NCBI GenBank assembly: GCA_029582155.1
Contig: CM055901.1
Span: 6,180,874 to 6,244,873 of the forward strand
DNA from: Panopea generosa
Lineage: Eukaryota; Mollusca; Bivalvia; Adapedonta; Hiatellidae
Direction of reading: 5' to 3'
Length of the DNA stretch: 64,000 nucleotides
Shown here: positions 1 through 64,000 of the stretch, piece by piece
Numbering within the stretch: position 1 is the first letter of the stretch
Layout: the number at the start of each line of letters is the position of its first letter
Translations under genes and position numbers: made by a program
The notes under the pieces: model-generated
Seen by the model: only the letters and a program-made list of their open reading frames with translations
Database searches by the model: none
What the model was told of the DNA's origin: nothing

Positions 1-1777
1 AAAGACCCACCTTGGGTATAAAAGACATGGGAGTGTTTTCCATAATTTTTGAAAACACATTCAGATCTTGTAAAATAACTTTCAAATTTAAAATAAAGTC
101 ATGGATTGAAAATTTGAAATTTGTCATGCAACATGGTCTTAATATTACTCAGTTCCCGAAATTTTCAGTATAAAACCTGCCATAAATTTATTACAGAATG
201 CTTTCAACAGACAATCAGTTAGGAGAGAAATTTGAATGTTGGGAGGAGCAAACTAGTCAAGATTTGTCATGTGACCAATGTTTATAAACAAACTGGCATG
301 CTGCAGCTCACTTGGCTATATTTAAGATATAGAAGTTAAATGCAAACTAAAATAAAAATCATGCATGACTTACCAAACTTTTAAATGATTTCTTGTATTA
401 TTAATTTTTCAATCACAAGATGCATGTATATATTACCATATTTAATAGATGGGTATAATTTTTCCTCTATTTTAAAAAAATGGTCCAACTTATGATGTCA
501 CGTGAATGAATCATTTTACATGTGTATTATATCACATCAAACAGAACCGATACTGTTTTAGATTTAAACTATATATAGTGTTTTCACTAGGAATATCATG
601 AATATAATATATATATATATATATGGTTTTTGACAAATGAAAGCTTTTGAAAGTTCGGACTTTTTTCTCAATTTTCTTTAAATTCTCATTTACAATTGAA
701 TTATTCATCATAATTTCTGTTTAAGCGAAGTGTTTTTTCTCCTTCCATATATAACAGTTTGACATCAACCAATTTTAATACTTTTTTTGGTTTTTGAAGT
801 GGCTGCCTTGACATTGTTCCTATTCTCATTTACAGATGATACACACTGTATGATAAAACAAAAACATTAATTGATTACAGTTATCATTAGCACATCATTT
901 CCTACTTTGTATTTAAATAATGATTTGAGGTATTGTGTTAAAAAAAGACACATTTTGATTTTTTTTATTCACATCAACATCCAACACAGTCTTGATTATT
1001 ATTGTAGGTTTTTTGTCTCTATAACATTCCAGTATGAATATTGAGGAAAGCCTTAATTGCAAGTTCTGATTTCCGGGCACTAAAAGTGAAAAAAAATGCT
1101 TTGACAGCACATATTCACATTCTTAATATTTATATCTATGTAATTTTAATTTAACTAAAAAATTTGGTAAATGATTCATACTTGATTTAACTTGAATATA
1201 GGGATATTTGGTATGTCTGTTAGACTGGTTATAATGCTTAAATTGTGTTTTAAAATAAAAAGACACATTCTAATAAACATTAATACATACTTTGATATCA
1301 ATCAACTTTATCATTTATGAGATAATAAACAGTAATTATCAGATAGTGATGATTAATTAAAACCCTGTAGTCCCCTATTATGCAAAAGTGCTATGTAATA
1401 CTGACCCTAGGGTCACATTTCTGTACCAGTTACAATGTAAACATTCTGCATTGTTTTGTTGTCTGTATTTTACTGTTCTATTTAAATACCATAGTATACA
1501 CTCCCACTACATGAAACATGCTCTGTGGAGTACCTCATTTGAATCCGATAATCTGATCGGATGTTGGGGCTTTAAGCCAGTAGAGCAGCTCATGGCCGGG
1601 AACCTTGAAGCAATTCATTCTTTGTAAATAAATTAATAAAGAACTGTAATATACAAAGAAGGGCCTAAGAAACCTGAACGGGTTTATGTAATCATACAGT
1701 CTGGCCTCGACAATTATGTGAACTAATGACCTAACGGGGCTCTTGAAAGAATAATGTTGAAACTTTTCTTTCTTCAG
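1..1777. other. No gene recognised; intron or intergenic, AT-rich
   Basis: I see no convincing coding exon here. An (AT)n microsatellite lies at about 606-625. The last 25 bases are pyrimidine-rich and form the splice acceptor of the HECT exon that follows, so at least the right part is probably intron of that gene. Confidence 0.5.
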
Positions 1778-2034
1778 GTGGTCGACGTGGAGATGTGACC
1801 CTCAACAAAGTCCTAAAGTTCACAACTGGTGCAGAAGAAGAGCCTGTGTTAGGATTTCAAATGAATCCATCAATTCAATTTATGAAGAGTATGTCTTTCT
1901 TGCCTACTGCGAACACGTGCATCAATAGACTGAATTTGTCAATACCGAGTGCAGATATGGCAATACCAGCAGATGACATCTTATTTAATCTTTTTGATTA
2001 TGCTTTTTTGAATGCATTTTTTGGCTTGCAATAG
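1778..2034 (+). CDS. Last exon of a G2E3-like HECT E3 ubiquitin ligase (partial)
   Basis: The exon starts after a strong acceptor (pyrimidine tract ending TTCTTTCTTCAG) and runs in one frame to TAG at 2032-2034. It encodes about 85 residues that read like the end of a HECT C-lobe: RRGDVTL, LKFTTGAEEEPVLGF, then PTANTCINRLNLSIP, then a hydrophobic end LFDYAFLNAFFG. The Cys of the ANTC motif is at the position of the HECT catalytic cysteine that carries ubiquitin as a thioester. The closest type known to me is the G2/M phase-specific E3 ligase family, which is expanded in molluscs. The first two bases complete a codon from an earlier exon that I cannot find in the window, so the rest of the gene lies to the left or this is an isolated retained exon. 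No stop or frameshift is seen in it. Confidence 0.75.
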
Positions 2035-3150
2035 TTTTGGATTTATCAATACTGTGAAATCATTCTATTCACTAGGCGCTTGACAACTAAATCCAATACC
2101 TACATATGGGTTTTATTTGTCGTTTCACCTAAACTTAAGACTTCAGACATTGACCATATATTTGGATATTTTACATTTCTAGTGTACCGTAATGTATATG
2201 CTGATCATGGCGGGATCTTTTGTAGCACAAATGAAGTTGGAGGGAAGAAATATTTTAGTGAATTCAAGTACCAGGCAAAATAAAGTTGTCTGATTATTTT
2301 AACATTTTCATTTGGAAAGTGCCACAATTTTTTTTATCTCAACTAGGCCAAAGGAACATTCTGTGTCCTTCATTTACATTTTCGTGTAGACGGGACAGTA
2401 CAGATACTTTTTATCAAAACTTTTATACAGTCATCTTTTAATCATGAGATCTCGGATGGGTTTTTTTATTACCCATAGGGGCAAGTAACAATGGAGTTAT
2501 TGCCCATAAATCATTGAAAAAGTATTCATTTTTAACTTGTATAGATGTCAGAGGTCACTTTTTTTTATCAGATCTCTACTGAGCTTACTTTAGTTTAAGA
2601 AAGAGCATCATTTTGCATCTAATCTTTATTATAATTTGTGTACTTAAAATTATACACAAAATTTGTTGATGCTTTTTATTTATTCCAATCATTATTAGCC
2701 TGTGTGGTTCTGGCTAAGAATAGAATCACTGTCAATCTCTGCAGAGGGGTAGGAATCCTCCGAATGGGTGTCATGTTAATTTTATCATTTGTAATGTTCA
2801 TTATTATAGTTAAATTACCAAACCCTATGTGGTTCCAGGGAGCCATATGAGTGATGGCAAGAATAGGATCATGTGGCTCATGCATGTTGTATGGAGCGAC
2901 AATTTGAGCAATACGATAGAATTTGCGGAAACTCTGCAATTCTGCAGGTATCAAGGTTCTAGGTTCATTTTGCATATTCATTTGTGGATGTGTTTCTTTT
3001 TAATCCATGTTAATTTGTTGTTTTATAGAGTGAACCTGGGATCTTCCTTCCTGTTAGCGTCGAATAACCTATGTGTTGGTCTGCTGTAAAACCCCATTCA
3101 TTTCAAATATTATTTTGAGAGATGTTATAATATGCATTTATTTTTCAATC
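2035..3150. other. No gene recognised downstream of HECT exon
   Basis: Presumably the 3' UTR and intergenic DNA. Open frames at 2080-2283 and 2638-3089 show no recognisable domain and overlap one another on both strands, so I do not call them. Confidence 0.4.
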
Positions 3151-3164
3151 TGTTTGTTATCATG

Positions 3165-4330
3165 GCGCCTGCTTTAGCAAAGCAGACACCTAAGATTACT
3201 TAGTTTTGTCTGCCGCCTGTCCGTCTGTAGTCACATTTCTAAGTTTTTTTAAACTGGGTATTTGGTTGAAACTGCATACATGTTTAAACCAATATTAAAG
3301 CATAATGGGAAGACAAAAAGGGGAAGAACTCTTTATTTTATTTAAGAGTTGTGTCCCTTTTAGTAAAATAGTTGCCACATTTTAAAGTTTTTTTACACCA
3401 ACATTTTTTTCACGGGAAGGATTTGATTAAAACTTCATGAAAATGTTTAAATCAATTAGTTTAATGGGTACTCATTAAGGGGGACAAGTCTATTTGTTAA
3501 GCTTGATTATTCATTGAATAGTAAAGCTATTCCACTCATGTCAGTGACACGCATCATGTTAAGGTTTGCTTGCAAGAGCTTATTTTTTAAGTAACCAAAG
3601 CATTTATTGGATTGAAACTTTACACATGTGTTCCTTATCATATAACCCACTAGGCAGAAAAGTTAAACAACTGTTGCATGATTTAGGGATGAATTATGGC
3701 CCTTTTTGGGTTACGGTTTGCATGTAAGTGCATATTTTCTAAGTAATCAATGCATGTAATGAATTGAAACTTTCCAAAAGTGTTTCACATCATCAAATCT
3801 ACAAAATATATCAAGTTACACAACTCTTGCTTGATTTAGGGTTGAGTTATGGCCCTTTTTGGACTTAGACAATCAGATTACGGTCATGAAAGTGGATATT
3901 TTCTTAGTAACAAATGTATGTATTGGATTGAAACTTTCCATTAGTGTTGTACATTGTCAGACCTACTAAACAGATCAAGTAACCAAACTCTTGCTTGACA
4001 AAGGGGTGGGTTATGGTCCTATTTGAACTTGGAAAATCAGGTTAAGGTTTGAATGCAATTGGAAATTTTCCATATTTTTCTTAGTAACTAATGCATGTTT
4101 TTGATTGAAACTTTCCTCAAGTGTTTCACATCATCACACCTACTTAGCAAATCAAGTTTTTCAACTCCTGCTTGATTTAGGTTGAATAATGTCCTTTTTC
4201 GGACTTAGAAAACGGGTTAAATATGGCATGCAAGTGAATATTAAAGTAACCTGTGCATGTGTTAGATTAAAACTTTTGGTGTACGTACATGATACAGATA
4301 TAATTGTAAATGTCGTCTTGGCAGACGGTG
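3165..4330. repeat. Degenerate tandem repeat, about 165-bp unit
   Basis: Four to five diverged units carry the same landmarks in the same order: 'gcatgtattggattgaaactt', 'catcatacctactagg', 'aactcttgcttgattta' and 'gttatggccctttttgg'. Landmarks recur near 3600, 3760, 3920 and 4100. The block is bounded by 'gcctgctttagcaaagcaga' on the left and 'cgtcttggcagacggtgca' on the right, which reads as an interspersed repeat with a tandem core. No coding potential. Confidence 0.65.
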
Positions 4331-4844
4331 CATTTAAAAATGTTTGTACATGTTTATTGCTTTATTAATTTAAATGAAATTTTCTGAAAATATACCCAAT
4401 GGATTTGACCATCAGACTATAGATTAAAATATGAAATTGACAAACTCTTGTTGACGAAATATCAATTAATGCAGGTGACCGATTATGAAAGTTGAGTAGT
4501 GTATATGCGATATTTCTCTTACAACGTGTCTGAAGTTTTAAGTGGGGGACCATTAATTAATTGAATTTGCTTGTTGAAGTTTATTGTTTATTATTTTTGT
4601 TAAATAGATATATAAAATTAATGTTTTGAAAAGCATTATGTTCTTCAAATTTGCAAAAATAAATTACACAAGAATGTGTTGCTTATAATAAATCCACATC
4701 TCTCTCAACTTGCCTGTGTTATCAGTTATATGATTTTAAGTAGATACATATATCTCTTTAAACAAATATTGTACATGTAAACCTCCACAAATTGCATAAT
4801 ACTTCTACATGTATGCATTACTCAGTTCAAGGCCACATACAGGC

Positions 4845-5045
4845 CTCCTAGTCACCAACCATTCTTGAGAATATTCTTTAGCCTTAATCTTGAAAATCCA
4901 ATTTTTGATTGTGAATATTTCTTAAATTATTTCAGAATCTACATTTTATTATATGTTTTGCATATTAAAGCAATAGCAGCTCTACACACTTAAGTTCGGC
5001 TTAAATACTAAGAATATTCTTAAGAATGGTTGGAGAATACAAGGC
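4845..5045. mobile_element. Small fold-back MITE-like element
   Basis: The left part (about 4852-4895, containing ACCATTCTTGAGAATATTCT) is the near reverse complement of the right part (about 4987-5032, containing AGAATATTCTTAAGAATGGT). The two arms are about 45 bp and enclose roughly 90 bp. No ORF. Boundaries and superfamily are not resolved. Confidence 0.5.
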
Positions 5046-5298
5046 CTTGTCACAATCAGCAATTAGAGATCAAGTTTCTTGTATAGCCCATAAAATTGTC
5101 ATTTTAAGCACACATTTTTAAAGGACAGCACTTTTCATTATTAAAGTTAATAATTATCAGAAAGTCTCTGTACTTTTATAGGTACCCACTTAGACATAAC
5201 TGCGAACCTAATACTGACTGTTTAATTTAAAATCCCACATCTGTTCATTTCATTCAAAGGACATTTTTATCAGTAAAATAAATATTTGACAAAGAAGG

Positions 5299-5545
5299 TC
5301 TCCATAACCGAGTGGTAAACGTCCTGGAATGTCAATCACTGGTCCGTCGCCCACGTTGGTTCAAGTCCTGCATGTGGAAGAAACTTTCATGCTAGATAAC
5401 TCAACAGTTGGCTTTTGAAGGTTATTGCTGGTTCTATTAAGGTGCCCACACAGTCAATGAATTGCATGGAGGCTTTCCTCCACATTATAAACTGGAGTCA
5501 CCATGACCATAGATGTTAGTGTGACATAAATTCATTCAATTAAAC
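5299..5545 (+). mobile_element. tRNA-derived SINE with class-II tRNA-like head
   Basis: The head reads 'ggtctccataaccgagtggt', like the 5' half of a Ser/Leu-type tRNA (A box around CCGAGTGGT). A B box follows (GGTTCAAGTCC, about 5360). The body contains 'catggaggctttcctccaca' and 'gaccatagatgttagtgtga', blocks I recall from a common molluscan SINE family. The tail is short and diverged. This is an old copy with no visible target-site duplication. It is not a functional tRNA, because the acceptor-stem halves do not pair. Confidence 0.65.
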
Positions 5546-5599
5546 ATACTTCACATATTGAGAGTTGTTATATATTAATCACATAACAATCAAATGTAC

Positions 5600-6025
5600 T
5601 GGTAAAGTTCATTTTTATTAAACAACAGCAGCAACATGCCCCTGGTAGCAATCAAATTTGAAAAGGGGCATTAGTTGTAAAACATTTAAAATAGAGTTGT
5701 CAGAATGGACTCATTAGATGATGAAAAACACACACACAAAATTTCATTAAAATTGGAGCACTGCAAGTTATTCAAGTAGCTTATATGCAGAAAAAGTGGA
5801 GCACTGTAAGTTGAGTCAAGTAGCTTACATGCGGAAAAAGTGCAAGTCCGAAAGGTGCATAAGTCGTAAAATATTTAAATAGTTGTCTTTCTATCCAGAA
5901 TGGACTCATTAGATGATGACAAAAACACACACCAAATTTCATTAAATTTAGAGAACAGGAAGTTAGTCAAGTAGCTTACATACAGAGCTTACATGCAAGT
6001 GTGACAGACAGACAAAATTTGATTA
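5600..6025. repeat. Imperfect direct duplication, about 195-bp unit
   Basis: The phrase 'cagaatggactcattagatg' occurs at about 5702 and 5897, each followed by an ACACAC tract, 'aaatttcatta' and 'caagtagctta'. The block ends with 'gtgacagacagacaaaattt', a common end of molluscan dispersed repeats. Non-coding. Confidence 0.6.
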
Positions 6026-6404
6026 TAAACCGTCGTATGATTCATTATTTTATAACGTTTAAATTTTTATGCAATGGCCTGCAGTGAAAACAATTTGTAC
6101 AACTGATTTTTAATTTCCTCTAGCTAGCTCTACGTCACACTTTATGTGGTGTAAATGTGCGTCAAAACTGGCACCATCGCTGTTCCGACAATAGGATTAA
6201 CAGTTATTAAATACCTCAGTACAAATCGTACCGGTAATTTTAATATATAAAATTATAATAAAATTATACATTATTTAAAATTTATTGCCATAAAGACTGA
6301 AATAGTTGTTTTGATTTTTCATGGAGTGATGAAAAACAGTAACTTGTTTAATGTTACAGATGAACCTTTCGGGTTTCATGCACATTAAACAGCTAATGTT
6401 TTTA

Positions 6405-8060
6405 GCTCTACTGGCCAAAGGCCAGAAGTGCTTATGCGATGGCGCGTTGTCCGTTGTCTGTCGTCTGTTAGCAGCACTTTCTCTGAAACCACTTGGCCAA
6501 TTAAACTGAAACTTCACATGCATGTTTCTATTGCATAGGAGACTATACAGAAGATTTTTTTTTTTTCAATCTGAAATTCAAGATGGCCGCCGTTACTAAA
6601 AATAGTCCAAAATCTTCTTCTCATGAACGGTCCAACAGATTTTCAAAATGTTTATGTAGTAATGATGACCAACTGTAGTTTTGTTAGATTTGTTCAAATG
6701 GTGTCCCTAGGGTTAAATATGACCCGCCCCGAGGGTTCAATTAGGGGACACATGTCATTATAATATTTTTTTATTATTTTTTTTAAAATGGAAATGATTT
6801 TGCCTATATCTTCACAGAAGCATTGTTTGGTGAAGGAGGTTCAGATTTGTAAAAATGACTTGGTTCCACTGTCTTAACGGTTCAGGAGGGGCCCCAAAAG
6901 GGTAAAATTTGGGAATTACTAAATTTGTTTTTCTTAAGAACCGGTATGTCAGATTTGTTCATATTTTGCATAAATTATCTCTATGTGTAGGGGTTTGATT
7001 GCAAATAAGAACTTAGGGGCTAAAATTTATAGGAGACCTGTAAGGGGACTTAGAATTTTACATAGGGATACTATGGGAAAACAGAAAATTCGCTTTTTCT
7101 TTCATCTATTCTGAAACCACTTGGCCAATTAAATTGAAACTTTACATGGATATTTCTATTACATAGGAGACTATACAGAAGATTTTCTTTTCAATCTGAA
7201 ATTCAAGATGGCCTCCATAACTAAAAATAATCCAAAACTTAAAAAATCCTCCTCTCATGAACGGCCCAACAGATTTCAAAATGTTTATGTAGTAATGATG
7301 ACTAGCTGTAGTTTTGTTAGATTTCAAATGGTGTCCCTAGGGTTAAAAATGACCCTGCCCCAAGAGTTCAATTAGGGGACACATGTCAATATAATATTTT
7401 TTTATTTTTTTTTTAAATGGAAATGATTTTGCCTATATCTTCACAAAAGCATTATTAGGTGAAGGAGGTTCAGATTTGTAAAAATGACTTGGTTCCTATG
7501 TCTTAAGGGTTCAGGAGGGGCCCCAAAAGGGTACAAATTGGGAATTACTAAGAACCGGTATGTCAGATTTGTACATATTTGATATAAATTATCCCTATGT
7601 GTAGGGTTTGATTGCAGATAAGAATTTAGGGGCTAAATTTTATAGGGGCCCTGTAAGGGGACTTAGAATTTTACATAGGGATACTATGGGAAAACAGAAA
7701 ATTCTCTTTTTTTCATTTATTCTGAAACCACTAGGCCAATTAAACTGAAACTTCACATGGATGTTTCTGTTGCTTAGGAGACTATACCAAAGATTTTTTT
7801 TTCTATCTTAAATTCAAGATGGCCACTGTTACTAAAAATAGTCCAAAACTTAAAAAATCTTGATCTCATTAACAGTCCAACAGATTTTCAAAAAGTTTAT
7901 GTAGTAATGATGACCAACTATAGTTTTGTTACATTTGTTCAAATGGTGTCCCTAGGGTTAAAAATGACCCTGCCCGGATGTTTCTATTGCATAGGAGAAT
8001 TTCAAAAAGTGCTATGGCCACTATGAGTCAGTAGAGCGTCCTCAGGCCCTCTTGTTCTAA
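6405..8060. repeat. Tandem repeat block, about 610-630-bp unit, 2.6 copies
   Basis: The landmark 'ctgaaaccacttggccaatt' appears at 6483, 7111 and 7722, giving periods of 628 and 611 bp. Each unit then runs through 'gactatacagaagatttt', 'attcaagatggcc', 'agtaatgatgacca' and 'ggtgtccctagggttaaa'. The left border 'ctactggccaaaggccagaa' and right border 'cctcaggccctcttgttcta' suggest a single interspersed element whose interior was amplified. No ORF of interest. Confidence 0.8.
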
Positions 8061-9035
8061 CTCAAAATAGCAATTTCAATCCTCAAATGAATATATACAC
8101 TTTACATATTGCATTTAATGCTCTCTTATTACATAATCACCAATTTAATAGCAAAAACAGTAAACAAATTATTAACCCAACTCTGCGCCATAAATTAGAC
8201 AAAACCATCGAGCTTGAAGCTAATCATTAAATGCATATCTACACATCATATGTCAGTTAAGTTGTACAAGTGTAACAGTAATCAGTTGAAAAATATTCAA
8301 AATTGATTACAAAGTGAGAGCCGAGACTGAGCATACATATGGCAGGATAAAATTCTTCCTTTTTAAATCATTCCAGCCTCTTCACTAAGCAGGTGTACAA
8401 CAGAGTACATACTTGAATCTTTCCTACAACTTATCGTCACAATACAATGAGAAGCTAAGCAATAGTATGTGGTCCAGTCAAAAAAGTGTGACATTATAGA
8501 GTATTAATATTCAGGCTTGTCCTGGGCCATTTTAAGGGATAATGGTACCACTACTAACCAATTTCAAAGTTGTGCTTACCACTTTATTTCAATGTCTTGC
8601 CACTATCTAGTAATTTTCAAAAAAATAAATAATTTTAAACTTCACGTAATTGATGAAATAAATTTACTAGATAAGTGATTACTGTATAGAATGAATGAAT
8701 GAATATTGTTTTACAGCGTACCAACACATTATAGGATTGCTGTATAGCATCAATAATAAGTACACAAAATGTTAAATGGACCTCTTGCAACACTATTTCT
8801 TTAAAAGTGGATTTTACCTTGTAATTTCACATAAATTTCATATTAAACATTTTTATAGAGAAAATCGTATGTAAGGACATGGACATATTAAATTATTGTC
8901 AATATTCTCCCAAAACCATATGTTCACCACAGTTGGAAGGGGCATGAAAACAGATTTGTAATAGAAGTTCAAACATGAACTTAAACATATCTCATCAGAA
9001 AATGAAATAAAAGTCAAAAGTTAAAAAATAATAAA
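8061..9035. other. No gene recognised; downstream of integrase pseudogene
   Basis: AT-rich DNA with no clear repeat or ORF. On the minus strand this is the 3' flank of the integrase-like pseudogene and may include its 3' UTR. Confidence 0.4.
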
Positions 9036-9915
9036 TCATCTGTATGTGCTATGTGTTTCTAAAATCCGTACAGCTTTAGTATAAATGTCAATGCCAAAAT
9101 TAGAAGAATTCCAGTTGTAAGGACAATGCAAACCCAGTTGAATTTGGCATTGCTCATTAATTTCGGTTGCCGGAGCAACAAATATTGGTCTTGGGTTCTC
9201 TTCCTCATTATCAAAGTGAACATTGCCTTCAATGCCATAATTTTCAACATCAGTCGCAGGAATATCAACTGGATTATTCACAAGACCTGCAGTACACAAC
9301 CGTATCGGTGATGATCTCACTGTACGTATTCTATGTTTTGCCCATGCATTTTGCCAAATGGTCAGCTTCCTGTTAATTTTAGAAAGGTATACATGATGGA
9401 GGGCATATATGTGTATGTCGTTCATAATGTCCATTATTCCTTGCTCTTCCATGAAATGAAACAGATCATAGTTATAACAAAGAACTCCTTCATATACATC
9501 TTCATAATCTTTCAATTCTTTGATTGTGTGTACTTTTACCAGTAATCATGCTGTTACAGTTTGCGCCCCGAGTACTAATCATGTAGTCTGCTTTTTTGCT
9601 ATTTTCCATCCGTTGATCACTTCGTACCCTTAAGGGTATACCAAACTTGTCGACTCCTTTTAAAAAACAATTCAAAATCGTTTCAGCTCTATTATTATCT
9701 GTGCATTGAAGGAATGTTATGAGGCGGCTAAATCCGTCTATACCTCCGGCTATTATTAAATGCCATCTTATCAATTTATGATTTGTATCCACATGCCATA
9801 AATGATTTGGTGTAATGACGTTATATACTCAACGGTGAAGTCGGCCTCTTCTTCGTTCTTTCACACCGATTTCATCTAAACGGTGTAGACATTTTCGCAG
9901 GTCTGATCTAGGTAC
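9036..9915 (-). pseudogene. Integrase-core (DDE) transposase-like gene, exon 2, broken
   Basis: On the minus strand an acceptor (TTTTAAAATAG) precedes VPRSDLRKCLHRLD, followed by VITPNHLWHVDTNHKLIRW, GGIDGFSR, RVRSDQRMEN, ITGKSTHNQRIERL and YALHHVYLSKINRKL. This is an rve-type catalytic core of a widespread animal integrase family. The Asp of VDTNHK, the Asp of RSDQ and the Glu of QRIERL (about 35 residues further) fit the D,D35E triad. Two lesions are visible. A TGA at 9829-9831 sits where an Arg codon is expected just before VYNV; it is a plausible CpG transition of CGA. A roughly 2-base loss right after IERL (about 9500-9510), where the family has IERLWRDVYEG, shifts the frame. Downstream the sequence continues open to a stop at 9036. 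The substitution SDQR for the usual SDxG adds to the signs of decay. Confidence 0.82.
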
Positions 9916-11526
9916 CTATTTTAAAATATAATTATAATACTTAAGTGGTAGACAATCTTTAATTTTATTTCAGAAAATTATATCCACATTAAAGGCCCAT
10001 ATCGAATTTATTTTACCAATACAATTATTACTTAAATCCCTCATTCTCTGTATTAATGCTGTAGGTTATGGCATTTTGAAGTTGATGCAAGCTGATAAGC
10101 CCTCGTTTATAATATCGAAAATTCCCCATCGGCTAAAAATAGCGGAGCTCATTATAATTCTAAATTTCGTGCATGTGTATGCCTCGTCATCAGAAATACA
10201 ACTATAGGCATAACACAATCATTGGAAATAGGAAATGCTTCCATGGGGTAGTTGAATGGCGGTGATAAATAATCCTTATTTCTTCTTGTTTAAAAAAGCA
10301 TTTCCCATATTTTAATGCTCATTTTTTTTATTTGAATGGCATTATTGATGTATTTGGAACATTTTGAAAGCATTGCCATGTTTGAATGTAGAAAAAAATT
10401 GATGCTTGGAAATTGGGGTATGAATATTTTCTATCTGTAGTCTACTTTCACTTTATCAACTGTGTACACACTGAATAGTAAAAAATATATTGGATAAAAC
10501 ATGACCCCTTCTTTTCTAATAATATTTTGGCACTACAGAAGTCAACAAACAATAAAATGTAAGTTTCTCTTCTTTCATTGGGGCTTTCTATGAATGATTT
10601 TAAAAATGTTTTATTCACTAGGCTATAGAATATAGAAATAAGAAGGAAAAATCAATGGTGGGCTTATACCTATAACAGTGATAGTAAATAAAACATGCTA
10701 GTACTATAAAATGTATAGCAATACATATCGGGAGATACTCAAAGTCGATCTGGGCCTTTAAAGTTTACCTTATTTTAGATTTTATTTATTTTAGAAAATT
10801 CATCCGATTGTACAGTAATATATTACAGTACCTCCCTATAATTGTACTATTTTATTGAATACGGTTTAAAGTCCCATTAGCCCACACTTATGTTCATTTA
10901 GGAATTGTTTGTTTTTCAAGGTCTCCTCAACAAAAAAAAAGTATGAGACCTGAAATAAAACATTCACACCAGGTGACCTGTTGGAAGACCATTTGCAGAT
11001 GTTCTATTTGTTCAACCATCAAGCCACGATAAAATTATGTAACCCATGATTGAGTTGCCTGTGTACCACAAAGGGAAGCCATAATATTCTAATTATTAAT
11101 TTGGATTATTATATATAACCTTACCATATAATATTTACTGGTTGCCTGATAGTTCGACTTATAATGGTGCTATATATTATAAGTAATAATCGAACCCTGG
11201 ATTCACAGCCGTTTGAAATACCACTAAGCCATTCTTCCGTTCTCTAAAGTGAGAAAGAGGCAAGATATGTGAAAGGCTTGAAATTGTAACCCAAGGCCAG
11301 TATAAACTACTAGATAAACAAGAGGGCCAACTTAATTTGCTCACCTGATGGAAATGGCATGATATTTGCAGAAATTGTTTTATTTTTATGCCACTACGGC
11401 ATAGAGATGTCTAGGGTTCTTTTACATCTAAAAAACTAATTGGGCGAAGTACTGTAGTGCTCATTTACAAATTATAAATTGAGCAATACCCCTGATAAGT
11501 TTTTTTCAAATTGTATGGCAACTCAC
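9916..11526 (-). other. Intron of the integrase-like pseudogene
   Basis: The donor is GTGAGT (minus strand, 11526-11521) and the acceptor is AATAG at 9916. The exon phases are 0 on both sides and the joined protein, MNIK then VPRSDL, is collinear with the family. The intron is about 1.6 kb and AT-rich. Around 11320-11345 it holds a fragment 'caagagggccaacttaattt' plus 'gctcacctg', typical of a dispersed molluscan repeat. No other gene is seen. Confidence 0.7.
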
Positions 11527-12048
11527 CTTAATATTCATTTGAAATAAAAGCTGCCTTATCATTGCTTCACCACAATGTGGAAAATCTTCAACGGTTTCCT
11601 TGACAATGGAATCGAGCTGTTCATCAAAATCAGTAAAGTTAAATTTACTTAAATTAAAATGTCTCATTCTTCGATATATCGTACTCTCTGAAACTGACAA
11701 CATTTTACATATATCTGAAACAGTGAAACATGCTTCGATAAGGGTTTCAAGAATTTCCTTTGGTATTTCAAACTGCCGCTTTCCATCGAATCCTGGCTTA
11801 AAATGTCCATACTGAATACACTCGGTAAGCAATTTCATCATTTCGGCCCGATCAGTTATTCCTAAACACTGCATGTCATACAATGAAAGTTTGCATATAA
11901 TATCCGGGGATATTTTTCTTTCTCGAAGGTTGGAATGAGCGTGTCTAAGTCCGTTTTCGAAAGAATTTCTTCCATCTCTCCGATTCATGCAGGGCTCCAT
12001 TGACCAGTGATTACATACTAACGTGACTGCTAAAATCGTCCACAGCAT
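11527..12048 (-). pseudogene. Integrase-core transposase-like gene, exon 1 (HTH region)
   Basis: Open from 12048 to the donor at 11526. It encodes about 174 residues ending ETVEDFPHCGEAMIRQLLFQ then MNIK, which precedes the catalytic core in this integrase family. A helix-turn-helix-like stretch, FTVSDICKMLSVSESTIYRR, fits a DNA-binding role. The upstream part has Cys and His residues without a clear zinc-finger pattern. The first Met I can use is at 12048; an earlier exon is possible. The exon itself is undamaged, but exon 2 has a stop and a frameshift, so the locus is a pseudogene. Confidence 0.75.
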
Positions 12049-12094
12049 ATAATAATAACTGAATTGTCTACAGGATATAATGTTAATGTGTGAC

Positions 12095-12520
12095 TACATA
12101 ACATAATGAAGAAACTACATAATATAATGATAAAAGCACATCATATAATGACAAATCTACATCATATAACAACAAGTCTACATAACATAATGAAGAAACT
12201 ACATAATATAATGATTAATGTACATCATATAATGACAAATCTACATAATATAAAGATAAAACTACATAACATAATAAAGAATGCACAGCATATAATGATT
12301 AAAGCACATAATATAACGAAAAAGGCACATCATATAATGACACATCTACATAATATAATGGTTAATGTACATGATATAATATGGAATGTACATCATATAA
12401 TGGAGTTATGGACAATCCGGCCCCACGCAAATCCGGCCCCGCTACCAATCCGGTCCCTAGACAAAACGTCCTTGGTTAATCTGGCCCCATTTAGCATGGT
12501 CAATCCGGCCCCACTTTTAT
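12095..12520. mobile_element. Minisatellite-cored element with inverted-repeat end (right half)
   Basis: The core is a degenerate array of 21-24-bp units of the form 'acatcatataatgacaaatct' and 'acataatataatgaagaaac'. It is followed at about 12410-12520 by several 'aatccggcccca' motifs ending CCATTTAGCATGGTCAATCC GGCCCCACTTTT. The reverse complement of this end is found as the left end of the second array at 47.16 kb. The element thus appears to have the layout inverted repeat, minisatellite core, inverted repeat, with this copy showing core plus right end. The open frame across the array (12106-12534) is a product of the repeat period, not a protein gene. Confidence 0.65.
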
Positions 12521-12849
12521 TTTATAAATTATAGCATTTATTTTTTGGTATTTCTAATTAAAAAGTAATATACTGAATAGTTATTAAATAATTTGAAATG
12601 CACATAATAAATACTGCGCGATTGTTATTGAAAAAATGACTGGTAACGGGAATTACATAGTACACATATAATAATCAATGATTGTTAATGAAAGTACCTG
12701 TTTTGGGGGATTAAATTGGACAAAACACACTTATGATTTATAATTCAATTTAATAAGAACAGAACAGAAATACATTTTATTTGACATACATGATAGTACA
12801 TAGTCATACAACAATAAATTTACAAATAGTATGTCACATATTCAACACA

Positions 12850-12955
12850 CTCTCTTTAAAACATGCACACACACTCTCACGCACACACACGCACACAAGT
12901 AAACACTCACGCACACGTATAAACGCTCGCGCACAAAAACTCGCACACAGATGTA
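12850..12955. repeat. Interrupted CA-rich microsatellite
   Basis: A low-complexity ACACAC / CGCACA tract with interruptions ('cactcacgcacacg'). Confidence 0.8.
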
Positions 12956-13038
12956 ATATTATAATTTAATTTGAAGCAATACAAATGGTTCATAGTAGAA
13001 AAAAGCGAAGTATGAATCAGAAATAAGTTATGGAATAA

Positions 13039-13640
13039 TTAAACAAGTTTACAAGTGGACGAAATTCCTAAAATGTGAAATAGATTGTCTCGTCTGACAG
13101 TGGCTAGTCTGATATAAAAACACAAACTGTTCAACTCTTTCTTATTTTTCGTATTTAATAATTGTAAAAATGTAATCATATTAGGACGAACATAGAAGTA
13201 TATCCTTATGTATTTTGTTCTTAGATCTGCAAAACATTTGCATTTCAGCATTACATGTAGTTCATCCTCAATGTCATTATGGACTATTCGGGGACATATC
13301 TGACACAATCGTTCATTTCGTGGCACTCTCGTCCTAAATCGAGCTGTATTTATGCGTAAATTGTTTGCAGATATACGCATTCGCGTAATTAGTTTTCTAA
13401 GCTTTGAAGAAACAATGATTGATAAATATGCCTCATATTCAAAAGTCGTTTTTAAGTGAACATAAAATATATATGTTACTGTTTAAATCTGCATACCATT
13501 CTTGACGGAAAGTATCTATAGCACGCTGTCTAAAGTTATTTATGAAGGAAGGTACATTTACATGATCAGGATTATACCATATATCGGAGAAACCATATGT
13601 ATCTAGTAGATTTTTTACTTTAAAAGGCCATGATCCACCA
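13039..13640 (-). pseudogene. LINE remnant E: C-terminal part of non-LTR ORF2
   Basis: On the minus strand, from about 13640, WPFKVKNLLDTYGFSDIWYN and INNFRQRAIDTFRQEWY lead through one frameshift near 13440 to MRISANNLRINTARFRTRVP. Then comes a Cys/His cluster (NERLCQIC, DELHVMLKCKCF). This order (pre-C-terminal region, 'RISANNL' motif, CxxC..H..C) is the end of a LINE ORF2 and matches the equivalent end of LINE A in this window in type. The endonuclease and RT parts are absent, so this is a 5'-truncated copy. The clade is not assigned. Confidence 0.75.
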
Positions 13641-14547
13641 CGAACGTTGTTGTTGATTAAGACTTAGTTATATGTTGGTAATTATCAAATTATTTGAACG
13701 GATAGTGTCAACTAAGACATTCTGGGGACACCAATTTCAAATAGCAATATTATTCATATGGTAATGGCAAGTGTATAGCACTTCTCTATATAACTAAATC
13801 TCTTCAAGATATTGAATGAATCTTGGTCCGTTTTAAATCAGAGACAATCTTTGTGGGTACATATGAATCTCTTCGGGCGTGAGGACATCAAAACAATGTC
13901 CTCATAAAAGTGAGATAGAATGTTCCCATAACGTCATCATAACTATCACCTGTCAGAAAATTATCGAAACATATCTATCCTCTTTCAGTTTTACCCAATC
14001 CAAAAATGATACAATTAACGATTTAAATAAATATACAAATGTATGTTCAAATTCATATGGGATGGAAAGCCAGGTAAAAATCAAACGAAATTTGCTAATG
14101 AAAGACTGCAAAAATGGTGGATTGAAAATGATTGATATAAAAAATAAAGTCGAGTTGGATAAAAAGAATATTTTACTCAAAACAAAATGGTCCACTCAAA
14201 CAATTTTACAATAACAAATTATGCAAATACGGAAAAACTCATATTTGAAAGTAACTTTTGTGAAGCAGATATTTTAGAATCTTTTAACAAAACAGCTTTT
14301 AGCAGATGTTCTAATGTCTTTAACTAAATAAAACAAATAAATGTGAAAGGTTACACAACTATTAGTAAGGAAATAATTTGGAATAATTCAGATATAAGGA
14401 TCGCTAATGAAACTGTTTATTTTGATATGTGGTTCAATAAAGGCATAAAAAAAAACATGGAACACATTTTTGATTACAGAACAAAAAAATATTATACATT
14501 TGAGGATATGATATACTTGTACGATTTTAATACCGAAAAAGGACTAT

Positions 14548-15047
14548 CTTAAAGCAACACATCCACGTTTAAACTTTTTTAAAAAGTTTTTCAGTTGAGT
14601 TGTGTGCACATTTCCCATACATAAATATATGGTCAGTGAGCTGTATATGTGCTAACAAACACTATCCAGAACGCTTTAGAATTATAAAAAAAGATGTCCA
14701 AATTATAAAGCGTGACAAACGCTTAATAAATTATTTTTAAATTGCCGAGGATTCCAACTTGGCTTCAAATTGAATTATGCGAGTCGTAATAAAAAAATTC
14801 ACGTTTTAGTGCGTAGTGTACTTTACCTGCCTTGAAAGTCATTTTGACAATTTTTTTTGACTCGGGTGAGTTACACGCTTGTTTTATAAAGTGTTAGTCA
14901 CGCATTATAATTTGGGCATCATTTTGTTCCGGATTGTGTTTATATGCTCATATACAGCTAATTGATCATATGTTTGTATGGGAAATGTGCTCATAACTCA
15001 ATTAATTTTTTTTTTTAAAAGTTCAAACGTGGATGTGTTGCTTTAAG
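14548..15047. mobile_element. Fold-back MITE with ~115-bp terminal inverted repeats
   Basis: The left end CTTAAAGCAACACATCCACG is matched by the reverse complement of the right end, and the similarity runs inward for about 115 bp ('gcacatttcccatacataaa' in one arm). The inner parts (CAAATTATAAAGCGTGAC and its complement) also pair, so nearly the whole 500 bp can fold. The flanks carry the trinucleotide TAT at 14545-14547 and 15048-15050, a likely target-site duplication. It has no ORF and sits inside LINE remnant D. Confidence 0.85.
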
Positions 15048-15070
15048 TATTATTTTCTAATAGCAAGCCA

Positions 15071-15346
15071 GGCCCGATTAGCTCAGTCGGTTATGCGTCT
15101 GACTATCAATCCAGGGGTCGTGAGTTCTAATCCCCTGCCTGTCCGTGATGATTGATATACGACATTGTGTCTCATTATTATTTGTCTCTCACCACTGATT
15201 CAAGTGGGAAAGTTATCAGTTACTTGCGGAAATGAGGTGTTCTCGAGTACTGGTTAATCCCAGGAAACAGTAGTTAGGTTTACTGATCATCTGTTAGCCC
15301 TCGATGGCATTAAAATGATGCTAAATATTCAATCAATCAATCAATC
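15071..15346 (+). mobile_element. tRNA-derived SINE, copy 1
   Basis: The head GGCCCGATTAGCTCAGTCGG resembles a tRNA 5' half with an A box. The B box is mutated here (GAGTTCTAATCCC). The body has 'atacgacattgtgtctcatt', 'ctctcaccactgattcaagt' and 'gttaatcccaggaaacagta', and the tail is (AATC)n. The flanking 'aatagcaag' and 'tatagcaag' form an imperfect target-site duplication. It is the most diverged of the four copies and is inserted in LINE remnant D. Confidence 0.9.
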
Positions 15347-16439
15347 TTATAGCAAGTCTTCCAAAACAATGGCAATTAACATTAAAAGACGAAAATATTA
15401 CCAAGGCAATACAATTAAATATTTTAGATAAAGATATTAAAACCAAACATATAAATAAGTTATTATATAAACTTCAAAACAATGAGAGTGAAGAGACTGA
15501 GACAACCATCAAATCTCAAACAAAATGGCAGGAGTTATTTCCTCAAACTGAATTAAACTGGAAAATATATTTAAAAACAATAGAAACTACAATTGACGTA
15601 AAATTAAGGAATTTTCAATACAAATTTTAACATCGAATAAACTACTGATGAAACAAAAATTAACAAATTCATATCTTTGTGATTTTTGTAATATGATATC
15701 AAAACCATAAGTCTTGTTTTGGGAATGTATGCCCATTCATAGTTTTTGTGTTGAGTTAAATGCATTCTTAAATGTACAACATACAGATATTCATATAGAT
15801 ATAACAGTTTGTTTCGGATATTGTTTCATAACACCTTCATTTAAAGATATATAATATTATGTGCAAAATATTACATTTTTTTTTTGTAAATGCAGGAAGA
15901 CTAATCCGAGCCTTGGGCACTTAAAAACTACCTAAAAAATCAAACTGAAATAGAAAAGCAAACAGCGTTCACCCATGACAAATTACAACATCATGACTAA
16001 GATGCATTATTTCTATCAAAACCAAGAGCAAATTAAAAAAATATATATATATACAAAATCTGCTACAAACATCATCAACTGTCATGGAAAAACAATGTAC
16101 CTAAAAAACCTTTTTTTTATATATATTCTTTATTGTAATATCTTGAGAATATTTTTTTTTAAAGTAGAGATAATTAAAGATTTGTTTAAAAAAATCTAAC
16201 TGCTGGTAAGATATGAGTCGTATTAGAGAGTGCATGCTTGCGTGTTTCACATATGTGATAAGGATAAAACTTATTTCATCAAACATTATATAGAAATAAC
16301 TAAATTAAGAAAAGCGGTATGAAAATCATGTTATATTGCAGTTGTTATAGTATTAGCACAGTATGATGTTACGACTAACTGTATGTTGAAATTTGTTGTA
16401 CTATGTAATGATTGATAAAATAAAACATATTGAATCACA

Positions 16440-16830
16440 AAAAAACACCTAGTTATGGTCCTTGGTTGGCCCGTAATATCTAAATATTACAGTTTCAGAC
16501 TTGTCACCTACTTTTTGATCCTAGATGACCCAGCCTACAATTTGACCAATATTTTTGAAAGACAATTATTCCAATTGAAAATCAGGTGGAAAATGTGCCC
16601 TCTAGAATGCTTACAACATTGTTCTATAATTTGACCTAGTGACCTTTCACCGAGTGTCTAATTCAAGCGAGATTTCATTAATGTGAATATTGTCAACAAG
16701 TTTTATTAATTAAGATATGATTAAAATAGTCGCCTCTGGAATGCTTACAAGCAATTTTTTATGGACAGATGCCTGACAGTTGTTGATCAAACTAGCTCAT
16801 CCCAGATATGCTCAGGTGAGCTAAAAAATC
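16440..16830. repeat. Dispersed molluscan-type repeat ending 'caggtgagctaa'
   Basis: Contains 'gacctagtgacctttcaccg', two 'gcctctggaatgcttacaa'-like phrases and the end 'atgctcaggtgagctaaaaa'. The same end phrase occurs at about 25530, and its partner 'gctcacctgatggaaatggc' at about 11340. Non-coding interspersed repeat; class unknown. Confidence 0.55.
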
Positions 16831-17727
16831 GGGATCAACCGATCTTGAAATTCATTTTTTCTTGTGAACATGAAGTTGGGTTAAATTTCTTTAAAATGTA
16901 GGAAAAATATGGGGACTTCTGACCCAAAAGAGTAGAAAAAATATGAATTTTAACAATGTTCATATTTTAGAACGGCAAGAGGAAAAACACACTTTGTATG
17001 AATTTCTTTAGACAGTAAAATAGTGTTTTCTCTAATCTCCATTTGTAATTAGTCATCAGCTAGACAGTTGCAAATAAAATTGCCAGTGAAAAAAAAAAAA
17101 ATACGAAAAATATTAAGACTTTAGAACTTATTACTGTTTTATCTAGAAAAGATTTTTCTTTAAGAAAAACTAGCAAAAATTAGGTGCACAATAAAAAACA
17201 ACAACATTCTCACATAAAGTTGGGGAAATTATTAATTTTAAAAACACTAGCTCTGAATTTGAGCCTTCAATTCAACTAAAACTGGATGAATATTATGACT
17301 ATTAAACACAACATTATTTTTTATATGTATCATGAGTATGACACAAGACTCATATAGCAAGTTCATGGCCTATGTAAAAGTTTCTCATGATTTTAAGTTT
17401 ATAGCAAATAAATATATAGAAAACTTTCATCCACATGATCATATAAAGTTGTTATCCAGTAATTATGATTATTTTCAGCAATCAGATGTCATAATTTTGA
17501 ACAAAGAGGAAGTGATTCATTGACTTTCATTGTTTGTACCGATTCCCACGTATTTGGCAGCATACCAAATAATTTTTCAATTTTCATATAAAACTGTGTC
17601 TGTGAGTTATAGCAGCATTGTGACATTTTGCACGAGCAAGTTTAAACTACCTAGTCACTATTGCATACAAATAACCGTAATAAATATGCACATGGGATAG
17701 CATTATTGCTGTGAGAATATAAATAAA
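16831..17727. other. 3' flank of the SET/recombinase-domain host gene
   Basis: No gene is recognised. The minus-strand stop of the host gene is at 17728-17730, so this region should hold its 3' UTR. A short open frame at 17332-17523 (+) has no recognisable domain. Confidence 0.4.
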
Positions 17728-17801
17728 TTATTTTCTTGAAGCAGGAACGTCTTCAGACGACATTTCTTCTGAAGAACTTTCATTTTCACTGTCTTTCAAA
17801 A
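17728..17801 (-). CDS. Host gene, terminal exon A4 (acidic Ser/Glu tail)
   Basis: The acceptor is a long T tract then CAG (minus strand, ending 17802). The exon reads VLKDSENESSSEEMSSEDVP then ASRK and TAA at 17728-17730. The phase (one base carried from the previous exon) matches the donor of exon A3. The tail is very acidic and Ser-rich, a typical nuclear linker or C-terminal tail with CK2-like sites. Recombinase-like host genes of this family often continue with acidic stretches after the recombinase domain. Too short for single-frame gene calls; it is supported by the splice signals and phase. Confidence 0.65.
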
Positions 17802-18064
17802 CTGAAAAAAAAAGGAAAAATGTAGATTAACTTGATTAAGTATATAAAATATTTCCCCATCTTGAATATGTTACCACTAAATATATTATTATTGTACATT
17901 AATCTCCCTACTATTTGCATTTTCGCGATATCCCCCCTTGGTATGGTGGTCTTAGACTAGTAGTAAATTATGCACCAACTGGAAACTGTGAAACCAGATA
18001 TATGTTCAAATACAGTTGGCTGGTGACCTAACAGCTATAAATACACATTGGTTAGTAGTTACCA

Positions 18065-18700
18065 ATTGCTTGGCATTAGGTTTGGTGTTGGTTTGGTTTT
18101 ATTTAATATCATTTAATAGCTTTGGTCTATTAAGGACAGCCTCCCTATGTATGCAAGTTGAGTACATGTGTTGAGTGCGTGTATTTTTGGGAGACTGTGA
18201 TATGTTCCTGTATGCCTCCCTATGATAGCACGGAACCGATGCTGACTTAATAGTGCTATCCTAATGAAATACCATGCCGGTGGCACACAGCAGGATATCC
18301 CACCCAGTCACATTACACTGACAACGGGTTAACCAGTCCTTTCTGTCACTCATTTAATGCTGAGCATCAAGCAGGTAACAGTAAGTACCAAAGTTTGCCT
18401 CGTTCAAGGGGCAGAACCCCTGCCTTCATCACTTGGGCGAATGCTAAACGCAAGGCCAAAAGCAAGGTTTTGCCAAGTGAAGCATTAGGAAACAAACATA
18501 GACAGAAAGAGGAGGTAATTAAGAATTCCAAATGTTTCAATGGACACAGCAGATTTATTTTGGTCACTTTTGTGTCCCCAAATAGAGGGCAAAAGAATAA
18601 ACCCTAATTCTGCGATGGATTCCACATTAGTTGCCTCTTATGAACCATGCAGTGGGTAACAGCAGGTGTATTTTTTTTCTAATCCCCGACCTGCATGGGT
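18065..18700. repeat. Dispersed molluscan-type repeat in the last intron
   Basis: Starts 'ggtttggtgttggtttggtt', then 'tctattaaggacagcctccc', 'cctatgatagcacggaaccg', 'gtgctatcctaatgaaatac', 'cacattacactgacaacggg' and 'catttaatgctgagcatcaa'. I recall this order of blocks from a high-copy interspersed repeat in bivalves and other molluscs. No coding function. It lies between exons A4 and A3. Confidence 0.7.
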
Positions 18701-19077
18701 GGCTTGGCATTAAGATAGGAGTATGAGAGTATACCTGTTACCCAGTTATTATCCACATTTATTTCCATATCATTAAGTAACTTATAGAGTCAAATGACTT
18801 TTTTGTAACCCCTTCTGAGATGCGACCCTAACTATAAGTAACTTTATAAGATATTTCAAGAAACACACAGTCATGTTAATTGATCTATTTTGACATATCA
18901 TGACTAGAGCTATTCTATAATAAGCACCTGTAGTCTTACATGTGGCAGGGTTAAAATAAGATTAACCTTATAATCTTTTCTCTTGTTAAAACTGTGACCT
19001 TTTGCATTTGATGGGTGGTAGGATCTCTGCCTGGCACTCTGCAAGTTATTCTGGAATATATATATACATATACGTAC

Positions 19078-19158
19078 CATATTCATCTCCCGAAGATTGT
19101 TCCTCATAGTCATGTTCCACCATTCGTTGTTTGTGCCTGCAGGGTCTCCCTTGAAAAT
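19078..19158 (-). CDS. Host gene, exon A3
   Basis: 81-bp exon between acceptor ACAG (minus strand) and donor GTACGT. With one base carried in and one carried out it reads DFQGRPCRHKQRMVEHDYEE then QSSGDEYG. It is open only in the phase predicted by its neighbours. The first half is basic and the second acidic. No domain recognised; probably part of the linker after the recombinase domain. Confidence 0.65.
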
Positions 19159-19589
19159 CTGTAATTTTAGTTTAGAGAGAATGTGAACAAGTCTTACAAT
19201 ACCACTCCCCACCTGCATGACCTATCAAGTGACTACAATTCATTTTCTGTGATATTTTTAATTTTAGTATTAATAGTGATCTTGATTTTGGACCAATAAT
19301 AATGATTCTTTGACTGCTAAAGGTAGGTCACAGGCAAACATGTCTGTAAAGTTTCGTGCAAATCTGTCGATAAATCGGCCCACTATACTGATGACAAGGA
19401 GAGTGCAAAAGTGAAATCTTGTTTTTGACCTTGTCCTTTCACGTGGATATTCAAATTTCTCTGAGGTATGTCCAATGCAAACATATCTGTTAAGTTTCAT
19501 AAAAAAATATCAACAAATAAATCCACCAGAGTGATACAAGAGTACTGTGGGGCGGAACAATATACGCCCGTCTAATGCCTAAGTGACAT

Positions 19590-19985
19590 AGATTCTTGTA
19601 TCAAAATGGAGAATGTAACATGGAGAATTGTTGAATCAAAGTGCTGCTTGAGAAACCATAATTACATGTCATGGTAACAAATTAAATCCTACAAAGTTTC
19701 AAAGAGATTGATAAAAACCTGAGAGAGGTGATCTCTGGGCAAGATTAAAATACTGAAATAAACAAAGGGCAGTAACACTTTCAAAAATTGATGAATCAAA
19801 ATGCTGTTCAAGAAAACACAACTACATATCGTGATTATCAAGCCCACAAAGTTTCAAAGAGATCTGTTCAAAACTGAGAGAGGAGATTTCCAGACAAACA
19901 AAAGTTTATGATGGATGGATGGTGGCCATACCATACCATAATACTCCCATAAAAATTTGACGGGCATATAAAAAAGGAGTGTGAG
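19590..19985. repeat. Tandem repeat, ~185-bp unit, about two copies
   Basis: Two diverged units share 'tgaatcaaagtgctgcttga'/'tgaatcaaaatgctgttcaa', then 'gaaacca'/'gaaaaca', 'acaaagtttcaaagagat' and 'ctgagagagg'. It ends with 'gatggatggtggccatacca'. Lies in the intron between A3 and A2. Confidence 0.6.
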
Positions 19986-20389
19986 GGTAAAATAATATCA
20001 TTGATAACAGTCAATGACCTTTGATCGAATTTGACATAGCTTAATTTCTGCCTGTTAACTTCACCCTGATGATTTGTGTGTAAATGGTAGGGAATTCTCT
20101 TTTTCTACACGATTTGTTAGCCCACAGGTGTCTGTTACATAGTTATTTATTAAAAATAAATTAATACTAGATTACTGATGTGTCAGTGTGGGCCCCCCGC
20201 AATGTGCTTGTCTCTAAACATGAACTTAGCCCATGTGTGACATTGATATTGAATAACTTCTTATATACTGCAAGTATACAAATTACAACATATTCATTAG
20301 TTAGATATTATGAAACTATGGTGAAGGAAATCGATTGAGGGGTTCATGAGGTATCTTGTTTACAAACTTTTTTTATTTCAGAAGTAGTC

Positions 20390-21030
20390 AAGTGTGAACT
20401 TTGACCCTTTAACCTTGAAGGTTGTCCACCCAAATTTAATAACAGTGACCTTGACCCTAGGAACTTTTTAAACCCCCATTGCACATCTGTATATCACAGT
20501 GTATCATCATGTGCAATTTCAGAAAATTTGGTCTTCTTTAAAGGCCTTACATGATGTATTTTTTAACAGTATATTCCTGGTTTTATTTTAGTAACAGCGA
20601 CCTTGACCTTGACATTAGGAACTTTTTAAATTCCTACTGTACATCTGTATATCACAGTGTATCATCATGTGATACATGTGTATTTCAGAAAGTATGGCCT
20701 TCTGTAAGGGCCTTATATGATGTTTTTGACAGTATATACTCAGTTCTATATTTAGTAACAATGACCTTGACCTTAAGAAGTTTTTAAACCCCAAATGCGC
20801 ATCTGTATTTCACAGTGTATCACTTCATCATGTAAAATTTCAGAAAGTTTGGCCTTCTGTAAGGCTCTTAGATGATGTATTTTTGAAAGTATATTCCTGG
20901 TTCTATTTTTAGTAACAGCGACTTTGACCTTTGGGGTCTTTTTTAAACCCCTATTGCACATCTGCACATCACAGTGTAACACCATATTAAGTTTCAGAAA
21001 GTTTGGCCTTCTGGATTCTGAGATAATCTC
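20390..21030. repeat. Tandem repeat, ~150-165-bp unit, four copies
   Basis: 'gtaacagcgaccttgacctt'-like starts occur at about 20443, 20590, 20755 and 20914. Each is followed by 'actttttaaacccc', 'gcacatctgtatatcacagt', 'gtatcatcatgtg' and 'tcagaaagtttggccttctg'. This is a known style of bivalve intronic repeat. Non-coding. Confidence 0.75.
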
Positions 21031-21582
21031 CAGAAACGAAAGTACTGACGTGATTACTATAGGGCACCTGCGATGCGGGGCCCTAATAATGCTACCTGAC
21101 ATATGCCTTACATAAATACATATATAGTATAGCCACCATGTTAAGTGATCCTAGGTCAAAACTTCTCCCATAAACGTGAAACTTTTCTTACACGGATAAG
21201 AGAGACATGAAGAAATTTTAAGAGAATTTTGACAAATTATAATTTCATGTATCATAGTGTAGCTGAATATGAATGGAACTGTTCACTAAATATGCACACA
21301 GTATTGTCATTGTCAATGTTCCAGACATTAATCTTTACAATGTTGGCATACTTCGAAGGTTTTTCTTAAAAGTTTCATTTATCTGTAAGGGTTTAAAATG
21401 TAGTCAGTACAAGACTTTACTGAAAAGTTTGCACTTATTTGACCTAGAGGTAAATGTCACAGTGACATTTTTTGGCCAGACACAATACACCAACTGGTAA
21501 TTATCTGCAAATGGTCAAAAACTTTAACCTTAGAACAGGAAGAAGGATGAGGGAACACAATAGATGAGCTAAAAAGACCTAC

Positions 21583-21651
21583 CCATATCATCTTCAGTCC
21601 TACATTCATCAGGCTCTGCATAGCATGTTTTCTGTTGTGACATTTGTGGAC
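21583..21651 (-). CDS. Host gene, exon A2 (duplicate of A1)
   Basis: 69-bp exon, acceptor GTTACAG and donor GTAGGT on the minus strand. It reads GPQMSQQKTCYAEPDECRTE then DDMG with phase 1 at both ends. It has the same length and phase and most of the same residues as exon A1 (25321-25389). The flanking intron bases ('attaattattaaattaatga' against 'ataattattaaattcataaa') are also similar, so a genomic segment was duplicated in tandem rather than one exon only. Because both ends are phase 1, either copy can be included or skipped without a frameshift. Confidence 0.7.
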
Positions 21652-21699
21652 CTGTAACTATTAATTATTAAATTAATGAGTATATCTAAATTGTCAAAC

Positions 21700-24600
21700 T
21701 AGAAAATGTTTGTAACAGGCATGGGGTAAGTAAAAATGTAATGGTAATTAATTGCAATGCATTACATTTTTTCAAGTAATTGAATGTAATGTGTTATTGA
21801 AGGTAAATTTAATTACATGTAATGGTAATTTAATTAATTACATTAACAAAATGCCTGTAATGCCCAATTGTGTTTCAATTACATTTTTAATAAGTTATAG
21901 ACATTTATTTTGCCCAGGCAAGAATAATAAAAAAATGACTTTGAAAAAAAAGGTTGCTTGCACCGCGCGGTGGTATTACAGCCGCAGGTCGCTTAAGGCC
22001 CCCATAAGCTCTGGAGTAAATGGTGCAAAATCCTGAATCCTGAGCATTTCCCGGCACATATTTCAATTCCTCAAGATACTATTCTTTTTACAAAGCAAAC
22101 TTGAAATTTTGTTAAAATTTGAGCCAAAACTCAGATCTTTTTAGATTTCTGTACTGCAGCACCTGTAAGGCAGTTGTCTCATTAACATTTTAATAATTTT
22201 ACCCACGTTTTTACCTAGATCCACTCAAAACAAAACAAGAAAATTTCAACAAAGATCAATTGTTTGGCAAGTTATTTATGACTATATAGGCCTAAAAACT
22301 AGAAAGAAATAATAATCTAGGCTAATTTTTCCAAGGTCAAACGTGAATTAGATCGAAAAACACCAGGTCGAAAGAATCCTTATTATTTGCAAATACAAGT
22401 TGTGAACAAACCAAATAAAGCTACCTCTCTAGGCTTTAAAACTCATTGATTCGTGGGAATCTTGGTATCGCTAACTGCATTGAAGACTGTTCTGTTTGAT
22501 AAGAAGCACATCAGTGCTCCAGATAAGGTGCATATTTGCGTAAATAAGCATTGAAATTTACAGAAAAAGCATTGAAAATAATTAATGTGCGTACCGGTAC
22601 GCATAAACAATTGAGTTTAAGCATTTCACTGGCGATCTTGTGCGTATTGTATTTTTGAAAGACCTGGGTTATCACAACTGATGTAGACACCGTGAAATAA
22701 ACAAATCTAAGGGAGGTAACTTCTAAGCCATTTGTCTGGTTTCCGAGCGTATTCCGATAAACTGAACTGTTTATATGTAAAATGCGGAACCAGACTAACA
22801 CATACAATATAGTGATTGCCCGTAGATCGTTGTCACAGAGACGCACATGGGAATATGTTGAGTAGTTCCAAGCGTTCTGAAAAGGCCTGTTATAAACGTA
22901 AGACGACAAACTTAATGTGTATCTATTATTTATTCTAATGGCATCGTCTGGTTCTGCCGTCGGGAGACGCAAAAAAAACCCATAGAAACCCAATCTACTA
23001 ATTTATTCCAGTTTGATTGCCCTTAGGTTAAATTTAGCTGTTACTGATAGTATTAAAAAGTGTGACATCCTAAAAAGGATGACTGTTAGCCAGTTGGAGA
23101 CTGTAAATATGTTCCTCACTATAGAGAATCCAGTTCTTTTAAAGTTCAATGATTTTGTTCCAAAAACTGTTACAAGTTACATTCTTCAGAGCAGGCTTCA
23201 GGCATTATGACAGTTTTCTTGCAAATAGAGGTAAGTTTTGAAAATGTCAACTTTAAGCATTGTATTTTAATTTAGGGCGTAAAATAAGCATATGGTGAAT
23301 AACTAATCAGAAAATACTCTTTCAGTTTCCATTTTAACCATTGAATTTTATTTTAGGGGTTAAATAAGCATTGGGCCAAAAGCTTATCTGGAGCACTGAG
23401 CACTATAAAGTCAATGCATCTTTAATTCACTCGGGAACGGACCGTTTTTTAAGCACACTAGGAGTGCATCCCCAACTCGCCGTCAGACATGAATGGTTCA
23501 GTCACGTGACCGTCACATGATCGCTTCTCTGGTTAACCCTGACAACTTCAAATATTTTATCACATATGTTTTTAAGAAAAAAAAATATGCATTTTATATA
23601 AATAGAAAAGAAACAATCATCAATTCCAAACTATCCCGTTACCCGGGAAAATTTCGATCACCTGACTCAACTATTTACACATCGAACATTAGGACTTTCC
23701 GTTATTTCACTTCTATTTTAACGTGATTTCAAATAAAAATAAACAGTGCCTTAGCTCAGAACTAATAAGGTGAGAGTAGATATAAGTGAAACTTCACTCA
23801 AATTAGATACAGAGAAATGTTGTAATGGTTGAAACATTGATCAGTTTCATTATATTTATCCTGTTATGAATATGCGGATATCATTCTCTGCCCATTTGTC
23901 GCCCGCAGCAGTCGTGTTTATCGTATCTCACACTTTCATATGTCGGTAACTCCTGATGTTTGAACATTGGTGTTTGCAGGATAGATTGCCACACCTTATT
24001 GAGACGACTGACAATACTTTTAAACGCTAACTGGATCATAATTCAGAGTTTTTCACGTGAACTTGAAACATATTTTGCTCGTACATTTTAAGCAAAAATC
24101 CGGATTTTCGGAATGCAGGGAAAAACGGAAACGTCTGTAAATTGGACATTTAGAAAAGCTGAATTCTGTTTTAAAACGGAAAAAAATCATGTCTGTTTGT
24201 GCCTGACTTTGAAGATGGTCATGATGGATTTTAAGTGTCTTTATAAACAACCACTAAGATAAATATTGGTGTGAAGCTACTTACAAATGTATCTAAAGAC
24301 TGTATAAATGATAGTATGAAAAAGTTGACATGGTGTAAATGTACATTTTGTCATATATATGTTTATTATTAGTTAACAAGCAAAATATATTTATTAGCTG
24401 GATAACATTTTCAATATAGTATTGTATTGACCTGAAAGAAGTTTTTGTACACAGGTATTTTACCTAAAGTCAGTGAATCAGGGGTGAGGGAAGACATTAA
24501 CAATTAACTATTGTTTACAGACTAGGCGAAACTGTCAAGGCAAATTAAGTAGACTTGGAATAACAGATAGCATAAATGTGAAAGAGGACATGTCCACTTA

Positions 24601-24805
24601 GTATGGACCCTTCTAATTCATGCATTTCAAAGAATCATGAATTATAAGATGCTAATGGTATGTTTCGGACAAAATGTATGCATTGCACCGAAGTGCCATT
24701 TATATACGATAAAATATTTAACAGGAAAAGTAATGTAAAATTTAATTAATTACATTGCAAATATTTGTAATGGTAATTTAATTAATTACTTTATCATGTA
24801 ATTGA
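21700..24805. mobile_element. Possible element with 'aattaattacat' palindromic ends
   Basis: The left edge (21706-21860) is made of repeated 'gtaatggtaattaattg', 'gcaatgcattacatt' and 'tttaattacatgtaatgg' motifs. The right edge (about 24733-24805) has 'atttaattaattacattgca', 'gtaatggtaatttaattaat' and 'catgtaattgaa'. These palindromic ends lie about 3 kb apart in the intron between A2 and A1. They could be the two ends of one decayed DNA element or two separate insertions. A hAT-like MITE (22512-23398) is nested between them. No transposase recognised. Confidence 0.35.
22512..23398. mobile_element. hAT-like non-autonomous element, 887 bp
   Basis: The terminal inverted repeats are CAGTGCTCCAGATAAG at 22512 and CTTATCTGGAGCACTG ending at 23398. 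The CAGTG start is typical of hAT ends. The flanks 'aagcacat' and 'agcactat' are a plausible but imperfect 8-bp target duplication. Just inside both ends lies 'aataagcattg', as a direct phrase. No transposase domain is readable, so this is a deletion derivative or MITE. Confidence 0.75.
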
Positions 24806-25320
24806 ACACAGCTAAACGCCAAGTCTAACTGGACTTAAAGGCTAAGTCTAACGGGATGGACAAACGGACGGACAGACAGGGCAAACACTTAAGTTCCCTC
24901 CACTATCGTGGTGGGGGCATAAAAAGAGCATAACTAACATATGTACCACTAACATGAAATTATATTCTCTATTTGAAAGATTACCTATACTTCATTTTGA
25001 CAAAACTTCCCTTTAGAAATTAAGACTTTGTAACAATCTATGGCTGCTTAATTTGTTATGTGGATTGTTTTAAACCTTTGACAATCACCTCTAATTCCTT
25101 ATATACCTAATCAAAGTTGGTTAGGATTTTCACGTGAACTAATATTTTATTTTCTAAGCATGTTACATTAAGAAACAAATAACTGGTCGCTTCAAAATAG
25201 AACAAACGATTTTGAAAAATGGAAAACACTGCTGCCTGTGGTGGCAGAACCAAACCATTCCAATAAATGACTATTCTTTGGTAACAATATGAAGAATATA
25301 GGCGAGCTGAAAACACATAC

Positions 25321-25389
25321 CCAATTCATCTTTAGACCTATGTTCCTCAGGCTCTGCATAGCATGCTTTCCTTTTTGTCATTTGTGGAC
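25321..25389 (-). CDS. Host gene, exon A1
   Basis: 69-bp exon with acceptor TTTACAG and donor GTATGT on the minus strand, phase 1 in and out. It reads GPQMTKRKACYAEPEEHRSK then DELG. It joins in phase to the end of recombinase exon Y3 (27253) upstream and to A2 downstream. Near-duplicate of A2. No domain is recognised; Glu/Lys-rich linker. A possible acceptor between Y3 and A1, at about 25985, is not used in this model because it would give an immediate stop. Confidence 0.7.
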
Positions 25390-26179
25390 CTGTAAATAAT
25401 AATTATTAAATTCATAAATATATCTTATTTTTCAAAAATAAAGAGCATCCCTACTAACAGATGTAGCAAATCACTGCCCTTAAGCCCCAGAGGAGTCAGC
25501 ACCCTCATTTATACAATTTTGATGAGCACACTGTGGTCCAGGTGAGCTAAAATGAATGTTTGCAAGAAAGATTCCAGAAGGGGGCATCATTTAAAAAAAA
25601 AAAAAGTTGGTTTTATTATGACGAACTTAAAGGGACAATTTAGTCAACTAACAATTTTGAAATCTGTCAGGTACCGAAAATATATTGCTCCTAATGAAAC
25701 TGAACATAGTTGATAATAAGATAACATGTAGTCGAAGTCCACTGCGGTCAGTTTTATCTAATAGTAGCTGAAAACAACATTTGCTTAAGGACAAATCGAA
25801 TAAGAAGGAGGGCACTATAGAGCAAAATAAATACTTTGTTTTCAAAGACCTTATATTTGTCAATTAACCAAAATATTATTAACATGACAGACAGTCTGTT
25901 TTTCTAGTAATATATTTTCATTTTTATTTCATACATTATTACAGGTTCAACACTTCCTTCTTCTTGCAATTTGATGTCTTAATCTGGAAATAATCAAATA
26001 CAAACATGAGTTATTTCAACAAGGCTCAACTTCCTCAAAACTGCTTCTAGCAGATATTAGCTAACTTCAATATTATGAGTTTAAAATAGGTGAATCACAC
26101 AGTTAAACTACTGCTACTAGACAATGGTGGAATGACATGAATCACAAATTTGAATGTCTCTGCATCCTGTCTCTCACAA

Positions 26180-26480
26180 AGAGGTTTTATTTTTAGAAAC
26201 GATGACATTGACCTTGAACCCAAAATCCAGAAATGCACTGAATACCTGTATAAAGTTTCACTAAAATCAGATGGAAAATAAGGTCATTAGAGTCAGGACA
26301 ATTTCTATATTTAGCAATATTGACCTTGACCCCAGAATCCTACATTGTGAACTCCATCAATAAGTTATTTTGATTTTGAAAACCTGTGTAAAAAGTTTCA
26401 TGAAAACTGGATAAACAATGAAGCTACTAAGAGCAAAGACATCACAAATGTGACGGAAGGAAATTAAGACAGACAGATGC
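26180..26480. repeat. 'gaccttgacc' type dispersed repeat
   Basis: Two diverged units start 'tgacattgaccttgaaccca' and 'atattgaccttgacccca' and share 'taaagtttcactaaaatcag'/'aaagtttcatgaaaactgga'. It ends with a 'acagacagatgcaag'-like stretch. Lies in the intron between Y3 and A1. Confidence 0.55.
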
Positions 26481-27136
26481 AAGATTGTTAAACGAACATA
26501 TGGGTATAATATTATATATCAGAACCCCAAAAAATCACTGACACTTGTAATGAAAAATACTTAACTTTATAAATAAATGTAACCCACATTGAACTGTAAC
26601 CAAAAATTCACAGCCTCTAAAAAATCTCTAATTTATAGTAATTGCCTTCTCATATTTTTCAAACTGTTTATAGTTTTAGTGACCCACTGTCATAATTGGG
26701 ATTTGTAAATACTCATGGCAGATTTGCTTGCAAGATCTATGTTTAGAGGATAGTTTCTTGACAGATATAAAACAGAAAGTGAGCAGGGGCTCACAAATTG
26801 GTCTGACCTTTGACCCTTTAACCTTAACAATGACCACACCAATTAAAATCTAACAAGAGCACCGCAGATTCATGATACGCCCTTCCGACACAAATTGAAT
26901 TCATAGCATCAGTTACACCCCACAAGAACTTTCACGCAAATATTCAACACTGTAGTACCATTTTTGACTAAACTGTAGGTCTTTGAAGAAGCTTGCTCAA
27001 AAACTTTAACCAGTTGTTGATGGACAGACGGTATTCCATAATATTATGTCTTGAAATTCAATACTATAGTGTAAATGAACTAAATTTGCCATAGGATTCA
27101 TGGGATATCTTGTACACAAGATTTTTATACACAAGT

Positions 27137-27164
27137 GGGGGGGGGGGGGGGGGGGGGGGGGGGG
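27137..27164. repeat. G28 homopolymer
   Basis: An uninterrupted run of 28 G on the + strand. It can form a G-quadruplex. Its true length in the genome is uncertain, because such runs are error-prone in sequencing. The proline-rich minus-strand frames here (27006-27255) are artefacts of the run. Confidence 0.9.
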
Positions 27165-27252
27165 AGTAAACCCTGTACAAACTTTGCACAAGGTTGTGAC
27201 CTCCCAACTCAGCGAATGACTGCATGAGTACCACCACAATGAACTTACTTAC

Positions 27253-27448
27253 CATCTAACTGAATATCATCCAAGGACATTCCAGTGAACTGGTGGGCTT
27301 TGCCTTTCTCAACAGTGAGCAGCAGTTTGCTTACTTTTGCCAGTTCTACTACATCCTCCTGTAGCCTGTAGAACTGTCTATGAACACTCAATTCATGGCC
27401 CATGTGTCTTGCCAACTCCTCAAGTTGCCCATTGGACAGATTGAACAC
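27253..27448 (-). CDS. Host gene, exon Y3: tyrosine-recombinase C-terminal motif
   Basis: 196-bp exon (acceptor CTAG, donor GTAAGT, minus strand; phase 0 in, phase 1 out). It reads VFNLSNGQLEELARHMGHEL, SVHRQFYRLQEDVVELAKVS and then KLLLTVEKGKAHQFTGMSLD. The pattern 'LARHMGHE..VHRQFYR' is the end of a Crypton-type tyrosine recombinase domain: the His of MGHE takes the place of the fifth catalytic residue (H/W), and the Tyr of QFYR is the nucleophile candidate. This family of host genes, found in fishes and molluscs, normally has 'LAKFMGHDI.VHREFYRLP', so the match is close. The substrate and whether it is catalytic are unknown; domestication is inferred from the splicing and intact frame. Confidence 0.8.
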
Positions 27449-27939
27449 CTAGAAATTTGTTTCAGTCTTGTTACAACTCATACAAATAATTTGAAACATA
27501 ATATACCCTTCAAAATATATAATGTTGGATACTTTTTTCCATGGATGTATGAAAATCCAGATAATAGTAAAACATCATTTACTTATATTTTGATCGCAAA
27601 TGAGGTATACAAAATACATTTATTTTTTTTGTGAATTATAAATCTTCAAGATCTCAATTTCTTCTAGTGTTCCAGTTATTCAAACTCCTTTTAAAATATA
27701 AAACTTATGATGGAAAAATTTATGAATTTTCATCAATTAAAGATTTATTACCCAATTTCATTAAAATCTAACAATGTTAGGTAATATTCTGTTTTACAAA
27801 TACTCTATTTTTATAAAACAAACAGCATTTTCTCAAAATTGCAATATTAATGGCCATACGGTAATTATTCTGCAAAGAACCCATTTTAAGTGAAAGAGAC
27901 ATTAACCTCAGAAGCTAGCAACTCATCCAATTCAAGGTA

Positions 27940-28784
27940 CCGTATATCCTCGGCCATAAGTCGAATTTTTCAGACTCCAAAATCACTCTCTGAATCCCTA
28001 CTCGACTTATGGCCCCTTCCTAGTCCCGAGTGATGATTTTTTATACCAACGGTCAGCTCCTACTGAAGTTTTGAACGTCGAATTTCAGTTTCAGCAACAG
28101 TCTATATGAACAATGACACCAACTTTTTGAAATACGTTTTGTGACGTATACCGGTACTTGCCAGTTTTACTGTCGGTACCGGTGGAGAATGAAAAGAAAT
28201 TGCATAGAAACAGACATTTGCATGATTTATATTGATTTTAGTGGTTTAATGCCTTCGAAATTTAATTGAAACAGTCAATATTACCGTTTAAGATGTGGAG
28301 GTAAACGGCGCTTCAAATGCAAAGGGGCGTAACTCTAGTTTACAACGGGTATAACTGAATAAATGATATTACGGTTACTTTATGAGTGTTCTACTTTCGT
28401 CCCGTATAATTCTTTTTTTATTTATTTTTTATTATTTTGCTTTTGTTTTAGCGGATTTGTGTGAGAGAGAAAAGTTTTCTGATAAGGCAGGATATCACAG
28501 TGTAAACGCTTGTAAATAGTTTACTTGTTATTAGTGCGAATATTCGCCAATTAAAAAAATCGGGTTTATAATGTAATTAGGTAAGTTCAAAAGATGATTT
28601 TGAATACAAATGCCATCATTTAATTCTCGGTTTGTTCATTTCTAAGTAGCTAATCACAGTTACCGGTAATAACATAAAATTCTGGGTCGACTTAAGGAAG
28701 GGTCAATGCAAAAAACTGAGATCTGAAGGTCAAAAAGTCCCCTCAACTTATGGCCCGACTCGCCTTATGGCCGAGGATATACAG
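27940..28784. mobile_element. pogo/Tc1-like MITE, 845 bp, TA target duplication
   Basis: The ends CCGTATATCCTCGGCCATAAG and its complement (…CTTATGGCCGAGGATATACAG) are inverted repeats of at least 20 bp, flanked by TA at 27938-27939 and 28785-28786. Internal subterminal repeats 'ctcgacttatggcccc' and 'ctcaacttatggcccg' recur in both arms and may be transposase-binding sites. TA duplication and a C(A/C)GTA start fit the Tc1/mariner-pogo superfamily. No ORF for a transposase. Confidence 0.8.
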
Positions 28785-28863
28785 TATCTTAGTTCTTATC
28801 ATCCCAGACAGTTTTAATAGAGACAGCAAGTGGCTGTAAAAACCAGAGCTATCACTGAAGGTG

Positions 28864-29640
28864 ATGAATACCCCCGAACGCCGCCATGACAGAAAATGTT
28901 TTACCATTGTATGAAGTTTTATTAAATTATATCCAATAGTTTTAAAGTTATGCTCCAGACAAGGGAAATATATCAAAGGGCAATAACTCTGTAATTAGCA
29001 AGAATAGAGTTATGTTTCTTGTACACTGCACTTCCTCTCATTATATTTTACCATTGTATGAAGCTTGATGAAATTCCATCCGGTACTTTTCAAGTTATGC
29101 TCCGGACAAGGGAAATATAACAAAGGGCAATAACTCTGTAATTAGCAAGAATAAAGTTATGTTTCCTGTACACTGCACTTTCTGTCATTATATTCTACCA
29201 TTGTATGAAGTTTGATGAAATTCCATCCAGTACTTTAAAAGTAATGCTCTGGACAAGGGAAATATATCAAAGGGCAATAACTCTGTAATTAGCAAGAATA
29301 GAGTTATGTTTCGTGTACACTGCACTTCCTCTCATTATATTCTACCATTGTATGAAGCTTGATGAAATTCCATCCGGTACTTTTCAAGTTATGCTCCGGA
29401 CAAGAAAAATTATCAAAGGGCAATAACTCTGTAATTAGCAAGAATAGAGTTATTTTTCTTGTACACTGCACTTCTTCTCATTATATTCTACCATTGTATG
29501 ACGTTTGATGAAATTCCATCCAGTACTTTTCAAGTGATGCTCCGGACAAGGAAAATTGCAACAGACAGACCGACCGACAGACCGACCACAGGGTGACTCC
29601 AATATACCCCCTCAAACTTCGTTTGTTGGGGGTATAACAA
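28864..29640. repeat. Tandem repeat, ~152-bp unit, 4.5 copies, in an inverted-end element
   Basis: Each unit contains 'taccattgtatgaagcttga', 'aaattccatccggtactttt', 'aagttatgctccggacaagg', 'aaagggcaataactctgtaa' and 'gcaagaatagagttatgttt'. Units are clearly alike, so the array is young or homogenised. The left border 'gaatacccccgaacgc' and right border 'cgtttgttgggggtataac' are inverted relative to each other, which suggests a single mobile unit. An 'acagaccgaccgacagaccg' stretch precedes the right end. Confidence 0.8.
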
Positions 29641-29734
29641 GGTAGTACTGGTTGGGGACTAATTGTGGGGAAATTTTAAGATGTCAGTTTTTATTTAAAG
29701 TGGGTCCACTACAGATGGCTGACAATTTTCCTAC

Positions 29735-29863
29735 CTGAGAAACTGTAGCCATGTACTTCCTCAGTTTTGTGCTTGTAATCAATTCTGGATATTTGATGTC
29801 TTCTGTGCAACTTTCGACAATTCGCTTGATTGTTGCACAACCACGGAGATGTCCAGTTTCTCC
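29735..29863 (-). CDS. Host gene, exon Y2: recombinase box-II Arg region
   Basis: 129-bp exon, exactly 43 codons, acceptor TTTTCCAG and donor GTAGGA on the minus strand, phase 0 in and out. It reads GETGHLRGCATIKRIVESCT, then EDIKYPELITSTKLRKYMAT and VSQ. 'STKLRKYMATVSQ' corresponds to the second conserved Arg of tyrosine recombinases (HxxR, here with T in place of H) in the Crypton-type family. It joins Y1 (…PFVFAL) and Y3 (VFNLSN…) in frame to give a collinear recombinase C-terminus. Confidence 0.8.
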
Positions 29864-30490
29864 CTGGAAAATGTGAAAACTGTGTTATTCATTATCACAC
29901 AAAGAACCCTGCCCAAGAACAGCTAGCTTATCCCATTCAGGCATTAAAAAATCTGTAAGCAATAGTGTATTATTCTTCACCCTTTTGATGCTAATTTATT
30001 CAAGAAAGAACTAGAAATAGTCCACCCTGCTTTTAACAGCCACTGCAAATCTCAAATAACAAAATAACAATAATTAATGAGGAAATATTACCTTGCAAAA
30101 GACTTATACAGAATTCCAGCTGCAGTAACCTTGACATATAACCTTGACCTTCAATATAATACACATCTTCAGACCATGGTACATTATCCTGTTAAGTAGA
30201 CATGATGACTCAAAGGACAGATGTATCTGTTATTGTGCACATGTACACACCATTCAATAACAAGTACGCTTTCAAATATTCCCGTGCAACATTACTGTGA
30301 TGGGATTACTATATCTATACATAAGGTTTCCGAAGTATGACATTAACATCTAAAATTGAAGGATGGACGACAGGCAAACTGGATCAGCCACTCTGCCATT
30401 ATGAAGTAGACTAAAAGTGAAAATGCACAAAAAACTTCAATAATGTAGAAGTATGTTTAATTGTGAATGTTTTGCAAGAAAACTACATAC

Positions 30491-30635
30491 CAATGCAAAA
30501 ACAAAAGGATTCTCTTTAGGGATCCCAACTGTCTCTCTAGTGGATACAAGAGTATTGACTGCTGCAAGCATGTTCGGCGTCATAAGAACTGGAACCTTTC
30601 TGTTCTTTTTCCCCAAGACTTCCACCATGTCCATG
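30491..30635 (-). CDS. Host gene, exon Y1: recombinase region before box II
   Basis: 145-bp exon, acceptor TTTATTTCAG and donor GTATGT on the minus strand. It reads MDMVEVLGKKNRKVPVLMTP, then NMLAAVNTLVSTRETVGIPK and ENPFVFAL. The phrase 'GKKNRKVPVLMTP' corresponds to 'GKRGRKVPVLLTP' of the family and is a conserved core beta-hairpin region. The end 'ENPFVFA' is where these proteins have 'ENPYVFA'. The exon starts with the last base of a split codon, so an upstream exon carrying the first catalytic Arg must exist; I could not find it between 30.7 and 36.9 kb. Confidence 0.8.
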
Positions 30636-32255
30636 CTGAAATAAAAGACCTAGACATAATGATCATTTACACCCACAGAAAGAAAAAGTTGTGATTATTC
30701 CGATAGCTACACTTTGGTGCCCAAACGTTTTGCTAACTGTTTTAGTGCCAGAACAGTGGTGTAAACCTTAATTTCTGTAGTGCTTTGATCATGCAGTGGA
30801 TTCATGGGTTCATTATATATAAATCTGATTCAGGTAATTAATGTAAAATATTTAAGTGCAAATACATGTATCAAGTACACTATTAACAGCCATTTAATTA
30901 GCCATTATCAATGGATATCTGCCGCCTTAGATTCTTGAAGACACTGAGTAATCTAAATGAGGTAAATATTATGATTATTCAAATAATAATTATTTAAACA
31001 ATAACAATACAAATATGCATGTATTCAAGGGCTCGAATTTAAGCACTCACCACTCGCAAAATGCGAGCTGTATTTTGAAAATGCGAGTTGAAATTACTTA
31101 AGCTGGCATTTTTTTGCGAGTGGATTTCAAGTTGAGAAGATTACTTATTGTACTCATTTTATTGATTTTTGAAAATAAACAAGTAACCTGGTAAAAATAA
31201 CGAGTCAATTTTACCCAATTTCTTTTGCCTTCGCGCCAAATTACCCCCTAGCAGCATGATTGTCAATGACCAATCGTGAAACATCGGGTATTTCCGTATC
31301 CTCCGTAGAATACACCTCGTGTATAGCTCTAGAATACACCAACGCGAATCGCCTGTGTTACAAGTCTGTGTTCATTCGCGTGAAAGTAACAAATAATGTA
31401 TCCGTCATTAAATTGATTATATATGGCGTTGTTATATCGATTTTTTTATTTATACACTCGACATGAGTCATATTTATTGGGAAATTTAAAATATCAGTCT
31501 TGATTAACAAACGTTTATATTTTCAACGTACATGTATATAAACAGGTGGCATAAGGGGGCCGCCATTTTATTTTATCATGTGACTGAAAGTATTTCCAAA
31601 ATGGCGCCTTATTATGTCAGAGGTCTATTGCGTAGCATAAAGGCCGAGGTGATCAGATTGTGTCAATGACATGTATTAAATATTTATATGAGAAGACTGG
31701 GTCCAATTGTTTTTGATCTCGAGTTCATTCTGTAAAAAGGAAGTAAAGTTAAAACCCGTCAACAACATAATGAGTAGATTGCGTCTAGTTTGATCCAACG
31801 CGGATTCACTCTATAAAATAAAAAGTAAAGTTGAAACCCGTCAAATTTATTGTTTACGTATTTTGTCAGCTTTAAAAATGGCTGATAAAATAACGAATGA
31901 AAGTGAGTCCCAACAAGAAAAAAAGAGAAATAATCCTTCCGTTAATGCTGTAATGAAATGTGAGCGACAGCTCAACATTTACGCATGTTAAACAATCTTC
32001 CTTGGATAGATATAATTTTAAAATGATAGGCCATTGGCTATATTATTTCTTTAAATAGAAATGTGTGTATGTCTCAATCTCAATCTCTGTACACTTGTTA
32101 TTGTTGAATCCATGATTCATGTTTTTGTTAATTTAAAAGTGTTTATTTATGATATATCATTGTATGCATTTATTTATGTAGTATAATAAATAACAAAGAC
32201 AATTTTATATTTTAAAATATTTTGTTTCGTAAAGTACTGCTTTGAATTGTACAGA

Positions 32256-32535
32256 GGGCCCGATTAGCTCAGTCGGTTACGCGTCTGACTATCAATCCAG
32301 GGGTCGTGAGTTCGAATCCCCCGCCCGGCAATAGTCTCCGTGATGACTGATATACGACATTGTGTCTCATTATCATTCGTCTCTCACCACTGATTCAAGT
32401 GGGAAAGTTATCAGTTTCTTGCAGAGATGGGGTGTGCTCAAGTACTGGTTAATCCCAGGAAACAGTGGTTAGGTTAACTGATCGTCTATTAGCCCTCGAT
32501 GGCATAAAAATGACGCTAAATATTCAATCAATCAA
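32256..32535 (+). mobile_element. tRNA-derived SINE, copy 2
   Basis: Full-length copy: GGGCCCGATTAGCTCAGTCG head with A box, intact B box (GAGTTCGAATCCC), the common body and an (AATC)n tail. The target-site duplication is 'ttgaattgtac' on the left and 'ttgaatcgtac' on the right. It lies inside the 31.0-33.2 kb hAT-like element. Confidence 0.93.
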
Positions 32536-32555
32536 TTGAATCGTACCTTAACATA

Positions 32556-32956
32556 TATGGGTGGCATGATTTACCAAATACTACCCAATACTACCACATA
32601 CTACCCAATACTACCACATACTATCACAAACTAGCTATAAATACACTTAATTTAAGTGTGTTTGTGTTTATTCTTGTTTTATCTTAAAAAATTGTCTTTG
32701 ATAAAAGATTTACCATACATTATTATTGACTTTTTTTTACTTATTTTATTCGGCAGTAAACGGTTATTGATACGAAATACTTATCAGTGATAATCCCTCA
32801 ATTTGCGTTGATTCATATCTCACTATATTTGTGTTCCAAAGTAAAAATAAAGCAAGAATAAACACAATCACACTTAAATTAAGTGTATTTATAGCTAGTT
32901 TGCGATAGTATGTGGTAGTATTGGGTAGTATTGGGTAAATCGTGCCGCCGAACATA
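32556..32956. mobile_element. Fold-back MITE with ~130-bp inverted arms
   Basis: The left arm 'gatttaccaaatactaccca' through 'agctataaatacacttaatt' and 'taagtgtgtttgtgtttatt' is repeated in reverse complement at 32840-32956. The flanking 'taccttaa' and 'taccttga' suggest a 6-bp target duplication TACCTT. No ORF. The left arm also has an extra internal copy of the 'actacccaatactaccacat' unit. Confidence 0.8.
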
Positions 32957-33179
32957 TATTACCTTGATACCATTGTCTATAAGATAAATACAAGCTAATA
33001 ATGCATATTAAATAACACGCAGGCTTTGAAACAATTAAATCTGGGTTTATTAAGACATTTAGGAATACAAGTTTCTGCGAAAATTGGTTTTTTATAGTTG
33101 GTTTCAAATTTGGCCAGTTGAAATTTTAGGCACTGGCCAAAATTGCCAGTGCACAAAAAAGTTAAATTCTAGCCCTGGT

Positions 33180-34960
33180 ATTTCTATACAGATCCTCATT
33201 TCCAGCATGCTGATCTCTAGCAAAACCTAATAGAGAATTAGTGTTCACATTCTTAAAGCATTATGAGCTGTCATTGCGCAATTTTTACTTGCAGATTTTA
33301 TGTTATTTTTTATCTTGTATATATCAGAAAGAGATATCCTGATGGTTAAAAAAACAAATGCATGCATATTATTAGAATAAACTCGCGAAACGTAACCCGC
33401 TGTAACCATAATTTTGAATCCGCCATCACTCTGGCCATCGCAAATTAACTTTCGGAAATTTCTACGAAGATTACAGAGTGCGATTTGCAGTAAACAACTT
33501 TGTATTGAAGTGCTTGTATTTATTTCAAATTCATGCGAAAAATAATTATTATACGTGAATACACTGAATAGACAATGTAGCTTTGAAACGCATTTTTCCG
33601 ACATTGCTTCAGCTTCAACAAATGTGTGGTAAAGGTTCTCTGAGTGTTTGACCTAGAGGTCACTTGCATACTACGATTACGTCAGGGAAATACTTTACAG
33701 TGCAGTCCACTTATTTGCATAGTGGATATTTGCATAATTCTGTTAATTGCATAGGAACTCAAAACACAGAACCAAATCCTATCTATTCAATGTTAAAATG
33801 TTCCTTTATTTGCATAGAAAAAATGTCAGAATTTGTTTTATTGCATAGCAAAATTTATAAGACCAAATATTTCCCATGACGTAAATGCCCTCAGGTAACA
33901 GTGACTGGTCTTTACCTGAGCGTTAATTGTTTGCACATGCGAATCTGCTACTGTAAATTGTTTTGTTAAGACAACGTCCGTACATACCTGTCTGTTGATT
34001 AGACTTAATTGATTTGTTTGGGTAGTTATCTTAGTCCCTTTATCTCACCCGTATGTAGACCACGTAACTCGGCGGATTGTTAATTACCTACCGTAATCGG
34101 CAGTTTAAAGACTAATCTGTATTTTTTTCTACAAAGTTGTGCCCTCAACCTACCCACCGTATGGACCTATCTAAGTCAAATATCCAAGGTACTGAATAAA
34201 ATTTTGATTGGTCTAGGCGAGTAAATGATGTGTGAATAATTATGCTGATTGCATATACATGTACGTATACACCGTTGAAACTTATAATTGATTGCATTGT
34301 TGGAACAGAGTCAATGAACAATCACTTTCTATTTTGCCAACCGACAATCATGTCTATAGATGATGGAGCTTTACTTCACCTCTATCCACTAACTAGCAAT
34401 TTTGTCCAAAATTAGTATTAGAATATAAATAGTTTGAAATAATATCAGCACTGTTACAAGTCCGAGTATGTAGCACTGCTTAGAAGCTGGTGTGTCAACT
34501 CATCGACAGACGACTCGCCAATGTCTTTTCTATGACAGACATTTTCATCAACATGCCATATACCCGGTATATCACAGATGAAAAAAACAAGACAAGTCAT
34601 CGACAATGTTGTCAACGTTAATGTTACAAACCCCTAGTTTCTCCTCAATAACTAAAACTTTTTTTCTGCGTTGAATGTGAAATAATATGTACATACACCA
34701 GAACTAGCTTTCATTTTCATTCTGTAGTTTCTTATATTTTTTTACTACAGTATACTTACAGTAACTCAAGATAATTTTTTATATCTGTATTATTAAGCAT
34801 CAGGTTATCTTTGTCTCATTAGAAGTTGAGGAAGGAACACTTAAGACATCATCTGACACATCATTCATTTGTTATTAGACGGTTTCATATATACTAACCA
34901 CAAACAAATCCTACAAAAGGTTTCTTAACATGTACAGCTTGTTGCACTATCAGATGTGCT
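33180..34960. other. No exon found; possible pogo-like terminus
   Basis: I looked here for the missing second half of the SET domain and found no convincing exon. At about 33698-33740 'cagtgcagtccacttatttg' followed by repeated 'tttgcata' resembles one end of a pogo/Tigger-type element, but no matching other end was seen. Confidence 0.35.
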
Positions 34961-34969
34961 TAATAACAC

Positions 34970-35213
34970 AGGGATTTTCCACACTCTTTTGGGAATGGAG
35001 CCTGGGCCTTTTGAATTGGGATTTTTAGCAACATTTTATTGAAATTGGGAAATCTAGAAATACACAAATCTGTTTGAAAATACAAGAATCTCTTCAAATT
35101 CATTGTCATTTGACTTCAATTGGGAAATTTCCACTGCAAATTGGGAAAAAATGCATTTTTTGCAGTGGGAATGGGGCCTTATTTCGGCCCCCTAAAATAG
35201 GGTGGAAAATCCC
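34970..35213. mobile_element. Short hAT-like MITE (CAGGGATTTTCCAC ends)
   Basis: The ends CAGGGATTTTCCACAC (34970) and GGGTGGAAAATCCCT (to about 35213) are inverted repeats. The flanks share 'ataaca' on both sides. Inside, 'gggaatggagcctgggcctt' and 'gggaatggggccttatttcg' are direct copies. About 245 bp, non-coding. Confidence 0.7.
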
Positions 35214-35281
35214 TATAACATATCAAATTCAAAGGAATGTGTGATTTTTATAGTGAAGGCAAAGAAAGAAATATATATATA

Positions 35282-36772
35282 CTAGCGGAAAAAAGAAACT
35301 GTGCATGGGTATAATATGCTATAACTTAGGAGATATATAAGAAATCGCAAAAAAAAAAAATTTCAACAGGGTTTTATCTGACCTTTATTGAACACCAGCT
35401 CAATTGATATGGTTATTACATCAGCAGCGTCTTGGATAGAGATCAGTTTTTAGAGACATTCTCTAAACAAAGTTCATCTCATCAATACCGTATATATCCA
35501 CCATTGGAATCGATGCTTGCTTGGCAACGACGCCTCATTGATGTGACAAATGTGCTGAAAAATGCCTGGGGAATACCATTCCAGATTCTCACAAGCGCAT
35601 GTGACAGGTCAGGTAACGTCAACGGCTGATTTTGGAGGCGACGTAAGCGACGCTGCATCTCATCCCACACGTGTTCTATAGGCGACACATCCGGTGACAT
35701 TGCAGGCCAGGGCAGCACATTCACATTGTTCTGGATCAAGACGTCGGTGACGACCCGCGCCATGTGCGGGCGAGCGTTATCCTGTTGCAGCGTGGCGTTA
35801 CGTTGCTGCACAAATGGAAGGATGTGAGGACGTATGATTTCGTCACGGTACCTGATGCCTGTAAGTATGCCGTCCACAACCATAACAGCTGTTCTGCCAT
35901 GGGATGAGATGCCACCCCACACCATGACACTACCTCTGCTGAATGGACGTCGTTGAATCACACAACTGTCATGGAAACGTTCACCAACACGACGGTACAC
36001 TCTAGAACGACCGTCGCTGCTGTCCAGATGAAACCTGAACTCATCCGTGAAAAGAACACGTGCCCAGTCCTGTTGCGTGAAGTGTATGTGTCACCAGGCA
36101 AAACGTGCTACACGATGACGTTGCTGGAGAACAGGACGTATGGCTGGACGTCGTGGACGTATGCCTTGTTCAAGTAATCGATTACGTACCGTTTGGGGAC
36201 CAATTTTTCTAAGGCCAGGAATACATCTAGCCGTCAAAGTAGCAGTTCTGAGTCGTTCACAGAGATGAACGACCCGGATGTACGTATCCTGGCGATTAGA
36301 CGTTACGCGTGGGCGTCCTGACCGAGGCCGATCTCTGGTGGTCCCAAACTGTTGGTACCGTCTCCAAAAGGCGTTTACAGTATTTTGGTGCACACCAAAT
36401 TGTCTGGCAACGTCAGTATGACGTACACCAGCTTCAATCATGCCTACGGCGCGGCATCTGTTAGTTTCATTCAACCTTGGCAAGACGTTTTTCAAAATTA
36501 TGCTGGTTTTGTGTCTTACCAGTATCAACACTATGCTTTTACACAGGTTTAGGCGACAAACGTGTTTGCGATTGACTGCTGACCGAAAAAAAACGTGAAA
36601 ACGAAGACGTTGGCCAGACAGACAAACTACCTGTGCGTGCAACTCATGCACTGACCAGTGTAAATGACCGAGAGGGATACACAACTTACCTGTGTAAAGT
36701 TTTAAGCTTTAATTTATAAAATTGAGCGATACATGAACATTTTACACTTGCACAGTTTCTTTTTTCCGCTAG
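35282..36772 (-). mobile_element. Tc1-family transposon, complete, 1491 bp
   Basis: The 24-bp ends CTAGCGGAAAAAAGAAACTG then TGCA are perfect inverted copies at 35282 and 36772, and the flanking dinucleotide is TA on both sides (35280-35281, 36773-36774). One transposase frame fills the interior on the minus strand. Identical ends and a transposase with only one stop indicate a recent insertion. It lies within the presumed intron between the SET and recombinase exons. Confidence 0.93.
35482..36684 (-). pseudogene. Tc1-type transposase (DD34E), one in-frame stop
   Basis: The transposase cuts and joins the element ends at TA sites. The N-terminal part has LNETNRCRAVGMIEAGVRHT, the HTH 'DVARQFGVHQNTVNAFWRRY' and the AT-hook-like GRPR (RPRSGRPRVT). 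A second HTH region holds GIPGLRKIGPQTVRNRLLEQ. The catalytic part has FTDEFRF (first D), QQDNARPHMAR (second D) and SPIEHVWDEM (E), spaced 34 residues, so DD34E. A TGA at 36091-36093 right after RVARFAW is the only break; the frame on either side is the same. It is a plausible CGA to TGA change. The usual start would be just before LPRLNETN, where the codon is now GTC, so the open frame upstream to 36684 is probably untranslated leader. Confidence 0.92.
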
Positions 36773-36902
36773 TATATTTATATATTCAGAGAAATCTGAA
36801 TCATAGATAAAACAATAATAAATTATACAATTCCTGACCAACCAATTTTTTTGACAGTGAAACAGGAAACACATATTTACACCTAGTGAATAATAATTGT
36901 AC

Positions 36903-37049
36903 CAATAAGTTATCTTGTTATGCTTGAACAAAAATTTCAAGCCGCAGACGGAATCATTTTCTTCACATTCAATGGCAGCTGACAAGCCTCCTTTATACTC
37001 TAAGAGAAATTCTCCTCGTGAAAACCGCTTACCAGCAAATACTCCATGA
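36903..37049 (-). CDS. Host gene, exon S2: SET-domain N-terminal half
   Basis: Acceptor TTTTTCAG (minus strand) at 37050; proposed donor GTACAA at 36902. It reads GHGVFAGKRFSRGEFLLEYK, then GGLSAAIECEENDSVCGLKF and LFKHNKITYW. 'GVFA.. F.RGEF..EY.G' is the start of a SET methyltransferase domain (SET-N), closest in style to KMT5A/SETD8-like proteins. SET proteins transfer methyl groups from S-adenosylmethionine to lysine. The catalytic half (RxxNH and GEEI.YDY motifs) is not found downstream, so the domain is incomplete here. The donor is the least certain border: the frame stays open beyond it for a while. Confidence 0.7.
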
Positions 37050-37394
37050 CCTGAAAAATATATAGATTTTGAAAGCTGAAGAATGATTTATACATGGAAA
37101 TATGGCCAAACTTTATAATCGATCATCTTGGTTTTTTTTGGTCATTTTCAAGGAAGGAGTTGTTTAAGTAAAGCTTCCTTTTCTTAATTTCCATTTTAAA
37201 AATAATATGATTTTTACAACCGACCTACCCTTTTTTCTGGCAAGTGGAAACAAGGGCTGTTACGGGTAGCAAAATGGTGCCAAATATATCTGCCGATATC
37301 AACACGACCCACAGCCGGGTATACAACTATGAGTGAATCTTTGCAGACATTAAGCTCTACTCACAGTGACATACTAGTCGCTACTGCTACTTAC

Positions 37395-37514
37395 CAATGT
37401 ATGTACCAATAAATTTTAACACAAAGTCTAACTCATTGTTTCCCCTCTTAGCATCTTCATCTGGACTCTTTGGTTTCACCTTTCTGGAGCTAGTCCTTGA
37501 TGTTTTCATTCCGT
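37395..37514 (-). CDS. Host gene, exon S1: N-terminal exon before SET
   Basis: Acceptor TTTTAG and donor GTAAGT on the minus strand. The frame reads MKTSRTSSRKVKPKSPDEDA, then KRGNNELDFVLKFIGTYIG, with the ATG at 37507-37509 as the likely start (the two codons before it are also open, so an upstream exon is possible). Phase 1 at the donor fits S2 exactly, giving FIGTYIG-HGVFAG, the standard lead into a SET domain. The N-terminus is basic and Ser-rich, possibly a nuclear localisation signal. Confidence 0.7.
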
Positions 37515-38330
37515 CTAAAATGATAAACAGACTTTAGTGTAACCTTTCAGACCTGAACTTTAATTGCACATGTTTGTTTGCAAATTATGCAAGTTGTACA
37601 AATTTTATTATTTCATACACAAGCAAAGATTCTCACCAGAAATATGAAATGTTGTATGTGGTACTCATAACTAAGTTGTACCTCATTGCGTTCAACAATT
37701 GACAGTGCATTACAGTGAATATCGCCTGCAATTTTTTATATATTGTAAATCACATACAAATATTTGGGATATTGTGCTACTCCAACCCCATGGTTGAAAA
37801 TAAGCACTCGCCCACTCGCATTTGCGAGTAAATTTATCAGGGGGCGACGAATCCTTTCAGTTCCTCTCGCTCACTTGGCGAATGCATTTTTCGCACCTGT
37901 AAACAAGTGCTATTTTTTAGTTTTCCTCGGATGTCCTTATCTAGTTCACGCTTGAAGCGTGGAGTGGTGTGTAACCTGTTTACAACTTGTGAAATTTATC
38001 GATGATACTGTTTTTTCGATTAAGTCATTTTCTGTGGTTAGAATACGTTTATATTAACAGGACACACAGCTTATAAGGTATTGAACATATCTGTCGATTT
38101 GCATTTTTGAAATACAGACTAGTTATCGTGATATTTGATTGACATTTTTGGAGGTGTACCGCTGTATTATATTTGGTGGGTGGGGTGTATACAAGCTTAT
38201 ACCCCACGGGCAGAGCGGGAAATTCGTCACGCTTGAGTACACACGATAAGTTTATGTTGTAATACACGACAAGAGAAGTGCACGAATCAACGGTTCACCT
38301 GTTCAAATTAAGCCACACCGAACATTTAAG

Positions 38331-39533
38331 ATGTCTTGTCTTAACTATGACAATATAACCCAAGATGCGGAGGCTTATGTTGATTCTATCATGTCGTCCC
38401 AACGGATAACGCGAGTTAATACGCCACAACATAGTGGACGTAAGAGACATCTTTCTGTTCCCCTCGCTAATGATAGTACAGTGAAGAAGGCCAGAAATGA
38501 CGATCCGTGTCGCGTTAGGGTGACCGCTAAACGTTCGCTTTATCAAGCCGCGCCTACTCCTGCTCCCCGTAATATCAATGTTACTCAGGCGGAGGTCCAT
38601 CACGACTCGGATATAGGTGTTAAGGATATTCTAGCCAAGATATCCGCAGACATGCATATGCTTTTTACCTCGCTGTCCGAGCGTATTGATAAGTTAGAAG
38701 TTAACTTGAGCAACGGATTGAGCAACGGATATCTGCCAAAGTGGCTCAACTGTTGGACAAACGCGTCAACGTGGAACTAGGGCGCATTAAGAAAGATGTC
38801 GACTCTAAACTCGACATTTTCAGAGACACATTACGTGAAGAGATCGCTGATGATCTTCAAGAGATAAACAATAAAATGAGTTCTCTTGTGACTCCTGCGA
38901 CAAACAATATACCGGATATTTCTCTGAATGTTGTCATTAGAAATCTCCCCGAAAGTGTCAACGAAAATCTGGATGAGAAGGTCAACTCACTTATTTCACA
39001 TGGCCTGAAAATTAATTCTGTTTCTGTTGCCAGTACAGAACGTAAACTGTCAAATAATAACAGTAGAGCCGGTGTGGTAATCGCTAAGTTGAAATCTAGT
39101 GCCGATAAAAGTAAGGTAATGTCTTCCAAGTCTTCATTAAAGAATAACCGTCAATATCCTGACGTTTTTATCCATAATGACCAAACAAGAGAATCGCTTG
39201 ATGTCTAATAATTTCAATACCATCATTGATGCCATCAACCGCGGTGATAAATTGTCACTACATGGTTCGCGAGTTGTGAATAGACGCAACCACCACAATG
39301 GTAACACTCGTGATAACGGCTATCATACTCGAGGCGGTAGTACGAGGCCCAGGTCCGATAATTCAACTGACGCTTCTACGGGATCGGTTTCACACTCTGG
39401 TGCTGCTCAAACCTCGGGTCAACAAGGTCAGAACTCAAACAGACAGAGCAAACACAGCTGGAACACGGCAAATGGCAGGCGTGGCGGTCGAGGATATGGT
39501 CGACGTGGTAATGGACATAGAGGTCGTTGCTAG
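38331..39533 (+). pseudogene. LINE A ORF1 (coiled coil, basic RG-rich tail), two frameshifts
   Basis: ORF1 proteins of LINEs bind the element RNA. The first frame starts MSCLNYDNITQDAEAYVDSI. After KLEVNL (about 38708) one base is missing and the protein continues as EQRIEQRISAKVAQLLDKRV, a coiled coil. A conserved LNVVIRNLPESVNE segment looks like the RRM-like fold of LINE ORF1s. A second shift near 39185-39195 (HNDQTRES to RLMSNNFNTI) leads into a Gly/Arg/Asn-rich tail ending GRRGGRGYGRRGNGHRGRC and TAG at 39531-39533. Total about 400 codons. No CCHC knuckle. The TAG is in the same frame as ORF2, see the findings. Confidence 0.8.
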
Positions 39534-42500
39534 GTACACGTCGGGTTCTGGAATGTTAGGGGTTGGAATTGTGATTCTACTAGTGATAATTTTATGTTGA
39601 GGTCATCATGTTTGAACTCTCTAAACCTAGATATCATAGGCATTGCCGAATCCCATCTTAAAGCTAGTGATGTACTACAGCTAGAAGGTTACCAATGGTA
39701 CGGTAATAATCGCAAAAACTTACATATACGGGCTAGGACGGGTTCTGGGGGAGTTGGACTTTTTATTCGCAATGACATTGTAAAGTGGTTTAATTTATCT
39801 GTTCTAGATAACACTAGAGAAGGTTACAACTTACTCATAAAACAGAAGATATCGTGATTTTACCATGCGTATGTTACCTTCCTCCCGAGAACTCGTCCCG
39901 TCACGTAGATGCTTTTAATTTTTACGATAATCTTTTGACGAATATGTATGAATACCAAAATGTAGGAATACCGTTTATATGTGGAGATTTCAAAAGCCGT
40001 TGTGGCGATAATAATGATTTTATTGTTGGTGTTGATTCTTTGTGTGAAAGAAATGTCGTTGATTTTAAGACCAATGCATTTGGTGATATTTTAATTGAAT
40101 TTCTTATTAATGCCAATATGTGTATTCTTAATGGTCGTAATTTTATAAACAATGATTTTACATCTATTTCTACTAAAGGTTGTTCCGTTGTTGACTTCTG
40201 TTTAGTAAGTCATGATAATTTATCACTGTTCGATGATTTTTCAGTTGTACGTGCTGTTGATGCCATCAACCTTTGTAATAATATTTGTGCAATTGCTCCA
40301 ACAAGTATTCCAGATCATTCAGTATTAACATGGTGTATAAAGTTTGAAAATCCAACTGTTTTTACGAATAAATCAGATGTTACTGATGGATACGATAAAT
40401 TTGACGTACATAGTATGCCAAATGATTTTTTGGCTGGTACTGATATTGTTACCAAGGTTAATGCCGCAATTGCAGACTTGGAAGGCAGTCTCCGTTCACA
40501 AATTGATATCGATGTGGCTTTTAATGGCTGGTGTGACATTGTTAATCATGAAATGTATAACCGGCTGCCTTTGAGGTCTGTATGTTGCGGCATTAACAAT
40601 AAGAAAAGGCGCATTGGAAAGCCTTGGTGGAATAATACTTTGACTGATTTATGGAACTCTGTTTGTAAGTCTGAAAAAGATTGGTTAAACTGTAATGTTA
40701 TTTATCTAAAAAATAAACTCAAATCTTATTACTGTTATGCTAGAAAGTTATTTGATAGAGAGGTTCAACGCTCTAAACGCCATCATTGGTATAAAATACA
40801 AGATGATATGTTAAATGATATAAATAATGATCCAAAAGAATTCTGGAAATCTATTGGTAAAATAGGCATACATAATAACAAGAAAAAGTCATTTCCAATG
40901 GAGGTTCTTCTGGATGATGGTAACTTGACTTCAGATGTTAAGGATGTTTTAAGTAAATGGGAGAAAGATTATAGTAACCTTTATAACACTACTATTGATT
41001 CTATAAGAACTAATGATCATAATAATGTTGGTAACACGAATACTAGTTTTATTTTGGATGAGCATATATCTATTCTAGAAGTAAAAAAAGCTATTGAAAA
41101 TGCTAAAAAAGGTAAAGCACATGGTATAGATAAAATACCGGTGGATGTTCTTAAAAATGATACTTCGGTATACTTTTTACATGTTCTTTTTAATGTTTGT
41201 TTTAATAATGGTTGTATTCCATCTTTATTGGGTAAATCTATTATATATCCTATACCTAAGTCAAGCTCCGCCGACCCAAAAGACCCACTCTCTTATAGGG
41301 GTATATCATTATCATCATCCATGTATAAATTGTATAGTTCTATATTGAATAATCGTCTACATATTTGGTCGGAAAATAATAATAAAATTGTTGACGAGCA
41401 GAATGGTTTTCGGAAAAAACGTAGCACAATAGACCAACTTTCATCTCTAACAAATATTATAGATACTAGGAAAAAGCTTAAACGCTCTACATTCTGTGCT
41501 TTCATTGATTTTAAAAAAGCTTACGATTACATCAATAGAGACAAGCTTTGGGAAAGATTGCAGTGTATTGGTGTTTCTAGTAAAATGCTTGTAGCTGTCA
41601 AATCTTTATATGCATCTGTTTCCTCCTGTGTGAGGGTAAATAATTTTTATACCAACTGGTTTCCAGTGAATTCTGGTTTAAGACAAGGCTGTTCATTGTC
41701 ACCCGTATTATTCAATTTGTTTATAAATGACCTAGCATTACGTATAAAATCCCTTGGTAAAGGTATCTGTATTGATAATGAAAATGTTAGCATTTTAATG
41801 TATGCTGATGATATTGTACTTCTTGCTGAAAATGAAGAAAACCTGCAGCATATGCTTAATGAGTTAAATAGCTGGTGTAGTATTAACAGTATGACAATTA
41901 ACTTTACTAAGAGTAGCATCGTACATTTCAGACCATTGTCAATTGCTAAATCAGATATTGTATTTACTTGCGGTGACAATGTTCTAACTTATACTGATAA
42001 ATATGTATATCTTGGATTAACATTGACAGAGCATCTAGATTTTAAGGTAACTGCAAAAATAGTGGCTCAAAGCGCTGGTCGTGCTCTAGGTTTACTTATT
42101 GCCAGGTATAAAAGCTTAGGTGGAATGCCCCATAAAGTATTTACAAAGTTGTTTAATTCACTTGTTTGGTCTGTTATATCGTATGGAGCTACAATATGGG
42201 GCGTTAAATCTTATTCGTGCATAAATTCAATACAAAATAGGGCGATGCGATTTTTTCTGGGAACTGGCAAATATACACCTACTGCAGCCATTTCAGGCGA
42301 TATGGGTTGGGTCCCTCCAATAGTCAAACAATGGAAATGTATAGCCAGACATTGGGTACGCAACATCTATACAATTGATACAAGATTAAATAAAAGAATA
42401 TTTATTTGGGCACGAAATAAAGCTAATAACTCTTGTAAAAATTGGGTTTTCACAGTTATAAATCAATTTGATAGTTTACAGCTTCATATTCATACATACT

Positions 42501-43024
42501 CAAACATTAACAAAATTAAATTTGTTGATACTGTACTTGAAAAGATGATGTCTATATATATTACGGAGTGGAAAGCAAGTGTAAATCAAACAACTAGTAT
42601 ACGTGGTAATGGACGTAACAAATTAAGAACTTATAGGCTTTTTAAAAATGATTATGAAGTAGAAAATTACTGTAAAATTGTGCTACCAATGAAGCATAGA
42701 TCAGCGTTTGCAAAATTCAGATGTGGTGTTGCGCCATTAAAACTAGAAACTGGTCGATATGAGGGTATTAATGAGAATGACCGGTTATGTCCTTTCTGTA
42801 GTGATGCTATAGAAGATGAGTGTCATGTTATTTTAAAATGTGCCTCTTATAAAGATATTAGGACAGATCTGATGCTTAAAGCAGTAAGCATAGATGCAAA
42901 CTTTAATAATTTTGATGACTGTAATAAAATGAAGTTTCTCTTTTCCAATAAAGATATGATAAGAATATGTGCCAAAACCTGTTTTACAATACTACAAAAA
43001 CGTAGAAATATTTTATATAAATAA
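39534..43024 (+). pseudogene. LINE A ORF2 (endonuclease-reverse transcriptase), one frameshift
   Basis: Directly after the ORF1 stop the frame reads VHVGFWNVRGWNCDSTSDNF, DIIGIAESHL and GGVGLFIRNDIV, the start of an APE-type endonuclease. Near 39825-39850 a frameshift moves it to LTHKTEDIVILPCVCYLPPE. The endonuclease continues with FICGDFKSRCG (Lys where GDFN is usual) and IPDHSVLTW. RT motifs follow: SYRGISLSSSMYKLYSSILN, FIDFKKAYDYINRDKLWERL, GLRQGCSLSPVLFNLFINDL, and YADDIVLLA at 41801-41812. Thumb and C-terminal regions follow, then the cysteine cluster RLCPFC…DECHVILKC. Stop at 43022-43024. The RT is open over 1056 codons. Copying is by target-primed reverse transcription. The clade is not assigned with certainty. 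Confidence 0.88.
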
Positions 43025-43475
43025 TGTATTATATCTTAAATGTAAAACAAATTAATTTTATATTATGTTGAGAAATCGGTGCTAATCAGGTCATTCCAGA
43101 TCTGATCTGGGGTGATAACTGATCTTTTAAAATATTTTTTAAAAAGCTTTTGACTATATAGCGATGCATTTGCATTTATTTTTCCTTTCACGATTTAACA
43201 AAAGTTATTTTAATAATCTTTTAGGTCTCGAGCCAAGATTAGCGCCGGTGTCTCAATTCTTAGTGTATAATGCTTTATAGTATACATCTTTTTCAAAAAT
43301 AATGCATGAATAATCTGTGATAGTTGTATATATTTTATGTCAATTAATATTATAGCGATAGTCTCTTGTAATTCTAATATTGAATGGCTATGTACGTTGT
43401 ATGTGTTACTGTATGTTTTATTTATATGTTTGTACATAGATGAGACTTAAATAAAGATATATTCAAAGAATAATA
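43025..43475 (+). other. LINE A 3' UTR
   Basis: About 450 bp of AT-rich sequence without an ORF, ending 'acttaaataaagatatattc' with an AATAAA polyadenylation signal. It also contains a short palindrome 'tccagatctgatctgggg'. The exact 3' junction and target duplication were not resolved. Confidence 0.55.
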
Positions 43476-44624
43476 GTGTATTAGTGCAAAGCGATCCTTT
43501 AACTGAGATTGGAGTCTGCGCATGCGCCTGTCGGATGCTCAAAAACAGACTAATAAAAAAGCAATAGTTTTCTGAAAACAAAAGATGTACATGTAGGTCA
43601 TTCAATGATCAATGGGCAGAAAAACAGGCAATGGCTTAGAAACATGGTAAATGGAATGGTTTGCCTTATCTGCTAAAAACATTGCTCAGACGATTTAAAA
43701 AAAAAACGGAGTAAAAATGGAATTGTTCATGTCAAGGACTTGAATCTAAACTTGACGGTTCGCGTCACATATTTTCAAAATAAAATGACTGTATACATGT
43801 ATTTAAGTTTCTTTATTAATTTTTATAATATTTCCATTGTGAAACATGTTGTAAATCCCAATATTTTTATGATAAACGTTTATAACTCAAATTTGTCAAA
43901 GTTTTACCATGTTTACAAACATGGCGTTGAAACTGGTAGTAAGAACAGGAGCAGGGATAGAATGCGTACATTAAATTAGTTATATACGTAAATGATGATA
44001 AATCACTTTTAATAACATCATTTTACTTTTTCATTCTAAATCATATATATAAATTAAGTATTGATTATATAAAAAAAACATGCCAATTTCAATATCTATG
44101 TTAAACCTGTCCAAAACTTGTCTTGTTTTCTTTTAAATCAATAACAATGCCATTTTAAGTTTTTTTCAAATCAGAGTGTGGGCTACCATTTTTTTATGTG
44201 GGCTCCTAAACTTGTAACAACAGGGGCCCACCTGGCCCAAGGTTTCAGGTGTTATTTTCAACCCTGAACCCGCTGCATGTTTTACATAACTAAAATGTAC
44301 TTTTACATGTGTTTAAAGTATAGTTTGTCATTACCAGACGATTCTCAGATAAACATACTTGGATTTGACATTATATACTGATATGATGACAGAATATACT
44401 GACATTTTTACATTTGGTGTGGCAATACTATTCTATATTAATAGTAAATTACCATCACGAGCAGCTTCGTCATGAGGCTATAACTGATTAGTTTACGAAT
44501 TCAAGTAACATAAGAAAAAGCTTCTTAAAACTGAAAAAATATACATTGTTTAAAGTATGTTTCCCGTTTTGGGCTGTATGATTAAATAAACTATAGAAAT
44601 GCCTATTCGATATATGCATAAGCC

Positions 44625-44913
44625 GGGCCCGATTAGCTTAGTCGGTTACGCGTCTGATTATCAATCCAGGGGTCGTGAGTTCGAATCCCCCGCCCGGCAA
44701 CAGTCTACGTGATGATTGATATACGACATTGTGTCTCATTATCATTCGTCTCTCACCACTGATTCAAGTGAAAAAGTTATCAGTTACTTGCGGAGATGGG
44801 GTGTGTTGAGTACTGGTTAATCCCAGGAAACAGTGGTTAGGTTAACTGATCGTCTGTTAGCCCTCGATGGCATAAAAATGACGCTAAATATGCAATCAAT
44901 CAATCAATCAATC
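44625..44913 (+). mobile_element. tRNA-derived SINE, copy 3
   Basis: Full-length: head GGGCCCGATTAGCTTAGTCG (one change in the A box), intact B box GAGTTCGAATCCC, common body, tail of five AATC units. The flanks share 'tcgatata' (left 44608-44616, right after the tail), a probable target duplication. Confidence 0.93.
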
Positions 44914-45018
44914 GATATACATACAAACCCAAAGATCAGTCCAAAATGTTGAGGTACCAACAAAGATTTGTTGTTTCAGTGATAAAACTCTATAACCATT
45001 TGCTACATATTTTCTGTC

Positions 45019-45302
45019 GGGCCCGATTAGCTCAGTCGGTTACGCGTCTGACTATCAATCCTGGGGTCCTGATTTCGAATCCCCACCCAGCAACAGTTTC
45101 CGTGATGATTGATATACGACATTATGTCTCATTATCATTGGTCTCTCTCACCACTGATTCAAAAATTGGGAAAGTTATCAGTAACTTGCGGAGATGGGGT
45201 GTACTTGAGTATTGGTTAATCCCAATAAACAGTGGTTAGATTAACTGATCGTCTGTTAGCCCTCGATGGCATAAAAATGATGCTAAATATTCAATCAATC
45301 AA
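45019..45302 (+). mobile_element. tRNA-derived SINE, copy 4
   Basis: Same family as copies 1 to 3, 106 bp downstream of copy 3 and in the same orientation. The B box is slightly changed (GATTTCGAATCCC) and a few bases are inserted in the body ('ctctctcaccactgattcaa', then 'aaattggg'). Target duplication 'tacatattttctg' (45004-45016) and 'tacatattttttg' (45303-45315). Confidence 0.93.
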
Positions 45303-45399
45303 TACATATTTTTTGAAATGAAATTCACACACAAAACATACCCTAAACACTGGCACTTTTCGTTTTCTGTGGTAATTTCTGTTTGCAATCATCGGCACA

Positions 45400-45648
45400 C
45401 TAAATAATATTTATGACTGTATCTTCTATTTTGCGTTTGAAAATGAACTCAGCCAGTTTCAGCAATGCTTTTGTGGAAAATACATATAAGGTAAAATTTA
45501 GATGTGTTTTGCCATACTCATCGAAGTCCGCGTGAAATTCAAGCCCATGAAAAATCAGAAAGTATATACATTGGTCCCAGCTATTGTAATCTTTGGTGAC
45601 AATATAGCCTACTGATTTTTGAGCCATATTTTGGTGGCAATACGCCAT
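45400..45648 (-). CDS. Hypothetical small protein or exon, 82 aa
   Basis: An intact frame starting MAYCHQNMAQKSVGYIVTKD, with YNSWDQCIYFLIFHGLEFHA and STKALLKLAEFIFKRKIEDT. The composition (W, H, C, D spread evenly) and higher GC than the flanks look coding, and it does not overlap a recognised repeat. An in-frame TGA lies just upstream of the ATG. No signal peptide and no domain recognised. It could be a host single-exon gene, the last exon of one, or chance. Confidence 0.35.
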   Translation of the reverse strand: MAYCHQNMAQKSVGYIVTKDYNSWDQCIYFLIFHGLEFHADFDEYGKTHLNFTLYVFSTKALLKLAEFIFKRKIEDTVINII

Positions 45649-46386
45649 GTGCTTTCAGGTGCGCGATGCTTCCACGAGTGTCCCCATAAGGTAGACATGC
45701 GAACTGAATTTTCATTTTAAATTAACGTTGCTTCTTTTTATTTTACTGATGTGCCTCCTGTTACCTTTTATTGTGAAAAATGCAATATATCATTCATAAA
45801 CGTTCTATCAGGCAACTCTTCGCTCTCAGCAATCGTGAAACATCGGGTATTTCCGTATCCTCCGTAGAATACGTAGCATAAAGGCCGAGGTGATCAGATT
45901 GCGCTCTCAGGTTCTCGTCACGCATGTCCGCCGATCTGCGCACGCGCGGAGGTTGGTCTTCGCAGCCGATCCGGGTAAATTATTTCTTTTAATGAAATGT
46001 TATTCTGGATATTCGTTTGTTAAGCACAATACTGTATATATTGATTATTTGTTTATTATTGGATTCATACTATGATATTTAACGAAACTCCGTAATCACG
46101 TGAAAGAGAGAGACTTTGTGGGGACAAAATTGCTCAGCCAATCAGCACCCACCTTTATGAAAAGTTCCGCACAACACGAAAATATGATTTTGTGGGCAAC
46201 ATTGAGATAGATGATTTATAAAAAAAATTACGGGGACATTAAACAGAATATTTTTTCTTGCCATTTCATTAGATTTCAATGCGATTTAAGGTACCGTAAA
46301 TGTGGGGACAGGCAAATGTCCCCACAGTGCTAGGAGTGTCCCCACAACGAGGGTTTTAAACAGGAAATATGTTCCCACAATTACGG

Positions 46387-46388
<2 letters not shown>

Positions 46389-46431
<43 letters not shown>
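46389..46431. repeat. (TC)n microsatellite, about 21 units
   Basis: Perfect dinucleotide run of 43 bases. Confidence 0.97.
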
Positions 46432-46432
<1 letters not shown>

Positions 46433-47159
46433 ACCGACAGGTTATACACAAATCATCCATTTTAAAGTTATCCAAGTTAACAATATAAAACACCAAAATC
46501 TAGTATAACAACAAATAACAGTCTGTTTAAGTATTACATCAAATCATGTATATAAAATTGATATTTTTAATTTACAGTTTTTAAATATCAAAATACATGT
46601 TTTACTAAATGCAAATTGATTTACATTGTGTCAACATTGTGTCTATTTATTTGCATATTCCCAACTTAAATAATCAAGATAATTTTAAATCAAACGCAAA
46701 TTGATTTAATTATTCTAATAACTGGGATGTATGAAAAGCATGTTTATTTGTTTGCACAATGTGTGACGTCTGTATTGGCGTTTAGATATTTGTAATCAAA
46801 CACAAATTGATTTTCTTGTTACGTCTTTGGTTTAATCGTTTAAACCATACGCTTTCAATCAAACGCAAATTGTTTTCCTTGTTCAAATAATTGTTGTAAT
46901 TGTTTGCACAATGTACGACCCGAGTAATCAAATTTACCTTTAATTTTTAAAAACTGTTAACTTAATTGTTTAAACATTAAATAACCCGTATACTTGTTAT
47001 TACAATGTGCGACACAAATTATCAAGTTTAACGCTACCATGTTTATTTCAAGAATATTTTAATGATTAATAACTGCATCATATATTTCATGAATATAATA
47101 ATTGTTATGTATGTAATAATATAATAAATAACACTGATATTGCTATATAAAACAGAAAT

Positions 47160-47665
47160 AAAAAGTGGGGCCGGATTGACCATGCTAAATGGGGCCGGAT
47201 TGTCCAGGGGACGGATTGTCCAGGGGGCGGATTCTCCATGGCCGTTTTGGAGTGGGGCCAGATTGCCCAGGTTCCATATAATGATAAATGTACATAATAT
47301 AATGAAAAAAGCACATCATATAATGACAAATCTACAGCATATAATGACAAATCTACATAATATAATGAAGAATGTACATCATATAATGACAAATCTACAT
47401 AATATAATGAAGAATGTACATCATATAATGACAAATCTACATCATATAATGACATGTCTACAGCAAATAATGACAAATCTACATAAAATAATGAAGAAAA
47501 TACATCATATAATGATAACTCTACCTAATATAATGACAAATCTACACAATATAAAAGTAAATCTACATCGTATAATAAAGAATGCACAGCATATAAAGAT
47601 AAATCTACATGATATAATGATGAATGCACATGATATAATAAGGAATGTACATAATACATATAAAA
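47160..47665. mobile_element. Minisatellite-cored element with inverted-repeat end (left half)
   Basis: The left end AAAAGTGGGGCCGGATTGAC then CATGCTAAATGGGGCCGGAT is the exact inverse of the right end of the 12.1-12.5 kb copy. Repeated 'ggattgtccaggg' blocks lie between 47200 and 47270. The core from 47278 is an array of 'acatcatataatgacaaatc' and 'acataatataatgaagaatg' units, more regular than at 12 kb. The matching right end is missing. Open frames on both strands here come from the repeat period and are not genes. Confidence 0.65.
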
Positions 47666-47834
47666 TAGATCACATAAGACAACTATGGCATTCCATAAAT
47701 ATGCATATTTAATCACATAAACACAAAACGAGTTGAATGACTAACATGTACATATTTTAATATATAGACATAACTATCACTTCCGATACTATTATAATAA
47801 TCCCACTTAAATGCAGGAAGGCGATGCTACGATA

Positions 47835-48009
47835 GCACGATGACACGATGGTGATAGTACGATAGCACGATGGTGATGGTACGATGGCACGATGACGATG
47901 ACGCGATCGCTTCATCACCATCGTGTCATCGTGCTATCGTGTCATCACCATCGTGTCATCGTACCATCACCATCGTGCTATCGTGTCATCACCATCGTGT
48001 CATCGTGCT
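47835..48009. repeat. Large inverted repeat / potential cruciform of ATC-type repeats
   Basis: The left arm 47835-47903 ('agcacgatgacacgatggtg'…) pairs with the right arm 47941-48009 (…'caccatcgtgtcatcgtgct') over about 69 bp with roughly 90% identity by eye. The 37-bp loop contains GCGATCGC. Both arms are made of degenerate 'gatgacac'/'gatagcac' units. Confidence 0.85.
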
Positions 48010-48089
48010 AATGTGGCATCGCGTATGCTTGTTGACAATGCGATAGCACGATGGCCCTAACGGAACACCGTAGTGCATTGATCATAACA

Positions 48090-49000
48090 ATTTTTTTTTC
48101 ATATTGCCATCATTTTTGCTGCATCGTGAAAACAAATGTATTGATCAATGTAAAAAAAATTAGCTTACTCAAGAAAAGTGTATAATCAATATGAGTGATG
48201 ATTTTTTTCAGACTGGTGTAAATCAACTAAAATCTACTTTCGATATGATCATTTTTTTCTGAGCTTCATCAAATTTGACAAAAAACGGGATGATTTGAAC
48301 AATTTCTTGATGTGGTTGATTCATACACATATTGTACAAGATGACAACATCGTTTATCTGAGGTAGAATAGTACACTAGACTTTTTTTGCTCATTATTTG
48401 TCAAAAAACGGCTTGCGTTTTGAAGGTTTTTCACCATCGATGGATATTTAATTACAGCCAAAGTAATAAGTGAATGTTCGTATTCTTTGTGGCTTTGTCG
48501 AAACAAACATATTGAGCAATTCAAAAAAAATAGCTGTCCCCAAAATTTTGTAAAACCAGCATGATAAATGAATTTTACAGACTTCCGTTTTTGATCCATC
48601 TTCTTCTAGTTTTCATCAATTTCCACTCAATTTATGCAGATTTGATTAAGTTTCTGCTGCTGGTGGTTATTACAAGAGTTATACAATATGACATCATCGT
48701 TTATCTGACTTTGAAAAGTACAATATACTTTTTTTGCTCATTATTTGTCAAAAACGGCTTGCGTTTTGAAGGTTTTCCACCATCCGTGGATTGTTGACTA
48801 CAGCCGAAGTATTCTTTGTTGCTATGTCGAAACAAACATATTAAGCAGTTTGTACATTCAATGACAAAGATGAATTTTTATAAAACCATTAAAATCACTC
48901 GACTTTCGTTTTCATTCACTTTCTGCCGTTTCATATATTTTCACAAACTTTGGGGACATTTCACTCAAACAAGTATCATGAACGTTTTGTCATGGACTGA
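48090..49000. repeat. Tandem repeat, ~346-bp unit, about 2.5 copies
   Basis: 'catcgtttatctga' at 48349 and 48695 starts two similar units that share 'ctttttttgctcattatttg', 'aacggcttgcgttttgaagg', 'tcgaaacaaacatatt' and 'ataaatgaattttacagact'-like blocks. A diverged partial unit precedes them from about 48100. Non-coding. Confidence 0.7.
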
Positions 49001-49194
49001 AACCCATTTACTATTCAGATATGCTTTTTCTTTTCTAAAAAAACACACAACAACATGCAAATCTTTATTTCATCAAACGAAAGCTCATTTTCAAAACGTT
49101 TTTCTAATCTCGCGATCAAAATGTCAAACTTATTTTGTTTTATAAAATCAAAATCCAATACAATCTAAAAAAAAAAAAACAAAAAAAAAAACAG

Positions 49195-49710
49195 AATTGG
49201 TGTCAACTATGACTGATATACTATGGTTTTGCATGCAACACATTTGGACTGGACGGACAATCTATATACATGAACTGATAGCTCTATATGAATAGGATCC
49301 AGTTAAAGATTCGCCACTACTCTCACGCCATATAAAGGACAGGCATAGGAACTCGTTGGATCATGAAGTAACAGTGAAATCATATATATGTATTTCATAA
49401 AGGGAGATAATTGAAATCACAATAACGGAATTTCCGATTTTTGGGATCTTTTCAGACGCATATTCAAAATGTATGATATATATGGAGATAATTATTTGTT
49501 AACAATAAATGTACAGACCAGACTATGGTAAGCGCGCCTAGCTGCAGCGCAAACCATAGACACAATATCAAGGTCCTTACCAACCCAATAGAATTGGTGT
49601 CCACCATGACTTATATACTATGGTTTTACATGCAACACATTTGGACTAGACGGACAATTTACGTACATGAACTGATGTTTTTTATGTGTATGATCCAGTT
49701 AAGACTCTTC
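49195..49710. repeat. Direct duplication, ~398-bp spacing
   Basis: The segment from 'ggtgtcaactatgactgata' (about 49199) through 'catgcaacacatttggactg' and 'catgaactgatag' is repeated from about 49597 as 'ggtgtccaccatgacttata', 'catgcaacacatttggacta' and 'catgaactgatg', then 'gatccagttaa'. About 88% alike by eye. Confidence 0.75.
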
Positions 49711-50369
49711 GCATGCTATGTGGACAGCAGATCGGATATCCAAATCATAAAAAAGCTGTCCAATCACGCCTTATTTGATCAGGCTACCCAAGAAGCGGAC
49801 TCGAGAGCGGTTCATCTCAGAGGCCCTCCCAAGGGTTTTGGAAATCTGGGGTTCATGGCAAATTATTTTTAGGGATCTGACGAACATTGGCCATTACTTT
49901 CAGAGATCCAGGGAACAAAGGCCTACTTTTAGAGATCAAGGGAACAGTGTCATAAAAGAAAAAAAGTACATAATTTTATCAATTTTAAACATATATAACC
50001 AATCATAATTACTTTTAAAATGAGATTTTGATTGCTCTGGGCGGCTTTTTTTGGCAGCTTTGGAGCTTCTGGTGGCTTTTATTAGCAACTTGTACTCTTG
50101 ACCACCAAGACGCTCTAACTTCAGAGAAGATCAAATTCCCTGCTGAATTGAAGGCAGTACAAGGACACTGTTTATTATGACGATGTGTAAATGGTAACAA
50201 AGAATACTTCAGTCACAGGGGTTGAGCCAATACGCGCCTATTTGCACATCGAAAAAGTGTACGTGAATAGTGTATATACAATTCAGCACCCGTGACAACA
50301 TGACACGTCAATAGGGAATTTCTTGCAACGCAATTAAATTTGAATAAATATAAATGTTTAATATGTTTG

Positions 50370-50734
50370 TAATTGATTGATTTATTTATTTATTCTCTTT
50401 AATTCCTTCGGTTACAGAGATTTTATGGTACATGAACTCAATGCAAACATATATATATATAAGTTGACAAACAACAAATATGAAAACAAAAATACAAGAA
50501 CATTAGCAAATTGTAATAGGCAATAATGAACAATTGCACGTTCGCTCGCTTGCCAGTGGCCATACCCACCTGCACACGCATGCACAGAGACACACACGCA
50601 GACATAGACACACACACACACTGACAGACACACATACACATATATGAAAACAAAAATTCAGAAGACAGTTAACATTTGCATACAATGACATGTCATGACA
50701 ACATGCACTGGCATCAGATGAATGTATATAGTAA
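50370..50734 (-). other. LINE B 3' UTR and tail
   Basis: Downstream of the LINE B ORF2 stop on the minus strand, about 365 bp, including an interrupted CA/TG microsatellite (about 50560-50640). It ends in a simple-repeat tail (minus strand 'aataaataaataaatcaatc', at about 50370-50392). This type of tail in place of poly(A) is usual for CR1/L2/Jockey-group LINEs. Confidence 0.65.
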
Positions 50735-53700
50735 TCAAATAATTGTTTCAATCCAAAGCATACATTTTGCAATATATTGAAATGTGTCCAGGCAAAACCT
50801 TTCATGCACAACAATATTATCGAAGTCCTTTGATGCCTGCCCCAGCAAGCATCTCATCATATTTTCTTTGTCAATATTTATTAATTTGTGACCAATTCTG
50901 TTTCCGTAACTTAAAAACACATAATTTATGAAGTCCTGACGGATCAATTGCGTCAATGGGCACGTCGTTATTATATGTAAGTTTGCGTCGTGGTAAATAT
51001 GTTCACAAAAATGGCACACACGCGCGATTTTCGGCTGAGTATCTGTCCATATTTTGCTTACAATAGCCGAATTTTTCAAGGAGTTCCTGTTCGAGGCACA
51101 CGTCCATACACTAGCTGGTTCGATAACAGTTTGTAATGCCATGAACCGTTCAAATACACCTTCAGCGCCCATTCGTTCATACCATTGTTTATTTTCATAC
51201 AACTGGATAGCATTTTTTACCTTTCTTTTCAAGCATGTTTTGTTTGGAAATATACCAGTTTCAATATAATTAATTATGAAATTTGTCAGGTTATACTTAT
51301 TGAGAAGCTTTAGAATATCAGGTATAAAACCTCTTTGTTTATTATTAGATCTAGTTACAAACATTGACAGACGGCTGTTAAAGATGCGTTTTGATAGTAT
51401 ATCGTGTGGTAAGGTACATAGTTTTTGAAGAAATCCTAATTTTCTTTTATCAATCTCTGATAGTATAGAATACCAACCCAGCATACTCAGACACATCACT
51501 GTTCTAGTTCGTTTCTCAAAACCTTGAATGACCTTGGAACAAAATCGAAAAAATATTTCTAGTTGTTCAATGTTTTTGACAGATAGGTTGGACCAAAGTT
51601 CTGAACCGTAGATTAGAGTTGGGATACATATCTTATGAATGAGTGATGCTGATACTACTGGATTAACATCGTTTACGTTAAGACCGATAGGCATTATAGA
51701 GTAAAACGACGATGTGGCTTTAATCACTGCATTATCAATCATGTCGTTCTGGTTTAGCTTGTCATTTAAGTGTATACCAACATGTTTTACATTAGTAACA
51801 ACATTAACATGTTCCTGTCCCAGGTGGAATTCAGGGTACTGTTTGGCACGCGATCTGTCACCAAAGACTACGATGTTGCTTTTAATGGGGTTAATTATGT
51901 ATCTCCATCGAGAAGAGTAAATATACACAATGTCTAACATCTGCTGCAAATTAAGAGGAGATATGCAGGAGAGTGTAAGATCGTCTGCAAGAGTGCAATT
52001 ACCAGTTTTATTACTTAAAATGCACGTTCCCAAATTGCTGCTTTCTAACTCATTTAAGAGGTCATCTATAAAGAGTTTGTAGATAAAAGTTGAGAGCGTT
52101 CCTCTTTGGCGGACCCCTTGTTTTATCATGAACCAATCCGACTTTATGCCATTTATGTAGATACAACTGTTCATGTTACTATGGGCATTTACAATTAGCC
52201 TCCATATATTTCCCTGTATTCCAAATTTATGCAATTTATAAAATATTCCAGGTAACCACAGGGTGTCAACGGCTTGCTTTGTGTCTAACAGGCATACATA
52301 TACTTTGCTCCCTAATTCTATATTGTAGTGTATAGATTCCTGAAGGTTAAATGTGGCTGTAACTGACCCGCGATATTTTTTATAAGCATTTTGTTGTACA
52401 TTTGGAAATGAGATATTTATATTTGTTATCCAGCTAACTAACTTCGTATGTATAATCTTTTCAAACAGCTTATATATAACAGGTAGGAGCGTTATTGGTC
52501 TGTAGTTTTTTGTATCGGATCTGCTCTTCCCGTTATTTTTTAATATTGGGATTATTACACCCTTTTTACTGTTTTTTGGAAATTTTTCTTCAACAATGAT
52601 TCGATTAAAAAGTGTTGCTAAAGCTTTGAATAGAGATTGTCCACCAAGTTTCAAATGCTCATTAAATATGTTATCAAAAGAAGCAGCCTTTCTATTTTTT
52701 AAACTTGATACTACTTTTTGTATATGCTCGCCCGTTATATCTGCTTCTAATATAGGATTGTCATTATATGCTACATTGTCCTGCGTTATTTTAGCAATTT
52801 TGTTTTCTATATCTTTTTTAAATTCCTCATCAAAATTATCTGATTCTAGAGGTGAGTATATACTTTGATAAAAATCAGAAAAGCAGTCGCATATCCCGTG
52901 AGGGTCTCGTACTATACCTATGTCCGTTTCTATTTGTGAGCAAGTTGGAGATCTTTTATTTTTTCTCTTCTTTACAAGACTCCAAAACAATTTGTTATCA
53001 CAGTCTGCTGCTGCGTTTAGTTCATTATAGAATTTATTTTCTATGCTTTGTATGGCTTTCTTTTGTATATTGATGAATTTTCGTTTCAACATTTTGTAAT
53101 TTGAGTAGGTTTTGAAATTTCTACCACGTGGTTTACCCTCATCTATCCATAACTTTCTAGCGGCTCGTTGATCTTTGTGAGCTTTTTGTACGTTTTTTCC
53201 CCAGTATGGTTTAGCATGTTTGTTATATTTTGATTTCGGCATAGTTTCGTCAGCGCTATTATTGATTATTGACAGCAGATCATTGTAATATATATCTAAA
53301 CTGTCATTTTTAATATTTTGTAATGCTGAAGATAGCTTGGATTGGTACAGGATAGTTATATCTTCATTAATTTTATGCCACGCAATTTTTTCTGAATTTG
53401 GATTTTCTGGTATTGTATTAAATTGAACGTTGGCACTTACATATATGGGATAGTGGTCCGATACATTGAATAAATCATCATCAAGTATCTTAATTTGTGT
53501 AATAATATCCATGTTATAATTATGTACAATAATATGGTCAAGCATTTTTTCTGCAGTTTTGTATGTGTAGTTTGGACCATTATTTGATGTGCTTAATCCT
53601 ATAGAAGTAAGTGAATTGTTATCTAAAAATCTTGACAATCGCTTATCTCTAAATGATGCATTTTTATCATCTTTATGTTTGACCTCCGCATTCATGTCGC

Positions 53701-54205
53701 CTGCCAGGAAAACAGTTCCTTGCCCAGAGCATGTATCAAGAATTGCCTGAATAGAACTCAATACTTTCATATAGTCGAATGTAGAATAATTTGAGGAAGG
53801 CATATAAGTACATATAAAGAATAGCCTAGTACTGTTACTTAATGTGAGCACAATTCCTGCTATTCTATCATCTTCGATTTCGTACATTGTTGAAATTGAG
53901 AATTGTAACTCCTTTTTATAGATAATAGATACACCCGCTTTACCGCATTTTAATGAACCGTATATATCAAAAGAGGAATCGCACAAGGTATAATTATAGT
54001 AATTAAAATGAATACTGTCCATAAAATTACTCATATGTGGTAAAAGCTTATGTTCTGTTATAAATGCTATATCAATATTCAATGTGTCTAATGATTTACT
54101 TAGGCTGGCTGCTGAGGACATAACTCCCCTTACATTCCAGGTTATTATGTTTAGATTATTCAGAGCATGTGGAACAACAGGTTTAGGTTTAGATTTTGTA
54201 GTCAT
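50735..54205 (-). CDS. LINE B ORF2: endonuclease-reverse transcriptase, 1156 aa, open
   Basis: ORF2 makes the nick and copies the element RNA at the target. Endonuclease (residues about 15-265): LNIITWNVRGVMSSA, FITEHKL, VFLAGDMNAEVK, LDHIIVHN and VSDHYPI. RT (about 480-820): NYRPITLLPVIYKLFEKIIH, VCLLDTKQAVDTLW, GVRQRGTLSTFIYKLFIDDL and LADDLTLSC (about residue 740). C-terminal cysteine cluster VCHFCEHIYHDANLHIITTC (about 1075). No stop or frameshift. Oddities are RQRGTLST where RQGGxLSP is usual and QAVD where KAFD is usual, so activity is not assured. The ATG overlaps the ORF1 stop as TAATG. It resembles LINE C in layout; I place both in the CR1/L2/Jockey-like group by inference. Confidence 0.92.
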   Translation of the reverse strand: MTTKSKPKPVVPHALNNLNIITWNVRGVMSSAASLSKSLDTLNIDIAFITEHKLLPHMSNFMDSIHFNYYNYTLCDSSFDIYGSLKCGKAGVSIIYKKELQFSISTMYEIEDDRIAGIVLTLSNSTRLFFICTYMPSSNYSTFDYMKVLSSIQAILDTCSGQGTVFLAGDMNAEVKHKDDKNASFRDKRLSRFLDNNSLTSIGLSTSNNGPNYTYKTAEKMLDHIIVHNYNMDIITQIKILDDDLFNVSDHYPIYVSANVQFNTIPENPNSEKIAWHKINEDITILYQSKLSSALQNIKNDSLDIYYNDLLSIINNSADETMPKSKYNKHAKPYWGKNVQKAHKDQRAARKLWIDEGKPRGRNFKTYSNYKMLKRKFINIQKKAIQSIENKFYNELNAAADCDNKLFWSLVKKRKNKRSPTCSQIETDIGIVRDPHGICDCFSDFYQSIYSPLESDNFDEEFKKDIENKIAKITQDNVAYNDNPILEADITGEHIQKVVSSLKNRKAASFDNIFNEHLKLGGQSLFKALATLFNRIIVEEKFPKNSKKGVIIPILKNNGKSRSDTKNYRPITLLPVIYKLFEKIIHTKLVSWITNINISFPNVQQNAYKKYRGSVTATFNLQESIHYNIELGSKVYVCLLDTKQAVDTLWLPGIFYKLHKFGIQGNIWRLIVNAHSNMNSCIYINGIKSDWFMIKQGVRQRGTLSTFIYKLFIDDLLNELESSNLGTCILSNKTGNCTLADDLTLSCISPLNLQQMLDIVYIYSSRWRYIINPIKSNIVVFGDRSRAKQYPEFHLGQEHVNVVTNVKHVGIHLNDKLNQNDMIDNAVIKATSSFYSIMPIGLNVNDVNPVVSASLIHKICIPTLIYGSELWSNLSVKNIEQLEIFFRFCSKVIQGFEKRTRTVMCLSMLGWYSILSEIDKRKLGFLQKLCTLPHDILSKRIFNSRLSMFVTRSNNKQRGFIPDILKLLNKYNLTNFIINYIETGIFPNKTCLKRKVKNAIQLYENKQWYERMGAEGVFERFMALQTVIEPASVWTCASNRNSLKNSAIVSKIWTDTQPKIARVCHFCEHIYHDANLHIITTCPLTQLIRQDFINYVFLSYGNRIGHKLINIDKENMMRCLLGQASKDFDNIVVHERFCLDTFQYIAKCMLWIETII

Positions 54206-56055
54206 TAATCAATTTCTGTGTGATTTCCGTAGTTCAGATTTGTATCATCTACATCATTATAATCATACCTATGACGTCTCCTCTGTTGTAGTGAACTTTT
54301 AAAATTTGACCATGCATTTTTGGAGTACCAACGCCTACAGCGGGTAAATTGCAGCCAAAAGCAATCATCATCTTCGATTATTTGTCCTTGATAATAAGGC
54401 ACAGACAATTTAGCGACGAGGTCACCTTTTTTATTTTCAAACATTGATATTTCTGTTGGTGTTACACCCCTTACACACAAGTATGTTTCTAATCCTCTAT
54501 GTGTGGACATTGGATCAATCCCACTTATGTAATAACTTTTTAATCTACCTGAGTATTTTCCACTAAAAGAGTCGTCTGTACAGTATGACTGAGTAGTTTT
54601 TCTTCTTCCATTGGTAACGTGTGATTCTATCTTGTGAATTTCACAGTGTTCACTTTTTGGTTGAAGGGTTTCATAAGATGCCGATTCAAGATCTTGAGCA
54701 AGTTTTAAACTGGAATCAGATTGTCTTTCATTGGATTTGGAAGTATCCCTGCGTTCTGTGTTTCGTGTTTCTGTTTCTGGTCTTCTCCATAATTTTGTTT
54801 TTTGGTCAAACGTAATTGGTGGCTGTTCTTGTAGATACTCTGGTATGATGATTTCCTTTGGTGTGTTTTTTACCACCTCTGCGTATGACAGCGATTGCGT
54901 TGTTGTCATTTGGTCTTCTTCTATGACAATGGTCGGAATAGGATTTTGCTGTTGTGGGCCGCATTTTGTAGGGATAGTTATTTCAGGCTTTGTAATTTGC
55001 TTTGGTGTATTTGGTTTGGTTGGTATCACATTTATAGTTTGTTCAGTTGCTTGACGTTGCAGCGCATCACTGTTACCACTGACTGCAACATTGGTAATTG
55101 CCTTACATGCATTGTCTACCTGTATCGAGTATGTTTTCATTTCCTGCATTGAAGAGTGTAATACACTGTTTAGTTTCATTTCATATTCATTTAATTTTTG
55201 TGAGACACCACTTTGTAGCACGGCCATTTGATTTTTGAAGGTTTCATTTTCATTTTTTATTTGAGATAGTTCACATTTTAGGCGGCCAATTTCTGCTTTA
55301 TCAAGTTGTCTTTCTTTTTGACTTTCGTTATATCTACTGTTTATCTCAATGACGTTGCTGAGAACCCGACTAAGTTCCATTTGGTAGTCTATTGAAAGTC
55401 GGGGTGGTGAATCTGCGGTTTTATGAATGCACTTTTCTTGTTTTGCTTTTGAGAAACTTAGTTGCTTTCCTTTGCTAAAGATTGTTTCAATTTCACTTGA
55501 TTTTTCTCCTCGTAAGAACATATTAAGAATGAAGCAATCAGAAGCAAGCAGATGGTGAGCTGGGTTTCGTCTCGATTGGAAGAGAATATTTCTATAGGCG
55601 TTTAATTCATCTTCAGATTGGTCTATCACCTTAAGTAACTTGCTGATGTACATGTGTCTTGGTAGGTTGGCAAGTTCTCTATCAATAGCATTACATAACT
55701 GTGTCCCCGGAATTTGTGAATCGTACATGTGGTCCAGATAACGAAGTTGCATAGGCTCACTATAATTGTGATCCAGGATTTCATCGTTGTCGCTAACGTC
55801 ATATATCTCATCTTGTGACAGTAATGGATTTGTACTATCGACGTACACCTTTTTGGGGTGTGTCTGTTCATTCTGATCGAAGTTTGGGAGTTGTATATTT
55901 ACAGCTCGATATGTCTCACTTGGATCGATATAATTGTAACGATTCTGATTTACAGGTGTAAGATTGTGATATGTTTTATTACCACTTGAGATAACTGTGT
56001 CATTATAATGGTTTTCACTGCCCATTGTGTACATTTTGATAAAAATTTTCATCAA
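54205..56055 (-). CDS. LINE B ORF1, 616 aa, open
   Basis: Putative RNA-binding protein of the LINE particle. The N-terminal 150 residues are polar (YIDPSETYRAVNIQLPNFDQ). A predicted helical region, ELANLPRHMYISKLLKVIDQ and LNAYRNILFQSRR, follows. A coiled coil (about residues 220-300; LKCELSQIKNENETFKNQMA) and a Thr/Pro/Gln-rich linker come next. The C-terminal domain has YYISGIDPMSTHRGLETYLC, then EISMFENKKGDLVAKLSVPY and FWLQFTRCRRWYSK, an RRM-like fold also seen in LINE C ORF1 (FYIGGFQSSIT…). It ends YGNHTEID TAA, with the final A shared with the ORF2 ATG. No zinc knuckle. The start at 56055 is the first ATG in frame; a second Met follows immediately. Confidence 0.85.
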   Translation of the reverse strand: MMKIFIKMYTMGSENHYNDTVISSGNKTYHNLTPVNQNRYNYIDPSETYRAVNIQLPNFDQNEQTHPKKVYVDSTNPLLSQDEIYDVSDNDEILDHNYSEPMQLRYLDHMYDSQIPGTQLCNAIDRELANLPRHMYISKLLKVIDQSEDELNAYRNILFQSRRNPAHHLLASDCFILNMFLRGEKSSEIETIFSKGKQLSFSKAKQEKCIHKTADSPPRLSIDYQMELSRVLSNVIEINSRYNESQKERQLDKAEIGRLKCELSQIKNENETFKNQMAVLQSGVSQKLNEYEMKLNSVLHSSMQEMKTYSIQVDNACKAITNVAVSGNSDALQRQATEQTINVIPTKPNTPKQITKPEITIPTKCGPQQQNPIPTIVIEEDQMTTTQSLSYAEVVKNTPKEIIIPEYLQEQPPITFDQKTKLWRRPETETRNTERRDTSKSNERQSDSSLKLAQDLESASYETLQPKSEHCEIHKIESHVTNGRRKTTQSYCTDDSFSGKYSGRLKSYYISGIDPMSTHRGLETYLCVRGVTPTEISMFENKKGDLVAKLSVPYYQGQIIEDDDCFWLQFTRCRRWYSKNAWSNFKSSLQQRRRHRYDYNDVDDTNLNYGNHTEID

Positions 56056-57110
56056 TAAAGCTGGCTAATTGTCAATCATCTCGTCAGGTAAAAAGTTACC
56101 CCCGGGCATCATACCACTTAGCACATTGCAATCCAGTTTGAAGTTTCACAAAATATCAATGTATTGTTAAGAGGTGCTAATCCCTATTCAAATTGCTTAT
56201 GAATTGAAAAAAAACTATTGTTTGTATCATTTTTGTTAATAACTATTTTGTCTTTAATTAACATGGAACAATGACTGTCTCACCAGAATGTCCATGCATT
56301 CACAATCCCAGTCATATAAAAAACATGTCACTCACATTTAAAGTTGTTCAGTAATCCACAATATTTGAAGAGCACACAAACTTATGACCGCTCATCAACG
56401 TTTCCATCTCATTCAAAATATATACCAGAAACAAACTGGAGTATTAAATATGTTACATTAGCATTTGTTATAATTCAACAGTTTAAAGATTGTTTATTTG
56501 GTATTATAGGCCTCTGGCCCAAAATATAAAATACAAACAGTACACTTTTACAACAGAGTGACAAGTATACAAATAATACATGCAGTTGTAGCTTTACAAT
56601 GGATATTTTAATTAACAATAGAATATCAATTTCTAGTGTTTTTTTGCGTGATACAAATATTTAGCGATTGACAAAATTTCATTTATTTTTGAAGATGACA
56701 TAAAGGAATAGAATAAATTATAAGAGCTGTTTCTTATCATATATCTTTGATATAAATATATCTCATGTTTTTATACATTTGGCATTGGAAGAAAAAGTTA
56801 TATCCGCCTTCAATAACATACATGTACGTGTTTGTCCTTAAGCAGAATAAAGCCGTATCTTAAATGCCTATCGATTCCTATATGTCTTCCCTTTTCTGTG
56901 ATTGGATTATGGCTTGAGCAACGAAAATTAGACATAGCCCTTCAATAGTTATATGGCAAGTCTTAGAGTTAAATAATGCTCAACGTTAAGTAGAGACTTA
57001 AAGTATTTATAATGTGATGCTTTTGGTGAAGATTCAACATCATCGACATGCCAATTTTGTGAATAAAAATCAAATAAGCGTTGTTAAAAAACATTAATAA
57101 AACCTACATT
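56056..57110. other. LINE B 5' UTR and intergenic DNA
   Basis: The first 50-250 bases upstream of ORF1 are presumably LINE B 5' UTR; the 5' junction and a target duplication could not be located. The rest is AT-rich and shows no gene. Confidence 0.4.
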
Positions 57111-57114
57111 ATTC

Positions 57115-57545
57115 CCAACGTCGTCGGAGATCCAAACGTACCTAAAGCCAAATCAATTGGAGAGTCACACGTACCTAAAGCCAACGTCATTGGAGATACA
57201 CACATACCTAAAGCCAACGTCATTGGTGATCCACGCCATTGGAGATCCACACGTACCTAAAGCCAACGTCATTGGTGATCCACGCCATTGGAGATCCACA
57301 CGTACCTAAAGCCTACGTCATTGGAGATCCACACGTACCTAAAGCCAACGTCATTGGTGATCCACGTCATTGGAGATCCACACGTACCTAAAGCCAACGT
57401 CATTGGTGATCCACGCCATTGGAGATCCACACGTACCTAAAGCCTACGTCATTGGAGATACACACATACCTAAAGCCAGCGTTATTGGAAATCCGCACGT
57501 ACCTAAAGCCAGCGTCATTTGAGAAAAAAAACATACCTAAAGCCA
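57115..57545. repeat. Minisatellite with alternating 34- and 49-bp units
   Basis: Units are built on 'cattggagatccacacgtac' and 'ctaaagccaacgtcattggt'. Some units carry an extra 15 bp ('cattggtgatccacg'), giving 49-bp units that alternate with 34-bp ones. About 12 units; the last three are more diverged ('acataccta', 'gcgttattggaaatccgca'). Confidence 0.9.
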
Positions 57546-59127
57546 TATCTGAAAAGCGTATCTTTTATATAACCTGACCAAGATTTTTTCTAGCAGATTC
57601 ATGTAGACGTTTTAACATAACATAACAATGTTTTGGATACCTGTGGTCTCCCAAACATGTTACTTTTAACCATACAGATTATCATAAAAATAATACAAAG
57701 TGGTACTCTTCAACATTCACCAAGAGCAAAATAATGCACAGTAGTTTAAGCCAAATTTCAATATTGTTTGCCAAATTCAACTTGTACAGATTCTGTTTTA
57801 TCGACATAATTATACCCTAAATTTCTGATACATAGCATAAAATAGGCTTAACAACTGAGTCAACAATTTTAATCATATCAATAGGATCAATATGACCGAA
57901 TTGTTGAAAGTTAAAATACAGGTAAATGCTTTTAGACCCTGTAGTGAAAAGGTCTTTTGGGTTTAAGACCATACTAGCTTGGGCGGGGAAAATACACCCA
58001 GAAATTTATAAAAAGGAAAAACTTCGATATGTTCGTTTTTCCGTTTGTTTTAAAACATAAGTGTGACTAAATCTTCAATATCATTAGAAATAAAAATACC
58101 TTTATTACATTTTTCATGTAGAAATGTAACTAGACCATTGTTAAAAAGAGAAAATATTATGGGGCTACCAACACAGCTCTGCCTTGTTCCAGCATTACAT
58201 CTAAAGAAGCTTATACCATAATACGAATCTCTCTTTTCTGGAAAATTTAATTTTGCAAGTTAGGTTACATCAATTTCAAAATATCACAGTCATTCCCAGC
58301 ACCAAATTAAAATCAAAGTACCCAGAAGCACAGAACTATTTAATTAATTAGAAAAGCCATTGTCAATATTTTGGTTTATAATGCCGGCGAATTTAAAAAT
58401 GCTATTCTGTTTTCCTCCTGATTCGATTGTATTCATTTTTCCAACGGTCAATCATAATTTTTAAGCGTTATAAAATGATTCCTCTTTTACTGAGAAGTGA
58501 CGGCAAGCAGATAGTTGTAAGCAATTGTCATTTTTTTATTGACATTTTTCAAAACGAAAGTTCGCCACACAGTAAAACTATTAAAAATAGAAAGTCCTAC
58601 CTGTGTCACAGACATATACATAAATGTAGGAGAGATATTCTCAAAGTGACAGCAACCATGATTTTGTTTTATTTCTTGTCAATATTGCAATATACAACAA
58701 ATAAGTATGACGTTAAGATTTTGCAAATACAACTCTTTTCACGTTATTGAAAATCATAGGTCAGTCGAGTTTGGATATGAATGGACCCTATTACTAAACA
58801 GGTATAAACATACTAAAGGTGCAACCCGAAATTTCAGTCGCTATTAGACTGGCTATAACAATGAATGACAATATACTACAGTTACCTTAGATGTTTTATT
58901 TTAAACACCCAATATGATATTGAATTTAAACTTTTCTTGATTTTTAGTTGCAATATACACATTTTTTAATCAAAAGTTTTCAACAATTTTAAATACAATT
59001 TGCTGGGAATGGTCTCGTTTCGTAGAGAATTCTATTATGCAAAGAAAGAATTTTGATTTGTATTTCTGAGATAAATGGACGAGTATCTGAAAACAGATAT
59101 CGCGAAATGTTTGCTGTTTAACGGTAC
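57546..59127. other. Mostly unannotated, with a short RT fragment
   Basis: Apart from the RT fragment at 58060-58235 I see no gene. An open frame at 58427-58750 (+) has no recognisable domain. Confidence 0.4.
58060..58235 (-). pseudogene. LINE reverse-transcriptase fragment
   Basis: On the minus strand YYGISFFRCNAGTRQSCVGS, then PIIFSLFNNGLVTFLHEKCN and KGIFISNDIEDLVTLMF. This is the RT block 'GTRQGCxxSPxxFSLFINDLVxxL' of a LINE, with substitutions in key positions (RQSC for RQGC, NNG for NDL) and a stop where the ADD box should begin. Isolated, 5'- and 3'-truncated remnant. Confidence 0.7.
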
Positions 59128-59724
59128 TGATTGATTGATTGATTTTTTATTTCCTCCATAGTACAAATATACAGGAGAGTATAAACATTTAAACAGCAAA
59201 TGGGAGTACAATAAATATACAAAAACATAATACACATATAGACAACTAAATGACAATCATATATATACAATACAAACAAACATATAACTTCGATAGTTCA
59301 AACAACTTACATATATACAAACGAAATAAATAAATGATATGTCCATTCAAATTGCAAAATATATTGACACTTTTAGAAGAATATTGCATATAATGACTGA
59401 TATGACTTGCCGAAACGAAACACAAGAGCATACACTATATGGGTGCTAAAAGTGGTATTAGTTCCAAATATTATCTTTCAAAAACATTATTGTATTCGTA
59501 CCTTAAAAGTTAAATGAAAGGAACGCATTATTTGAAGATATTATTATTATTATTTTTTTTTTTTTTTTTTAACAATTTGAATACAAACAATAAATATATA
59601 ATATAATATTTAAAATTAAAATATTATTGTGTATTATTATTTTCGTTGTCAATACGAGATAACGACGAGCTCAGCAACAAAGTGACAAAACACAAAAGAT
59701 GAAGTATTGTGTTGTGTGTGTTAT
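59128..59724 (-). other. LINE C 3' UTR and (AATC)n-like tail
   Basis: Minus-strand sequence after the ORF2 stop, about 600 bp, AT-rich with a T/A homopolymer at about 59550-59572 (+). It ends 'ggaggaaataaaaaatcaat' then three more ATCA units at 59129-59150. The tail unit is the same as in the four SINEs. Confidence 0.7.
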
Positions 59725-62133
59725 CTACATAAACGTATATCTTAATGCTTTAGTCATATGATGTAAATGTCTAAATGTAATTTTTGAAATAGCAACCGTT
59801 TGTTTATCTGTCATGTTTAAAGAAGGATAACCGGAAACTAGTTCTATAATTTGATTAAAGGCGTCCATGTTACAAAGCTTATCGTACATATCTGATCCAC
59901 ATACTTTGTGTATATTACATAATAAAGTATGTCGGAGGGAATTATTTGACGAGCAGAACAAAATTAAATGTTCAGCTACAGTTTCTGTAATGAGACTGCA
60001 CTGCGGACAAACAGTTTGATATTTGCGGGCAAATAATTTACCAATTATAAAAGTAACAGTTCTACAGTATGGTAGGGAATCGCGATATATTTGGGAGAAA
60101 TACCAAATACTGTTTGGTACGATTTCTCTTTGTATATTGAGAAAACTATTGAGACTGTCGTCTTGAACCAGTCTTGTTCTAAAGTCAAATTCGGCTGATT
60201 TATGTATACTTAATTTAAGTCTTTTTTCCCATTGTCTTAACGTAGGGAAGAATGCAGTGGAAATGTATTTCGTTAGAACATTGGTCAATTTGTATTTGCC
60301 TAGAATACGGTAGATGTCTGGTATAAAACCCTGCGGTTTACGTGGATAAGACATGAATTGTATGAGCCTAATAACAAAAAGTGTGTTTATCCTGAAGCGT
60401 TTATTAATACTACATAATTGTCCAAACATCAAGAGCTTTCGCTTATCAATTTCATGCTCGATTCGTGTGAGGCCAATTAAAGCCAGCGCTACGTCACTAC
60501 GAGTTTGTTTTGGTAAAGACTGCATATGTTTAATACATTGAACATGTACTCGTTCTAGCGATTTGAGTTGCATGTCCGTAATGGCGTTCCATAGTTCGCA
60601 GCCGTATAAAGCTCGCGAGAGGACAACAGTTTGATATAGATGTTTTACTGTAATTGGGTGTAAACCATTTTGATGGACGCCACAGTCGGCTAATCCAAAA
60701 TATGTTTTACGTAATTTAGTGCACGCGTCTTTAATGTTTTCATTCAGACACATGTCTTTACTACATGAAATGCCTAGATGAACATATTTGTCGGTTTCAA
60801 TGACAGTACTTTGGCCTAAACACCATTGCCTTGAGTTATTTTGTGATTCAGAGCTGCATTCATTAAAAACAATGACATTACATTTATTTGCATTATAAGT
60901 ATATCGTTCTCGGATAGAGTTATTATGACATATGGTCATAAGTTTTTCTAATCCGTTCTTAGTCAGTGAACTGAGCACCATATCGTCTGCAGATGTTGGG
61001 CAACAGTAACCCGTATCATTTATTTTCAGACCGTAATAGGATTGATCTAACTTATTCATTAGATCATTTACGAAGAGTAGATAGAAGTACGGGCTCATTA
61101 CTTGGCCTTGCCTTGTTCCCTGTAAAATTGGGAACCAATCCGAAGATTGGCCTTGTGACCTAACGCAGCTAAAAATATTTTCAAACATGTTTTGAATAAT
61201 TTTAAAAATAGATTTGTTGACACCTGTTTTATATAATTTAAGCATCAATATGCTATGAGATACGTGGTCAAATGCTTGTCTCGCGTCGAGGAAGCATGTA
61301 AAAAGTTTAGAGTTGTTTTCTTTTGCAAAAAAGATACTTTCTCGTAAAAGAAAAGACGTCATTTTACAATTAATGTTTCTTTGAAAACCGCCTTGCAATG
61401 TGTTTAACCTGAGTGTACCAGATTGCTCTAACATTTTTAGTAAAATCTTTTCGTACAGTTTTAAAATAGTAGAACAAAGTGATATGGCCCTGTAACTATT
61501 TGGGTCCGTTTTGTTTTTATTGTTGCCTTTGTAGAGGGTCGTTATAATACCCTTTTTCATTTCAACAGGTACATGTGCTAGTAAAGACATCTTGTGAAAT
61601 AATTTTGAAATTACGGAAAGTAATAGCGGACCACCGTATATCATATTTTCGTAATAAATAAGATCAATGCCACAGGCTTTTTTCTTTTTACAAGATTTTA
61701 AAGCCTGTTCAACCATAGTTAAATTGATCTCAATGTCGTTACATTGATGTGTATTTAATTCAGACTTAATGTTCAACAACTCTTCATCGCATGCTCGTGC
61801 ATAGGCTGAATTAAAACCATGATCTTGCGGCGTGTATAACTCTGAAAAATAGTTTTCCCAATCATTATTAATATCGACCGGATTCTCATACGATTGTGCA
61901 TTAAAATTCATTTTAAGAGTGGTTTCTGATTTCTTATTTTTCTTACGCCTATTTATCAATTTCCAGAACTCATTATTGTCCATATCTGCCGCTGCATCAA
62001 TTTCCCGTTCTAAGCTAGACAGATACGTTTGGACAACAGCGCGGTGGACTTTACGAAATTTGTTTTTTGATGCCTTATAGTTTCTATAACTAAGGGATTG
62101 AATACTACGAGGGCGATTTTCATTTAAAACCAT
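59725..62133 (-). pseudogene. LINE C ORF2, second part: reverse transcriptase and C-terminus
   Basis: Continues ORF2 from 62124-63203 after a 1-base loss. It starts VLNENRPRSIQSLSYRNYKA. RT motifs: SYRAISLCSTILKLYEKILL, CFLDARQAFDHVSHSILMLK, GTRQGQVMSPYFYLLFVNDL and SADDMVLSSL (about 60980-61000). A C-terminal cysteine cluster VCPQC…AEHLILFC lies near 60000. It stops at 59725-59727. All RT core residues are present, so only the frameshift near 62128 prevents a full product. Confidence 0.88.
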
Positions 62134-63203
62134 TGTATCCTTTTTGAATTCATTTCGTTATGTAAATATGATAATTCACGATTCCAATATGGTTTAATAA
62201 ATGGTTTGAATTTTGATCTTGGAATGTATTTATTGGTCGCATTATTCATTAAATTAACGACGGACGTATATAACGAGTCAACGTCACCGGGCGTAGATAT
62301 ATGTAATGAAAGCAAATCGTTACGCATTATGTTTGTATTTAAAAAATTGCAATATTTATATATTTTTTCCTGCTTCACATTATGCCAATTTATATTATGA
62401 TAAGTTTCACTTGAATGAATATTATTTTCAATTTGACATTCTATTTTACAAACAATTGGACGATGAGTCGAAACATTTAAACAACTATCATCTAAAATTG
62501 TACATGACTTTATCAGCTCAATAGAACTTGATTCAATTAATATGTGATCTATGAGTCTCTCTCTATCACTATTATATGGCACATTACTAAATTCAGCTCC
62601 ATAACACAGGCCTAGCGAATTAATGGCTAACAAATTATAATTAAGCATAAAGTCAACTAACAATTTTCCTCGGCTATCGAGTTTAAATGCAGGTTGGTTT
62701 CTGGAGGATAATTCAGTATTATAATCACCCATAAGACATATTATACCCGTTGTCCTGTATATACATAGTATATTCTCTACATCGTCTAAACATTTCTTAT
62801 ACATGGCAATAGAGTAGTTTTTACATGGAAAGTACACTTGAAAAATTAATATAGAAATTCCTAACGAAGACATAATTTGGATACCTAATATATATTTACT
62901 TTCTAAGTTCAAAGGTGAAACAATATCGTTTAGACGCTTGTTCCAGAACATACAGATGCCACCCTTACCAACTCTTCGGTTGCTTGGCAACAGAAGATCA
63001 GGATCAGAAATCGAATGGCATGAATATTTATTATTGATGCAATCAAGAAAGTGTAAATCATGTTTGAATAACCAATGCTCGGCAATGCCGCAGACATCTA
63101 TAGCATTATTTTCTAAAAAATCACTTAAATAACTCGCGCTGGACATAATTCCGGTCGCGTTCCATGTGGCTATATTTAGAAATAAATTACTTATAACTGA
63201 CAT
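62124..63203 (-). pseudogene. LINE C ORF2, first part: endonuclease
   Basis: 359 codons from ATG 63203. Endonuclease motifs: LFLNIATWNATGIMSSASYL, DVCGIAEHWL, GKGGICMFWN, ICLMGDYNTELSS, LIDHILIES and NVSTHRPIVCK. It ends …NSKRIQWF TAA, where the frame is lost. Reading shows TGGTTTTAA where the other frame continues VLNENR, so one G (or another single base) is missing at about 62128-62130. The ATG comes two bases after the true ORF1 stop (TAATTATG), a spacing like that of LINE B. Confidence 0.88.
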
Positions 63204-63205
63204 AA

Positions 63206-64000
63206 TTATTCAATATCATAGTCCGAGTCAAGTGCTGCATAACGGTTCGAGTCGGTATAATTGACTCGACTCCAATCAGCCAGCGAATACTTAAACCCCC
63301 TGGGGTAATCGTTCGGTTTATAATTGTGAGTCTCGTTTTGGCAAGATTTATATGATCCATACGAGACCCATGGTTAACAAATAACCCCTTGTGGCGAGAA
63401 ACAAGGATCGTCTGTCATATAACATGCGTTTTCATTGTCTTCGATATTAACACGAATGACGACAGAATTACCGTATCTGGGTTTCCGGAATACTGTTACC
63501 ATGGAAACCTTAGGACCGCGCTTCTGAATATAGCTTTTAATCATGGGCTCAGTTATGCTTGACTGGAAGCCCCCTATGTAAAATCGTTTTGGACGGCGTA
63601 CGACAAATTTTTGAAAGTCGTCATCTTCATCCGCGTATGTACCAGTAAGGTCAACTTCAGTGTTGTCAATACTGTGACCTCTGTCATTGGATGCGGCCAT
63701 TTCTCTGTTTATGATGTCAAAAATGACTTTTCTGAGCGTACGCACGCGCTGTTTTTGTTTTCTTTTATACGAAGTTTTTGACTCTCGCGGTTTCCCGTTA
63801 ACAATTGTAGGGATCACCAAGTTACCGAATAATTGGTCATTTTCGTGATCGCTTGTCACGGTATTAGCACAATTTGTTTGGGTATTTAGAACCGCTGAAT
63901 AGAGCTCCGTTTGTAATGGTAAATGGGATTGTGCAATAAACGTATCCCCACATACAGGGGCAGACTGTAATACAGTATCATTTCGCAATGGGATGGGTTT
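63206..64000 (-). pseudogene. LINE C ORF1, C-terminal part (runs off the window), one stop
   Basis: Open from the window edge to TAA at 63374-63376. After this single stop the frame continues without another break as PWVSYGSYKSCQNETHNYKP to YDIE and a second TAA at 63206-63208. The part shown has a basic, helical region (RKVIFDIINREMA) and an RRM-like domain FYIGGFQSSITEPMIKSYIQ to VVIRVNIEDNENACYM, ending 'FSPQGVIC'. LINE B ORF1 has the matching 'CFWLQFTRCRRW', so 63374 was probably a sense codon before the conserved 'PW'. The N-terminus is beyond 64000. Confidence 0.8.

Follow-up and report, generated by a model that had tools for sequence, protein, structure and literature searches.

A possible remnant of a gene with a KMT5A-type SET start and a tyrosine-recombinase-like end in Panopea generosa

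SETMAR consists of a SET domain and a mariner transposase, and fish and molluscs are believed to have single proteins that carry both SET and recombinase-like parts. KMT5A/SETD8 is the H4K20 monomethyltransferase. Recombinase parts have also been joined to host genes with loss of catalytic residues, as is proposed for the locus described here. Kojima and Jurka (2011; PMC3212892) name KCTD1, KIAA1958, ZMYM2-4, QRICH1 and WOC as Crypton-derived DUF3504 genes of this kind, and describe the KCTD1 and KIAA1958 domains as intron-free and as having lost the catalytic Tyr. For TMPO/LAP2alpha and ZNF451, PMC4495291 traces the LAP2alpha part to a DIRS1-like element; an element-derived part is spliced to a host gene, as proposed here, but it derives from the first ORF of the element and not from the recombinase.

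We analyzed a window of 64,000 nucleotides from a contig of Panopea generosa (CM055901.1). On its minus strand, nine exons can be read at 17728..37514, with AG acceptors and GT donors in place and no internal stop in any of the nine. An earlier note on this DNA had described these exons, and their splice sites and coordinates were confirmed, as were the peptides quoted in it. The reading phases, which it had reported to agree within each cluster, do so at all seven intra-cluster junctions (S1/S2, Y1/Y2, Y2/Y3, Y3/A1, A1/A2, A2/A3 and A3/A4). The SET part (S1-S2) and the recombinase-like part (Y1-Y3) lie on the same strand with the SET part first, an order that permits one transcript. The window gave no match when scanned for tRNAs and against Rfam.

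Exon S1 (37395..37514, minus strand; acceptor ttttag, donor TTG/gtaagt, phase 1) has a single open frame with a possible start ATG (MKTSRTSSRKVKP...) and encodes a basic N-terminus that enters the SET domain. Exon S2 in its short form (36903..37050, minus strand) encodes a KMT5A-type SET N-half (GHGVFAGKRFSRGEFLLEYKGG...NKITY). When the S1-S2 protein was searched against PDB sequences, the 14 best matches were KMT5A/SETD8 (E 5.2e-4 to 2.6e-3), followed by 'uncharacterized protein ABO_0056' (E 0.1) and an MLL-type SET domain (E 0.64); the Pfam SET match of S2 (E 0.018) fell below the cutoff. The assignment of S1-S2 to a SET-N domain was borne out by KMT5A-specific similarity, and what is encoded is only the N-half of the domain. 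This half is common to the locus and KMT5A/SETD8, but for the C-half, with the cofactor-binding/catalytic NH and Y motifs, no match in the window rose above chance level (best E 0.45 and 0.79); exons beyond the window may still hold it. Longer probes from presumed members of the same families did find S2 (E 8.9e-6 and 7.9e-10).

The recombinase-like part is encoded on the minus strand by Y1 (30491..30635; Lys hairpin GKKNRKVPV), Y2 (29735..29863; box II STKLRK) and Y3 (27253..27448; GH and a candidate nucleophile Tyr, RHMGHELSVHRQFYR); the two introns between them measure 0.6 and 2.3 kb. In a two-sequence BLASTP search, residues 8-118 of Y1-Y3 aligned with residues 173-275 of XerC (E 0.52), which places K, L-R, GH and Y opposite their counterparts. 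The Lys hairpin, T-x-L-R with the box-II Arg, GH and Tyr are in register with XerC, in the same order and at similar spacing, whereas the box-II His position in Y2 is Thr. NCBIfam gave weak matches to XerA (E 0.0038; 16.8 bits, cutoff 220) and XerC (E 0.0086; 15.5 bits, cutoff 335), below an unrelated dehydratase as the top match (E 0.0016). The hhalign score against XerC/XerD was 14.8, compared with 14.0 for the reversed sequence and 18.4-19.5 for the top five of 200 column shuffles; this similarity is no higher than that of the column-shuffled controls. Pfam gave no match for the Y1-Y3 protein up to E 10 and PHROGs none for the window protein; for the reversed window sequence, neither PHROGs nor NCBIfam gave a match up to E 1. 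No recombinase was found in PDB with Y1-Y3: one search returned three unrelated chains (best E 0.73), and a profile search with the recombinase part returned seven non-recombinases (best E 0.01). Of the HMM searches for SET and phage-integrase-like domains proposed in the earlier note, the former gave a match below the cutoff; for the latter, the XerA and XerC matches were far below theirs and Pfam gave none for Y1-Y3.

Two presumed relatives, uncharacterized recombinase-like proteins of a fish and a mollusc, are 48-49% identical to Y1-Y3; against the fish protein, E values were 6e-14 for Y1, 8e-6 for Y2 and 8e-17 for Y3. Judged by sequence similarity, Y1-Y3 exceed chance, though solely against these presumed relatives. 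The fish relative itself matched the phage integrase family phrog_1 (E 0.003) and the mollusc relative matched XerA (E 0.068), but in NCBIfam the top match of each (E 0.058 and 0.036) was an unrelated regulator. The presumed relatives carry a first-Arg region and the fish protein also a zinc-finger N-terminus; neither was found in the window, where probes from these relatives detected no catalytic Arg I exon. Y1-Y3 are similar to the latter half of a tyrosine-recombinase domain, but their formal recognition is weak. The label 'Crypton-type' given to them earlier found no backing in Pfam, in a library that presumably includes the Crypton-derived DUF3504 model. In contrast to the DUF3504 genes as PMC3212892 presents them, the recombinase-like part has no Pfam match, has introns and keeps the Tyr.

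Y3 is followed on the minus strand by candidate exons A1 (25321..25389), A2 (21583..21651), A3 (19078..19158) and a candidate last exon A4 (17728..17801), which ends in TAA; the first AATAAA past A4 is at 16707, approximately 1 kb downstream. These are the weakest-supported exons. The splice sites and phases of the proposed acidic tail stood. For A1-A3, three such candidates were seen against a simulated mean of 0.70, and 52 of 1000 simulations reached three, when thresholds were set at the lowest of the exons' own scores and only splice sites and an open frame were required. The plus strand of the same region has two candidates. By splice sites and open frame alone, A1-A3 are not clearly beyond chance. 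A1 and A2 lie in two copies of a single 146-bp sequence that takes in their intron flanks (81% identical), in which exon (57/69) and flanks (61/77) are conserved about equally, and all ten codons that differ between them replace the amino acid.

The gap between S2 and Y1 is 6.3 kb long and holds no recognized exon. It contains several repeats, among them a Tc1/mariner-type transposon (35271..36783, minus strand) with inverted ends of 45 nt (91% complementary), 120 bp from the S2 donor. Its transposase is encoded in the same direction as the gene (Pfam DDE_3, E 1.5e-15, and HTH matches), in a frame with one internal stop. The donor of short S2, TTG/gtacaa, is poor (-3.63 with approximate weights). 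A possible long form of S2 (36690..37050, minus strand) continues through about 71 extra open codons, which has a chance of approximately 1.2%, into the Tc1 element, where it ends at a near-perfect donor (ACACAG/gtaagt). Both donors are phase 2 and Y1 gives the single missing base, so that either joins Y1 in frame, a match that has a 1 in 3 chance. The presence of two S2 donors, one weak and one strong and borne by the Tc1 element, each frame-compatible with Y1, is new here. In searches with tblastn (word size 2) and phmmer --max, covering 3390 six-frame pieces of the window, no exon was detected for the SET C-half, the first Arg or a zinc-finger linker. The two parts that the earlier note had reported missing, the SET C-half and the first recombinase Arg exon, were thus not recovered in the window at the sensitivity used.

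Our best reading, at somewhat less than even confidence, is that the locus may be what remains of a single SET/recombinase-like gene, shortened or decaying and lacking key catalytic parts. The ancestor would have been an intron-rich animal gene with a KMT5A-type SET start and a tyrosine-recombinase-like end; here its middle (SET C-half, linker and first-Arg exon) went undetected in the window, and the Tc1-type element and other repeats fill the space between S2 and Y1. If the copy is transcribed, S2 could be spliced directly to Y1 in frame, through its own weak donor or the strong Tc1-borne one. Such a product would be incomplete both as a methyltransferase and as a recombinase, and its role, if it had any, would be to bind DNA or chromatin; a shortened copy on which selection has been relaxed is more probable than a working binding protein. 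None of the nine exons has an internal stop, which would be surprising in a long-dead pseudogene and speaks against a remnant. The proposal of a chromatin-methyltransferase/DNA-recombinase fusion stood as far as both parts, their strand and order, and a possible in-frame S2-Y1 splice are concerned, but this wording is too strong because the SET C-half and the first Arg are missing and the box-II His is Thr. It is quite improbable that the locus is an expressed host gene in which long S2 joins Y1 in frame through the Tc1 donor; its product would be a catalytically dead chromatin/DNA-binding protein that owes its parts to a methyltransferase and to mobile elements of two kinds.

As the main rival, there is a considerable possibility, though we doubt it, that two unrelated pieces adjoin here: a KMT5A-like gene (S1-S2) that the Tc1 insertion and subsequent rearrangement truncated, and a recombinase-like 3' end (Y1-Y3, perhaps A1-A4). 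The exonless, repeat-bearing gap and the weak natural S2 donor agree with this, and the gap holds 15 AATAAA, one of them at 35389 in the Tc1 element, a number that is unremarkable in AT-rich DNA; strand, order and phase, by contrast, are compatible with one gene. A complete, working gene whose middle exons lie in the gap, too diverged or short to be recognized, would explain the nine exons without internal stops and the acceptor before Y1, which implies an exon upstream, but it is unlikely given that none of these exons (SET C-half, first Arg, zinc finger) was detected in the window by tblastn and phmmer, whereas the longer probes did find S2 and Y1-Y3. SET exons with a Tc1/mariner-type element close behind them and oriented alike resemble SETMAR. 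Six acceptors between 36660 and 36400 score above 0, of which one (score 0.63; first base 36403) would keep the transposase frame for a phase-2 donor. The other five, including the best (3.71), are out of frame for the phase-2 donor and the transposase frame contains a stop, so that a SETMAR-like fusion is very improbable. That the locus is a mobile Crypton carrying a recombinase of its own is scarcely credible: the recombinase-like motifs would fit, but the part is split by introns, which favor an established gene over a fresh transposon copy, and it has no detected first-Arg exon, no box-II His and no Pfam match.

In viral contigs, none of 3 and none of 83 pattern matches were confirmed as relatives, and in genome contigs none of 35 and none of 56. 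The latter were bacterial and archaeal, and animal relatives are therefore hardly expected there. Among the matches listed in open-licence PMC, no title or abstract start reported a KMT5A-type SET domain joined to a tyrosine recombinase.

Element-derived regulators known so far keep the recombinase or transposase part, presumably as a DNA-binding module. If the same protein also carried a SET domain, the module would be linked to histone methylation, in the way that the mariner transposase is in SETMAR. If the locus is only a truncated copy, it would be of little importance beyond annotation; otherwise, with its catalytic pieces missing, it would offer a way to see whether fusions of this kind persist once enzyme activity is gone.

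The window is 34% GC and gap-free, and all nine minus-strand exons claimed by the earlier note were present. Two of these (S1, 37514-37395; S2, 37050-36903) encode the N-terminal half of a KMT5A/SETD8-type SET domain, three (Y1-Y3) are recombinase-like and four (A1-A4) are candidate exons of an acidic tail. When spliced, S1-S2 encode 88 residues and Y1-A4 encode 253 residues ending at a TAA stop, with no in-frame stop ahead of it across the nine exons. The phase agreement claimed within clusters, as derived from exon lengths, was found at 7 of 7 junctions (phase 1 at S1/S2, phase 0 at Y1/Y2 and Y2/Y3, and phase 1 at Y3/A1, A1/A2, A2/A3 and A3/A4). The exon reading was sound.

When S1-S2, extended by one residue (W, encoded in the DNA past the donor), was searched against PDB sequences, the 14 best matches were KMT5A/SETD8 (E 5.2e-4 to 2.6e-3), followed by "uncharacterized protein ABO_0056" (E 0.1) and MLL-type SET domains (E at least 0.64). 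The Pfam SET model matched S1-S2 under its cutoff (E 0.018), and the match extends over no more than positions 1-28 of the 105 in the model. A candidate start ATG is present in S1. The second half of the SET domain bears the cofactor-binding and catalytic motifs; only chance-level matches to it turned up in the window, both in tblastn at word size 2 and in unfiltered phmmer runs over 3390 six-frame pieces.

The recombinase-like exons carry the Lys hairpin (Y1, 30635-30491), box II (Y2, 29863-29735) and GH plus Tyr (Y3, 27448-27253). Y1-Y3 gave no Pfam match and no recombinase match in PDB. In NCBIfam, an unrelated dehydratase (E 0.0016) ranked ahead of archaeal XerA (E 0.0038) and XerC (E 0.0086), both far under cutoff. 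Y1-Y3 were 48-49% identical to two putative relatives, from a fish and a mollusc; in tblastn the three exons were matched, best first, at 8e-17 (Y3), 6e-14 (Y1) and 8e-6 (Y2) by the fish sequence and at 2e-18, 1e-11 and 6e-6 by the mollusc sequence. The fish relative matched integrase family phrog_1 (E 0.003), and the mollusc relative matched a PHROG without known function (0.063) as well as XerA (0.068). In NCBIfam, an unrelated regulator ranked first for both (0.058 and 0.036, respectively). The recombinase-like protein of the window had no PHROGs match, and its reversed sequence matched nothing to E 1 in PHROGs or NCBIfam. A two-sequence BLASTP search aligned residues 8-118 with 173-275 of XerC (E 0.52), pairing GKKNRKVPV with GSKERRLPI, TKLRKYMAT with HKLRHSFAT, MGH with LGH, and the final Tyr. 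Profile comparison with XerC/XerD was no better than column shuffles. The motif register is like that of XerC. Thr replaces the box-II His, and no first-Arg exon was found in the window. Descent of Y1-Y3 from a tyrosine recombinase is likely but not proven. The Y2-Y3 intron holds a tandem array (28902-29556; 147-bp unit, 4.5 copies, 91% matches).

The acidic tail (A1, 25389-25321; A2, 21651-21583; A3, 19158-19078; A4, 17801-17728) is the least certain part. Within the 9.5 kb past Y3, A1, A2 and A3 are the only candidates selected by splice sites and an open frame, with thresholds set at the lowest scores of these exons themselves; as many candidates arose in 52 of 1000 Markov sequences, and the opposite strand gave two. 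A1 and A2 arose by duplication of a single 146-bp stretch. Their identity is 57/69 in the exon and 61/77 in the flanks, and each of the 10 codons that differ encodes another residue; the tail thus shows no sign of selection since duplication.

S2 can join Y1 in frame by two routes. The short donor (TTG/gtacaa, 36903) is weak and in phase 2, the missing base from Y1 completing a Cys codon. Alternatively, the S2 frame stays open for about 71 further codons (chance about 1.2%), into a Tc1-type element (35271-36783, minus strand; inverted ends, transposase with one internal stop), to ACACAG/gtaagt at 36690, which is likewise a phase-2 donor and keeps the frame into Y1. Among the 21 GT sites listed for this open stretch, it scored far higher than any other (8.76 versus 0.52 for the next best). 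A frame match would arise by chance in one case out of three, and this one was spotted post hoc; the stop right after a phase-2 gtaagt donor is automatic and carries no evidence. S1-S2 and the recombinase-like part might instead be two unrelated neighbours, a reading that we consider somewhat less probable; polyadenylation in the S2-Y1 gap is possible, since 15 AATAAA occur there.

The gap also holds a palindromic element (about 390 bp at 32.56-32.95 kb; 94-nt arms) and one of four copies (15.0, 32.2, 44.6 and 45.0 kb) of a SINE-like repeat (15013-15349, 32203-32545, 44575-45335; alignments 281-368 bp, 83-95% alike), in which a tRNA-like stretch was judged by eye and ARAGORN found no tRNA. Exact stretches at 31271-31313 and 31631-31660 match 45830-45901, lying 317 bp apart in the former and adjacent in the latter, as if by insertion at one place or deletion at the other. 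Elsewhere, LINE-type retrotransposons with long reverse-transcriptase frames, their outer limits set by reading frames only, lie at 38250-43024 (plus; RVT_1 E 1.6e-40), 50735-56064 (minus; RVT_1 E 1.7e-21) and 59725-63209 (minus; reading frames only). The first begins head-to-head with S1. An rva_4 integrase core (PF24764; 9036-9828, minus) is probably frame-shifted, because it is split across two overlapping frames. A similar 21-bp unit forms two arrays 35 kb apart (12094-12402 and 47275-47639).

Judging by the exons recognised in the window, the methyltransferase and the recombinase are both incomplete, and the enzyme fusion suggested by the earlier note is therefore unsupported as stated. 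Among the papers listed in literature searches, no title or opening of an abstract reported a KMT5A-type SET/recombinase fusion. Some fish and mollusc database proteins may carry SET plus recombinase-like parts, which serves as a lead only. The locus is best read, tentatively, as a truncated copy of a gene whose start is of KMT5A type and whose end is recombinase-like.
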